From: Neovahlkampfia damariscottae
Lineage: Eukaryota > Heterolobosea > Selenaionea > Neovahlkampfiida > Neovahlkampfiidae
Length of the DNA stretch: 64,000 nucleotides
Direction of reading: 5' to 3'
Assembly (NCBI GenBank): GCA_016618085.1
Contig: JABLTG010000038.1
Span: 57,342 to 121,341 of the forward strand
The notes under the pieces were generated by a model. It saw only the letters and a program-made list of their open reading frames with translations, had not been told where the DNA came from and made no database searches. The position numbers and the translations under genes are program-made. Positions 1 through 64,000 of this stretch are shown here, piece by piece; the stretch's first letter is position 1, and each line of letters begins with the position of its first letter.

Positions 1-353
1 ACCAAAACATCATCACATATCGAACAATTTTCTTTTATTTTCCTTTAGATTTTCGGTCTAAATTTTAATTTACTAAGCGAGAAAATACCTTCTATTGAAT
101 TTAATTTCCAGCATATTTTTTATAACATTTTTTTAATCTTTTCATTTACTTTATGCAAATTTGAAACCAAAAAATCATAAGTGAGGTAAAATGTACAAAA
201 TATTATCAAAAAGAACAAAACTACAAACAAACAAACTTTTTTAACACTCATGCTGTTCCGAAAACAAAAAATCAACGTCTAATTTTATTTATCCAATAAA
301 AAATCATTCGAACTTGATAAAACAAATTTTTAATTTCTGAATAATTTATTAAG
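1..353. other. Left-edge non-coding region
   Basis: Downstream of SEC10. AT-rich, no gene, RNA or repeat recognised. Confidence 0.4.
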
Positions 354-3195
354 TTATTTATTCTTTGTAATTTTAGTAAATTTTTGACCTGCAAAAAATG
401 AAAGTTTGTTCAATTGATTTTTTTTAAAATCATCTCTCATTTTTACGAATTGATATAATTCTTCTTTTGAAATAGTTTTATCTAATTCCATTAAAATACT
501 TTCAATATTTTCAGATTTAACAATAAATATATTTGAACATTCTCGTAAATTATTAAATTGATACTCAACAGCTTCAATTCCAAATTGACGAATTACCTTT
601 TGATATTCACTTAAATCTCTCATGAATCGAATAGCACCATAATTGGAAACTGATAAATTTCTCAATGAAGAAACTAACAATCGATAAAATTGTAACCCAA
701 GTTCAGTCAAAAATGATTCTCTATTTGAACCAAACAATGTATGAGAAATTGACTTCAAATTTGACTGTAAATAAGCGCAACTGTTTAAACAAGCTGTAGT
801 TGGGTTATTACTGAATTGATTTTGAACATCTTTTTTGAAAAAATCATCTTGTTTCAAATCTTTGTCGAAAATCTGTTTCAATGAATCAAGTATGTATTTC
901 AACTGATATTCTAATAATTTTACGACTTTAGATTCAACAGGAATGAATAATTCATCTCTCAATTTAAGACATTCAAGTCGAATTTCAATGGATGAAGTCA
1001 TTGATGGCATTGCTGATACTTCTAAATGTCTTTCAAGACTGTATAATGTTGAATTACCCAATTGAAGTAATTTAAATATACTAGTTTTTTGATCATATTT
1101 GATTACAGGTCCAGGCATTTTTACGATTCCATATTCATGAAGACAACTTTGAAAAGTTATTTTTAGATTTATTTTTTTTAAATTACTCATCAAATGCTTT
1201 GTTGACATAATATCCAATTTCTGTGAACAGAACTTTCAAAATTTCATAAACATTATATTCCCTGAATGTTAGTTTTTGATTGGTTTACAATTCTCCTTTA
1301 AAAGAAAGCGAAATTGCTCTTCGTACTGCTGTATCATTCAAATGAATCAAATTCACAACAAAATCAAGTTTTAAAGGATCTCTGTCAAATTCCCATTGAA
1401 CTGCATTTGTATTTTCTGATCCAGTTGATGAAGAAATTAAATTTAAACTTTTCCTTTTTTTCATTGGACTAACAGGTGCATTTGTTGGTGTTCCTGAATT
1501 CTTTCTTGGAGTTTTTAAATAGTTCCCAAAATATCCTTTTGTTGGGGTATCAAGTGCCTCAATTGGAGCGTTTTGTACTTCCAATTCTTTGATGTAAATG
1601 TTGTAAAACTCTTTTAAATGTTTCAGCTCCAAAGAAACGTAATTATTTCTTCTTTCCAAGAAAATTCCATAAAATAAAGGACGTATGAAATTTTCATTAA
1701 TTGGTAATTTTGGTGTTGATTCAAATAACCTGTCACAATGTTGAATGACACAGAGATAAAAATTTTCTAAATTTTCTAAATAAATTCCTAAAACATCAAC
1801 TTCATTTGAGTCAAAAATAGTATCTGGTTGCACTAACAAATGTTCAACAATTAAACTATGAGCATCAGTTGCAATATTTGTCAACAATTTCCTAACAACT
1901 TCTTCTTCATGATTTGGGAATACTTCTCGAATGACCAAATATTCTTTTTGAATTAAACTTTCAACAGTACCCAAATAATCCTTAAAATCTTTCAAATTTT
2001 TGACACTTTCCAAAATTGAATTCTTGAGCTCTGATTTGTCAGTTTTTGGAATAGTATTATATTTGATAACTGGTGAATCAATTGTATCATCATCATCATC
2101 AACATGATCAAATAATGGTAAAGGAGCATTTCCATTCATTTTTTGTTCAACACTTGAATTCGTTGGTTCCAATTTATAATTTGTCTCTAAATCGAATGAT
2201 TCAGGTGCCTCATCATCAGAATCATCACTCAAATCATAGTATTCTTTGTCACTAATCTTTGCTAAAATTTTTAAAATTTTACCATATCTTTCTTCAACAT
2301 AAGTATCAATACATTTATCTTTGCTGTTAAAATCAAAAAGCACATTTGCTCTTCGTTCTAATTTTTTTAAAACTTGATCTTTATGTAAATCCAAGCATTT
2401 TAATGGTCTAAGAAAATTTTCGAGTAAATATGATTCTATCATGTCACTGTAAGTTTTAATGTTGATAACAGCCTAAATTGTTAATTTAAAAACTTTTTCA
2501 AACTCGATAACAAGATTGAACTTTTCCCAAGTCTTTAACAATTAAGTTTAATTGTTTTGTTTTCTTGGCAGCTCCTTTCCTACAAGTTTTTGTGAAAATT
2601 GTATAAGCCAATTGTTCCGAGTTATTTCTTTCTGGATGTTTTAATGGTAACATTACTCTTTTGAATTTATCAGTTTCATATTTATTAAATTCATTAATAT
2701 AACGAATTAGTTTATCTGCTTCAATTGCTCTTTTTTTATGTGAATCTATTGTCTCTAAATTATTGCCAATTTGAACAGTTGTATTTCCAACTTTGTTAAT
2801 ATTGTCTTCTAAACCTTTTAATTTTTCAGAAATAGGATCTAATTCTTCTTGTAAATTTTTTAATTTTTGTGTTTGAATTTTTTCATTTTCTTCAATTTCA
2901 TGAATGGAACTTTCAGAATTATCAATTTCTTCTTGACGTAATTTTTGAAGTTCAGTTAATGTATCATTGAATAAATTTTCAAAAGCGTTACAATATATAT
3001 CAAAAGAAGTTGATTTTTTGGCTTCATTTAAAATTCTATAAGTCAAATTCTCAACAAAATCTTTTTCATCAAATTTCTTGTTTTTTTTGTTATTTATTTT
3101 TTTTTTACCCTAAAGTTTTCACTTGAAAATAAAGTCGAAGGAGGTTTGAAATTTGAGAGATTCACTTGAACTTTGTCTTTTTTGTGATGACTCAT
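354..3195 (-). CDS. SEC10: Exocyst complex subunit Sec10 (EXOC5)
   Basis: Core subunit of the octameric exocyst, which tethers secretory vesicles to the plasma membrane. I assemble five exons (3195-3109, 3076-2504, 2472-1289, 1261-1187, 1146-354) into one frame of 903 codons. Introns are 32, 31, 27 and 40 nt. The N-terminal coiled coil (about residues 60-130, with the segment ISEKLKGLEDNINKVG) and the C-terminal block (RDLSEYQKVIRQFG, then VKSENIESIL and FVKMRDDFKK) match the Sec10 family. The short fourth exon supplies the NVYEILKVLF-IGYYV segment expected from plant Sec10. The protein is longer than human Sec10 (about 700 aa), partly because of an acidic and proline/threonine-rich insert in exon 3. 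The motif TCCAATCATT lies at 3206-3215, just upstream of the ATG. The family call is firm; splice sites are by eye. Confidence 0.88.
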
Positions 3196-3356
3196 GAATA
3201 ATTAAAATGATTGGATAATAATTTCATTTGATTTTAAGTTTGATTGTAGACGTATCTGCAGTATTACACATGAAAAGTTCATGTTTGGAAAATTTCCGAA
3301 TTTGAAAAAATGTTCTGTTTTCAACATCCAATCAAAAACAAACTCGAAAACAGGCA
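3196..3356. promoter_or_regulatory. Bidirectional promoter with two CCAAT-type elements
   Basis: This divergent spacer holds one copy of the recurrent start-proximal motif on each strand. TCCAATCATT reads toward SEC10 (3206-3215) and TCCAATCAAAA reads toward the Rho gene (3327-3337). Each is 10-30 nt from its own ATG and oriented toward it, as in many other genes here. Confidence 0.5.
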
Positions 3357-4161
3357 ATGCCCAACGTTAAATGCTGTGTTGTCGGTGATGGTGCTGTAGG
3401 AAAGACATGCCTGCTTTTCGTATACGCTAAAAATGAATTTCCAGAAAAATATGTAAGAAACCATTTCAACTTAACCACAAATTCAAAAGGTTCCAACCAT
3501 TTTTGATAAGTAGGACAAAAAGTTCATTTTTTTAAATATTTCCATAGCTTTAATACAGATGTAGCAGTGGATGGAAATTCATATGTTTTGTCTCTTTGGG
3601 ATACAGCTGGTAACTTTACTAAAAAATTAATTTTTTACATCTTTGAACAGGTCAAGAAGTAACTTTTTTTTTCTTTAAAAATCAAAGGATTATGATCGTT
3701 TGAGACCTTTAAGTTACCCTGGAACAAAAGTTTTTTTATTATGCTTTTCAGTTGTCTCACGTTCAAGTTTCGAAAATGTCAAATCAAAAGTAAAAATAAA
3801 CCAAAAAACTAAATTGAAAAGTGGGCTCCAGAAGTTAAACATCACGTAAGTGGATGTCCATTGGTATTAGTTGGTACAAAAATTGATATTAAAGATGATG
3901 ATGATTACATGGAAGATTTGAAAAGAGGTGGTTCAACAGCAATTGGTCTTCATGAAGCTCAAGATTTGAAGAAAGCTATTGGTGCTGAAAAATACATGGA
4001 ATGTTCTGCAAAAACTGGAGAAGGAGTAAAAGTGAGTCATTAAAAAAAAACAAAATTTTAACAAAAAGGAACTTTTTGAAGAAGCTGTTAGAATGTCATT
4101 ATATGCAAAAAAAAATCGTGGAGGAAGTACAGACGTTGGAAAAATTTGTACTTTATTATAA
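3357..4161 (+). CDS. Rho-family small GTPase
   Basis: Membrane-anchored molecular switch controlling actin and signalling. Seven exons (3357-3452, 3490-3509, 3548-3609, 3651-3658, 3688-3789, 3822-4031, 4069-4161) give 196 aa. The protein shows the P-loop GDGAVGKT, effector region VPTIFDN, switch [19 protein letters not shown], the nucleotide motif TKID, a Rho-type insert after it, and SAK near the end. The last residues CTLL form a CaaX box predicted to be geranylgeranylated. Exon 4 is only 8 nt and encodes part of the invariant AGQE; exon 2 is 20 nt. The start is fixed by the family N-terminus ([12 protein letters not shown]). The promoter-like motif TCCAATCAAAA is at 3327-3337. Divergently transcribed from SEC10 with 161 bp between starts. 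Confidence 0.93.
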
Positions 4162-4308
4162 AAAACATTTTATTTATTTTTTTTTATTTTTTATTTTTTG
4201 TTCTTGTTCACATTTTGAATTATTTTAATATCAAAGTTACATCAAAGTTTCCAAGCAAAATAAAAAAGATTTGGGAAAAAGGAAAAATTTTTTTTATTCT
4301 TATTTGAT

Positions 4309-4845
4309 TTAATAAACCATGTACATTGCATATTCAGAATGTGGAACAAGTTTATCCAAAGTTGAAACAACAGAATCAAGTTTTTTATCAAATTCTTTTT
4401 CTTCTTTTTTAGAAATTCCAAAAAGTGTTCTGAGGTATGGAAATTCATCTTTTGAATCTTCAACAAGTTCTTTTGCCAAGTCTAAACATGAAGTAATTCC
4501 AACAATCAAATGTTCTTCGTTTCTCACTAAAACATGATGAATTTTATTATGAACCATGTATTTTGCAACATCTTCACGTGAGTCACCTTCGTAACAAACA
4601 ATTAAGTGATGTTTGACAATTTCGCCAACTGTAGTTTTATCTAAATCTTTTCCTTCAACCATAGCGTTAACAATATCTGATTTTGTTAAAACACCAATAG
4701 CTACAGGTCCTTTGGAATCTTTTTTGTAAATGACCACTGACCCAACGTGTGATTCTAAAACGAGTTTAGAAACTTCTCTGACTGTGGAGTCAACTGTTGC
4801 GTGAACAAGTTTTGAGAGAGGTACCATGAATTTTCCGACTTTCAT
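4309..4845 (-). CDS. CBS-domain pair protein
   Basis: Single-exon protein of 178 aa made of two CBS repeats (roughly residues 1-60 and 68-130) followed by a short helical tail. CBS pairs (Bateman modules) bind adenine nucleotides or S-adenosyl ligands and act as energy sensors, often on a partner protein. Visible hallmarks are VGSVVIYKK-GVLTKSDIV in repeat 1 and HHVLVRNEEHLIVGITS in repeat 2. No catalytic domain is attached, so it could be a stand-alone regulator. The ATG at 4845 is used; an in-frame upstream TTG is not a likely eukaryotic start. No clear CCAAT motif is seen upstream. Confidence 0.8.
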   Translation of the reverse strand: MKVGKFMVPLSKLVHATVDSTVREVSKLVLESHVGSVVIYKKDSKGPVAIGVLTKSDIVNAMVEGKDLDKTTVGEIVKHHLIVCYEGDSREDVAKYMVHNKIHHVLVRNEEHLIVGITSCLDLAKELVEDSKDEFPYLRTLFGISKKEEKEFDKKLDSVVSTLDKLVPHSEYAMYMVY

Positions 4846-5006
4846 CTTCAATGTGTATTTTGGTGGTTGTTTTGAAAAAAAAATGGAGGGATCTGATTCA
4901 TCGATTTCCTTTTACCAAAATTGGGGAAATTTTCAATATCCAATAAAAAGTCGTTATTCTTCAACTAATTATTTATTATTTTTAATTCTTTTTACAAATC
5001 TTTTTC

Positions 5007-5444
5007 TTATTTGAAACGTATAGGTTCTCCGTCTTTGTGGTATAAAACGACATCATGAAGTTGAATTGCTTTTCCATCATAATCTGCGTCAACTTTGACA
5101 ACACCAAGATCTTCTTTATCACCAACTTTCACTTCAAATTCAAATTCAAAATTTGTAAATTTAGTTTTTGTTTTGCTTTCATAAATTTTTTCAAATTCAA
5201 TTTTTTGGTCAAAGTTTGCTCTGATTAATTTCAAAACATCAAGTGTGATATCATCAACATTTGAATTTATTCTTTTTCTCATGTCTTTTACCAAAGCATG
5301 TTCAGTGTCAGCATTTACGTTGAAATAAGAACCTAATTTTTCTCCAAAACCTTTTTTCTTTTCTTCATTATAAAATCTTTTAAATTTCATTAACTTAGTC
5401 ATTTTTAAACTTTGTGAAAAAACTTTTCTTCTGAGATTGATCAT
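5007..5444 (-). CDS. Hypothetical protein, possibly mitochondrial (TIM21/COA1-like tail?)
   Basis: Uninterrupted 145-aa frame. The first 25 residues (MINLRRKVFSQSLKMTKLMK) are rich in basic and hydroxylated residues and lack acidic ones, as in mitochondrial presequences. The C-terminal 50 residues form alternating hydrophobic beta strands (FEFEFEVKVGD, VVKVDADYDGKAIQLHDVVLYH). This pattern recalls the TIM21/COA1 respiratory-assembly fold, but the likeness is weak and I would not assign it. The promoter motif TCCAATCAAAA (reverse strand) lies at 5474-5484, 30 nt before the ATG, which supports a real gene. Confidence 0.6.
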   Translation of the reverse strand: MINLRRKVFSQSLKMTKLMKFKRFYNEEKKKGFGEKLGSYFNVNADTEHALVKDMRKRINSNVDDITLDVLKLIRANFDQKIEFEKIYESKTKTKFTNFEFEFEVKVGDKEDLGVVKVDADYDGKAIQLHDVVLYHKDGEPIRFK

Positions 5445-5570
5445 TTCAGTCGGTTTGTTAGTTTTTTAAAATGTTTTGATTGGATGAATTAAATTTTTAT
5501 TTTTATTGAAAATATTCAAAAACTCTTTGAAATTTCTCTGGGATTACAATGAAATCATAAGGTCTTCAAC

Positions 5571-6776
5571 TTATTTGTACATTTGTAACTTTTGAAAACA
5601 ATGATTGTACTCTTGGAGGAAATGTGATTTTTGAAGTGCTTCCCAGAAATTGTTTACGTATTGAAACCATTGAAATTCATTGATTTTCTTTTCTTTTTCA
5701 ATATTCATTGTTTTGATTAATTTAATGAATAATTCTTCTGTTGAGTCATTTTCAATGATAAAAAAGTTAATTTGATTTTCTGTGATCATTTCATCAGTCC
5801 ATTGAAAAGGATGCACATATCCATTATTTAAAAAAGATGTGTCTTTGTAAAATTTGTTTAATAAATAGTGTGATTGTAAAATATGACATGTTGAAATATT
5901 CTCAATTTGATTATAAACAAACACTATTTCAGCAAACATTTTTGAAATATTTGTGAAACCTTTTTGAAGTAAATCCAATGTTTTCATGAATTGTAGGGTT
6001 TTTAAATCATGTAAATCATTCATTGTGACTAATATTACATCACAAATGTTAAGTAAAAATAAACCCATTTTGATGCTCTGCAAGTCAACGTAATTTTCAT
6101 GATTTACAGTTTCTAAAGGTACTGATTTATCTTTGTTCATGAGATTGTACAATACAGAGGAACCAAATATAGCTTGTGAATCTATTAAAAATACACGTTC
6201 TTTTGGTGTAACATAAAGATCAATTCCTGTTGTTGTATCTTGTTTCACTTTCAATTCTTCTTCACCAACAAACTTGTTTAAAAGATAACTTTTTCCAACT
6301 ATAACAAAATTCAATCATGAAAAAAAAAGTACCTTTGCTTTCTCCAAGGTTAGCTTTTGAAATTTTGTTAATTTATTTTTTTTTTTACCAATGACATGAA
6401 AATTTTGGTTTTCATGAAACAAACTTGTATTATTTTGAAATTCATTATTTTGATTAACCATTTTAAAAAAATCACCAAAAATTGGTTTTTCAAAAGTTAA
6501 TTCTTTTTTTACAGAGTCTGTTGGAGGTGTATCAACTCGTGTTGGTGAATGTGAAATTTGAATCATCTTTGGTTTTAAAATAGTCATTTTTGGACTATCA
6601 GGTGATTTTGAAGGTGATTTTGATGGTGGATTTGGATTTTTAATAATTTTCTTATTTGAATTCATTACCACTTTTGGTTGTTGAATTTTTTTTCCTGAAT
6701 CACTTTTTTTTCCAGAATTATTTCTAGGATTACCAGATTTTTTGTTTGATCCTTTTGAAGCTTTTTCAGAAGACAT
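5571..6776 (-). CDS. SMG9: SMG9, nonsense-mediated decay kinase cofactor
   Basis: SMG9 is a GTPase-fold protein that with SMG8 binds and restrains the SMG1 kinase in nonsense-mediated mRNA decay. Three exons (6776-6389, 6353-6333, 6298-5571) give 378 aa. The N-terminal third is low-complexity (Ser/Lys/Asn/Pro), as in animal SMG9. The hallmark TTGIDLYVTPERV-like segment (TTGIDLYVTPKERVFLIDSQ) and the VDLQS-FLLNICDVILV block identify it. The 21-nt middle exon is needed to rebuild the P-loop GESKVGKS, and with it the frame is continuous. Introns are 35 and 34 nt. The start is the MSSEKAS methionine. The 5' end faces the otubain start with 64 bp between ATGs. Confidence 0.85.
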
Positions 6777-6828
6777 GAGAAAAACGTTGCAAAAGGAAAA
6801 ATGATATGGTTGGTGGAAAATAAAATAA

Positions 6829-6838
6829 TCCAATTAAA
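6829..6838 (+). promoter_or_regulatory. CCAAT-type start element of the otubain gene
   Basis: TCCAATTAAA ends only 2 nt before the ATG at 6841. If this element is a promoter, transcription must start inside or just upstream of it, which implies an extremely short 5' UTR. Confidence 0.45.
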
Positions 6839-6840
6839 TT

Positions 6841-7663
6841 ATGAGCTCTGAAGAATACAAGTTTGAAGATTTTGAAAATCAATTTAATGAAATTGAAAAT
6901 GAAAGAAACCAAAGACCATATATATCAAAGGTATTAGATATAGAAGATCTCTTGAATGAGTATAAAAACGGCAGCAAAGAAATTTACAAACAAATTCAAG
7001 TAAGCAACGCCAATTTTGAATTAAATATGAAAAAGAATTTATCAAAAACATACCCACGATTTCGTAGAATAAGAGGTGATGGGAATTGTTTTTATCGTGC
7101 GACTATTTTTGGATTTTTAGAGTTTCTAATCAAATCAAAAGAAACGAAGCTTTTGGAGCAACTTGAAACAGTTTTAAAAGAAAAAGATGAGTTTAAAAAA
7201 CTCGGTTTTGATGAATTTATTTTTGAAGAATTTCAATCTGTTCTTTTAGACGTCTTACAAGGTTTTTTTTTTTTTTTTTTTTTTACAAACAAAACAAGAA
7301 ATCAAAACTGGAAAAGTTGATTTAGAAAAAGTATTTTTAGACCCAACAAAATCAGAATATATTGTCTGTTTTCTTAGATTAGTTGTCAGTGCTTATATTC
7401 AATTACACAAAGATGATTATCTTCCTTTTTTATTTGAATTCAATACAATTGAAGAATTTTGTCGAAAAGAAGTAGAACCTATGGGAAAAGAAGCTGATAA
7501 TATTCATATTTCTGCAATGACTTCTAAATTACCAATTTGTGTTCAAATAGAATATTTAGATTCACAAAATCAAAATTCATTGAAATTCCCAGAAAATCAA
7601 GAACCAAAAGTATTTCTTTTATTTAGACCTGGACATTATGACATATTATATAAAAAAAATTAA
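6841..7663 (+). CDS. Otubain-type (OTU) deubiquitinase
   Basis: Cysteine protease that cleaves ubiquitin chains. Two exons (6841-7261 and 7299-7663) separated by a 37-nt intron that begins with a long T run; product 261 aa. The catalytic Asp-Cys motif appears as RGDGNCFYRA (about residues 78-87) and the catalytic His as RPGHYDILY near the C-terminus, both typical of peptidase family C65 (OTUB1/2). Length fits the family (234-271 aa). Its TAA stop overlaps the stop codon of the convergent Nudix gene within a TTAA. Confidence 0.92.
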
Positions 7664-8169
7664 TCTTTTAATGGTATAATAGGTTGTTTTCTATAGTCAT
7701 TTATAAGTTGAAGAAAATCAACTCCTCGAAGTTCATTTTTTGACATCATCGTTTTAATTTCACTCATGGTGAACCATTTTCCTTGTAAACTTTCTGTATC
7801 AGGTTTTGTTTTCAGGTTACCACTGAAAAGTAAAAAAAACAAATTTTAACAAACCCAACAATTTTTCCTGTGACTCCATATCGAATCCAGAGATAACCAT
7901 TATCATATGGTGTATATTCTAATGAGAAAATACCTGTTGGATCTAATTTTAAACCAGTTTCTTCTTCTACTTCTCTAATTGCTCCATCTCTTACATGTTC
8001 GCCTTGATGAACCTTTTTTATAAGTTTAATAAAGAAATACTCTTCCTGCTGGGATATACCACTTTCCATAGCATGATTCTTTAACTTCTTGTGTCATTAG
8101 AAGTCTATCTTGGTCGTCAAAAACAATAACTGCTACTATCACTGTACATAAATGTTCTTCTTTAGACAT
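7660..8169 (-). CDS. Nudix hydrolase (NUDT18/MTH-like)
   Basis: Hydrolyses nucleoside diphosphate-X substrates; NUDT18-like members clear oxidised nucleotides, but the substrate here is not determined. Three exons (8169-8041, 8012-7855, 7822-7660) give 149 aa with 28- and 32-nt introns. The Nudix box is complete: G-x5-E-x7-REVEEETGL around residues 47-66, preceded by GKWYIPAGR. The exon 1/2 junction falls inside the region just before the box. A short CCAAT-type element (reverse of TTATTGGT) begins only 3 nt upstream of the ATG. The gene ends by overlapping the otubain stop. Confidence 0.88.
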
Positions 8170-8271
8170 TTTTTTATTGGTTTATTTTTTTTAAAAAAAC
8201 CGGGCAAAATTAAAATCTTTTTTTGATGCACTTTGATGTTTATTTAAAAAAAAATTAATTTGAATTTTATT

Positions 8272-9272
<1,001 letters not shown>

Positions 9273-9498
9273 TGGATAAAACTTCATTCCAAAGAAAGGA
9301 TGAATAAAGAATGAAGTTCAAGTGTCAGTTTTTACAAAAACTAAAAAAGAGATTCTGATTTATTTTGAAGCAGTGGAGGTTCAGTACCAACAAAATACCC
9401 GTTGAGCACAGTGTGGTTTAAATGGTGTTTTTGATACTTTTCTTGTCTGGTAAATTGATCCAGTGAAGAACTTGAAATGAAGATAAATAGTTAAATTT

Positions 9499-10218
9499 TT
9501 ATTTTCTTTGTTTGAGTTTTTCAATTTCTTCTTTTGCTTTTTTTAATTCTTCTGCAAGATCAACTTTTAATAATTTATCTTTTTTGATTGAATAAGAATC
9601 AGAATATACTTTTCTTTCATCATTTAATGGAGCAATGACTTTTGAATCTGTTTTTGCTAAATAAATATTCCATTTCCCAACATAAGTTTTGATATCTTTA
9701 ATATGAACCACTTCTGTTTGAAGAGAAGGATGTCCACTCATGCATCTTTTACAAGAGTCATTATCTCCTAAAAATTGATCATTTTTGAAATATTGTTGAG
9801 TCACAAATGTTCCATAGTCTTTTGCTGTTATTTTAAAGTGAACATGAGCTGGTCTATATCCACCATCATCATAACGACCAGGCATGATTGTTTGATATTT
9901 AAAGTATCCTCTAGAGTCAGTCATTATATATGAACGACATTCTCCTCTTGAATCTTTAGAGTATTTTCCTTCGAAGTCAGCTTGCCATACTTCCATTTTT
10001 GCATTTGGAATTGGGGTTCTGCAATCTTTATCATATAAATAACCTGTGATGAACAATCTGTCCATAGCTTCAGTATTTGTGCAAATGTTAAATCTTTTAA
10101 AGAGACTTCCTTCTAAATAATAAGGTCCAAGGATATCTTTCGCTGTTAATTGACATTGAGCAACTGAAACTTGAATGAAAGCAAGAGACAAGACTATTGT
10201 GAGTAACGTTTTCTTCAT
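9499..10218 (-). CDS. Secreted intradiol ring-cleavage dioxygenase-like protein
   Basis: Single exon, 239 aa. A clear signal peptide (MKKTLLTIVLSLAFIQVSVA) precedes an intradiol-dioxygenase fold. LGPYY near residue 31, TDSRGYFKYQTIMPGRY and then YRPAHVHFKI carry the tyrosine and two histidines expected to bind non-haem Fe(III). Intradiol enzymes open catechols (protocatechuate or catechol 1,2-type), but secreted eukaryotic relatives have unknown substrates. Four added cysteines (DKDC, GEC, DSC, RC) would suit disulphides outside the cell. The C-terminal 25 residues are a charged helix. The ATG sits inside the CCAAT-type element (TTCCAATGAAG). Bacterial-type origin is possible but not shown. 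Confidence 0.8.
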   Translation of the reverse strand: MKKTLLTIVLSLAFIQVSVAQCQLTAKDILGPYYLEGSLFKRFNICTNTEAMDRLFITGYLYDKDCRTPIPNAKMEVWQADFEGKYSKDSRGECRSYIMTDSRGYFKYQTIMPGRYDDGGYRPAHVHFKITAKDYGTFVTQQYFKNDQFLGDNDSCKRCMSGHPSLQTEVVHIKDIKTYVGKWNIYLAKTDSKVIAPLNDERKVYSDSYSIKKDKLLKVDLAEELKKAKEEIEKLKQRK

Positions 10219-10454
10219 TGGAATGTAATCGGCGAATGAAAATTTTTGGAGGGTTGAATTTATACCTTTCCATTTCTATTTCCAGTGATCAGCTTCGAAA
10301 TGAAAATTCTCTGCAATTTGGACAGAAAATTGAGAAAACTGTGATAAATTGAAATGATAAACATTTTTTGATCAAAAGAACTTGGAAAACGGGAAATTTA
10401 CTGATAAAGGAATGACACCAATGGAATGTTGATGATTACTTCTTCCAAGGTTTA

Positions 10455-10467
10455 AAAAAATAAAAAA
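10455..10467 (-). terminator. Pol III T-run terminator of the 5S gene
   Basis: T6 followed by A and a second T run immediately downstream of the 5S 3' end on the transcribed strand. Confidence 0.7.
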
Positions 10468-10585
10468 GCTTACAACACTCCCGGTTCCCAGGTGGTCTCC
10501 CACCCTAGTACTAGGAGAGCCTGTAGGAGTTTAACTTCGCAAATCGGACGGGATGCGGTGTATTCTCCTAAGTATGGCCATAAGC
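10468..10585 (-). rRNA. 5S ribosomal RNA
   Basis: About 118 nt, transcribed on the reverse strand. The 5' GCTTATGGCCATAC and 3' GTGTTGTAAGC ends pair as helix I. The internal promoter-like box (GAAGTTAAACTCC) and the conserved GTACTAGGGTGGGAGACC segment match eukaryotic 5S rRNA. A T-rich run directly after the 3' end (TTTTTTATTTTTTT) fits RNA polymerase III termination. It stands alone between protein genes, not in a tandem 5S array. Confidence 0.95.
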
Positions 10586-10657
10586 GAAATAATATAATGA
10601 CGAAATGAAGTCAACCAGATTATGATAATCAAATTTTCAGTAAAAAAGTATTGTTGA

Positions 10658-11516
10658 TCAATAGTCAGATTTTACTTGTTCATTTTTTATAATTTGAACT
10701 CCACTGCTTGTTCCAATTCTCTTGACACCCATTTTGATATATTCCATCGCATCTGCATAATTCTTTACTCCTCCACTTACTTTTACTGAGACTTTTGTGT
10801 CTTTGACAGTTTCAACCATTAACTTTGTTAATTTTTTATCAGCACCTCCAAAAAATCCAGTTGAAGTTTTAACAAAATCAGCATCTGCGAGGACTGTTAA
10901 AATTGAAGCATCCAAAATTTTTGATTCATCAATGAGCAATGATGTTTCAATGATAACTTTCAAAATCACATTATGTTCATGGCATATATCTGATAAAGAT
11001 TTTATATCACTATAAATATATTCCTATTCATGGGTGTTAGTAAAGTGTTTCTTCACTTACAAAATCTTCATCAAGAAATTTTCCAACGTTTAAAACCATA
11101 TCAACTTCATTGACACCCATTTCTACTGCTTTTTTTGTTTCATACGATTTAATAGATGTATCAGTTGCTCCAAGTGGAAAACCTGCCACGACAGCAATTT
11201 TAATGGATGAGTCTTTTAAATGCTTTTTACATTCTTCAACACGTGAAAGATTAACACAAACAGCTTTGAATTTATGTTCTATAGCTTCTTTACAAAGTTT
11301 TTCTACATCTTGTTTCGTTGTTGTTGATTTTAAAACGGTGTGGTCAATGTAATTATTTACTGATAAAACTTTGACTTCTTCTGGAGTGTTTTGAAATTTT
11401 TTAAGTGAATCTTCAAGGCTTAATTTTAAAATTCCTGATAGTTTTTTAACTCTTTCTAATTTTATTTTTCTAAAATATTCAACCTCCTCTGAGGTGGTGA
11501 AGTTAAAACTTTGCAT
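10658..11516 (-). CDS. DERA: Deoxyribose-phosphate aldolase
   Basis: Class I aldolase converting 2-deoxyribose 5-phosphate to acetaldehyde and glyceraldehyde 3-phosphate in nucleoside salvage. Two exons (11516-11061, 11023-10658), one 37-nt intron with a clear TACTAAC branch site, 273 aa. Seen motifs: NYIDHTVLKSTTT, GFPLGATDTS, NEVDMVLNVG, the Schiff-base lysine motif FVKTSTG and KVSGGVKNYADA. A longer upstream reading is possible, but the start-proximal motif TCCAATCAAAA at 11522-11532 sits only 5 nt before the MQSFNF methionine, so I use that start. The stop is TGA. Confidence 0.93.
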
Positions 11517-11581
11517 TGAGTTTTTGATTGGATGAATAAAAGGTAAGAAAACAGATTTTTCCATCAAAAAAATAGTAATAT

Positions 11582-12169
11582 TTACTTTTTGAGATATTCA
11601 ACAACGATTTCTTGTTGAGCAATATTGTCATAATATTTTTGAATTTTTTCATTTACTGGATATTTTGCTTTGAAAGGAAAAGCACCCAAATATTCAAACA
11701 TGATGAAATCAAGAACATTGAATTTATCACCAAAAAAGAATTTCTTATCTCCAAGAAGTTTAAGGAAATTTCCTTCAAACTTTTCCCAAGCAGCAGCTCC
11801 TTTTTTATAATTTTCTTCTTTTGCTTGGTCATCTTTAGCAAAGAAAAATCCATAAATAACAGATCTTGTGTCTTCCATGAAGAGAAAAGTGCTTAATGCT
11901 TGAGCATCATCTTCTGCATTTTCAGGCCATAAGTTGAATTTTTTTCCCAAGTAATGGCAAATAGATGCACTTCCATTTAGTTTGAAATCACCTTTTTCAA
12001 GCATTGGCATGCATGAATGTGGAAAAAAACCTTCTGCTTTTTTTGTTGCAAAGTCTTGCCAGTCTAATCTGATATCATTGAATTCTACACCAGCCATTTT
12101 GAATATAATTCTTGCGCACTCTGCTCTGCCTGCACCATTAAAGTAATATAAGTTGAATTTGTCCGACAT
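11582..12169 (-). CDS. Glutathione S-transferase (sigma-like)
   Basis: Intronless 195-aa cytosolic GST. The N-terminal thioredoxin fold carries the active-site tyrosine in YYFNGAGRAECARI, and the GSH-binding region appears as CMPMLE and NGSASICHYLGKKF. The all-helical C-terminal domain follows, including FGDKFNVLDFIMFEYL. Length and motifs fit the sigma/prostaglandin-synthase-like class. Likely role is conjugation of glutathione to electrophiles, including lipid peroxidation products. A CCAATCA element lies about 25 nt upstream. Confidence 0.9.
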   Translation of the reverse strand: MSDKFNLYYFNGAGRAECARIIFKMAGVEFNDIRLDWQDFATKKAEGFFPHSCMPMLEKGDFKLNGSASICHYLGKKFNLWPENAEDDAQALSTFLFMEDTRSVIYGFFFAKDDQAKEENYKKGAAAWEKFEGNFLKLLGDKKFFFGDKFNVLDFIMFEYLGAFPFKAKYPVNEKIQKYYDNIAQQEIVVEYLKK

Positions 12170-12302
12170 GTTTGAAAGAAAATGTGTTGTCAGTCATTGA
12201 TTGGCCAATATTTTTTGAGATTTGTTTGAATTGCAAACATTTGGATACAAAACTATTCAAACAGATAATCAAATTGTATGACCAAAATAATAAATAATAA
12301 CT

Positions 12303-14576
12303 TTATTCTTTTTTCAAATCTTGTTGTTTTTGTTTGTGCTTTGCAAATAACTCTTGTAAAAGAGCAACCATTGGTTCTTTCGATTCATCAATATTTGCAT
12401 TTTCAAATGTGAAATCATTTGGAATTTCTGAAGTCAATGTATCAAATCTTTTTAACATTGATTTTGCAAATACCATTAAAAACATTTTCATTGTTGTTTT
12501 TCCAGGTGTGAAAGACAAACGAGGATCAATCATTCTTAACATGGAGATTTTGGTCTGTGTATCTGAAAGTTTTTCAAGAACTGAAAATTCTACAACAGGA
12601 GAGCGATATCCTTCAACTTCAATGTCCTTTTGTTGACTCTTGTCAAAAACTGTGAATGAGATCTTTTCATTAAATTTATGTACACATCTGATATCTCCAA
12701 TGTATGGCCTGATTAAACCTGTGATTTTGGTGCCACAAGGTGACATAACCAATGATTGTGTGTAATCTATTTTTCTTGCCATTTTAACTGGGAATGTTGA
12801 ATATCTATCATCACTAAAGACAAAACTTGGATTATCATTTTCAGTGAGGAGAGATTTATATTTTTCATCAACATCTTCTGGATTTACTTTTTGAAGCATT
12901 TCCAATTTTGTTGTATTAAGTTCCAGTGAATCCCTTTTTCTGATAAGATGATGGCAATAAGCTAATTTTTCAAAAGGAATATCTAATACTCTTTCCAGCA
13001 TCAAATTTTTCGCATTTTGAAAAACCTTTGAATTTGGAACAAAGTTTGAATTTGAATAATATATCTTTGAGTTGTTTGATGAATAGATCAAATCCCAATG
13101 GACATCTGTTGTCAGAACTGAAAAATAATCAAATTCGAAATTGAAAATAAAAGGAATATTCAAATCATCATCTGTATGCGGATGTTCAAAAAATGGAAGA
13201 GTGTCAAATGATTGTTTCTTTTTCATTATTTTGTAGGCCAAGTTCAAAAATGGTTCATTGTTTGTTGCTTTGAATGAATCAAGAGAAACGTCCATTGTCA
13301 TGTCATTTAATGTTTTGCTTAGAGTTTTTTCAATTTGACTTGCAATTCTTTTATATCCTTTATCCATCACAAAGGTGTTTTGCATGAAACCTTTCGGATC
13401 AACAACTAAAAAGAAAATTGTGAAAATTGATAAAAACGAACTTGACAACATTGTGACCCTTGTAGTGAAACCATCAATAATTTCTATCTTTGTCATATTC
13501 ATGAATGAAGAGATAAAACCGTCAACCGTTTTTTTCTCTTTGTTTTTGTTTGTAAAATCAAACTTCATCTTTTTCTTCCAATCAACGACTGATCCTTTAT
13601 GGTCACCAAGAAATGGTCTTTTGATGAATGTTAAACTTTGTGATTCGTTATCAAAATCGACTAAATATACATCAGTTGATTTTCTTGGTGTGTTCATTGG
13701 AAATGGTGGCTGCACACATGTTTCTCCAATGATTGAATGAATCTGATTAGCAATATCATCATCTGGATATTGAGCAGATATATTTTTAACTGAAAATGTT
13801 TCTCTAATTGATATATCTGTTATAATTGGATTGAATTGTTTGGTATGTTCAATAGACAAAAAAAAATTAGCAACCTTTTCAAAAGAGTATGGCAAAGTAG
13901 CATTGGTTTTATAAGCCTTAGCGTTGCTGAAAAACTTTGATTCTGGTAAAAAGTTCAAGTGACTTGTATATACATCGAATCTATCTTTTGAGTCAATGAG
14001 TTCCCAAGCAAAAGAGTCTTGTGTTAATTCGTTTAAAAAAGAAACTTCAGATTTGGTGATGAATGGTTTTTCATAGTATTCATCAGTAAATGGATATTTT
14101 AAAGCAGTGATGACTTTCATAACTCTTGTATCTTCGGAGTATTTTTCAGCTATTTCAGCAAATTTTTTTGTTCTGACGAATCTTGGAAAGTTATCAGCGT
14201 TTAGTTCTGAACTGAGAATTCTTTTCAAAGGAAAGAATATTTCATAAGCAGTTTCTTCTAGTATCCATTCATTTTCTTTTAATTGTTGTTCTAAAGAGGT
14301 CAACAAGGTTTTCTTTGTTGACTGTGAAATGTTTACTTCATGTTGAGCCTTTGGATTGATGAATTTATTTACAATATCTTGGCATTTTTGGATAATATCT
14401 TCATCTAGTGATAACTCATTGAGTTCATTTATAGCGAGGACACATAAAAACGGTTCTGGATTGAACTCTGTTTGGAGGAATTCTAAAAAGTGTTCTTGAA
14501 TTTCTTTAAAGTAAAATACTGAACCAAATTCGATGACGTATGTTCTAATATCAAAACTTGAACGACTTCTCTTCAT
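12303..14576 (-). CDS. RGS protein with two START-like lipid-binding domains
   Basis: N-terminal RGS fold (about residues 10-140, with VRTKKFAEIAEKY near its end) followed by two START-like domains (about 165-430 and 480-740). RGS domains speed GTP hydrolysis by G-alpha; START domains bind sterols or phospholipids. The architecture matches the four tandem genes at 24.8-31.8 kb but with a second START. A frame-preserving 36-nt GT-AG segment near 13408-13443 (LSSSFLSIFTIFFLV if translated) is best read as an intron. Removing it turns MLSSSFL...VVDPKG into MLSIVDPKG, which lines up with MLRMIDPR in the second START. It lacks the intron that the tandem genes have between RGS and START. Confidence 0.78.
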   Translation of the reverse strand: MKRSRSSFDIRTYVIEFGSVFYFKEIQEHFLEFLQTEFNPEPFLCVLAINELNELSLDEDIIQKCQDIVNKFINPKAQHEVNISQSTKKTLLTSLEQQLKENEWILEETAYEIFFPLKRILSSELNADNFPRFVRTKKFAEIAEKYSEDTRVMKVITALKYPFTDEYYEKPFITKSEVSFLNELTQDSFAWELIDSKDRFDVYTSHLNFLPESKFFSNAKAYKTNATLPYSFEKVANFFLSIEHTKQFNPIITDISIRETFSVKNISAQYPDDDIANQIHSIIGETCVQPPFPMNTPRKSTDVYLVDFDNESQSLTFIKRPFLGDHKGSVVDWKKKMKFDFTNKNKEKKTVDGFISSFMNMTKIEIIDGFTTRVTMLSSSFLSIFTIFFLVVDPKGFMQNTFVMDKGYKRIASQIEKTLSKTLNDMTMDVSLDSFKATNNEPFLNLAYKIMKKKQSFDTLPFFEHPHTDDDLNIPFIFNFEFDYFSVLTTDVHWDLIYSSNNSKIYYSNSNFVPNSKVFQNAKNLMLERVLDIPFEKLAYCHHLIRKRDSLELNTTKLEMLQKVNPEDVDEKYKSLLTENDNPSFVFSDDRYSTFPVKMARKIDYTQSLVMSPCGTKITGLIRPYIGDIRCVHKFNEKISFTVFDKSQQKDIEVEGYRSPVVEFSVLEKLSDTQTKISMLRMIDPRLSFTPGKTTMKMFLMVFAKSMLKRFDTLTSEIPNDFTFENANIDESKEPMVALLQELFAKHKQKQQDLKKE

Positions 14577-14945
14577 TTCTAGTGTGTTGGTTTTTGTTTC
14601 AAATTGGTTTAATTGGTCAAATACTCCGATTTATTATTGAAGTTAATGAATCTACATAACAGGAAACTCAAAATTCCAATTGGGAACATTCCATCCATCA
14701 TTTAAAATATTCCAAATCGGGAATATTCCGGAAAAACTGATCAAAAAATTAATTGTTCTGCATACCTTTTGTACATAAGTAGAAATGAATAATATCAACG
14801 GAAAGAAGTTGACCAATTAGATAAATATCATTTAAACCAATTTGCGTTCATCAAAACCCAAATAATTGTGCAACTTTGAATTTTTTGATAAAAATTATTA
14901 ACCAATGAAATATGATAAGTTATCATTAATGATAACACAAAATCT
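14577..14945. other. Intergenic spacer between RGS-START and acyl-CoA dehydrogenase
   Basis: No gene found. It holds a CCAATTAAA element close to the RGS gene start (14608-14617) and the two GGAA/TTCC palindromes described separately. The remainder is AT-rich with no other recognisable feature. Confidence 0.5.
14720..14733. promoter_or_regulatory. Heat-shock-element-like palindrome
   Basis: The sequence GGAATATTCCGGAA contains three alternating units in the pattern nGAAnnTTCnnGAA. A second, weaker copy (GGGAACATTCC) lies about 30 nt away. The pair sits about 110-150 nt upstream of the two-START RGS gene. Function is inferred from the consensus only. Confidence 0.35.
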
Positions 14946-16283
14946 TTAATTTTTATATTCTTTCTTTACCATTTGTGCAATTGTTTTCAAACAAATATTT
15001 GAAGTTCCTTCATAAATTTTCCCAACAATACAATCACGATAAAATTTTTCAACAATAAATTCTCTTGTGAATCCAACACCTCCAAGCATCTCAACACATT
15101 TCATTGCAACTTGATTAGCGACTTGACTAGCATATAATTTCGCCATTGCTGCGTCCTTCATAATATCCATACCTACTTCTTTCTTTCTTGCAGCCTCAAG
15201 AATCAATAATCTGCTTGCATTCATTGAAACCTCTTCTTGAGCGTATTGAAATTCCATTCCTTGAAAATCAGCAAGAGCTGTTCCAAATTGTTTTCTTTCC
15301 AATAAATAAGGCATTGTATTGTCAAAAGCACCCCTTGCTAATCCAATCATTTGAGCTCCAATTCCAATTCTTCCTTCATTCAATGTTGAAATGGCAATTT
15401 TATATCCTTCACCTACTTTTCCAAGTACATTTTCTTTTGAAACAATACAATCTTCAAGGATTACTGAACATGTAGAAGATGCTCTGAGACCTAATTTCTT
15501 TTCCTTTTTTCCAATTTTTAATCCTGGATTTGATTTATCAACAATAAAAGCTGTAATTCCTTTATATCCTTTGGAGAAGTCGACATTAGCCATAACTATA
15601 AATAAACCAGCTTCTTTTGAATTGCTGATCCACATTTTTTCTCCATTCAATACATAATGATCACTTTTTTCTTCCTAAATGAATGTTAAAAAAATATAAT
15701 TTTTTAATCTACTGCTTTTGTCCTTAATGCAAAGGCATCTGATCCAGAACCAGCTTCAGATAAACAAAAACTTCCAATTGTATCTGTTGCTAACTTTGGT
15801 AACCAATAATCTTTTTGTTTTTCATTTCCATATTTCAACATCACTGTGTTGATTAATGTATTCTGTTTTTTTTTGAATTTGTTAAAAAAACTTCTTTTTT
15901 ACTTGGATATCTAAACAAACAGAAACAGAAGGATCAACTTTTGCAAGTTCTTCAATTGCCAAAATTGCACTCATAAAATTAAGTTCTGAACCTCCGTATT
16001 TTTCCGGAATTTCTAAACCACATAAACCCTGGTCAAAACATTTCTTAAGTATATCTGCGTTCATTTCTTCATTTTCATCCATTTCTCTGACTTTTGGTTG
16101 AATAATTTTTTTTGCAAAGTCTCTGGTACTTTCTTGAATCAATAATTCTGTTTCAGATAAACTAAACAAAGGTAAATGATTTAACTTTGGTTTAAAAAAT
16201 ATCTAAGATTCTTTTACCTTGAGTTTTGTTGAACAAAATTTTCTTCTGCTTGAGTTGATGATGTTTTTTTGAAAGGTTTTCAT
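14946..16283 (-). CDS. Acyl-CoA dehydrogenase (short/branched-chain type), mitochondrial
   Basis: FAD enzyme introducing the alpha-beta double bond in acyl-CoA. Four exons (16283-16218, 16184-15903, 15862-15713, 15674-14946), introns 33, 40 and 38 nt, 408 aa. N-terminus [16 protein letters not shown] is presequence-like. Seen motifs: [52 protein letters not shown] and KIYEGTSNI, where the glutamate of YEGT is at the position of the catalytic base. Best match by eye is ACADSB/ACADS. The ATG is embedded in the start element (TCCAATGAAAA), as in the AUH-like gene. Confidence 0.92.
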
Positions 16284-16334
16284 TGGATGAAAAAAAAAAC
16301 GTTGGAGTGAGGATAAAAATATTCCGAATTATTA

Positions 16335-17239
16335 TTATTGATTTAAAGCAAAATTCAACACTTGTGATAACCTCAAACCAGCTTTAACTAACTGTTCTTC
16401 TGTAATTGGTAAACTTCTTTGGTAATATGGTTCAGCGAGTCTGTCACCATCTCTTACACCTTCATACGCATATTTACATGATATTTGACCTGTTTCAAGA
16501 GCCCATTCAGCAGGACAAACTTTAGATCCATCTCTACATGATAACCAATTGGGTATTTGTGATTTCCAAGGATCAGCATTCAATCTTTTGAGCAAAAAGT
16601 CAAGATATACTCTCGAACTTCCTCTAAAATCTGCCTTTATACGACGTTCTGTGATTTCTCCATCCCAAACTTTGTGTAAATCTAAAAAAAAAAAAATTAA
16701 CAAATTTCCAAGATGTCGTTACTTGTTCTTTTTCCAAAGTAGTTAACAGTGATTCTTTAATTTAAAATTTCAAAAAATAACATTTCTTCTTACCTGTTTC
16801 CTCCAAAATCTTTCTTACGACCAACGTGTAGAGGTTGATGAATATCTCCGAGAAAATGAACAACGAATCTTAAAGCAGTTTTAACATTTTCAGGATTAGT
16901 TTCTGTTAATTGTTTTGTATAATTTGAAATTGCTGGCACAACACAAAATCTAGGTGCAGGACAGTCTCTTCTTTCATCAAAACGGCAAGAATCATCAGTA
17001 ACATCACCAAAATGATAGGTTTTTGAAAAGCTCCATTTAGGTTGTTTTGATACTTTGTCTGCCCAATTTGCTTGACTGGCAAGTGTTTTTCCTTCAAAAA
17101 TTGTGTTAACTTTTTGTTGAACGTTTCTGAAAAGATATTTAGAAGCTATATCAGCAATTAGTTCATGTCCATCACTCCACCAAAGTACTTCGCTGTGAGC
17201 TACCAAAAAAAAGCAAATCAGTAACAACAACGATTTCAT
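16335..17239 (-). CDS. Secreted S1/P1-type zinc nuclease
   Basis: Three-zinc nuclease cutting single-stranded nucleic acid and 3'-nucleotides, expected in the secretory route or a lysosome-like compartment. Three exons (17239-16794, 16754-16723, 16681-16335), introns 39 and 41 nt, 274 aa. A signal peptide (MKSLLLLICFFLVAHS) is followed by the mature N-terminal Trp and first His (LWWSDGHELIADIA). Other ligands appear as QANWADKV, TYHFGDV, VVHFLGDIHQPLHVG and NLHKVWDGE. The 32-nt middle exon restores GGNRITVNYFGKRTN. A short upstream ATG in CCAATGAAATTCG would open a 7-codon uORF whose TGA overlaps the true ATG. Confidence 0.9.
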
Positions 17240-17369
17240 TTTCTTTCTACGAATTTCATTGGTTGATTTTTTGAAAAAGAAGGTTTCTAATAAATATTCT
17301 ATTATACCCAAAAGCTCAATAAAGTAGGTTTATTTTTGATCTGAAAAAAAAAATGATCCAATCATCATC

Positions 17370-18670
17370 ATGCACAAAATTATTTTCCTCACCGTTTGTG
17401 TGGTATGGATGACGGTGAATGCTTCTGGATTTCAAAAATGTGACTTAAGAGAATCTGTATATGAATTAACATCACCTCCTTCAAGTATTTCACCAAAACC
17501 TGATCGATATGAACTGCCTCAAGTGAAACAACACATTGACAAAAAATCATTATCCATATTCGCTGATAACAAAGCAGAATCATTATCATGCATTGATGCA
17601 AGGGATACAGACGCTGTTTTTGGAACTCCTGGTGGTAAAAAAAGTTTTTTTTTCATTTTTTCACAAAAGGTGATTTTGGTGAATTGATTTTGGCTTTACA
17701 ATCTTACTCTACTGTGAAAAATATAAAGTTGGAAAAAGATAAAATAATGGAAATAATGAAGCAATATATTGAAGAAATAGCATCAGAATTTCGACCTTTT
17801 TACTATCATACTTCACAAGAAAAGTTAGCAGCTTTGTTCAAAAATGTTACACCTAATGTGATTATTTTACCGACTACTTTTCCATACAACGCAACTGAGT
17901 GGTATGAAAAGTTAATAAAACCTGATCATCAAGGTTGTGGGCATGTTAATTTGCTTTTAACGATGCCAACTCAAATGGGAATTTCGGATTTGAATATTGT
18001 TCATTATTCATTACAGTCTCTTTTTGAATTATTTTGGACACCAGATATTTTGGTTAATAAGATTAAGATTGATGTGCTTCAAGGTAGTTTGGATCCAGAT
18101 GCTGTTATTTCAGTGAGCAATACTGGTTGTGATCATGAGAATCCACTATTGACTCCAAACAAATTTGGTTCGTCGGTTTTTATTCATCATGAAAGTGCAG
18201 CAACAGATTTTCGAGATACTTCTATTACTAAATTCTTTAAAAAATATGATAAGTCAGTTAACAAAGCTCAACTATTGACTGAAATGAATAAACTAGGAAA
18301 AACTCAAATGAATTGTTTATTGAAGAATTTACCATCAGCTGCTGCTGTAAATGCATTTTCAGTGAAGTTGAAATCATCAGTTTCATTTAACATTGCAACA
18401 TCTGAAGTTGATTTTTTTGTAAAATGGAGTTTGCTTGGAATTACAGCTTTTTTTGGTTTGATTTGTTGGGTGATTTTTACGGCCATTTTTTGTTTTTTTG
18501 TTGGATCAACATATCAAGCATCAAAGAATATCAAGTTTAAAGTGGCTGATGATCATATCAAAGGAAAAGAATCTTTCTTTGAAAAAGTTACAGATGATCT
18601 GTTTGAAACACCAAAAATCAACACTGAAGTAAAAGTGATTGAAGTCGAATTGAATGATAAACTTGAATAA
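17370..18670 (+). CDS. Type I membrane protein of unknown function
   Basis: Two exons (17370-17634, 17670-18670) give 421 aa. An N-terminal signal peptide (MHKIIFLTVCVVWMTVNASG) and a single C-terminal transmembrane helix (about residues 335-365) flank a large luminal/extracellular domain. A cytosolic tail of about 50 charged residues follows. Conserved-looking segments are DARDTDAVFGTPGGDFGELILAL, YHTS, GCGHVNLLL and VFIHHESAATDFRDTSITKFF. I have a weak impression of an uncharacterised algal/protist family with TPGGD and CGH blocks, where His/Cys/Asp could bind metal, but no function can be given. TCCAATCATC lies 3 nt before the ATG. The stop is 6 nt from the convergent AFG1-like stop. Confidence 0.75.
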
Positions 18671-18676
18671 ATTTTA

Positions 18677-19924
18677 TTAATTGATGCATGTGGATTCAAT
18701 ATATGGCAATGATTGCATTTCAGTTAATCGTGAAATGGTTCTTTTATATGAGAATGATATATCTTTCAAGTTCGATACTACACCTATAGGAGCACCATCT
18801 TCCATTGTATCTGTCAATGAAACATCACCTCTTAAATCAGTAATTTTACTCCTTGATTGATCATATTCAATGAAATTATCATTAGATAACACAAAGAGTT
18901 CATTAATTGATTTTTCACAATTCAAGTAAATTCTCATCTTGTTTTCGTACAAGATATCAATCAAAATGATGAATTTTGTAATTCTTGGATCATGATTCTC
19001 CAATCTAATGATCAATTGTGGTATATTTGAAATAATGAAGGTATTAAAATGATTAGTCAATTCTATGAAATCTGAGTATCCAAATCGATCAGATCCACAA
19101 ATTTCATCAAAAGTGAAAGAACTGCAAGTGTCTCCTCTCACTCTAGGTATCAATATTTTTCTTCCAAATGAGATAATTTCTTTCTGAGTTTCAATTGCTC
19201 CATAAGAATGAAATATATTTTCCAATTCCATTTTGTTGGATTCATTTAAAGGATAACTATAAATCTTGAATGAATTCTCAACAAAATTCTTCTTTCTGTA
19301 GTCAAATTCATTTGTTAAATTAAAAATTTCACAATGTGCTTGAAGTTTATTGATAAAAGGAAGGAAAAACTCTCTATTTATTCCATCTTTGTATAATTCA
19401 TTGGGATGACGATTTGAGGTTGTAATAATCACCACACCCAATTCAAATAGTTCATTAAATAATCTTTTTATCATCATTGAATCTGCGATATCAGTGACCT
19501 TTGAAACGTTAAAAATTATCATGTAACCTACTTGCATTTCATCAAAAAATAACAACCATGATTCATTCATAATTTCTTGAGCTATAATATTAAAGTAGTT
19601 TAATTCATTTTGACTTCTTAATTGATGGATTTTTTTGTGCATTTCCATCATGAATTTGTGAAAGTGTGTTCGTTTTTTACTTGAAATTTGACAAATTTGA
19701 AAAAAAGTGTCCATGATTGAAGTTTTACCTATAATCAATTAATAAATTTTTTGTTTAAAAAAACCTGTTCCAACAGAACCATAGATGTATAATCCTTTTG
19801 AAAATTTTTTTAATTCTAAATTTTCAAATTTTTGAACCAATTTCCTTTGATTTTCATCTGGAAATATCTGTTTTTTATGTAATGATTGAATTAATTTAGA
19901 ATAACAAAAAAAATTCTTCCTCAT
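18677..19924 (-). CDS. AFG1: AFG1/ZapE-like ATPase (LACE1 family)
   Basis: Mitochondrial AAA-type ATPase implicated in turnover of respiratory-chain subunits. Three exons (19924-19765, 19728-19532, 19498-18677), introns 36 and 33 nt, 392 aa. Walker A is YIYGSVGTGKTS, rebuilt across intron 1. Walker B and sensor region are LLFFDEMQVTDIADSMMIKRLF, rebuilt by removing the in-frame 33-nt intron 2 that would otherwise read through. TSNRHPNELYKDGINREFFLPFI is the family signature. The N-terminus is short and lysine/phenylalanine-rich, so the presequence may be minimal. Confidence 0.9.
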
Positions 19925-20068
19925 GAGTTTGTTAAGTGATTTAACAGTTCAAATTGACCAATAAAAATCAACATTCTACAATTTCTGTTTAAATATTATT
20001 TTTTTTTTTCAACATTTTTCTTGAAGTTGAAAAACTAGCGCGGAATTTTCCTGTCCAATTAAAACAAA

Positions 20069-21240
20069 ATGGAAAAATACGACCAAAACACGTATGTAGG
20101 AAGAGTTAGACATTTTTTGGAAGTCACTTCACCTTCCAATTTGTTCATAACCAAAAAGAAATTGGAAATTTATCAACAAACATTAAAAGATTTTGAAGGA
20201 GGAAAAGATGTTCCAAAGTCAGAATACTTCAAAGCAAAAACAGGTGTATCTTCTATGGTTCATCCAGATACAGGAAAAGTGATTCCTATGGCACTTAGAA
20301 TGTCGTATGACAAAAAAAAAACGAAATTTAATTTTTAGATTTTTTGTTCCTGGAAATGTTTTAGTTGTTTTAGGAATGTTAAAAGCACAATCTCTTGGTT
20401 CAATTGTTTTATGGCAATCCATAAATCAAACTTATAGTTTTGTTTTTTTTTTGTTTAACTTTTTTTTTTAAAAAGATGTTGGAGTTAATTATGCAAATTC
20501 AAATCAAAGTAATCCTTTAACAACAAAACAATTGGGTGTTTCTTACCTTGGTGCTTTAGTTTCTTCTGTTGGAACAGCTGTTGGAGCGAGTAAGACCATC
20601 TTTTATTTTTAATTTTTTTTTTAGAGGAATTAGTTTCAAGAGCTTCTTTCCTTTCAGCAGCAACAAAAGGAACATTGATGAATGTAAATACAACAAAAAT
20701 TAAAATTCTAATTTCATGGTTAGTTTGTTCCTTTCACTGCAGTTTGTGCTGCAAATATTTTCAATATTTCATTAATGAGAATCAATGAATTAACAAAAGG
20801 TATTTCAGTATTTGATGAAGATGAAAATGAAATCGGAGTTTCACAAGTATGAATTTTCATTTTAATTTTTTTTTTTTTACAATTAGAAAGCAGGACAAGT
20901 AGCTGTTTATAAAACAATCATTTCACGTTTAGTACTTGTTATACCAATTTTATTCATACCACCAAGTAAATTTCACATTTTTATTTTTTTTGACAGTTTT
21001 TTGACAGTTTTAATGAATCTTGGAATGAGAATCAAATTTATGAAATCAAATCCAAAATTCCATCTTCCAATGGAGTTATCAATCATTACTTTATGCTTAG
21101 GACTTGGTTTACCTGCTTGTATTGGACTGTTTCCACAAACTGTTAAACTTGAAGTTGAAAAATTAGAAAAAGAATTTCAAAATGTTGAAAGAAAGAATGG
21201 AAAGAAATTGAACTATGTCTATTTCAATAAAGGTTTATAA
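20069..21240 (+). CDS. Sideroflexin (mitochondrial amino-acid carrier)
   Basis: Inner-membrane carrier; SFXN1/3 import serine for one-carbon metabolism. Seven exons (20069-20304, 20339-20436, 20476-20589, 20625-20683, 20724-20846, 20887-20965, 21008-21240), all introns 34-42 nt, 313 aa as in the family. Motifs: VHPDTGKVIPMALRMS, FVPGNVLVV, QSINQTYNVGVNYANSN, TAVGA, FVPFTAVCAANIFNISLMR and IPPILMN. TCCAATTAAAA lies 4 nt before the ATG. The last intron ends in a tandem duplicate of TTTTTTGACAG, so two acceptors 11 nt apart compete; only the downstream one keeps the frame. Confidence 0.93.
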
Positions 21241-21463
21241 ATTTGTCAAAACAAACAAATCGATTGTTTTTTTCATAACTTTGAATTCTTCACTTGTTTT
21301 TTTCGAATGACGTTGAGACAATCGGATTTTGTTAGTTTTCAATGTTCTAAAGCTAAAAACGTATTTCTGAATTGTAACGTTTTTTTTTAAATACAATCAG
21401 TTTTATTGGTCAATTCAACAAACGTTAAAAAATTTTTGGCGCACAACAGAAAGAAGGAAGGAA

Positions 21464-22107
21464 ATGGTCAGAAAAAAAAACTTCAACTAATATTTTTGTA
21501 GAGCTACTTATCATCCAAAGACGTACAAAAAGTTACAAAAGAACTTATGACACTCATAAAAAAACCGATTGAAGGTATAACAGTCGAAGAAGTGACTGAT
21601 GTTACAAAAGTAACAGCCATCATTGAAGGACCGGTTGAAACACCGTTTGAAAAAGGAGTGTTTCATGTAACACTTGAATTAGGTGAAGAATATCCACAAA
21701 AACCACCTAAAGGAAAATTTACAACAAAAATCTTTCATCCAAATGTATCAAAAACAGGTGAAATTTGCGTGAATACATTAAAGAAAGATTGGGAACCTAC
21801 TTTGGGAATAACACATGTTCTTCAAGTTTGTCTAATTTTTTTTGAAATTTTAACTTTTCAAAAGGTCATTCGTTGTTTATTGATTGCTCCAAATCCAGCT
21901 AGTGCTTTAAACGAAGATGCAGGATTATTATTTCAAGAAGATTATGACAAATATTTTTCAAAAGCGAAAATGTTGACATCCATTCATGCAAAATCAAAAA
22001 AAGTTGAAAAAGTAGATTCTGAAAATAGTGATCAAAATTCAAAGGTTGAAAAGATAAAAGTTGATAAAACACCAACAAAAAAGAAAAAAACTCTTAAAAG
22101 ATTGTAA
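21464..22107 (+). CDS. UBE2S: E2 ubiquitin-conjugating enzyme, UBE2S-like
   Basis: UBE2S elongates Lys11-linked chains on anaphase-promoting complex substrates. Three exons (21464-21466, 21502-21825, 21865-22107), 189 aa. HPNVSKTGEICVNTLKKDW contains the catalytic cysteine; KPPKGKFTTKIF and LIAPNPASALNEDAG follow the family. The C-terminal tail is lysine-rich and ends TLKRL, resembling the UBE2S LRRL tail that docks on APC2. The N-terminal helix (YLSSKDVQKVTKELM) is required by the fold but has no ATG in its own exon, so I place the initiator ATG alone in a 3-nt coding exon before a 35-nt GTCAG...TAG intron. Without that intron the start would be the ATG at 21547. Confidence 0.82.
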
Positions 22108-22262
22108 AACAGGAGGGGAATATTCAAAAGAAAATAATAAATTTTTTGAATTGTTTGAAGAACTTCTTGTGTATTGTTATGGATTTTATTGTTTCAAATG
22201 TTTTAGTTTGCTTTTTTTTTTTCATCCAATCATTTGTTGATTCTTCAACGAAGTTTGTAACA

Positions 22263-22708
22263 ATGGAACAAGCAGATCTTGGAATTGTTGGTTATAGTGC
22301 TCCTGAGTTTATCAGAATGTGTAAATGTTGTAAAAATCCAATTATAAATTACGGAAGATTGGTAAGAGTTCAAAATAAAAAAAAATTAAAAAACTGAATT
22401 TTTTAGATGCCTTGTAAAAAAAAAATATTCACAAAAAATTAAATTTTTTAATTTTAGGTAAACATTACTTCTGTTTTTCATGTGCTGCAAAAATGAAAAA
22501 CTGTGACTGGTAAACTTTTTATTTTCCATTTTTAATTTTTAAATTTTAAAAAAGGTGTGAACAGGAAATTCAAGAAGTTGTGAAAACCGATAAAATTTTC
22601 ATATGTATGGTTTGTAATAAATCATATATGACACAATTAGATTACCAAGATCATCAAAAACTCAGAGGTCATGGTTTTGGTTCAAGAAAAAATTACAACA
22701 AAAATTAA
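22263..22708 (+). CDS. Hakai-like E3 ubiquitin ligase (CBLL1 family, HYB domain)
   Basis: Small RING plus zinc-finger protein. Four exons (22263-22361, 22407-22413, 22458-22509, 22555-22708), 103 aa. The atypical RING reads CKCCKNPIINYGRLMPCKHYFC, FSCAAKMKNCDWC; the following C2H2-like finger is FICMVCNKSYMTQLDYQDHQKLRGH. This arrangement matches Hakai/CBLL1, a member of the m6A-writer-associated complex. Exon 2 is a 7-nt micro-exon supplying MPC within the RING; without it the cysteine-histidine pattern breaks. TCCAATCATT lies 28 nt upstream. The TAA stop interlocks with that of the convergent CDF gene. Confidence 0.83.
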
Positions 22709-24081
22709 AAAATTTCTTTATGTTCGTCAATATTTCTATGATCTTTTTCATAATCTATATGAACAAAACATCTTTCTACATCATCTATTAATTCTATTTT
22801 TTTTTGTAAAGATTCACCAATGTCATGAGCAATATTCAAAGGTGTTTCTGGATCTAAACCTATATCTAATTCAACCCATATTCCAACACCTACATGAAAA
22901 GCGCGTACTGTGTCAATAAACAAAACTGATGGATGATGATTAAAAGCTATTCTAGTTAATCTTTGATGAAATCCACTTGAAGGTGATAATCCGATTAATT
23001 TTACAATTAAATCGTATGATTCTTGAACCCAATTTTTAATGATATATAATGAAGCTATAGTAGCAGCTAATGGATCAAGAACCCAAGTATATTGTGGATA
23101 AAGAAACTTTGAAATCAAAATCGCGGTCAACAGTAAACTATTGGAAATCACATCATTTCTATGATCCATAGAAAGAGCAATAACAGACGGAGACCATTTT
23201 TGAAACCTACACATCAAATATAAACATGATTTAGCAATGATAGTAAAACCCAAAGCGAATATCCCAATATAGTAAGAAATATAGTCAAAAGGAGTCACCA
23301 AAACTTCGACAGTTATCGGAGTAATAAGATTATTTATAATCAATTCAATTGATTCTTTTATAATTTCCAATGAACTAGTTGACATTACAGCTGCAAAGAT
23401 GATAAATCCAATTGGTTCAAGTCTAGTTTTTCCAACTGGATATTTGTGTTCATCATTCTTTTTTCTTCTAAATCTATTTGTGAAATATAAAATTAAACCA
23501 GAAAATAAATCTAAAAAGAAGTTTCGGAAAAATTAATTTTTTTTTTGTTTACCTAAAAAGGAGTCCAGTGTTGAAGCTAAAACAGAAAGTGAAAGTGAAG
23601 TGATAGCAGCTGTTAATTTAATCAAAAATATTAAAATATTCATTAAAAAAGAAACTGTGAGTGAAAATTTTTCAACTCTTTCTCGCCACTTGTCCGTTTT
23701 TTGTCTTTTAATTTCTTCTGCTGTATTTTCTTCAGGATGTTCAGATTTTTGAATTAGAGCTTGATCTTCTTCAAAAAGTTCTTCAAGAAGTTCTTGTTTT
23801 TTGTAGAAATTTTTAACATTTTTTTTGTGAAAGAAATTACAACATTTTGATTTGTTTTCATCTTTGTTTGTTAGTTTTCCTTCATATTTTCCATAGTGTT
23901 GTTTTCTGTATTCTCTTGTTTCGATGAAATGTATTGGTCTTGGAGAAGTTACTTCTGGTTCTGAGGTGTTTGGTGAGTTTATTTCTTGTATAGGTGTTGG
24001 TGATTCATTTGGTTCTGTGTTATTTAGTTGCTGAGAATTTTGGTTTTGGTTGGATGTTCTGGTCTCTAATTCAGTCTCCAT
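22705..24081 (-). CDS. Cation diffusion facilitator (CDF/SLC30) transporter
   Basis: Divalent metal/H+ antiporter (Zn, Mn or Fe). Two exons (24081-23553, 23510-22705), 42-nt intron, 444 aa. A long acidic, Ser/Pro-rich cytosolic N-terminus (about 150 residues) precedes six membrane segments. TM2 carries STLDSFLDLFSG, TM5 carries ALSMDHRNDVISN with the HxxxD/DHxxD-type metal site, and EHKYPVGKTRLEPIG is the inter-helix signature. The C-terminal ferredoxin-like domain (AFHVGVGIWVELDIGLDPETPL) matches plant MTP8-11 type manganese/zinc transporters. No forward CCAAT element is obvious. Confidence 0.9.
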
Positions 24082-24795
24082 TGAAAAAATGTTTTGGTAT
24101 TTGTCAATTTGCCAATGAAAATTTTGTCAAATTGATATATCAGCAGATCAATTTAAGTGGCAAATCAAAGTTTATTTCGAAATTGAAGCTTTAAAAGAAA
24201 TTGGTTTAAACTTGGCATTGACTTTGTTCAAGAAACTTTTAAAGATAAAGTTTTCCAACAAGTTTTAAATTTCAGGTTTTTGTTTGCTATGAGAAACATA
24301 ATAATTTAAAAACCATGCTCAATAACTTGGTTTAGATTTGTTGAAACAAGTGGTTATTTTTTTTTGTCTTGGGCTGACAAAGGTAAACAAATTTCAACTT
24401 TAAATTCTTTTCAAATAGATTTTGAGATGAAGAATCTTTGAAGTTTGATTCATGTTTTTTCATTTTTTATCAAGCAATATTTTTGAACAGTTCATTTTGA
24501 AAGAGAGTTGTATTGAAAGGAATACTCCATTTAAACTTCAAAGGAGCTTGAATTAGTGCAAAAAACTTCATGAAAGCAAGAAGAACAATCAAGTATTTCT
24601 TTGAACTAATCAGACCAAATCAATTGCCGAATTTGGCTATTTTTTAAACGAATTGGGAGACTAGCCGGTATTTTATGCTACCTCTAAATATTAATATTTC
24701 ACCTAAAAAATGCATTTCCAGCTGCTTAAAAAAATTGACCATTCAAATATAAACATTGAAATGGGTGGTGTCCAATCAACGATTAGCTTATTGTT
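24082..24795. other. Intergenic spacer, CDF to RGS array
   Basis: About 700 bp without a supported gene on either strand. Only the TCCAATCAAC element at 24771-24780, 15 nt before the first RGS-START ATG, and a CCAATGAAAA on the forward strand near 24111-24120 (wrong orientation for the CDF gene) stand out. Confidence 0.5.
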
Positions 24796-26236
24796 ATGAC
24801 ACAACAGTTCAACAAGACACAATATACCGTTCACTTTGACTCTGTATTCACAAACAAGAAAATGGGTGGTGCATTTAAGGATTTTTTAGCAACAGAACAC
24901 AACTTGGATGCTTGGAACTTTTTACAAGCCATCAAAACCTTAGAAACTGTTACTGATGAAAAAGACAAAATAAAAAAAACAAGACATATCATGTCCAACT
25001 TCATCGAGCCTAACTCAAAAGAAGAGATAAACATCTCAGGAGAACTCAGAAATCACGTTCTAGCTGCTTTTAAAAAACAAGAAGAAAATGCGAAAGAATG
25101 GGTGCTTGAAGTATCACCAACTGAACTTTTTTCAGAATGCTTTAAACTTATTGTCAGTCTTTTGACTCATGATCCTTTCAAAAGATTTGTAAGAACGACT
25201 GAGTGCGAAAACGTAATGAAGCAATACCAACGAGATTCAACAGTAATTTCACCGGTCATAACACAAACTTTTGGCTTTGACGATAGTTACTTTACAAATC
25301 CTCACTTTAGAGATCTAGATATTGACTTTTTCTTATCATTATTTAAAGACAGTTATCATTGGGAAGTAAGATATCTTTTGGACGAACTAAAACCTTTCAT
25401 AGTTAATTGGTTCAAAAATTACCGAAAATACAAATGCTTATATTTCAAAAACGAACTTCTTTCCTGACGTTTCAATTGTGAAAAAGTTAAAACTCTCAAA
25501 ATTTGAAAGTTTTTTACCATGTACTTTTGATCAAGCTTTACTTAGTTATTTTGACAATGATCAATTGTACAAAGCCGATCCAAATTGTGGAAAATATGAA
25601 ACTGTACAATATTTTAGTTACGAAGAATTATTAGAACATCACAAAAACACCAAAACATCGGGTGATATTCAAAAATACAAAAGAGATACTGCTATCAGTA
25701 GAATTGAATTGAAATTACCATTCCCACTTGATCCAAGAGTCGCAAACTATGCTATGACTTGTTATTATGACCCTGTTGAAGAAGTTTTTATGAGAATTGG
25801 AAAGACATTCTTGAAAGAAGGAAAATGGGATGGGTCAACAAAAGTGGAAGAAGTGACTTTAAAAAGAGGAGCAAAACCGACAAAGAAAAAAGTTCATACC
25901 CTTTTTCTCTTTTCAGCTGGATTATATAAGAAATTAGATAACAAACGTGTATTTTATCAAGAAATCAATTTCAACAACTTTTCTGGATGGGCTTCTTCAA
26001 ATGCGATGTCAAGAGTTATTATTAAAGAAAGAAAAGATAAATTTAGAAATCAAATGTTAGATTTAGCTAAAGATATCCCAGAAAATGCAAAAATCATGAG
26101 TTTAAAAGACGAATTATTCAGATTAATTGATGGAAAAATGAACGGTCTTGGAAATATTCTTTATAACACTATTCAACTCAACAAACCTGAAATAAAAGAC
26201 GAAAAAAGATCTTCAACATTCACTGAAGAAGACTAA
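24796..26236 (+). CDS. RGS-START protein, tandem copy A
   Basis: First of four head-to-tail paralogues. Two exons (24796-25365, 25403-26236), 37-nt intron, 467 aa. Residues 1-135 form an RGS domain (FTNKKMGGAFKDFLATEHNL, FKRFVRTTECENVM), expected to act as GAP for G-alpha. Residues about 175-440 form a START-like domain (SKFESFLPCTFDQALLSYF, NYAMTCYYDP, LFLFSAGLYKK). The intron falls exactly in the linker between the two domains. Its second exon starts LIGSKITENTNAYISKTNF. The tail is charged (KDEKRSSTFTEED). This is the most divergent of the four in its first 100 bases. Confidence 0.85.
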
Positions 26237-26724
26237 TATTAAAAATAAACACATTCTGTTTTCTTAACTCCAATTTTTTTTTGTTCAACTTTTGATGAAA
26301 AGAAGGCGAGGTTTGACTCAAAAAAGTTCAAACATCCTTAAGAATAAATAGCATATTCTTAAGAAGATAAATTTCAACGTTTTCTCAATGAAAATTATCA
26401 CAACTTTTTTGGGTAGATTCAAAACTCCCAAAATGAAACACAAGTCCAAATTTGGATGTGCTTCGGAGAAAAATATAGATCATTTTTCACCTTCAATGGA
26501 GATCTAAAAGAAATATTTGTTCTCACATTTATTTTATGAGCTACTTTCGTTACATTTCCATTTTTGACAGAAAGTTCTTTTTTAAGGTTTTTTTTGTTCC
26601 GTCTGGAAAACTGTAAATCATAGTGAAATGCTGAAAAAATAACAAAGGTTCATTCTTGGTTCAAATTAAATTCAGATTTTTTTGTTGATCGTATTGTCCA
26701 ATCAAAATCGCTTTTGCTTCTAAC
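26237..26724. other. Intergenic spacer between RGS-START A and B
   Basis: About 490 bp. It contains the CTTAAGAATA hairpin described separately and the TCCAATCAAAA element at 26697-26707. No coding region recognised. Confidence 0.5.
26337..26363. repeat. Perfect 10-bp inverted repeat (hairpin)
   Basis: CTTAAGAATA and its exact complement are separated by a 7-nt loop, about 100 nt downstream of RGS-START copy A. It could be a 3'-end processing or regulatory structure, or chance in AT-rich DNA. Confidence 0.4.
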
Positions 26725-28123
26725 ATGACTCAAACCTTTGACAAAACTCAATTCACTGTTCACTTTGACTCAGTATTCACTAATAAGAAAATGGGTAACG
26801 CTTTTAAAGACTTCTTGGCGACAGAGCACAACTTGGACGCTTGGCATTTCCTAGAAACCATAAAATCATTGGAAACTGTCACAGACTCAAAAGACAAAGT
26901 TAAACAGTCCGCACAAATCATCAAAAACTTCATTGAAGTTGGATCAAATGAAGAAATAAACATATCAGCTGAGTTCAGAAACTATGTAACAACAACTTTT
27001 GAAAAACAAAAAAGTGAAGAATGGACTCTTGAAATGACACCTACAGAGCTTTTTTCAGATTGCTTCAAGCTTGTTGTTAGTCTTTTAAGTCATGACTCCT
27101 TCAAAAGATTCGTCAGAAGTTCAGAATGTGAAGCAGTGATGAAACAATTCAGACACGACAGTACAGTTATTTCACCTCTTATTACAAAGAAGTTTGGTTT
27201 TGATGACAAGTATTTCACAACACCTCATTTTAGAGATAGAGATATTGATTTCTTTTTATCCATGTTTCAAGACAGTTACAATTGGAAAGTAAGAGCCAAT
27301 ATTTTTCACGAACTTTTTATAGTTGATCGGTTCAAAAGTTGAAGATACAATGAACGCTTATATTTCAACCACCAACTTCTTGCCTGATGTTACAATATTA
27401 AAAAACTTAAAAGTTTCAAAATTTGAATGCTTTCTTCCTTGCACATTTGACCAAGCTTTACTCAGTTACTTTTCAAATGAACAACTTTATAAATCAGATC
27501 CAAATTGTGGAAAATATGAAACTGATCAATATTATTCATATGAAGATTTATTAGAAGTCCATAAAAAAAACGGAAATGAAGAGGATATCACTAAATATAA
27601 AAGAGATACATCTGTCAGTTCAATGGCACTGAAATTACCATTTCCATTCAATTCAAGAGTTGCAAATTACGCTATGACTTGTCATTATGATCCAGAAACT
27701 GAAGTTTTTATGAGAATTGGAAAAACTTTTTCACCAGAAGGAAAATTTGGTCATAGAGACGTACAGGCAATTCCAGCAAAAAGAGGGGCAGAACCAAAAA
27801 AAACAAAAGTTTATTCATTATTTCTTTTTTCAGCTGGTTTGTATAAAAAAATGGACAACAATCGTGTATTCTATCAAGAAGTTAATTTCATGGATTTAGC
27901 TGGATGGTTCACTAAAGATGCTTTATTCAAAGTAGTTACAAAAGACAGAAAAGATAAATTTAGAGATCAAATGTTGGATTTAGCAAGAGAGTTTCCTGAT
28001 GATACAAAAATTTCTGAACAAAAACAAGCTTTGTTTGAATTAATTGACGGAAAAAAAAATGGTCTTGGACAACTGCTTGTTAACACAATGGAACTGAATG
28101 CAAAAGAATCTGTGAGAGTTTAA
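26725..28123 (+). CDS. RGS-START protein, tandem copy B
   Basis: Two exons (26725-27288, 27323-28123), 34-nt intron at the same RGS/START linker position as the other copies, 454 aa. RGS part: TNKKMGNAFKDFLATEHNL and FKRFVRSSECEAVMKQF. START-like part: SKFECFLPCTFDQALLSYF, VANYAMTCHYDPETEVFMRIG and DRKDKFRDQMLDLA. Its tail (TMELNAKESVRV) is shorter than those of copies C and D. Start chosen at MTQTFDKTQ, 18 nt after the CCAAT-type element. Confidence 0.86.
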
Positions 28124-28559
28124 TTTATAAATTTTTAATTTTATTTTCAATTTAAAACGTTTGGTTTTTTTAGAGTCTTCTAATGTGTGTTTCTCTTTCG
28201 GGCAGAGTTTTTAGCTCCAAATTCATTTTTTTCAACTTAATTCGGAAACAGCAAGGAGTTTTATTCAACTCAAATTGAGAAAATTAGACAACAAAAAATT
28301 CTCATTTCTTACTTTCTATGCAGTTAACCATTCATCCAATGTTTCTTCCGGATTTGAACTAGTTGTTCCTTTTTGGCTTTTTAAGTTCTTATTTTGGAAT
28401 TTTCTGGGATAAATTAGGAAGAAAGAAAATCAAACAGATGAAAAACCTGTTCTTCCTAAAACCAATATTTTATAAAAGAAAGATATTCCAGACAATTTTT
28501 AAAAAATCGAAGTTGATTTGTACCCAAATTGACCAATGAAATTCGCTTCTACTATAAAC
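28124..28559. other. Intergenic spacer between RGS-START B and C
   Basis: About 435 bp of AT-rich sequence. The element ACCAATGAAA at 28532-28541 precedes copy C. No other feature seen. Confidence 0.45.
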
Positions 28560-30019
28560 ATGACTCAAGCGTTTGACAAGAGACAATTCACTGTTCACTT
28601 TGACTCAGTATTCACAAACAAGAAAATGGGCAATGCCTTTAAGGATTTCTTAGCTACAGAACACAACTTGGACGCTTGGAATTTCTTAACAGCTGTTAAA
28701 AGTTTGGAAACACTTACAGACCCAAAAGACAAAGTTAAAAAGACCAAAGAAATAATCGCAAACTTCATAGATGTAGGCTCAAAAGAAGAAATCAACATAT
28801 CTGCTGAGCTGAGAAACGGTGTAACCAATACTTTCAGAAAACAAGAGGACTCAGAAGAATGGTCCATTGAAGCAACACCAATAGAGGTTTTTTCAGATTG
28901 CTATAAACTTGTAGTTAACTTATTGACTCATGATCCATTCAAAAGATTCGTGAGAACACCTGAATGCGAAGCTGTGATGAAACAATTCAAACACGATAGC
29001 ACTGTTATTTCACCTCTTATAACAACAAGATTTGGTTTTGACGACGATTATTTCACTCACCAACATTTCAGAGATAGAGATATTGATTTCTTTTTATCAT
29101 TGTTTCAAGACAGTTACAATTGGACAGTAAACAAAATTCTTTTTTCTTAACATATTTCAAGATGATTGGGTCAAAAGTAGAAGATAGCATGAATGCTTAT
29201 GTCTCACATACAAACTTCTTTCCTGATGTTACAGTAGTTAAGAAGTACCAAATTTCAAAATTCGAAAGTGTGCTTCCTTGCACCATGGATCAAGCTTTAC
29301 TCAGTTATTTTGACAACGAACAACTTTACAAATCTGATCCAAATTGTGGAAATTACGAAACAACTGAATACCATACATACGATGATTTATTAGAATTTCA
29401 TAAAAAAAGCAACACGTTAGATCATATTCAAAAATACAAAAGAGAAACTGCTGTCAGTAATATTGTAATGAAATTACCATTTCCTTTCAATTCAAGAGTT
29501 GCAGATTATGCTATGACATGTTATTATGATCCAGAAAACGAAGTCTTCATGAGAATTGGAAAAACTTACATAAAAGAAGGAAAATTCGGAACAAAAGACA
29601 AAAAGGAAGTTCCTTTGAAAAGAGGAGCAGATCCTAAGAAAGCAAAAGTATATTCATTATTTTTATTCTCTGCTGGATTATACAAAAAAATGGATAACAA
29701 TAGAGTTTTCTATCAAGAAGTAAATATCAACAATTTAGCTGGATGGTTTTCTAAAGACGCATTATTCAAAGTTATTACAAAAGACAGAAAAGATAAATTT
29801 AGAGATCAAATGTTACAACTTGCAAGAGAATTTCCAGAAGATACAAAAATTGCAGACCACAAAGAAAGATTATTTAAATTGGTGGATGGAAAACCAAATG
29901 GACTTGGACAACTTCTCATCAACACATTGGAAATTAACAAATCAAAAGAAGTTGAAAAAACTGTTGAAAAAAAAGAAAAAGAATCAAAAACTGAAGACAT
30001 TGTTCCACAAGAAGAATAA
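28560..30019 (+). CDS. RGS-START protein, tandem copy C
   Basis: Two exons (28560-29126, 29162-30019), 35-nt intron, 474 aa. RGS and START-like domains as in copies A, B and D, with a longer lysine/glutamate-rich tail (about 25 residues). An in-frame ATG 24 nt upstream lies inside the CCAATGAAA element. Because all four paralogues share MTQ/MSQ-FDK, I use the later ATG. About 90 nt near the 5' end are almost identical to copy D, including most synonymous sites. Confidence 0.86.
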
Positions 30020-30380
30020 TTAATAAAATATTGAATTAATTTCATACTTATCTTGACTGCTATTTTTGGAGGATTTATCTTCACCAAAGAGAGGTCATCC
30101 AGATAAGGCAGTTCTTGCTTTTTGTTTTTGATGAATTGAAGAATAGCCCCAACTCATGATTTTTGGTTTTATGTTTTGAAATACCCATGTACAGCTTTGG
30201 AAGTTGAATGCCCAAATTTGGATGAGGATTCTCAATTTGGAGATTTTTTTTATGCATGAAGAAGAAGGAATACATCAGTATTTTTACAAAATAACTTATT
30301 TTTACCAAGAAAATTAAAAAAGTAAAATATTTACTTTCTATTTGTCAATTTGCGTCCAATCGAAACTCACTTCGTAAAAA
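30020..30380. other. Intergenic spacer between RGS-START C and D
   Basis: About 360 bp without a recognised gene. The TCCAATCGAAA element at 30355-30365 precedes copy D. Confidence 0.45.
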
Positions 30381-31816
30381 ATGAGTCAACCGTTTGACAA
30401 AACCAAGTTCACTGTTCACTTTGACTCAGTATTCACAAACAAGAAAATGGGCAATGCCTTCAAAGACTTCTTAGCTACAGAACACAATTTGGACGCTTTC
30501 AATTTCTTACAAGCCGTCAGAACTTTGGAAACTGTCACAGACACAAAAGAAAAAGTTAAGCTGACCAAAGATATCATCACAAACTTTGTGGAAGTAGGCT
30601 CAAAAGAGGAAATCAACGTCTCAGGAGAACTAAGAACTGCAACATTAAGAACCTACAAAAAACAAGAAAACTTTCACGACAAATGGGTACTTGAAGTAAC
30701 TCCAAAAGAGCTTTTATCTGATTGCTATAAACTTGTATTGAACATTTTATCACATGATTCCTTCAAAAGATTTGTCAGAACTGCTGAATGTGAAGCTGTC
30801 ATGAAACTTTACAAACACGATAGTACAGTAATTTCTCCGCTTCTTACCACGTTATTCGGATATGATGATGAATATTTCAAACATCAACATTTCAGAGACA
30901 GAGATATTGACTTCTTCTTATCATTATTTCAAGACAGTTACAATTGGAAAGTAAGTGCATTTTTTCTAAAAAAAAAAAGTTAATTGGCTCAAAAGCTGAA
31001 GACAATATGAACGCTTATGTATCACAAACAAACTACTTACCTGATGTATCATTCTCTAAGAAGTTGAAAATTTCAAAATTCGAATGCGTCCTTCCTTGCA
31101 CCTTTGATCAAGCTTTACTCAGTTATTTTGATAATGAACAACTTTTCAAATCCGATCCAAATTGCAAGAAATACGAAACAATTAACTATTACAATTACGA
31201 AGAATTATTGCAAATCCACAAACACAACAACGATGAAGATGAAATCAAGAAATACAAAAGAGAAGCTACTGTTAGTACAATGGTGATGAAGTTACCATAT
31301 CCACTCAACAAACGAGTTGCAAATTATGCAATGACATGCTATTACGATCCAAAGACTGAAGAATTCATGAGAATTGGAAAGACATTCTTAAAAGATGGAA
31401 AATTTGGTTCAAAAGACACTAAAGACGTCTATTCAACAAAAGGTTCAGATTCAAAGGAAAAAGCTTATTCTTTATTTCTTTTCTCTGCTGGATTATACAA
31501 AAAAATCGACAAAAATCGTGTCTTCTATCAAGAAGTAAATGCAATGGATTTAGCTGGTTGGTTTTCATCTGCAATAGTCTTCAAAGGTATCACAATGGAT
31601 CGTAAAGATAAATTTAGAGATCAAATGTTAAACTTGGCTTTAGAATTTCCTAAAGATACAAAAATTTCTGACCACAAAGAAAGATTATTTAGATTAATTG
31701 ATGGAAGACCAAATGGACTTGGAATGCTTCTTATCAATACCATTGAACTTGGTAAAGGAACAATTGAAGAAAAACTTCATGATAAAAAAGAAAAATTAGT
31801 TTCTGTTCAAGAATAA
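30381..31816 (+). CDS. RGS-START protein, tandem copy D
   Basis: Two exons (30381-30950, 30980-31816), the shortest intron of the array (29 nt), 468 aa. RGS: TNKKMGNAFKDFLATEHNL, FKRFVRTAECEAVM. START-like: SKFECVLPCTFDQALLSYF, VANYAMTCYYDPKTEEFMRIG, LFLFSAGLYKKIDKNRVFYQE. A charged tail (EEKLHDKKEKLVSVQE) ends the protein. It lies 46 bp upstream of the ZnT9-like gene. Confidence 0.86.
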
Positions 31817-31862
31817 AAATTCATCATTTGTAGTCATTTTTTTTCAACCAATAGAATTCGTT

Positions 31863-33200
31863 ATGAAAAGCTTCAAAAAATTCAATGTGCAAAACTTAAA
31901 ACTGTTGAAAATAAACCAACTCCATAAAATCAAACAAATACAAATTGGTATCCGAAGGAATCACAAAAAAATTGAAAATGAGAATGAAAAACAAATTGTG
32001 TTAAAAAAAATCGAAAATCATGAAAAACCAAAATCTGTTGAAAAAGAAAGTATAGGTCATAAAGCTGTTTTGGCCTCTTTAAAAGGAAATTTTTTCATAC
32101 TCAGTAATTCTTTTCTTATTCATTTTTCAAAAAAAAGCCATTAAATTATTTGCTTATATTTCCTCAGGTTCTGCTGCAATGTTGGCTGAAACATTTCACT
32201 CACTCTTGGTATATTAATTTTATGTTTAATTTTTTTTTTAAAGGATTTAGTGAATCAAGGTTTATTGTTTATTGGATTACGTCAAGCATCAAACTCTCCT
32301 GACGCAAAACACCAATATGGTTACGGAAAAGCATCTTATTTTTGGACTTTAGTTTCGGCTATGGGTATTTTTTGGATTGGTTGTATAGGTTGTACTTATA
32401 ACGCAATTCGTAAAAACAAAAAAATTTAAAATTTTGTAGATCAAATTTTTGTTGATCCAAGCGAGCCACATTTTACATGGATAACAGGAGCTGTATTATT
32501 TACATCTTTTGTTGTTGATTTTTCAGTTTTTTCAAGCGTCATAAAAGGACTTATCAAAGAAAAACCAAAAGACGTAACACTATGGAAATATTTATTGAAT
32601 ATTAAAGATCCAATGGTTTTAGCTGTTTTATTAGAAGATATAGCAGCAACTCTTGGTGTCATAATAGCAAGTGTAGGTATTGGTTTAGCTCTATTTACTG
32701 GTTACAATGTATTTGATGGAATTGCTTCTTTAATTATTGGAGTATTATTAGGTGCAGTAGCTTGGACTCTAGTCATGATGAATAAGAGGTTTTTAATAGG
32801 TCAATCTGTTGATTTACATATCCAGAAAGGGATAAATCAAATAATCACTTCAAGACCTTCTGTAGAAGGTATTTTTAGCGTTCAAACTCAGTGGTATGGA
32901 CCAAATCAATTTTTGTATAAAGCAGAAGTAGATTTTAATGGAATTTATCTTTCTCTTCAATTGAGAAATCTTGGTTATGAAGATTTATTACTGAACCAAA
33001 ATAAGAAAAATGAAATTGCAAATATTTTAGGTATTTTCTCTGAAGATATTATGAGAGTTATAGAAGCTGAAATTCGTTCAATTGAAGCTGAAATTAAAAA
33101 GAAATATCCAGAAGCTGGGTTTATTGAAATTGAACCTTTCTCAAAAAATGCAGAAGAATTCGAAATTCGAAAATACAAAAATAAAAATTTTGATTATTAA
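31863..33200 (+). CDS. CDF transporter, ZnT9 (SLC30A9)-like
   Basis: Predicted mitochondrial or intracellular zinc exporter. Four exons (31863-32103, 32138-32208, 32244-32409, 32440-33200), introns 34, 35 and 30 nt, 412 aa. The lysine-rich N-terminus (about 60 residues, basic, few acids at the start) could target mitochondria. The membrane core has LAETFHSLLDLVNQGLL, HQYGYGKASYFWTLVSA and VLLEDIAATLGVIIA, the SLC30A9 signature. The C-terminal cytosolic domain is followed by an acidic helical tail. The stop codon interlocks with the convergent EF-hand gene in a TTAA. It is only distantly related to the CDF at 22.7-24.1 kb. Confidence 0.9.
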
Positions 33201-34344
33201 TAATCTGAATCTGAGGACATACCAAATTCATCATCTGAATCAGATAAATCTTTATCATTTCCAATTGTTTTAATAACTTTGAGAAATAATTTATAAAAAT
33301 GAAAATATGTTAAGGAATCATCAATGAAATCACTATAGTATAAATTTAAAATTTGACGATATTTTAAATCTAATTCTTCTTCATTTTTTGACCCTTTATA
33401 TCTATCATTTAAAAATTCAAGTATTTCCTCTCTTTCAAGATAACCTGATTGGTCCTTATCATAATAATTAAAAGCGACATTATAAAAAGCAACTAATAAT
33501 GATTTTCCTTCTTCTTCTTCTAATTTGTTTAAGATTTCCATTTCTTCTTCTTCATTGTTAGGTTTCTCATCAAAGAATTTTAATATTGGATTTTTTAACA
33601 AATCAAAATCATCCATTGAATGAATTGCCTTTTTTGCATTTGAGATATTTATCAAAATATTCTTTTCTTTTTCGACTTTTAAATCTTTTAACAAATCATC
33701 CAATCTTTCAATTGAAGTTTCTTTTTTATTTTCTAGTTCAAATAAAATCTCTTCTTGAAATTCAGCTGTATCAGAATTTAATGTTGAATGATAAAAATTA
33801 TCAAATTGTTCAAAACTGATTTTCTTTTTATTTGCAGAAATTCTTTGAAATGCGATTTCTAAAAAACCTTCTTTCAACCAAAAACCATCATTTTCAAATT
33901 GTATATTCTGAAATAATCTCTTTAATTCATCTTTTGAAATCAAACCATCACCTGTCTAAATTTGGAAATTTCGTTTTTTTTTTTTTACTTGGTCATAATA
34001 ATCAAACATAGCTTCACTTATTTTATTTTGAAGTAAGTTTGTGTTTTCTAAAAGTGAATCTTTAAATTGTTCAAAATTATCCAACGGTAATTTTTTATTG
34101 ATAAATGCAGCAAGTGCTCTTGATTTCCCTGGTAAACTTTTTTTTTTAATTTTTAAACTTCTTACGAAATATCATCTTTAATGGTTAATGCTATGAAGTC
34201 AACTTTCTTTTTTGCGGAGAATGCATTTTTAAATTTGATTTCCAGAGCAATACATAAATATTTCAAGTTTAAAGCTTTTAGACCAAAGCGAAAATCTTCA
34301 TTTTCATCTTCTTCTTTGAACACTTCTTTTTCATCTTCAAACAT
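33197..34344 (-). CDS. EF-hand calcium-binding protein
   Basis: Three exons (34344-34166, 34136-33989, 33955-33197), introns 29 and 33 nt, 361 aa. Two EF-hand loops are visible: FDYYDQTGDGLISKDEL (split by intron 2) and NYYDKDQSGYLEREEI. Between them are helical, acidic stretches, and the protein ends in an Asp/Ser-rich tail (DLSDSDDEFGMSSDSDY). The spaced EF-hands suggest a calcium sensor rather than a calmodulin. The partner is unknown. Confidence 0.82.
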
Positions 34345-34426
34345 TTGTTAATTTTTTTTAACCAATAATAATGAGTTTTGATATTCTCCAATCAAATTGT
34401 TTTCTTTTTCAACTTTGTTTTCAATA

Positions 34427-35584
34427 ATGAGACCATCAAGAAGACAACAAAAAGTACCTGAGTTTTTAAATCAAACACCTTGGTATTCAAATTCAAATAT
34501 AGAACCTGATGAAGGACAAGAAAAAAAAAAAGAAAAAAAATGGTATCAAAGAGGAGTCAAAGGTGAAACAGCAACAACCTATAGAAAAGGAGCATGTACA
34601 AATTGTGGAGCAATGACACATAAAACAAAAGATTGTATGGAAAGACCAAGAAAAAGAGGAGCAAAACTGACAGGAAAAGATATTAAACCAGATGAAATTA
34701 TAACAGATGTTGGTGAATTGACTTATGAAGAAAAAAGAGATGCCTGGAATGGTTATGAAGTAGAAAATTATGATGAAGTTTATAAATCATTTGAAGAAGA
34801 TGATTTAGAAAAACGAAAACAAAAAGTTGAAGTTTTAGAAAAAAAATTCATGACAGAACCAGATCCAGAACAAAAAAGATTTCCAACAGATTCATTATTG
34901 GATAATTCAAAAACAACAGAAGAAGCTGAAAAAAAGATCAATTTAAGAGGTTTAAGAAATAGAGAAGATACAGCAAAGTATTTGTTGAATTTAGATCCTG
35001 AATCAGCTGAATATGATCCAAAAACAAGATCAATGAGAGGTAATCCATTACCTGATGATCCAACAAGTGAATTTCAAGGAGATGGAAGAGCATCAAGAGA
35101 AGGTTTTTACAATGAATTTAAAACAATTCAAAAATTTGCATGGGAATCAACAGAAGAAGGAAAAAACGTTATTTTACAAGCTTCTCCTTCTCAAGCTGAA
35201 CAATTGCATCGTGAATTTATGGACAAGAAAAAAAAAATGGAAATTGAAAAACTGAAAAAATTGAATGAAAAATATGGTTTAGAAGAAACTAAAGAATTAC
35301 CAAAGGAGTTGGCTGTAGGCCAAACCGAATTGTATTTTGAATATTCTGGTGGTGGTGATGTGGTTGGTGGAAAAAAAATGATCATGCCAAAATCAGTTTT
35401 TGAAGAAGATGTTTTTCCAAATGGACATTCATCAGTTTGGGGATCCTTTTATAAAAAAGGTGAATGGGGTTATAGTTGTTGTCATCAATTGGAATATGAT
35501 TCTGTTTGTAGTTTTGATAATAAAAAAAGAAAAATTATTGAAGATGTTCCAGTTGAAGAATTAAAAAAACAAAAACAGGAATAA
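34427..35584 (+). CDS. SLU7: Pre-mRNA splicing factor SLU7
   Basis: Second-step splicing factor that helps select the 3' splice site. Intronless, 385 aa (human protein 586 aa). Seen: the CCHC zinc knuckle CTNCGAMTHKTKDCMERPRK, PWY near the N-terminus, DEKRDxWNGY-type segment (EEKRDAWNGYEVENYDEV), the TAKYLLNLDPESAEYDPKTRSM block and SVWGSFYKKGEWGYSCCHQ near the end. The start is the MRPSRRQQKVPEFL methionine, 30 nt after TCCAATCAAAT. Its role in acceptor choice is relevant because introns here are so short that branch site and acceptor nearly touch. Confidence 0.95.
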   Translation: MRPSRRQQKVPEFLNQTPWYSNSNIEPDEGQEKKKEKKWYQRGVKGETATTYRKGACTNCGAMTHKTKDCMERPRKRGAKLTGKDIKPDEIITDVGELTYEEKRDAWNGYEVENYDEVYKSFEEDDLEKRKQKVEVLEKKFMTEPDPEQKRFPTDSLLDNSKTTEEAEKKINLRGLRNREDTAKYLLNLDPESAEYDPKTRSMRGNPLPDDPTSEFQGDGRASREGFYNEFKTIQKFAWESTEEGKNVILQASPSQAEQLHREFMDKKKKMEIEKLKKLNEKYGLEETKELPKELAVGQTELYFEYSGGGDVVGGKKMIMPKSVFEEDVFPNGHSSVWGSFYKKGEWGYSCCHQLEYDSVCSFDNKKRKIIEDVPVEELKKQKQE

Positions 35585-35764
35585 AATAGTTTTGTTAAAA
35601 AATGTGAATATTTGTTTTTTTTGAAAGAATTTGAGTTCACTTCCTCGGCCAAGTCAATGAAATTATCTAGAAAATTGATCCTTTGATGGGAGTTGGAGTT
35701 TGGTATTTGTAGCTTTCGATGGAAGTAATTTTTTGAGTTCGACCCATAGTGTTATAAGAAATTT

Positions 35765-36598
35765 TTATTTGCTTCCAATTCCAATTAAAGCTTTTGTGAC
35801 AAATTTCAAACTTTTACCATCTTCAGAAACATATTTTTCCAATAATTCTTCTTTGAATTTCTCCACAAAATTCTTAACTTCATCATCACTCTTTCCGTTC
35901 AACATTTGTTGATACATTGGATTTGAAATTGCTTCAGTGATGAATTTATCAATATCATTAACATCATGCAATGTTACATTTTCATCATCAATTAATTGAA
36001 TATCTTTAAATCCAGCATCTGTCATTTCTTGAACCAAAGTTTCTTTATCTTTCAATGGTTTGAAGTTAAAATCACCCATGGATAAACCTGATCTTTTAAC
36101 AGTTCCAAAACAAGCTGCTCCAAATTCATTATATGTCCAAAGTGACAAAGCTACTTTTCCTCCCACTTTCAAAACTCGATACATTTCATTGATGGATTTT
36201 TTTCTTTCTGGAAATAAAAAGAATGCAAACATTGAGAAAATATAATCAAATTCTTCATCTTTGAATTCTAATTTTGCACCATCCATCACAAGACATTCAA
36301 TTTTGTCTGGAAATTCTTTTGCTTTTTCAGTAGCTATTTTAATCATTCCTGATGAGAAATCTGTCGTGAAGAATTTTAATTTTGAATTATTGAGTTTTGA
36401 AATTCTTGAAACTTCAAGACCTAATTCACCTGTTGCTGCGCCAATGTCAAGAATTTTTAAATCTTTTTTGTTTTCAATATCTGATTTAGCCCCACTTTGT
36501 TCGATTGAAGTTGAAGCAAAATGAAAAGTAATTGGTGTAGCAGTTGCTTCATAATCTTTGGCTGTGCTATCCCATGCATTTGCTTCGTGCAACTTCAT
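35765..36598 (-). CDS. Class I SAM-dependent methyltransferase
   Basis: Single exon, 277 aa, UbiE/Methyltransf_11-type fold. The SAM-binding glycine motif is LDIGAATGELGLEV, followed by the acidic loop FTTDFSSGMIKIA, the DGAKLEF motif and FDYIFSMFAFFLFPE. The substrate cannot be told from sequence; small molecules such as quinones, sterols or thiols are typical of this subfamily. TCCAAT-type element (TTTTGATTGGT on the forward strand, 36604-36614) lies 5 nt before the start. Confidence 0.85.
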   Translation of the reverse strand: MKLHEANAWDSTAKDYEATATPITFHFASTSIEQSGAKSDIENKKDLKILDIGAATGELGLEVSRISKLNNSKLKFFTTDFSSGMIKIATEKAKEFPDKIECLVMDGAKLEFKDEEFDYIFSMFAFFLFPERKKSINEMYRVLKVGGKVALSLWTYNEFGAACFGTVKRSGLSMGDFNFKPLKDKETLVQEMTDAGFKDIQLIDDENVTLHDVNDIDKFITEAISNPMYQQMLNGKSDDEVKNFVEKFKEELLEKYVSEDGKSLKFVTKALIGIGSK

Positions 36599-36760
36599 TT
36601 TTTTTTTGATTGGTTAATAACTCCGACGATATTCTATTGGTTAAATTTTTTTTATTTTTAGGATGTTTCATTGATGGAATTATTTTTCATGTTAAATTCC
36701 AGCAGTTGTAGTTCTAAGTCTTGGCCAATCAAAAAATTTTTATCATCCGACAAAACGTAC

Positions 36761-37183
36761 ATGTTTGTTCTCAATGAAAAAACAATTTTGAAAACTCTAA
36801 TTGTGATATGTATTGTCTTAATAACTTTCCTTTTAGCAGAATTTTTATCAAGAAAAAAAGAAATATCCACATCAAATTTAACACACTCAAAAAATGTAAT
36901 TCAACATTTTTGTGTTTTTAAACTGAAAAATTTGACAATGGCCCAACAACAAAATATTGATGAAGAATTAAATAATTATATTTCTCAAATAGCTTGGATA
37001 CAAAAATGGAGTTACGGTGAAAATTTAATTCGAAAAAACGAATATGTTTTGCGAATTGAATTTGATACAGTTTCTGAAGTTGAAGCTTATCATACTCATC
37101 CTGCTCATAAAAAATTTGTTTCTTTTGTGAAACAGTTTTATTCTAAACCACACATTTGTATGGATTGGAAAATAATTTATTAA
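36761..37183 (+). CDS. Membrane-anchored DABB (stress-responsive A/B barrel) protein
   Basis: 140 aa. One N-terminal transmembrane helix (about residues 11-28, LKTLIVICIVLITFLLAEFL) is followed by a dimeric alpha/beta barrel domain: VIQHFCVFKLK, WIQKWSYGENL, YVLRIEFDTVSEVEAYHTHPAHKKFV and HICMDWKIIY. DABB proteins are stress-induced or act as small cyclases or oxygenases; catalytic identity is unknown. The start is 26 nt after GCCAATCAAAA; a longer upstream frame exists but the element would then lie within it. Confidence 0.78.
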   Translation: MFVLNEKTILKTLIVICIVLITFLLAEFLSRKKEISTSNLTHSKNVIQHFCVFKLKNLTMAQQQNIDEELNNYISQIAWIQKWSYGENLIRKNEYVLRIEFDTVSEVEAYHTHPAHKKFVSFVKQFYSKPHICMDWKIIY

Positions 37184-37349
37184 TTCAGAGGAGTTGTTCA
37201 GAAAGAAGAAATCGCTTTTAAAAGAATGATAGGTGAATCAATGGAAGACCACTTGCAATTTTGATTTAAAAAACGTCATTAAATTTTGCAGTATTACATT
37301 TTGAAGTTCATTCAATAAATGCAAAACGATTGATTAAAGTTTATTATTA
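37184..37349. other. Spacer before the degenerate transposon
   Basis: No gene or element recognised; plain AT-rich sequence up to the left inverted terminus. Confidence 0.4.
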
Positions 37350-37389
37350 GACTAACTTCCAATTGGTCGTCTCTTACGAATAAACATGG
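37350..37389 (+). repeat. Left terminal inverted repeat
   Basis: Begins GACTAACTTCCAATTGG and ends GAATAAACATGG. Its inverted partner is at 40141-40180, with four mismatches in 40. Confidence 0.75.
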
Positions 37390-37653
37390 ACTGAACAGTT
37401 GAAATGATATGGTTATCATGGATGAGTTGTATTTTATCATAAAGCAGGATGTTATTTAATGTCAATGGCGTTTTATCATCATACATGGTGTTTATTCTTG
37501 TTAAGTAGTGTTTTATGATAAAGTACATGAAAAGTGGTGTTACTGGATACAAGTGATGTTAATCATAAAACATCTCCAACTATCTTAAACTCCATGATTT
37601 ATGATAAAACAAGACACTTTATAAAATAAAAAAAATGATCCATAAAAAGGAGT

Positions 37654-38478
37654 TTATTCTTGAGTTCTTCTGTTCTTTTGATTGTACTTATCATTTCTTT
37701 CCTTTTGTTTCCTCTTTTTTGAAATACCTTCTTGACCATAGCTATCGAGAACGCCCTTGTAATAAATTCCGTCCTCATTTCTCAACGGATACTTGATGAT
37801 GTGATAATTAGTGAGAGCTGAACAAATTTGAAAGATGGTGTAAATTTCATCCCATTTGAACTTTACTTCCATAATCTTAAAAAGTTTCTTCATTCTTCCA
37901 TAGAAATTCTCACAAATGATGCGATTCTTGGCAATCTTTTTGTTTCTTGTTTGGTCTTCTCTTGAGAGTGTCTTTCCTTTATTTGGGAGAATAGCTCGAA
38001 TTAATTCTACTGCTCCTTGATAATTTTCATTTTTTTACTTGGTTTTTGGTCAATCGTGTCCTGTATTGGTGTTTTCTTTAATTTTGAAGTTTTTTTTATC
38101 CCATTTACGAGGAGGATATAAAATCCGGGGAGATTCCCAAAATTTATGCAAGTTAATTTTGTCAGATTCCACCATGGTGACATCTTGGCAGTAGTAAGGG
38201 AGTTTCTCTTCAAAGTTGTATATTCTATAAGGAAGTTTTCTTTTGAGAGTTTTAATTAAACCTACTTGTGACGAAATTTCTTTAAGTATAGACGAATTTT
38301 CGTAATTTGCACCAAGCATTATTTTTGCATCCATGATTAATACTTGAGGAGTTTTCCACTCTTGTTTTTTAAGAGGTTTGTTATTTTTTTTTGTTTGATG
38401 TTCAAATATTTGAAGCTCATATTCTTCAGGCAATTCTTCTTGAACACTGTTTTTTGTCAAAACACTTTTTTTTTTCAA
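37654..38478 (-). pseudogene. DDE-type transposase pseudogene
   Basis: One frame runs the full length but is broken by an in-frame TGA and TAA around 38038-38052. The C-terminal part reads NRIICENFYGRMKKLFKIM, then FQICSALTNYHIIKYPLR, the typical end of DDE_Tnp_4 (PIF/Harbinger) transposases. It is preceded by NYQGAVELIRAILPNKGK. The N-terminal part (MKKKSVLT...) is not recognisable. The two stops in an otherwise conserved frame suggest inactivation. Confidence 0.68.
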
Positions 38479-38599
38479 TTTTATCTCTATACATTCTCTG
38501 CAATAAGTGATTCATTCAAACGAAGAAAACGACAAACTTCAAGAATTAGTTAATGGTGAATCTGAACACTGAGTTCTCCTCTATTTTTGTATTTTCAGT

Positions 38600-39377
38600 G
38601 ACCAAGCAATTGAATATGACTTTGAAGAAACTGCTGAATTAAAAGACTTGATTGAGGACGTAGAACATATCCTCAGAAGAAGAAAACTCCAAAGAACTTT
38701 TTCATAAACTAGACTCTGAAAAATGTCCTAAAAAGTTAGTACTTTGGGAAATATCCAAAATTGCTCTTAAATATATTCAAAAAACTAAGAAAATTGAAGA
38801 TGTATGACTAAAAAATGTTAATCTTTCAACATTTCAATTTAAAAACGTAAGAAGTCTTCAAGCAGTAGATCAAAAATTATATATCAAAAAATTTTCTCAT
38901 ATTTCCCAATTCTTAGATGGTGAATATAGTAAAAATACTACATACCAATCAACTATACAAAAAGAAGTAAATTTAAATGATGAAAAAAAAGATTCAAATT
39001 CATCCATGGATATTATTAAAGATTTAGAGGCTCAAAGGGATGATGAAAGTGTAGAAGAAGATATTTCAGAAGAATCTGAGATTTTATATGTACCAAAAAT
39101 ACTCCGACATCTCAATGGTGTGTTTTCTTATTACGGAAGAATCAAATGGCTTATTTTTGATAAAGGAAGTAACTTTTCAAAGAAAAGCAAAAAAATTCTC
39201 GAAGAAATTGGGTGGAAACATATTATGAAAGATGTTTATGAATCTCTGATAATATTATCGTTTGGAGAAAACACACATGAGCTTGAAAAGGTAATCAAAT
39301 TAATTCAAGAAGACATAAATAGCAACGTTGAAATTGTGGCAACATATGGTAATATCCCTGGAATTACCATTAAATAA
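38600..39377 (+). pseudogene. Broken transposon-encoded ORF, unknown function
   Basis: A coding-like frame (KCPKKLVLWEISKIALKYIQ, QAVDQKLYIKKFSHISQFLDG, HLNGVFSYYGRIKWLIFDKG) is interrupted by an in-frame TGA near 38807 and a frame change near 38680. The last 123 codons from the ATG at 39006 are open. It may be the accessory protein of the transposon. No family recognised. Its stop is 1 nt from the stop of the opposing broken frame. Confidence 0.45.
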
Positions 39378-39378
39378 A

Positions 39379-39880
39379 TTATATTGGTTTTATTATGGGC
39401 GTTTTTCCAGTAAATAATTTTTTTCCTTTGGACTCTTTACTTCCATGATCACCTTGGTCATAACAAGCCCAATGATGATATTCCTTTTCAACTGAATCAA
39501 AAGCAGCATGTAACTTGTCAAGTTTTTCATTATAGGCATCCTTTTGAGTACTGTCAAAGTATTCATAAAAATTATATTTGGCGTCATCAATCTTTTCTAA
39601 TATACTCCATCTGTAAATTTTTCTTTCCATGATGATGTTTTACCTTTCTTGTAGCTGTCACTAGAGAACCCAAGAATAATTACAAAGTACCAATTCCACA
39701 ACCATTTTTTTCTAAGACCTGAGGTCTCAACATAATTCAATAAGTAATGCCATTTTTTCCTAATTTCTTCAATCTTTCCTTGCTTTTTTTGGTCAGTGCT
39801 AAGAGTTTTCACCAAAGTCTCTATTTTAGGCTCTGTTTCTGTCTTTTTCTTCTTTGGTTTTTCTTTCTTTTTTTCACCAT
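39379..39880 (-). pseudogene. Broken lysine-rich ORF in the transposon
   Basis: Two overlapping frames: a lysine-rich N-terminal part leading to KKWHYLLNYVETSGLRKKW, and a C-terminal part (IYRWSILEKIDDAKYNFYEYF, EYHHWACYDQGDHGSKES). They cannot be joined by a GT-AG intron that keeps frame, so a frameshift is likely near 39610. The ATG at 39880 lies in a CCAATGG element but opens a different frame. Unknown function. Confidence 0.4.
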
Positions 39881-40140
39881 TGGAATTTTAAAAAAAACCA
39901 ATAAAAACTTCTTAAAATTGACCAATCCGGTTATTTTATCCAAAGTTAACTTTATTTTAGAAATAAATTTTATTCAAACAAGAATTTTTCCTTAGAAAAC
40001 GACATTTTTAGTTTTTAACCTCCAACATATTGATAGCTATCCGGCGTCTTATTTCTTGGCATAATACAACATTTTGTGCAATTGGTATCATCATAAAATA
40101 TAATACTTGAGATATAACCGCAGTATTCCAACCCAACAAC

Positions 40141-40180
40141 CCATGTTTATTCATAAGAGACAACCAATTGGATGTAAGTC
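40141..40180 (-). repeat. Right terminal inverted repeat
   Basis: On the reverse strand begins GACTTACATCCAATTGG and ends GAATAAACATGG, mirroring the left end. Confidence 0.75.
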
Positions 40181-40186
40181 GATATA

Positions 40187-43100
40187 TTATAACCAAGTTT
40201 TTTTTTCAACACCCAAAAATTCATCAGTTTCTAAACTTCTTTCATTGGATCCCAATAATTGATGTCTAGTTCCACCAATTTTTTCACCACAATCAGGACA
40301 TTTAGATTCTTCCATTGCTCCACCACATTCACCAATAAAATATAAATGACCATTTGGGCACTTGTACCAATGACCAGAAACATGATTCTGATTCACTGCT
40401 TTCAAAATTTCTTTCTTTTCTTGATCACTTGATAAAAATTTTTTTTTGATATCAATTTTCACTTGATTGATATCATTTTGAATTGTTTTGAGAGCTTTTT
40501 GATATCTTGGTGCAAATGTGATCGCTTTATTACAATTTGGACATCTTTTGTATTGAATTTCGGCTGAAATAGGTACTTTCATATGTTGGTCTAAAGTTGA
40601 AACTAAAAATGTATGTTTGCATTCGAGTGTATAGACTAAATCATTTTCTTCCAATTCTGATGACTTACAAAACATGACTGAATCTTCCCATTGATTTGAT
40701 TCATCGTTCGTTGCATCACAAACCATACAAGGAGGACATGTTTCTCCGCATAATCCTTGACATCTGTGATCACATTTGAGTTTCTTGGAACATCTTTTTT
40801 CACATGGATTTCGGTCACAAATTTGTGAACATTTTTTTGTGCATTTAGAATGTTCACATTTTAATTGACAAGGTTCAATACATTGAATACATAATTCATT
40901 ACATTTAAGACGACATTCAACGTGAGAACATTTGACTAAACATGGTCTTTCACATTCTGGACAATTGGAAGAACAATCATGGTTGGTACATTTATGTGAA
41001 CAAAGTAAAGTTCTTTCACATTTTTTGTCACATGGTTGATGATCTTCTGTGCAAGAGCCACAATTACCAGGACATAAATGTCCACAGCCAAGTTTCTAAA
41101 CATTAGCAAACGAAATATGAACTTACTTTGATACAAGGATTGGTGCAGATAGGTTTCGTTCCACAGGTGTATTTGAAATCTTTATCACATATTTTGCAAT
41201 GAGCTGTTAATTTTGCAGTACATGCTCCACATTCTCCATTTTCTTTACATTTGAAACATTCTTGAGTGCATAAATGAGAACATTTTAACCTTTTTTTGCA
41301 TTGGGATTTACATTCTAAATTATTGACATTTGAAGAGCATTTTACATTTATGGAATGTTTACAGTCAGTGAATTGGAATTTCACAATTTTTTGACATTGA
41401 GGACATGTCTTTCCAAGATGACATTTTACTTGACATTCATGTCCACAATCTAAATCTTTTGAACATTTTTTTTGACATTTTATTGTGGCATGTTCAGGAT
41501 CTTTTGCATGACATAATCTACCACATGTATGTCCACAGTCCAATTGATAATTGCACGATGAACTACAACCTCCCAAATTGACAGCAAGTAAATCCTTTGC
41601 AGTTTTGATTTTTGTGATTGTTTCTGGGTGATTCGGACATTGGAGCTCTAAAGTTTTGGATAATAGATCATTCTCTTGAAAATATTGAAGTACTTGATAC
41701 CAATCATCATTTTGACGAAATAAAGCTGAATTTCCAATAACATACAAACCATATTGAGCTCTAGATAAACTGACAATGATTCTATTTTTGATTGAAACGA
41801 AACCTGTTACATTTTCTTCATTTGATCTCACTAATGACAATAATATTATTTTATTTTCTTCTCCTTGAAAATCATCAATTGTAACAGTTCTTATTGTCAT
41901 TTTTTTTGAAGCCAATTTTGTTTTAATTAATAATTGTTGACCTTTGTATGGAGTGACAATGGTAATATCATTTTCAGTGTAATTTAATTGATTGCTCAAA
42001 TAAGCACCCAAATTGCAAATATATTCAGCTTCGTAATCATTACTTTTTGAACCCAAGTGAGGTGACTCTGTTTCTTTATGATCATGAGTGATGAATTGAA
42101 GATTTTTCACCATTCCTTCAATGTTTGGAAATTTCATCACACAAGGATGATCTTCAAGTCCTTCATAGAAATTTTTCATAATTGCAGAAATTTCAGGTCT
42201 CATTCTTTTTTGTGTTAGTAATGTAGAAATTGAGAAATTTCTTTTAACTAATCTTTCAAAAAGACTGATTGAAAAATTGTAATTTTTTTCAAGATTGTAT
42301 GAATTCACTTTTGGTCTGAGTTGTTGTTCATCTCCAATCATGATCATGTGTTGAATACTATCATGTAAACATGCTACCATTTGACATTCTAAAAGTTCAG
42401 CAGCTTCTTCAAAAATGTAGACTGGTGCCTTCAAATATTGAAAAAGTTGGCGACTAACTGCAGCACGTGAACTGGTTAAACCTATGATTGGACAATCTCT
42501 TAAAATTTCAAATGTTTGTTGATCATGAGTTTGTTGTTTTTTACAATTCAACTCTTTCATTTCAGTGATTATTGTTGAAATTTCACCTTTGAGATGATCA
42601 AATATATTTTGACGAAGTTGTTGAATCACTTTTTTTCTGAAATTTGGTTTCATTTTATAAGGACTCTTACAAAACTCCTTTTCAAAATCTTGAAAATATT
42701 TTGGGATCATATCTATTTCTGTGATTTTTTCTTCTTCATCATCATCCAATTCATCAATGATAAAATCATCTTCAATAGCTTTTCTTTCTTTCAACAAATC
42801 ATCAACTTCTTCTTTCATAATTTGATCGAGATATTCTAAATCTTCTGGATAATCTTCTTCATCTGATTCAGTTTCTTCATTTTGTTGAACCATCTTAGTT
42901 TTAGGTTGAATTTTGATAAACCCTTTCAAATCAAATTCTTCAAAAACTTCATCTTTCATTGGTAATTCGATATCTTCTTCTTCAATAATTTCAGTTTTAT
43001 CAACAAGTTCTTCTTGCAATGCATCAAAAGCATTTCCAATTCTGTTTTTCAATCCTTTTCCTTTCTTTTTTTTTGTTGCTTCAAGCAATGTCTTTTTCTT

Positions 43101-45386
43101 TTCTTTTTCCTTTCCATTCAACCAAGTGAAAACTGCGTCATGATCATTCAAATTGAATACAAGATTATCTTGTTTTAAAACGTTTATGGAAGATAGAAAC
43201 TTTGGCATGCAGCGAAATAATGCAACATCATTTTTCAATTTCTCTAAAAGAGTCCAAGAAGATTCTAGTCTTGTTTTCAAATTTCTAAGATTCTTTCTCA
43301 ATTCCCATTCCGTTTCAAACCGACCTGATATTTTGTTGAGATTTCGGCTGATTAATTTTTGATTCTCTGTCTTTGATCTTCCTCCAATACGAACTAATTT
43401 AGGAACTTCATCAATTAATCCTTCTAAAAATTGATCTAATGCATGATTGGTGTAACAAATAATCACTATTGGTGCATTTATTTTTTTGACCAATAATTTT
43501 GCAATTTTGATGCCAATAAATGTTTTTCCTGTTCCAGGTGGTCCTTTAATAATGGAAATTCTTGAATTAAGTGTGTTCTTTAACGCATTACTTTGACTTT
43601 TGTCTAAGATTAAATTTGAATTATTTTCATCAATCCATTCTTTCACAACATCAATCTTAACTTTTTTGTTTTGTGATTTCATCAAACAAGTTATGTCTAC
43701 AATTGGATTTTCTTTGATGTAATTTGGGATATCAATTTCAGTTTTTTGACCTAAAAGAAGTTCTTGGAATGGCAGTGCTTCAAATGATTTCAAAGTTGTC
43801 AAAACAGGACCAATTGAATTGAAATAACATGGGCATTCTATGATGATATAAGTTTTTAATAAATCCACTAATTCAATATTTCCAATAATATCAATATCAA
43901 TTGTCATCTTTCCAATGGCATCTCTGTCTTGAACTATTCCAATGATTGGTTCGCATTTGAAAATTTTCTTTTTATCATCTATTTGTGGAAATAACAACAC
44001 TAATGACCCATAAGTGAATACTCTTGACTTTTCCAAACGATCAGCTTTGATATTTGATTGAAATTTAAGAGAAAATAACGGAACACTCTTTTCAGCACTA
44101 ATTTTCACAATTTCAGCATTTGTGAAAACTGGAAGATCTCTTGTCTTTATTTTTTCATTCTTTGAATACTTTTCCATTCCTTCACGAAGTGTGGAAACAT
44201 AATCTTCTTTTAATAAATTGAAATGAGTTGAAACATAATCATTCAATGAATTCCAACTTCTCAAGATGTTATTAGCGACTAAATTTTTGTTCTTTTGTGT
44301 TAAATTTTCCATTGTTGGATAAATTGAAATTTGTTTGATATTCTCACCATCCAAATTTACAGTTTTCTTATTTTCTTTGATAGATTGTTCTTCAATTAAG
44401 CAATGTTCTTTTAAATCTTTTAACTTGTTCATTGACTCATTTAAATCGAAGTTATTGAAACTTTGAATCCTCTTTTCTAAATTTGATAGTTGAATCATGA
44501 ATCCAAAATGTGAAATTTTCTTCAAACAAAATTCATAAAGTTTGATAATGTTAGGAGCAGTATTTTTTGACAACCCTTGAATAATGTATTTTTGAATTGA
44601 AATATTGATAAATTGACTGTGAATAAAGCTTGAAATAACTTCGTTAGTTCGATATTCAACAACTGACATTGTAAAAGCATCAGAAGTTAATAAATCAACG
44701 ACAGATTGACATAAACTAAAAGGCAAGAAGTATTTATAATCTAGTAACGCTTGAAACACATAACTCTTTGATAATTTGGTTGACAGATCATCTTTTTCAT
44801 TTTTCATTTTTTGAATGAATTTATTAAATGAAAATTCATTTCCAACAAATTTTTTTGGTGCTTTTGGTTTTTTCTCTTCAATTTTCACTTTGGATTCAAC
44901 TTTCATGGTTTGAAATTTTTGCAAAAAATCTTCCTCCAGTTCATCATCTTTTTTGGTAAAAGTTATTTCACTTTGAATAATATTTGTGGTAAACTGTCTT
45001 CTATTTAAATTTGTACCAAGTTTTTCTATTTTCTTAATGACTGAACTTTTTTTTCTGAAAAATTCTTTTGATTCAATTGTGCGAAGGAATTTATTCATTT
45101 TCAGGATAGTTTTGTCATCTATTTGAACAGAAGTGCTTTTCTTGTCAAAGGTACATAAAGGTTGTTCATCTTTTAATTCTTTTCCAACTTGATGTCCATT
45201 TATGCAGTACAGATTTTTTAAAAGTTTTGGTTCTGTTTTTGTTTCTTGTTCTGAAGGTTCTTTCTTTGTAACTTGGCAACTTGGTGAAAAAATAACGGGT
45301 GTTCTACTTTCAGCAAGTACAAAAAGTTGAGATCCAAAAGTTCCTATTGTCGTGTTACACTTGAGGCAGACTAGTTTCGGTTTCAT
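40187..45386 (-). CDS. ZNFX1-like helicase (NFX1 zinc fingers, RZ finger)
   Basis: Large SF1 helicase of 1722 aa in two exons (45386-41127, 41095-40187; 31-nt intron). Order: N-terminal CxxC segment (LVCLKCN), a long helical region, a helicase core with Walker A GPPGTGKT near residue 614, Walker B-like FEEAAELLE near 990, QLRP, and the motif VI region SLSRAQYGLYVIGN. Then come NFX1-type Cys/His repeats (CGHTCGRLCH, CGHECQVKCHLG, KCDHRCQGLCGETC and others) and a C-terminal RZ finger (GHWYKCPNGHLYFIGECGG). The order matches animal ZNFX1, linked to small-RNA inheritance and dsRNA sensing. An acidic insert splits the helicase. Start fixed by ACCAATCACAAT, 10 nt upstream. Confidence 0.92.
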
Positions 45387-45556
45387 TGAAAAGAAATTGT
45401 GATTGGTCAATTATTTAAAAAATCTTGAAAATTTTTTGGAATTTTCCAGTTTCAAATACTTCTGAGAGAATTATCAATTCCATCATTTTATCAAACATAA
45501 AAACTGATTTTGAAATCATAATTAACTGATTGTTTTATAGAAAAACAAAGTTCTAG

Positions 45557-45924
45557 TTATGCTGGATCATGTTCTGTTTCACTATCAGAAAATTTCTCTT
45601 CCATGTATTTCATAAATTTTTCCATTTTTTCTTTTTCAATTTTTATTAGTTCTTTCAAGTTGAAATCCCATTTTCTACTTCTTTGGCCATTTGAAACAAA
45701 TTGAATCACTCTAAAGATTTTTTCCAATGTCTTATTTTTATAGATACTTCCTGTTCCATAACAGTTTCTTGCTCCAATGTTGAAATATTAAAGCATAAGT
45801 CACTGATGCTATCAATCGTAAATTCAATATTATTCCATGTGTATGATTTAGGTGAGTTTTTTACAATAGAAAATACTTCTTCTCCATTTTTGCAAATAAC
45901 CTCTGTTACCAGGTTCAAGTTCAT
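45557..45924 (-). CDS. Hypothetical small protein
   Basis: Two exons (45924-45763, 45730-45557) joined by a 32-nt GT-AG intron give 111 aa in frame. The product is mixed alpha/beta (VTEVICKNGEEVFSIV, YTWNNIEFTIDSISDLCFNI), then KIFRVIQFVSNGQRSRKW, a charged helix, and an acidic tail (SDSETEHDPA). No family recognised. The ATG overlaps the last base of a perfect CCAATCAAAA element, as for several confident genes, which is the best evidence that it is real. Confidence 0.6.
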
Positions 45925-45986
45925 TTTGATTGGTTGTTGTCTTCGGGATCAAAAAAAAATTTATTTCAAAACTGCCTTCTATTCAT

Positions 45987-47055
45987 CTATTTTTTTGTTA
46001 AATCTTTGATGGTTTCAAAATTTTGTTTGAATTTTGCATCTTGGGCATCTATTGAAGTTCTTCTTACAAAATCAGCCAATCCAGAGAACAATGCTTCACT
46101 ATTTCTTCTATCAATGCTATCCCTTCTGAAATAAAAAGACATTTCTGTGCTATTTTTGCGACCCTTTTGGTCCACACTAGTAGTTTCAATTTTTGCAGCA
46201 CTATTCTTTCGGTCAAGTGTGAATGTAATTGCTTCACTTTCAAGATCACAATTTTCATTTCCTTGATCAGTTGATTTTGATTCATACCATTGATGTTCAC
46301 TATTTGGAAATGTCCATGGTGTTGGTGAGTGGGCCAACTTGAGTAATGATTCATTGAAGTATAGTGATGTGAATGGACTTGGAAAGTTTAGCGTTTCAAA
46401 TTGAACTTACTTTTTATCCTTGAGTACATTTTCCTCTACATTTTCATTTGGAGGTGGAAAAATTACTTCATTTGGTATCATTTGCTCTTCTTGCTTCATT
46501 GGTTCTTCCAAATCTTGAAAATCATTCAGACTAAAATTTTTGAAGATCAACTCTTGCGTTTGTGAAAAGTTCATCACAGGAGATGAACTTCTTCTTGTTT
46601 TTCTTTCTTTTTCTAATGTTAAAGGTCTGTTCATCCCATGTCTGCTCCAGTACAATCCTAAAGAAATAAGTTCAAATTTAAATTGTTCAAACCACATTTG
46701 TTACAGAGGACTTTCTTTCCTTCTCCTTTCCTCCATAATGGTGATGTTTCACAATTACAATTTGCACAACAAACATTCTTGGAATTTCTTTTACTTGGTC
46801 TTCTTTTCCTTTCCGGTTTATAGGTTTGACTCCTTCCATTATTCCCAGAATTCAAAGTTTTTGGTGGTAATGGTACTTTTAATGATGAATTTAAATTTTG
46901 TACATAGGGATTTTTCATTGCTAGTGGTTTGAAATTGAAGAATGGATTGAAAGTATAATGTGATGGAACAGGTGCTTGAATTTCAATCTAGGTATTATTA
47001 ATTTTTAAGTTTTCCTAACTTCTTCACAGTCGTTTTGTTGTCCTTTCTCTGTCAT
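45987..47055 (-). CDS. GATA-type zinc finger transcription factor
   Basis: Four exons (47055-47020, 46987-46693, 46657-46411, 46377-45987), introns 32, 35 and 33 nt, 322 aa. A single GATA finger: CANCNCETSPLWRKGEGKKVLCNKCGLYWSRHG (shown over two exons), preceded and followed by basic residues (KRRPSKRNSK, ERKTRRSSS), as DNA-binding nuclear factors have. The C-terminal half contains several Arg-Arg/Lys-x-Ser sites (RKNSA, RRDSID, RRNSE, RRTSID) that look like kinase targets of PKA-like type. Target genes are unknown. The upstream element is degenerate (CCATCAAAATATG). Confidence 0.87.
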
Positions 47056-47341
47056 ATTTTGATGGCTTCAAGTAGATCTGTGCAAAAGTGGCTGTTTTAT
47101 CCAATCAAATTATTTTAACTGCCCAATCAGGATGGAAACTTTTACTAAAATTGGACATTAGATCGAATCAATAAAACAATTTTGCATATATTAAGTAATT
47201 TCAAAATAGAACTAAATTCTGATGCTACTTGATGTCTAAATAAATTATTTGATGTGTTTTGACTTTCTTCCAGATTTGTAGATGAAGATTCCAAAATTCA
47301 GTCGAATAGGCCACCTAGCACAATTAGATTATACAACATTG
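47056..47341. other. Spacer upstream of the GATA gene
   Basis: About 285 bp, no gene seen. A forward-strand TCCAATCAAAT and a second CCAATCAGG occur near 47100-47130, both pointing away from the GATA gene with no obvious downstream forward gene. Confidence 0.4.
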
Positions 47342-49163
47342 TTACCAAATTTTCTCATTTAGAAGTAAATTCATCAAAGGATATAGTTCATTTGATTCAT
47401 TCATGAACTTCAAACTTATTTTGGGATTCATTAAAATTGACAAAGAAATATTTGCATTTTCATATTTTGATAGTAACTTTGATTCATTTTTTATGTATTT
47501 CAATTCTTTTTTCAACATTACATCTTGTATTTTTGATAGAGATATTTTGGCATATTTTATCGTTGTTGAATTTGTCTCGTAACTCAAAAATTCTGCAATC
47601 AGACCAAGTTTTATGTCATCCAAAATCACCTAATAAAAAGTTATTTCTCTCCAAAAAATCAAACATTCGATAAAATTTCATGATTTTCATTACAAATCCA
47701 ATAAATTGAAATAGAAAATATTAAGTTGAAAATTTCAAAATATTTCGTTTCTTTTTCGTTCCATTGATACATTTTCTAAAAGAAAGAATAAACAGAATAA
47801 ATCTTACAAAAATTTTGTAAAGTAAATCTATGACTTTTAAATTGTTCTGAAAAAATTCAGGAAAATTGCTTTGTATGAAATCCTCATTTTCTACTTTTAA
47901 AAACTCATTAAAAATTGGTTTTTTCAATGAAAAATGAATCATTGATATCAACAAAATAACCACTTTATCAAAAGAAATATATGATTCAATACTGTCCAAA
48001 AATTTGAAAATGTTGTCCAGAATTTGATTCGTATTCTGAAAACTTTGTTTCGAATCATATTGAAAGTTATATTTTTTTATAAGATTTAACAATGAAATTC
48101 CAATGTCTTTATATCTATCATCAACCAAAAACTCCAATTTTGAGGTCAACAGTCGAAGTAATTTCAAATCCATTAAAATATCAACTTTGGATAGGATTGA
48201 TGTTGAAATTTGAAATGTTTGTAATTCAAATGTGCTCATATTCTTGATGTTTTTAATTTATTTAAATTTTACCTTTTTTGATGATGTCACAGTGGACAAT
48301 AAAATTTTGGTAATTTCTTTTGAAATTTTTAGAGAATCAATAGGACATTCCTTGGAATTCAATGTTTGATTGATTAAGGTTAAATTTTGAATTAAACTGG
48401 AATCATTTTGTAATTTTTTCCATGAAAATGAATTAATATCAATCGTTTTTTCTTCAACTAGATCATTGGTTATGATTGAATGTTGATAAAAAACGGTTAC
48501 TAAAATGTTCATTGCTTGCTTTTTCAAGTTTTCAGAGAAATTCATTTTTAATATTTGAATGATAAAATAAAATATTTGAGCATCAAAAATTTCTTTTTCT
48601 TTTATGAAATTTAATAAAATTCCAACTTTAATTTCATCAAGTAAATTAACTTTTTCAAAAATTTTCTTAACTAAAATTCTCTGTAGTTTTTTTATATTCT
48701 GATGTTTTGAAGTTAAAAAAATAAAATTTCTGAAGTAAAAATCAAAATCCTCAGACTTGATCAGTTCTTCAAAATTCTTTTTCATCCAAAATAGATAAGC
48801 AATATTCCAAAAATTTGAGTTTTCCTTTTTCATAACTTTAATTATTTTTTTGGTCATTTCATCTTTGATTTTACACTTTTTTAGGTTAATTATAAAATAA
48901 TTCTTCATTTTTTGAGGCAGTTTAAATTCGAATTTCTCGAAAGACATAAAAAATAAATCAAGTAACTCTGTTATGTTCATTTCATTATTTTTGTGAAACT
49001 TTTCGATGAAATATGGTGAAAAAAATAATACTTGAAATAATAAAGCAAGTTTTTTTGAGTATCCATAATGAGAAGCAATTGAATTTTTTAATTTTTTCAC
49101 AGATTGTGTGAATTCCAATCCATTCTTCATCAAAAAATGAATATAAGAAATTTCCTCTTCCAT
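47342..49163 (-). CDS. Large helical protein of unknown function
   Basis: Four exons (49163-48273, 48242-47808, 47775-47665, 47629-47342), introns 30, 32 and 35 nt, all in phase, 574 aa. Composition is rich in Lys, Ile, Leu, Phe and Asn, almost entirely predicted helical, with pairs of amphipathic helices like HEAT/ARM repeats (for example LQRILVKKIFEKVNLLDEIKVGILLNFI and KVVILLISMIHFSLKKP, given here as fragments). No catalytic motif, signal peptide or family recognised. It shares a divergent promoter region with CBF5. A reading as scaffold protein is inference only. Confidence 0.7.
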
Positions 49164-49406
49164 TGTGAATTATTATAAATTAGAAAAGCAGTCACTTGTT
49201 CGATTGGAATAGTCTTCTTGGACGAAACGAATTTTGTTCTTGTGAAGGTTAAAAATAATTCTGATTGGACAACCTAAGAAATAAAAGATCACTTCATTTC
49301 TTGATCAAATTTTATATTTTCATCATATTTTTCAATTTTAATTTTTTAAATGAAACTGTCCAATCAAATCACTTCGTCTCTGCTTTTAATTCTGAACAAA
49401 TACACC
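49164..49406. promoter_or_regulatory. Bidirectional promoter of the helical protein and CBF5
   Basis: It holds CCAAT-type elements on both strands: reverse copies near 49201-49208 and 49261-49269, and TCCAATCAAAT forward at 49359-49369. Confidence 0.45.
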
Positions 49407-51042
49407 ATGGGTAAAAAAGATAAAGCGACCAAAGAAATCAAAGGAACAGGTAATTAAATTAAAAACTAAAAACAAGATCATCATTTAAAATCTGAAAACA
49501 CACCAAAACTTGATACTTCAACATGGCCACTTTTACTTAAAAATTATGACCAACTTAACATTCGTTCAGGTCACTTTACACCAATTCCACATGGAAATTC
49601 ACCTTTAAAAAGACCAATTGAAGAATATTTAAAATATGGTGCTATCAACCTTGACAAACCTGCAAATCCTTCATCTCATGAAGTTGTTGCTTGGATCAAA
49701 AAAATTTTGAAAATTGAAAAAACAGGACACTCTGGTACATTAGATCCTAAAGTTACAGGTTGTTTAGTTGTTTGTTTGAACAGAGCAACAAGACTTGTTA
49801 AATCACAACAAGGTGCTGGTAAAGAATACGTTGCTATTTTAAAACTTCATTCACCACTTGATGATGTCAAAAAATTAGAAAACGTAAATCAAAACAATCT
49901 GTTTAACCATTTTTTTTAAAAGGCTATTGACATGTTCACTGGTGCTTTATTTCAAAGACCTCCTGAAGTTTCAGCTGTCAAAAGACAATTAAGAGTTAGA
50001 ACTGTTTATGAAAGTAAATTCATTGAATATGATAAGAAACAAAACATGTCTGTTTTCTGGGTCAGTTGTGAAGCTGGTACTTATATCAGAACTTTATGTG
50101 AACATTTAGGACTTTATCTTGGAACTGGTGGTGAAATGGAAGAACTTAGAAGAGTTAGATCAGGAAACTTAACAGAAAAAGTAAAAAAGAAAAAAAAAAA
50201 GATTTAACATTTTTTCACACAGGAACATTTATTCACATGTCATGATGTATTAGATGCTCAATATGTTTTTGAAAAAGAAAAAGATGAAAGTTATTTAAGA
50301 AGAGTTATTAAACCACTTGAATTTTTATTAGTCAAAAATAAAAGAATCATCCTCAAAGACTCTGCAGTCAACGCGATTTGTAAAAAAAAAAAATTAACAC
50401 TTTTCTTTATTAGGTTATGGTGCTCAATTGATGATTCCAGGTTTACTTAGATTTGATTCAGGTATTGAAGCTGGTGAAGAAATTGTTATTACTACAACAA
50501 AAGGAGAAGCTGTTGCATTAGCATACGCTGTTATGACAAGTCATGTTATGGCTACAGCTACACGTGGAGTTGTTTGCAAAATTAAAAGAGTTATTATGGA
50601 TAGAGATACATATCCAAGACAATGGGGTCGTGGTCCTGTTACAACACTCAAAAAAAAACTCATTGCTGCTGGACAACTTGATAAGTATGGAAAAACAAAT
50701 GAAAATACACCAGAAGTTTGGACTACAAATTATACTGATTATTCTGCTAATAAATGGTTTTATGAACAAAGAGAAGAAATTGAAAAAGCATTGAACGGTC
50801 AAGCATCATCAACTAAATCAACAAAAATTGTTGAAAAGAAAGAAGAAGAAAAAAAAGTTGTCGAAGAAAAGAAAGAAGAAAAAGAAGAAAAGAAAGAAAA
50901 GAAAGAAAAGAAGGAAAAGAAGGAAAAAAAAGACAAAGAAGAAAAAAAAGAAAAAAAAGAAAAGAAAGAAAAGAAAGAAAAAAGAAAAAGAGATGATGAA
51001 GAAGGTAGTGAAAAAAAAAAGAAAAAAAAAGACAAAAAATAA
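49407..51042 (+). CDS. CBF5: Dyskerin/Cbf5, H/ACA pseudouridine synthase
   Basis: Catalytic subunit of H/ACA snoRNPs, making pseudouridine in rRNA and snRNA in the nucleolus. Five exons (49407-49449, 49477-49883, 49923-50180, 50223-50379, 50414-51042), introns 27-42 nt, 497 aa. Motifs: [18 protein letters not shown], the catalytic Asp in [51 protein letters not shown], and a PUA domain ([17 protein letters not shown]). The C-terminal 80 residues are a Lys/Glu repeat tail, as in Cbf5 from other eukaryotes. The first exon encodes only 14 residues ([14 protein letters not shown]). Confidence 0.96.
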
Positions 51043-51137
51043 AATTTGAAACTTTTTAATGGATATTTTGCTCACACAAAACTTCCATTTTCGAATCACC
51101 AATCAAAATATTCTCAGTTTTTAACTGCAAAAAAAAA

Positions 51138-52416
51138 ATGGGACAGCTTTATGCATATTTGATAACTCCTCCAATACAACAACGTAATTTTATTTTTTTT
51201 ATTTATCTCTTGAATAGAATATTTAATGAATGAATCTGTTCCAACGACTAAAAAAATAAAACACTCTAAAAAACCGAATTACAACATTTTGTTATTAGGT
51301 TCAACAGAAACTGGGAAAGTAATCGAAAATTGTTTCATAATTTTTTTTTAGACAACTGTATTGAATCATATGCGAATGTGTTCAGGTATTTCAGATAAAT
51401 TCAACGGAAGAGTATTTTATGAAAATCCAAAAGATGGTTTGAATATTTAAATATTATTTAAGTTAATATAAAGATTTGTCTTTCTCTGAAAAAGAGTTAT
51501 TAGTTTACAAAAAATACATTGACGAAAATATATTTCAAACAACAAAAGTATGCCTTCAAACCATCAGAAAATACAATGAATCTTTTGTTAATCCTGAAAA
51601 CGAAGTAAAATATGATTTCACTAATTTTTTAAAAGACATTTTGCGACGAATTTTTGAAATTTCCAGATTTCAAAATTTTCGATGAAGTTGGGTTGTCTCA
51701 TCAAATTATAAGGTCTTTATCTGTATTATGGGATGAAAATATAATGCTTTTAACACTGAAAAAATATCAAGATGTTGATTTTAATTTATCTGATGGTGTT
51801 TCATAGTAAGAGCTTGCAATTCAAAAATTGAATTTTTAATAGCCTCGTTAAACCTGAAAATATTGTTCGTTTTTCATCAAGACATCCACAGATTGTTCAA
51901 GAAGATATTCTTCACTTGTACAGAAAGACAAATGTGGTCTCGAAAACTAGATTTGAATTTGATTCGTTAAATTTTGTGTTCATAGATGTTGGTGGAAAAT
52001 TATTTGATCAAGTTTCAAAATCTGAAAAAATAATTGATTCTTCAAAAGGAAGAGTTGTAATTTATGTCATTTCGTTATCAGAATATAATCAAAATTCAAC
52101 AAAAAATATCGGAAAAACAAAGATGGATGATTCATTGGCTCTATTTGAAAAAATAGTATCAATGAAAAGTTTAGAAGATGTTCCATGGTTAATTCTTTTT
52201 AATAAGGTTGATGTTTTTGAATCAAAATTGGATCAATTTGATTTAAGGTATTATTTCGAGTATTATCATGAAAAAGATGATCCTGTTGAATTTATAACAC
52301 GTCAATTTTTATCAAAAGCCAAACATTTGATTTATGAATATAAAGTCATGAGTGCTTTTGATCAAAATTCTGTTGTTGATATCATACAGAAAATGGAGGA
52401 AAAATTGAACCTTTGA
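51138..52416 (+). CDS. Divergent G-protein alpha subunit-like GTPase (short form)
   Basis: Six exons (51138-51183, 51218-51318, 51352-51436, 51474-51604, 51636-51805, 51843-52416), introns 31-37 nt, 368 aa. The P-loop is LLGSTETGKTT, the nucleotide motif FNKVD is intact, and the helical insertion between them has G-alpha size. Differences: switch II reads DVGGKLFDQ, with Lys in place of the catalytic Gln; the switch I stretch DILHLYRKTNVVSKT has Tyr at the position of the arginine finger when aligned on the Mg-binding Thr; the usual TCAT motif is SAFDQ; and the C-terminal receptor-binding tail is short. Gly2 follows the initiator Met, so myristoylation is possible. Stop is TGA. Confidence 0.85.
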
Positions 52417-52694
52417 AAAAATATGAGGATAAAAATTTTGTTGAATTTTATGATTGGAATATAATGGAATTGTTTCATTTGTCAACTTTAGACACAAAAA
52501 TGACGAGGTACAAATTTTGTTACCAGGGGTGTTGATTTTCAAGGGTCATGTTTGTGGATACAAAATTATGCGTATTTTAGCTGAAGAGTTTTGATTTTTA
52601 AATTTAATTTTCTTTTATCCAAATTAAGAAGTCTGTTTTCACCAAATAAGTACAAAGAACCATTTCGATTGGTCAGCTATCTCCAAAAAAAATA
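52417..52694. other. Spacer before the kinase-cyclase gene
   Basis: About 280 bp. An inverted CCAAT-type element (GATTGGTCA, near 52670) precedes the next gene in the opposite orientation from most genes. No coding region seen. Confidence 0.4.
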
Positions 52695-55600
52695 ATGGAG
52701 GAAACGTTACTCATTGACAAGTTTGACAAAACTAAAGATGTTATTTTTCAGTCTGCTTCCACTATCATTTATAAAACGATGGACTTGAACACAAACAAAA
52801 AAGTGCTGGTAAAACATCCATTCAAAAAATTTCCGTCACCTTCGCTTGTTGAAAACTTTAGAAAAGAGTACCAGTTTGGAAAGGCACTTTATGAACTATT
52901 TCCAGAAAACTTTGTCAACGTAATTGAACTCATCGAAACCTCTGGTACCGTAGCGCTTGTACAAGAACCAGAAGGAGCTTCTCTTGCAGAAATTATCACA
53001 ACCAAAGGAAAATTTAAACTTGAAGAGTTCTTAGAATACTCAATTTCTATCACAGATTCACTTGCTAAGCTTCATTCCAACAATATGATCCATCAAGATA
53101 TTAAGCCAGCAAATATCGTTTTAGGAGAAAATGGAAAATTAAAAATCATTGATTTGGGTATCACTGTTATTGTATCAAGAAAATCACCTTCAATATCAAC
53201 CAATTCACCAGTCGGAACATTTTTATACATGAGTCCTGAACAAACTGGAAGAATTTCAAAGAACATTGATTTTAGAAGTGATATTTATTCATTAGGAATT
53301 ACATTTTATGAAATGTTAACAGGATTTGTTCCATTTAATGGAGACAAGATTAGTTTAGTTCATTCACATATTACTAAAAAGCTACCAATTATCGAAAATA
53401 TACCAAATCAAATTAATGACATTTTACAAAAGATGTGTTCAAAAAATCAAAATGAACGATACTTCACATCTTCTGGATTACTTAAAGATTTGCAATTTTG
53501 TTTAGAAAATATTTCAAAAATCAATGAAATTCAATTTGAATGTGGGAAAGACGAATTAGATCAATTTCACATTCCAAATAAATTATATGGAAGAGATGAA
53601 GAATTGACTCTTTTGAGAAGCTTTATTGAATCCAATACATCAAATATGTGCTGTATATCTGGTTATTCTGGATGCGGGAAATCAAAACTTATTTCTGAAA
53701 TCACTAAAGACCCAAAAAATAATGTTTTAATGGCAGGCGGTAAATTTGATCAATTTGATAGATCAACTCCTTATTCAGCTTTTATTTCAATTTGCAAATC
53801 AATGCTATTTCAAATTATGGAAGATGAAGAATTCAAAACGAAAGTTACAAATCTATTAGAAATTTCACTTGTTGATGAATTTGGATCGATTATGAATTCA
53901 ATGATACCTGAAATACAATTATTTATCGGAGAACAAAAAAGTGAAATTCCAATTCTTTCAAAAACAGAAGAAGTTCAAAAAAGACTTTTCAATGCATTCA
54001 TCAAATTTTTTAATTGTTTCACTCAAAACAAACAATTAGTACTTTTTATTGATGATTTACAATGGTCAGATTCTGCTAGTTTTCAACTTATTGAACATAT
54101 TTTAACATTAAAAAAATGCAAAATTTTTATCATTGGAGCCTATAGAGATAATGAAATTGATTCCAATCATCCATTAACTCAAATATTACAACAAAACAAA
54201 AATATCCAAGAAATCAATTTGAAACCATTAAAAATTGAATATTTGAATGAAATGATATCCGACACTTTATTATTAAAAAGTGAAGAAACTTTATCGCTTG
54301 GTGAATTAATTCATAAAAAAACACTGGGAAATCCATTTTTTTCCAGAGAATTTCTTATTACTTTATATGAAGAAAATTTAATTTACTTTGATGGAAAATG
54401 GAAATGGGATTTACAAAAAGTACAAAACATGAATTTTAGTTCAAATGTGATTGATTTTATGATTCAAAACTTGAAAAAAGAATCAAAAGAAATGCAAAAA
54501 ATTTTAACTTGTGCATCTTGTCTTGGGAATACATTCACAGTTCCAGAATTATCTTTGATTTGGGATGATAAAAAAGATTTGGTGACATTACTTTTGGAAC
54601 CTTCTAGAAATGGTTGGATTTATCAAATCAGTTCACAAGAATATAAATTCTTTCATGACAGACTTCAACAAGCATCATATGAATTATTCAGTGAAGAAGA
54701 AAGAAAGAAATCACATTTAACAATTGGAAAAGCACTGTTAAAATCATCCATTGAAAAAAATGATTTAAATGATAAAATATTCAAAATTGTGAATCATTTG
54801 AATATCGTTAAAGATGTTTATGAAGACAAGAACGAATTGTTGAAATTGAATGTTATGGCAGCGAATAAATGTCAACAAAATAGTGCCATCAAAGCAGCAC
54901 ATGAATATTCAAGTATTGCAATGAATTTATTGTCAGAAGATCATTGGAAGAATAATTATGATAACGCATTTCTTGCTTATTCATCACATGCAGATTCATG
55001 TTTTGGTGTTGTTGATCATGAAAGTTCAACCAAAACATTTCAAAGTATTCTTGAACATGTTACCCACAGAATTCAAAAACTAAAAACATATTCAAATTTT
55101 ATGAAGGTTACTTTGGCTTCATTTCAATTCGATCTTGGTTTTGACAACTTATTGTCAGTTTTGAGTATGTTTGAAGAAACAAAAGAAATTCCAGAAAATT
55201 ATCAAAATCCAGATCTGTCAAACAAATGGCTATTTCAATTGAAAAGCAATATTGATGATCAAGTTGATCTGTATGGAGGGGTTTCTCAAATATTTGACAA
55301 AATGAAATATTGTGACGATGAAGAAATGATTCTTCTTCAAAAAATTTTAGCTGAAACATCTGACTTGGTTATATTGTGTGAAAAAGCTACTCCTACATTT
55401 GTACTCACTTGTCCTTTGGTTGCTCTTTATCTTTCTTTGAAGAATGGATTCACTGAAAATGCTCTTTCTGGATTTTCATTTGGTGCTGTTTATTTGTCAA
55501 CATTCTTTCGAGATCCAAAAGGAAGGGAAATGTATTTCTTGGTCGAAAAATTGAAACAAATTATGAAAAACTATCAAGTGTCTATTGTTGAATTCTCTCA

Positions 55601-58100
55601 AGCTGCTAATTGTCAATTTGCTGGAAACGTAAAAGGAAACATTCAACATTGTGAAGCAGCACTCAAATATTCAATGTCACATTCAGAATACATCTATTGT
55701 GGTTACGCCATGTTTTACAGTTGTGTTAATAGTTCATTTTCAGGAATGCATGCTCAAACAGTCATCTCAAAAGCTAAGAATTATCAAAGCGTAATTATTC
55801 TATTCATTAACTTCTTTTAGTATATCTTAGCAACAGGGAATATGTATGGACATGGTTATTTTGAAAGTGTGATAAACTTCACTGAAGATATTTCAGGTTT
55901 GAAAGCATTTTCACCTCAATACAAAATTCCAAATTGGGTAACATTGAAAGGATGTGCTCCTACCTACGATTCCTACAAAGGAATACTGGAATATTATGCA
56001 TGTGACTATGATTCAGCAATGTCATTCTTTGATTCAGCTGAAAAAAGAATATCAGATGTATTTGGATTTCCATTTTACTATGAATGTCAAATGTATCAAT
56101 TATTAACATGGACTGAAGTTTATTCTCAAAAGAAAGATAATGAATTGAAAGAAAGAATTGAAACAAGATTGAAAGATTTTAAAGAATTAGGTAAACTTGG
56201 ACCGTTTTATTTTCAACCTCGTTATGAAATTATGTGTCACGCATATGCTTCATCAAAAGATGATTCAGATACAATTTCACTAATCAAATCATTTGAAGAA
56301 ACTATAAAAGCATGCCAAAAGTATTATTTGATTCTTCCATCAGCAGTTGCAGCTACTATTCTTTTGAGACATTTAGTCAAAAAGAAATTTCCTTCGTCTG
56401 TTTGTCAAATGTATTTCAACAATATTGTTGAAACATATGATAATATTCAAGCCAAAGGAATGATAACTTATCTTTTAAAAGAATTCCCATCATTTTCTAT
56501 TCGAAGATCATCAAGTTCTGGGTTATCAAGCACCACAACCATTTCAATGACAACTACATCAACAACATCACTAGGATCCAATGATGAATCACTTGATATG
56601 ATGAGCATCATTAAAGCATCACAAGCGTTATCTGTTGAATTATCATTATCCAATTTGATCACTCAAGTCATGCAAATCATTCTTGAAAATGTAGGAGCTG
56701 AAAGAGGTATTTTAATGATGTACAGCAAAAATGAATTACTGGTGAAAGCCATTGCTGATGAAAATAATGTCAAATTATCCAATCATTCAATATCAAAATC
56801 AAAAGATGAAATTTGTTCATCTTTGATTGATATCGTGAGAGCAACAAAAAAAGAAATTATTTTGGACAATGCCAAACAATCATCATATTCAAAGAATTCA
56901 TATATTGAAAAAAATGAAACCAAGTCAGTTTTTGTTCATCCAATAATCAAAGGAAATAATTTAATGGGAATTATTTATCTTGAAAATAATACGATTGAAG
57001 GAACATTTAATATGAATAGAAAAATAGTACTTGGCCATATTAGTTCTCAATTGGCTATTTCATATGAAAATGCTACACTTTATGAAGACTTGAATTTATT
57101 GAACAAATCTTATGAAAGATTCCTTCCAACAGAATTTTTAAATCAATTAGGAAAAGGTGATGTTACAAAAATTAAAAAAGGAGATGCGACAACAAAGAAT
57201 ATGTCTATTTTATTTTCTGATATTCGTGGATTTACAAATTTAACAGAAAAAATGGATTCATCAGAATCATTTTCATTTGTTAATGATATTCTATCTTATT
57301 TATCCCCAATCATTTCAAAGAATAATGGTTTTATTGATAAATTTTTAGGAGATTGTATTATGGCATTATTTCCATACAAAGTAGATGACGCTGTAAAATG
57401 TGGATTAGAAATGGTTCAAGCGTTGAATATTTACAATAAAACAAAACGAAATGGATTAGAAGCAGTTAAAATGGGAATTGGAATCAATTATGGAAGTTTG
57501 ATGATTGGAACACTTGGAGCTGAAGAACGTCTTGATGGAACTGTCATTTCTGATGCAGTAAATACGGCATCAAGAGTTGAAAGCTTAACTAAAACATTAG
57601 GTGCCAATATGGTCGTCACCCAAGAAGTCATTGATAATCTCCACATTAAATTCAAAAACTTTTGTATTGGAACTTATTTATTAAAAGGAAAAGAAAATCC
57701 AATGACATTATATCGTATTATAGATTCAAATTCAAAAGAAAATATTGATCAATTTAATTTGGGATTGGTTGAATTTAATTCTCAAAATTTTAAAAAAGCT
57801 AAAATGATTTTTTCAAATCTTTCTGATTCAACTTCAAAATATCTTTTTAATGTTTGTGATATTTATGAAGGACACGTGTTTCCAGATGATTGGTCTGGTG
57901 TCATTCAAATCGATAAAGATGGAAATCCTGAAAAATCTGAAAGGATCACAATCACAGAAAAGAAAGTGAGTCTATTGAAGAAAGAAGAAAAAAATGATTT
58001 ATTTGAATATTTAACTGCTTCAAAGAAAGATGAGATTTTAAGTTTGATTGCCTCAAAATATTCTAATGAAATCAATGAATACTTGAACAACAAGAAATAA
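52695..58100 (+). CDS. Ser/Thr kinase - AAA ATPase - GAF - adenylate cyclase fusion
   Basis: Two exons (52695-55790, 55821-58100), one 30-nt intron, 1791 aa, no transmembrane helix. Order: protein kinase (about 20-275; HQDIKPANIVL, IDLGI, GTFLYMSPEQTGR), AAA_16-type ATPase (about 290-620; Walker A GYSGCGKS, Walker B LFIDDLQWSDS), a helical TPR-like region (about 650-1240), GAF (about 1300-1450; AERGILMMY, HPIIKGNNLMGIIYLENN) and a class III cyclase (about 1490-1660). The cyclase has both metal aspartates (LFSDIRGFT, KFLGDCIMALF), Lys and Asp adenine-selecting residues, and the Asn/Arg pair (DAVNTASRVES). The architecture resembles bacterial HstK-type hybrids with cyclase in place of histidine kinase. 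It would make cAMP under ligand and phosphorylation control. Confidence 0.93.
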
Positions 58101-58152
58101 ACATTTTACTATTTATTTGTTTTAGAAACCAATCAAATCTATTCACACATTG

Positions 58153-58776
58153 ATGAGAAGAATACTCACCAAACCAAAGAAATTAATTAAACTATACAAT
58201 ACCATAAATGAATTTGAATCATCAAAACTATTCTATGAATCAAATTCTAATTTTCAAAAAGGTAATTTAGAAGAAGCAATATTTCTTTCAAAAAAAGCAA
58301 TTTCACTTTGTGACAAAAAATCAAAATTTTCTGAAAATTTATATCAGTTTTTATCTTTTTTATATACAAATAAAAATGATTTAAATAATAGTTTAATCAT
58401 ATCTAATGAAGGATTAAAACATTTTCCAAATTCTATTCAAATCAAAATTATCCAAGGAAATGTTTTTTTCAGAATGAAACATTATCAAACAGCATTAAGA
58501 GTATTTGAATCTATCGAAGAACTTGATTCCGAAACTAAATCTCTTCAATTTATGTTTGGAATGATTTATTTTCATTTGAAGAAATACGCAAAATCTATTG
58601 ATGCCTTTTTGAAGTCATTAGAAGTAGAGCCTTTTGAACAGAATTTATTATGTAATTTTTATTTGAGTCAGTGTTATTTTGCAATTGGTGACAAGAAAAC
58701 AGCTGAAAAATATTTGAACATTGCAAAAAGTATTGATTCTGAAATGGTTTCAAAAATTTTAAAAGAAAATCAATAA
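58153..58776 (+). CDS. TPR-repeat protein
   Basis: Single exon, 207 aa. At least four tetratricopeptide-like units from about residue 35 (FQKGNLEEAIFLSKKAISL, YTNKNDLNNSLIISNEGLKHFP, FRMKHYQTALRVFESIEEL, HLKKYAKSIDAFLKSLEVEP, FAIGDKKTAEKYLNIAKSI). The N-terminus (MRRILTKPKKLIKLYNT) is basic and could be a mitochondrial presequence. TPR proteins are scaffolds; the partner is unknown. It lies 52 nt downstream of the kinase-cyclase stop with its own ACCAATCAAAT element. Confidence 0.8.
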   Translation: MRRILTKPKKLIKLYNTINEFESSKLFYESNSNFQKGNLEEAIFLSKKAISLCDKKSKFSENLYQFLSFLYTNKNDLNNSLIISNEGLKHFPNSIQIKIIQGNVFFRMKHYQTALRVFESIEELDSETKSLQFMFGMIYFHLKKYAKSIDAFLKSLEVEPFEQNLLCNFYLSQCYFAIGDKKTAEKYLNIAKSIDSEMVSKILKENQ

Positions 58777-59020
58777 AATATTTGTTCTTTTCAGTTTTTC
58801 AATGTTAGTACGAAGAAAGAAATACTGATTTGTTGTTCAATCACCTTTTGTTTTTTTCTATTCTCCAAAATTGAATTCTGGATGAGAATTTAGGAGTGGA
58901 ATATTCATATTGATATTCCAATATTGTTTTTTTCCAAAAGTGATAATCTGATGAATGTTAAATGGTGTTGAAAAAAAAGAAAACTTTTTGATTGGTTAAA
59001 CATTTAACGTTGTCATAAAA
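58777..59020. other. Spacer upstream of the long G-alpha-like gene
   Basis: About 245 bp. Near 58895 an inverted pair GGAATAT / ATATTCC flanks a short spacer. An inverted CCAAT-type element (GATTGGTTAAAC) lies near 58990. No gene. Confidence 0.4.
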
Positions 59021-61300
59021 ATGTTAGTTGAAGTTGATGATGATGATTTTACAACAATTCTCACAGGAACAACGCCAAATGAAAAATTAGAACAAAAAGA
59101 AAAACCAGAAAAAAAAGAAAAAAAAAAAAGTTTCTTTGCAAAAAAAAAACTTTCGTTTGTGAAACAAAACCCACCTGTAACCGAAGCATCAGTAACAAAA
59201 GAACCAAAAGAGGAACAAGAAAAGGAAACATCACCATTCATGTCAGCTCCAGTTGAAAAATTTCCACAAACAAATCTATCAGCTTCAGAAAAAAAACCTC
59301 TACCAACACCACCTCCAAAAACGACTGTAAAAAAAAACGAATTAACTAAAAGTAATAAACCTCCTGCTCCTTCAAAACCAAAACCGGAACGTGGAAACAA
59401 ACCACCACCACCAAAAAAACCAAAACCACAAAGAAAACCAACGATTAAAAACATAAATACTCAAGAAAAAGCAAGTAAATTTGAAGATGCTCCTGATCTG
59501 TTTGAAGAAGAAAAAAAAATCTTACCTCCAAAAACGGAAACTACATTAAAACAACCACAAAGAAGACAATCAGAAGGCGTCATCAAAGAAGGAGAAGATG
59601 TTTTATTTTTTAGTATTCTTTCAAAATCAGGAACGGATTTAGTTGAACCAAAAACTCAAAATAATGAACAAAATGTTAAACATGAAAAACAAGAACCTTC
59701 TCCATTAATTCAAACCACATCTTCAAAAAAATTTGAATCACCAGGAACACCTAAATCAGCACAAACACCAAAATCTTCAAAATTTGCAAACGCTGATACT
59801 ATAATTATTCAACCTGAAGAGTTGAAAAAAAAACCATCTGTTTGGGAAATGAAAGATTCAGAAATCAATCCAGATGAAGTTGAAATTTCAGGACCAATGG
59901 ACTTTAAACATCTTGTTCATGTTTCAGCTGGAACAGATTCAGAAGGTATATCAAAATTGCAAAATCAAGTGAATGAAGAAAAAGATGTATTACTTCCAAA
60001 TAAATCAAAACCTGACACAAAAAAACAATTACCAACACCAAAACAACCAGTACAGACACCAGTCAAACCTATATCAGTTATTCCTTCTGTAAAACCGGTC
60101 AAATTGAACATATCAGAACCTACTAATGTAACACATGATATGCATGCTGGTTTAGACACCAATAATGCAATTGGACTATCTGGTTTACCAAAGGAATGGG
60201 AAGAAATATGGTTGAAAAATCTAGAAGACGAAAGAACAAAATTGATGGAGCAAAAAGAAAATGAAAGAAACAAAGGAAAATTCAAATTTGAATATAATGT
60301 CTTAATTCTTGGTTCCAGTGAATCTGGTAAATCAACCATTTTAAATCATATTAGAATGTGTTCAGGTATTTCTGATAAACTAAATGGAAGAATTTTCTAT
60401 TCAAACCCAAAAGATGATTTGACATTTGAAGGAAAAGAGTTGTTGGTTTACAAAAGATTCATTGATGAAAATGTTTTTAATACAACTGTAGCATGTTTAA
60501 AAGTTATCAAAGAAAATGGATCAGAATTTATCTACCCTGATAATGCAGTTTTTGCTGAGAAATTATTGGTGGAAAAATTTTCACTTTTTGATGATGGTTC
60601 ATTCACAGAAAAATTAGTCAAATCTTTATCTTTGATTTGGAAAGAACCAATAATGAAAGAAACATTATTTAATTCACAAGATGTTGATTTCTGTATTTCA
60701 GATGGTGTCAAATTTCTCGTTCAACCTGAAAATATCTTAAGATATTCATCAAGACATCCTGAATTAATTCAAGAAGATGTCCTCCATGTTTATAGAAAAA
60801 CCAATGTTCTTTCAAGAACTAAATTTGAATTTGATGATTCAACCATACAATTCTTTGATGTTGATGGAAAAGTTTTCAATCAAATTTCAAAATCAGAAAA
60901 GTTGATTTCAAAGTCAAACGGTAAATTAGTGATTTATGTAATTTCACTTTCCGAGTATAATCAAGCATCAACATCAAATGAAAAAAAAACTAAATTTCAA
61001 GATTCACTCGCTTTATTTGAAAAATTAACGACAATGAAATGTTTACAAGATATTCCTTGGTTGATTATTTTCAACAAATCAGATATGTTCCAAGAAAAAA
61101 TTGATCGATTTGGATTGAAATTTTATTTTAATGATTTTGATGAAGATATTGAAAAACCGATTGAATATATTACTAGACAATATTTATCAAAAGTAAAACA
61201 TTTAGATCATGAATACGATATTATTTCAGCATTTGAACAAAATTCAATTGTCAAAGTGATCAAGAGAATGGAAGAAAAATTAAAATTGGATTCTTTTTAA
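59021..61300 (+). CDS. G-alpha-like GTPase with long disordered N-terminus
   Basis: Intronless, 759 aa. Residues 1-420 are low-complexity: Lys/Glu-rich, then Pro/Lys-rich (KPPAPSKPKPERGNKPPPPK, an SH3-ligand-like stretch). Residues about 425-759 are a G-alpha-like GTPase closely related to the gene at 51.1 kb: P-loop LGSSESGKST, DVLHVYRKTNVLSRTKFEF, switch II DVDGKVFNQ, nucleotide motif FNKSD, terminal SAFEQNSIV. Both the Gly and Gln of the canonical DVGGQ are replaced, and the C-terminus is short. The lack of all five introns found in its sister gene suggests origin by retroposition or intron loss. TAA stop. Confidence 0.88.
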   Translation: MLVEVDDDDFTTILTGTTPNEKLEQKEKPEKKEKKKSFFAKKKLSFVKQNPPVTEASVTKEPKEEQEKETSPFMSAPVEKFPQTNLSASEKKPLPTPPPKTTVKKNELTKSNKPPAPSKPKPERGNKPPPPKKPKPQRKPTIKNINTQEKASKFEDAPDLFEEEKKILPPKTETTLKQPQRRQSEGVIKEGEDVLFFSILSKSGTDLVEPKTQNNEQNVKHEKQEPSPLIQTTSSKKFESPGTPKSAQTPKSSKFANADTIIIQPEELKKKPSVWEMKDSEINPDEVEISGPMDFKHLVHVSAGTDSEGISKLQNQVNEEKDVLLPNKSKPDTKKQLPTPKQPVQTPVKPISVIPSVKPVKLNISEPTNVTHDMHAGLDTNNAIGLSGLPKEWEEIWLKNLEDERTKLMEQKENERNKGKFKFEYNVLILGSSESGKSTILNHIRMCSGISDKLNGRIFYSNPKDDLTFEGKELLVYKRFIDENVFNTTVACLKVIKENGSEFIYPDNAVFAEKLLVEKFSLFDDGSFTEKLVKSLSLIWKEPIMKETLFNSQDVDFCISDGVKFLVQPENILRYSSRHPELIQEDVLHVYRKTNVLSRTKFEFDDSTIQFFDVDGKVFNQISKSEKLISKSNGKLVIYVISLSEYNQASTSNEKKTKFQDSLALFEKLTTMKCLQDIPWLIIFNKSDMFQEKIDRFGLKFYFNDFDEDIEKPIEYITRQYLSKVKHLDHEYDIISAFEQNSIVKVIKRMEEKLKLDSF

Positions 61301-61685
61301 ATTTCAACTGTTTGAACGTAAAATAAATTATTATTTTTTATCCAATCATCTTCACTTCGTTTTTTGTTGTGTTATTGGTGCACCTTTTAATATTTCAATA
61401 AGACTCCTATGTAATTAGTCACGTTATAGGAATAAACCATGGTTTTCAACTTGAAGTATAGCATTTCAACTGACTAAGTCGTGTTTTTCCTACTAACAGG
61501 ACTTTATTCCAACCAAGTGGTGTTACTCCAACTGAGTCATGTTATTCCTACTAAGTAATATTTCAACTAAATGAGTCACATTACTTTTACTGAGGTATGG
61601 CACAGAAAATAAGTCATTTGTTTAATATTAATTTCAATTCAAAAAATTAAAAATTTTACAAATTATTGAGTGAGTAATCTTTTTA
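61301..61685. other. Spacer with promoter-like motif and element left arm
   Basis: A TCCAATCATC element on the forward strand at 61341-61350 has no start codon soon after it; the inverted-repeat element begins 50 nt downstream. Degenerate tandem units follow to about 61600. Confidence 0.5.
61400..61548 (+). repeat. Left arm of the inverted repeat
   Basis: Starts AAGACTCCTATGTAATTAG and ends CATGTTATTCC; near-identical inverted copy at the right arm. Confidence 0.8.
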
Positions 61686-62098
61686 TTAAATGTTTTCTTT
61701 TTTTATTTGGACATCAAAAACAATTGGGTTTCCACACCCATGACATTCATCTTCTACTATCAATGTATTTCCTTCTAACATCCAATAACAGTTGTTACCA
61801 TAGCATTTTTTACTGCAATAAATCATATCATCAGGAAATGCCCATTCTTCACCGCATTTACATGAAAATTTGACATCATCAACCATTTTTATTTTAAACA
61901 ATGAATTTACAGATTTATGACAAGCTGGGCATTCTTTCGTTTCTTTTGGTTTTTTAGTTTTAGTTTCTTTTTTAGCTTCTGTTTTTTCTTTCTCTTGTGT
62001 TTTTTCATATTTTTTCTTTTTTTTTGAAATTTCAATTGTTTCTTCTGAATTTCTTTTGATTTTTCCCTTTTTTTTTGATCTTTCTCTTGAGTAAACAT
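61686..62098 (-). CDS. Lysine-rich zinc-ribbon protein with apparent frameshift
   Basis: An ATG at 62098 follows a textbook element (ACCAATCAAATTAA) and opens a lysine-rich frame. The recognisable C-terminal part (ECPACHKSVNSLFKIK, FSCKCGEEWAFPDD, YCSKKCYGNNCYW, DECHGCGNP) is in another frame with three pairs of cysteines suited to zinc. No GT-AG intron can join them. One extra A in the A9 run near 62066 would put the two in register. Either there is an indel (error, allele or mutation), or translation begins at the ATG at 61886 and gives only 66 aa. Function unknown. Confidence 0.5.
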
Positions 62099-62455
62099 TT
62101 AATTTGATTGGTTTCGATTTGAAACTAAGCTATGAAAACAACTTTAAGTCATGTAAAAAATAAAAATAGCACTACTTATTTATTAAAAATACTTATTAGG
62201 AAAAACATTCTTATCGTGAGACTAATTGCACAGGAGTCTTTTTGAATAAACTATCACTTTTTAGATTTTTTGAACCAACAGCATCAATTTATAAAAATGC
62301 TCAATAAATTTTTAATTTCTGGAGAAATTATGTTTCAATTGAAAGTGTCGCGTTTCATCTTGAAGTGTCCTGTTACCCATAAAAGGGCGACTTTTCTTCA
62401 TTATCGTGACTTGGTAAGAGTAACACGACTTAGTTGGTTGAAACGCTACTTAGTT

Positions 62456-62604
62456 GGAATAACATGACTCAGTTGGAGTAACACCACTTGGTTGGAATAA
62501 AGTCCTGTTAGTAGGAAAAACACGACTTAGTCAGTTGAAATGCTATACTTCAAGTTGAAAACCATGATTTATTCCTATAACGTGACTAATTACATAGGAG
62601 TCTT
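62456..62604 (-). repeat. Right arm of the inverted repeat
   Basis: Reverse-strand reading starts AAGACTCCTATGTAATTAG; one mismatch to the left arm over about 149 nt. Confidence 0.8.
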
Positions 62605-62687
62605 AATCAAACCAAATTCTATCTACAAGGTTCTTATCAAAGAATCTCGAAATTTCAAAATAGTCTCCAGAGGAAAATTTGTCGTCA

Positions 62688-63153
62688 ATGAATCTGAAAC
62701 TGAAGGATCAACACTCAGATGAATTAGAGTTTTCTGATTTTCTGATTGAAAGATCTTTAACACCCAAATTTTGGTTTCAGTCAATGGAACCCCATCCAAG
62801 AAACATTTATGGAAAACTAATATCCTTTTTATTAAAAAATGGAAATGTTCCATTGAACAAAGAAGAATGCTCTGAATTATCAATGTCAGAATTTGATTCA
62901 AAAAAAAATTGAGTCAACTGTTTACAGAAATGATATTACTTTTACTATTGTCGAAAATAATAAATTCTGTCTGTCAAATTCTTTCATTGATCAATATTTC
63001 TATGAAGAGAAACCTGGAATTTACAAGTTAAGCATACAAAATTGTTTTCTCAACTACAGAAAAAAAATGGAAGAATCTCACCAGAGAAAAATGAATTTGT
63101 TGAAAGAAATTGAAACTTCCATTATGTATTTTGAACAGATAAATCACCAATAA
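62688..63153 (+). CDS. Hypothetical protein of 140 aa
   Basis: Two exons (62688-62884, 62928-63153) joined by a 43-nt intron with GTCAG donor and TTTACAG acceptor; the frame is kept. Seen: FSDFLIERSLTPKFWFQSM, NIYGKLISFLLKNGNVPLN, DITFTIVENNKFCLSNSFI and a C-terminal coiled-coil-like helix with MEESHQRKMNLLKEIE. No family recognised. It has no nearby CCAAT element; the only forward one is at 61341, on the far side of the inverted-repeat element. An insertion may therefore have separated the gene from its promoter. Confidence 0.5.
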
Positions 63154-63229
63154 ACAGATGTATACTTGTCCAATAATACCAAACGACCAATGAAATCATT
63201 TTCTAAAAATAAAAACAGAAAAGAAAGAG

Positions 63230-63829
63230 ATGACAACAAACAAAGCTGATTTTGAAGCTTCTTATGAATACATTTCTAAACAACTAGATAATTTAGATAA
63301 AAGATTATTCTATCATGGAAAACATCACACCATTGATGATGTACTTCCTTGTGCAATTTTTTTATGCAAGGAAGAGAATTTAAGTGAAGCTGACACTCTT
63401 TTAGTAAAAACAGCTGCATTGTACCACGATGTTGGTTTCTTGGATCAATATGAAAAAAATGAACCACAAGGTTGTCAATGGGCACAAAAGTCTCTTCCAA
63501 AATTTGGATATTCCAAAGAACAAATTGAACAAATTTGTATCATCATTATGGCAACTCAATTACCACAATCACCAAAAAATCACTTGAGTGAAGTCATGTG
63601 TGATGCTGATCTTGGTCATTTAGGCTCAAACAAATACTTTTTAAGAGCAGAATCACTTAGATTGGAATTAGAATCAATGAATGAAAAAGAAATTGATTTG
63701 AAAGCATGGAATAATGGAAATATTAAATTTTTAGAAAATCATAAATATTTCACAAAATCAGCAAACAAACATTTCAAAAGTATCAAAGAATCATGGATTG
63801 AAAAAGTTAAAAAGTTAAATCAAAATTAA
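63230..63829 (+). CDS. HD-domain metal-dependent phosphohydrolase
   Basis: Single exon, 199 aa. The HD superfamily residues are H in FYHGKHHTIDDV, HD in ALYHDVGF, and D in CDADLGHLG. This is the pattern of small cytosolic HD hydrolases acting on nucleotides or cyclic nucleotides; the substrate is unknown. A cyclic-nucleotide role would fit the cyclase 5 kb upstream but is speculation. The element ACCAATGAAA is at 63186-63195, 35 nt before the ATG. Confidence 0.85.
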   Translation: MTTNKADFEASYEYISKQLDNLDKRLFYHGKHHTIDDVLPCAIFLCKEENLSEADTLLVKTAALYHDVGFLDQYEKNEPQGCQWAQKSLPKFGYSKEQIEQICIIIMATQLPQSPKNHLSEVMCDADLGHLGSNKYFLRAESLRLELESMNEKEIDLKAWNNGNIKFLENHKYFTKSANKHFKSIKESWIEKVKKLNQN

Positions 63830-64000
63830 ATCCTTTTTTTTTAAGATGAGAGTAATCTAATTGATTGATATAAAAAAACTTTGAGTTGGACGAAGATAAT
63901 CTCAATGAACATCAAAAACAACTTTCAAAAATGTGATTGGATTTATTAAATGTTGGAAAAGAAATATGAATTTTTTTTTATCAACGATTAAATGTTCCCA
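63830..64000. other. Right-edge non-coding region
   Basis: No coding region. A reverse-strand TCCAATCACA near 63936-63945 may belong to a gene transcribed leftward, but only a 22-codon frame follows it. Confidence 0.35.

Follow-up and report, generated by a model that had tools for sequence, protein, structure and literature searches.

Five genes in the DNA analyzed here, a 64,000-nucleotide stretch of Neovahlkampfia damariscottae contig JABLTG010000038.1 (the window), belong to a single lineage-specific family of proteins in which sequence and computation place an RGS domain and, after a short linker, a START-fold domain in one polypeptide. Membership was assigned for the RGS domain by sequence profile as well as by fold, and for the START domain by predicted fold rather than by Pfam profile. 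A GTPase-activating domain combined with a lipid-binding START domain is known for Rho GTPases, in the DLC proteins; the family described here would represent a heterotrimeric counterpart, with dozens of copies in one protist, and, if a lipid-linked role holds true, would tie lipid state directly to Gα signaling.

The array genes and their two-START relative

The source genome comprises 20.4 Mb in 307 contigs, and GC content in the window is 29%. The window contains an array of four genes (g1 to g4) and a relative with two START-like domains, with the following features:

12303-14576, reverse strand: the relative, an RGS-START-START gene; 757 aa as a single open frame, about 745 aa if a 36-nt intron is spliced
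13406-13441, reverse strand: probable in-frame intron of the relative, 36 nt (gttcgt...ttttag), deduced from paralogues
13242-14084, reverse strand: START-like domain 1 of the relative, limits approximate
12372-13124, reverse strand: START-like domain 2 of the relative, limits approximate
24796-26236, forward strand: g1, RGS-START gene, 467 aa; intron 25366-25402 (37 nt, phase 0); RGS domain 24835-25197; EukProt P0008
26725-28123, forward strand: g2, RGS-START gene, 454 aa; intron 27289-27322 (34 nt, phase 0); EukProt P0005
28560-30019, forward strand: g3, RGS-START gene, 474 aa; intron 29127-29161 (35 nt, phase 0); EukProt P0004; AlphaFold2 model
29052-29830, forward strand: predicted START fold of g3, residues ~165-412; helix 1 (172-181) from exon 1, remainder from exon 2
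30381-31816, forward strand: g4, RGS-START gene, 468 aa; intron 30951-30979 (29 nt, phase 0); EukProt P0006

An earlier note on this DNA had described four tandem RGS-START genes and, with the relative, five occurrences of the fusion in the window, and both descriptions hold. The array genes are real, as their spliced models match independent entries in EukProt, which includes a proteome from the same organism with consecutive gene numbers; spliced g3 is 100% identical to P0004 across 474 aa, and P0005, P0006, and P0008 correspond in protein alignments to g2, g4, and g1, respectively, with P0008 lacking 22 N-terminal residues of g1. Each array gene has one intron of 29 to 37 nt (4/4), located directly after the HWE (g1), NWK (g2), NWT (g3), and NWK (g4) codons. 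This intron, reported earlier to lie at the exact domain boundary, does occupy the same phase-0 place in all four genes, but it misses the exact edge by one helix; according to the g3 model, it is located inside the START domain, after the first helix. Purifying selection acts on both exons of the array genes: dN/dS is 0.10-0.18 in exon 1 for five of the six gene pairs (dS being saturated in the sixth pair) and 0.22-0.33 in exon 2 for all six.

The Pfam RGS profile (PF00615) matched g1, g3, g4, and the relative with E values of 6.8e-18, 7.5e-17, 4e-16, and 9.6e-12, respectively, and with 45.8 to 65.6 bits against a curated cut-off of 23.9; the RGS domain of g2, which was not scanned singly, was matched above this cut-off in the genome-wide PF00615 search (2.0e-15, 61 bits). 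Chance RGS-like motifs were rejected as an explanation at these E values (1e-11 or better). By contrast, the START profile (PF01852), which picks up 20 stretches elsewhere in the same genome, gave no match at E values up to 1 in exon 2 of g1 and g4, in the g3 protein, or in the relative, so that the profile search did not support the proposed START domains. Among the window proteins scanned, Pfam reported no domain other than RGS above cut-off, and neither a RhoGAP nor a SAM domain was found.

Structure prediction did support both domains, as the START fold and the helical RGS fold were both clear when the AlphaFold2 model of g3 was compared with known structures using Foldseek. The modeled START fold includes a closing C-terminal helix and covers most of the length of the lipid-carrying START domains in the structural matches. 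The model is of moderate quality (mean pLDDT 70, pTM 0.54) and does not fix how the two domains are placed relative to each other; the other four models had mean pLDDT values of 46-55. At the sequence level, g3 had no match among PDB sequences at 1e-6, and fold alignments of its START domain with the START carriers STARD4, STARD5, STARD10, PCTP, and CERT showed 6-12% identity; STARD13 was also among the Foldseek matches, at the fold level only. Unlike START lipid carriers, the START domains in the window are below Pfam detection and are fused behind an RGS domain.

The two-START architecture proposed for the relative is supported by Pfam for the RGS domain and by sequence homology for the two START-like domains, which are homologous to each other and to the array-type START domains; the structure model of this protein (pLDDT 43.7, mostly <50 outside the RGS domain) is not usable for fold assignment. 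As previously noted, the relative lacks the array intron. It probably carries a different intron of 36 nt hidden in its open frame, because 12 of its residues are missing from the paralogues P0002 and P0003; if spliced there, the relative would read MLSIVDPKG, compared to LLSMVDPKG in P0002. These two paralogues belong to the same genome and were placed at loci C26 and C305, as about half of the sampled 12-residue words were found in single frames there.

Size, architecture, and origin of the family

Checking copy number in the genome, as the earlier note had proposed, revealed a large family. PF00615 gave at least 150 scored matches among 421 candidates in the genome contigs, all 150 above cut-off. 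With the g4 START domain as query, 57 stretches were found in the genome, and the relative as query gave 59 matches, RGS parts included. A pool of 93 START-like stretches, which contained all 57 from the g4 START query as well as 12, 13, and 11 from three other queries and left out remaining stretches that seemed to repeat places already entered, yielded 80 distinct START-like stretches, fragments and weak matches included. Forty-seven of these 80 have an RGS match just upstream, as judged by interval, and 12 further stretches were assigned to relative-type genes by reading the matches of the relative query (those at C98 and C110 cover the RGS domain only in part), which places 59 of the 80 in RGS genes. 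Conversely, by search coordinates, at least 34 of the 150 RGS matches are followed by a START-like stretch no more than 450 nt further downstream; this is a lower bound on the share of START fusions, with DNA read for only part of the 150 matches.

Architectures vary within the genome: one locus (C296) encodes RGS-START-RGS-START in a single frame of 909 aa, another (C233) holds a second tandem set of five copies that lack the array intron, and protein P0007 has KH, DUF1771, and Smr domains behind its RGS domain, with a START part that is probably the C272 stretch found with the g4 START query. Relatives found beyond EukProt comprise eight ENA/JGI proteins (P0009-P0016); P0012 has both the RGS and the START-like part as well as an insertion at the place of the intron that looks like an intron read through. 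A further protein search returned two entries from EukProt, of which one was the query and the other was at 55%; since this search was keyed on shared 5-residue words, absence of the family from Naegleria or other organisms does not follow from it.

Counted by genome place, with relative-type genes outside the count, 34 RGS-START junctions (from 35 listed) could be compared, of which 22 are split by an intron and 12 form a single open frame. Among the 22 split junctions, the phase-0 intron of the array (W^) was identified at 14 by a scripted scan as well as in the four array genes; L068 differs, and L012, L014, and L020 are without a solved intron place. Presence or absence of the intron changes five times on a 41-row tree in which some rows are duplicates from overlapping loci. 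W^ looks like an ordinary early intron that much of the core group has retained and some parts of it have lost.

In a tree that used only the RGS domains, 61 in total, the 45 from RGS-START proteins (C296:1376 and the 44 of the corrected RGS-START class) fall on one side of a branch with 98/97; this tree was midpoint-rooted for drawing only. Most simply, the RGS-then-START order would thus have arisen once in the 61-domain sample, followed by large duplication. One gene outside this branch, L074 (C48), has the reverse domain order, with START (Pfam 1.6e-8) preceding RGS (1e-14) in a single frame, and is an independent fusion; its RGS domain retains the Asn that is equivalent to N88 of RGS4.

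Active-site residues and Gα partners

RGS domains were aligned to RGS7 (2a72) as the reference, with RGS4 numbering; D163 and R167 were included as positions that we take to belong to the RGS4 active site. The N88 equivalent is Ala in g1 to g4 and Pro in the relative, which distinguishes the window proteins, in addition to their fusion to START, from canonical small RGS proteins (RGS8, RGS4, and RGS16). Asn is retained at this position in 1 of 44 RGS-START domains as compared to 8 of 15 other RGS domains sampled (Fisher p 2.3e-5 for distinct loci with kinship ignored; two domains cut at locus ends, C48 and C296:1376, are omitted), and 30 of the 44 carry Pro. One candidate member of the class, C252:204075, was rejected as RGS-START, as its START match is antisense, 36 residues long, and has an iE of 0.001. 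The equivalents of N128, D163, and R167 are retained in 43, 44, and 45, respectively, of 45 domains (a set that includes the misclassed C252:204075), and the g1 to g4 rows show N, D, and R at these positions. As the tree puts the RGS-START domains on one branch, 44 independent losses of Asn were rejected; the loss may be a single ancestral change that later persisted, mostly as Pro, and hence probably represents one observation, not 43.

In passages of PMC3434218, mutation of E87, N88, I114, and N128 in RGS4 is reported to cut GAP activity by over 90%, and PMC3688948 describes N88S as serving as a dominant negative. With the N88 equivalent lost, weaker or retuned GAP activity would thus be expected relative to a typical RGS domain. 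Judged from these residues, GAP activity of RGS-START proteins may be weak or lost, and contact with Gα is plausible. Of the earlier description of these RGS domains as Gα GAPs, the RGS assignment is upheld, but GAP activity is not assured, given Ala or Pro at the N88 equivalent in the window genes. The presence of RGS domains without this Asn beside RGS domains that keep it, in one genome, poses a clean question, i.e., whether the former are still GAPs or have become effectors.

Gα is represented by 123 PF00503 matches in the genome, many of which are exon pieces, including two in the window:

51832-52413: Gα (PF00503 match)
59000-61297: Gα (PF00503 match)

Aligned to solved Gα structures, neither window Gα protein has the switch-I Arg or the RVKTTG Gly, and in both of them the switch-II Gln is either substituted or shifted; the exact motif RVKTTGI occurs at three Gα loci elsewhere in the genome, C72, C271, and C307. 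The Gly of this motif is identified as the RGS-insensitivity position in a section of the Naegleria work (PMC9283941). As they lack switch-I residues that RGS proteins need, the window Gα proteins would be poor test partners for GAP activity.

Precedents and possible roles of the fusion

The closest parallel to the family is provided by the DLC proteins (STARD8, STARD12, and STARD13; Drosophila Cv-c), which likewise combine a GTPase-activating domain and START in one protein, but with a RhoGAP domain for Rho in place of an RGS domain for heterotrimeric Gα, and with SAM, which was not found in the window proteins. RGS domains joined to another signaling domain also occur in the RGS-RhoGEF proteins of Entamoeba and Naegleria, and Naegleria offers precedents for a very large RGS set as well as for a large Gα set; N. 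gruberi is reported to have 229 RGS genes (PMC5784254), and N. fowleri a single RGS-RhoGEF besides 28 7TM-RGS proteins and 79 other RGS proteins (PMC9283941). The word START is absent from the main text of the N. fowleri paper, which thus presents no START fusion there. Among 5.39 million open-access papers (a scope that excludes subscription papers and preprint servers), the lone co-mention of "RGS domain" and "START domain" is in a paper whose five passages with these terms place them in different proteins; the combination thus looks undescribed. In the same literature, we found no description of a direct Gα effector with lipid transfer or sensing.

With RhoGAP-START proteins as the closest parallel, a lipid-linked role in G-protein signaling is the natural reading of the fusion. 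We propose, with confidence somewhat above even, that the START domain binds lipid and that lipid state sets the strength and place of Gα switch-off or occupancy via the RGS domain; for this, we infer lipid binding, membrane recruitment, Gα binding, and the direction of control. A lipid would be taken up by the START cup, and lipid loading or membrane contact would then move the RGS domain to, or free it towards, GTP-bound Gα at the membrane. Paralogues might differ in lipid and in Gα partner, which would fit a genome with many Gα proteins. Canonical RVKTTG Gα proteins in the genome and the independent START-then-RGS gene L074 were counted as support for this explanation. A regulatory role of START on the GAP domain has been proposed for Cv-c (PMC5854602). 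For DLC1, functions of START independent of RhoGAP activity have been reported, with START mutants losing tumor-suppressor function while RhoGAP activity was unchanged (part of PMC8561924); the DLC1 parallel thus does not demonstrate gating of GAP activity by START.

The main rival, which we consider possible although on the unlikely side, reverses this flow: the RGS domain would read active Gα without acting as a GAP, and START would be the output, with Gα-GTP controlling lipid binding or transfer in a manner likened to RGS-RhoGEF effectors. The absence of the N88-equivalent Asn from 43 of 44 RGS-START domains, with other Gα contacts mostly kept, is consistent with this reading, as is the use of an RGS domain as effector input in Naegleria and Entamoeba, reported in a portion of PMC9283941; the same portion reports, however, that this Naegleria RGS-RhoGEF domain had GAP activity, so that binding without GAP activity is not implied, and lipid transfer by START is putative. 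An extended version, in which an RGS clade of at least 45 domains moved from switching Gα off to reading active Gα upon capture of START, and in which the proteins serve heterotrimeric G proteins as effectors that transfer or sense lipids, is rather doubtful. START domains are also able to work as protein-binding modules, and the family could represent a set of RGS scaffolds in which START serves protein binding or dimerization without a lipid ligand. We regard this as improbable: the START half is the less constrained one, as reflected in its higher dN/dS, and is too divergent for Pfam, and the START domain of DLC1 binds proteins too, but the predicted fold matches lipid-carrying START domains across most of their length, and DLC1-START also binds phosphatidylserine (both DLC1 findings from part of PMC8561924). 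Finally, it is very improbable that the fusion is a gene-prediction artefact due to two separate genes or wrong splicing. While the array domains are mostly on different exons and the gene models were predicted from DNA, the EukProt models use the same splice, the four array genes share intron phase and place, and the relative forms one frame; separate RGS and START genes were rejected because of the family members with both domains in one frame, including 12 of the 34 junctions compared.

A START-RGS fusion and larger family members

The combination of RGS and START domains is found in a second fusion, independent of the RGS-START genes and with the reverse domain order, at a locus on another contig of this genome:

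G000:C48:12600-14700 (L074), 445-1530 within the locus, + strand, START-RGS gene with Pfam START

This gene is a single 362-aa frame in which the Pfam START domain comes first and is followed by an RGS domain that carries the RGS asparagine (the RGS4 N88 equivalent). Longer open frames (748-909 aa) with START-like matches were found on contigs G000:C296, C42, C40, and C269; the C296 frame (locus L061) has the order RGS-START-RGS-START within one protein. KH, DUF1771, and Smr domains are also present in P0007, an EukProt gene model with an RGS domain, the locus of which is probably G000:C272:22855 (L012); the START-like stretch of C272 is contained in a 586-aa open frame.

G-alpha-like genes of the window

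Two G-alpha-like genes with an altered switch I are found in the window:

51832-52413, + strand, G-alpha-like gene
59000-61297, + strand, G-alpha-like gene

In both genes, switch I is without the Arg and without the Gly that contacts RGS; one of the two also has a Pro/Lys-rich N-terminal extension of approximately 400 residues.

Upstream motif and other genes of the window

All four array genes (g1-g4) have a motif containing CCAAT 24-27 nt 5' of the ATG; across the window, CCAAT was present in 14 of the 39 stretches of 60 nt preceding ORF starts, as compared to 11% of background 60-nt stretches. By-eye reading of other frames in the window yielded the following putative genes:

22705-24126, - strand, CDF-transporter-like
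31800-33200, + strand, CDF-transporter-like
52650-55817, + strand, kinase/AAA-like, 1056-aa frame

The array appears to be flanked on either side by a putative cation-diffusion-facilitator transporter gene, and the 1056-aa frame looks like a putative protein kinase fused to an AAA-type ATPase module.
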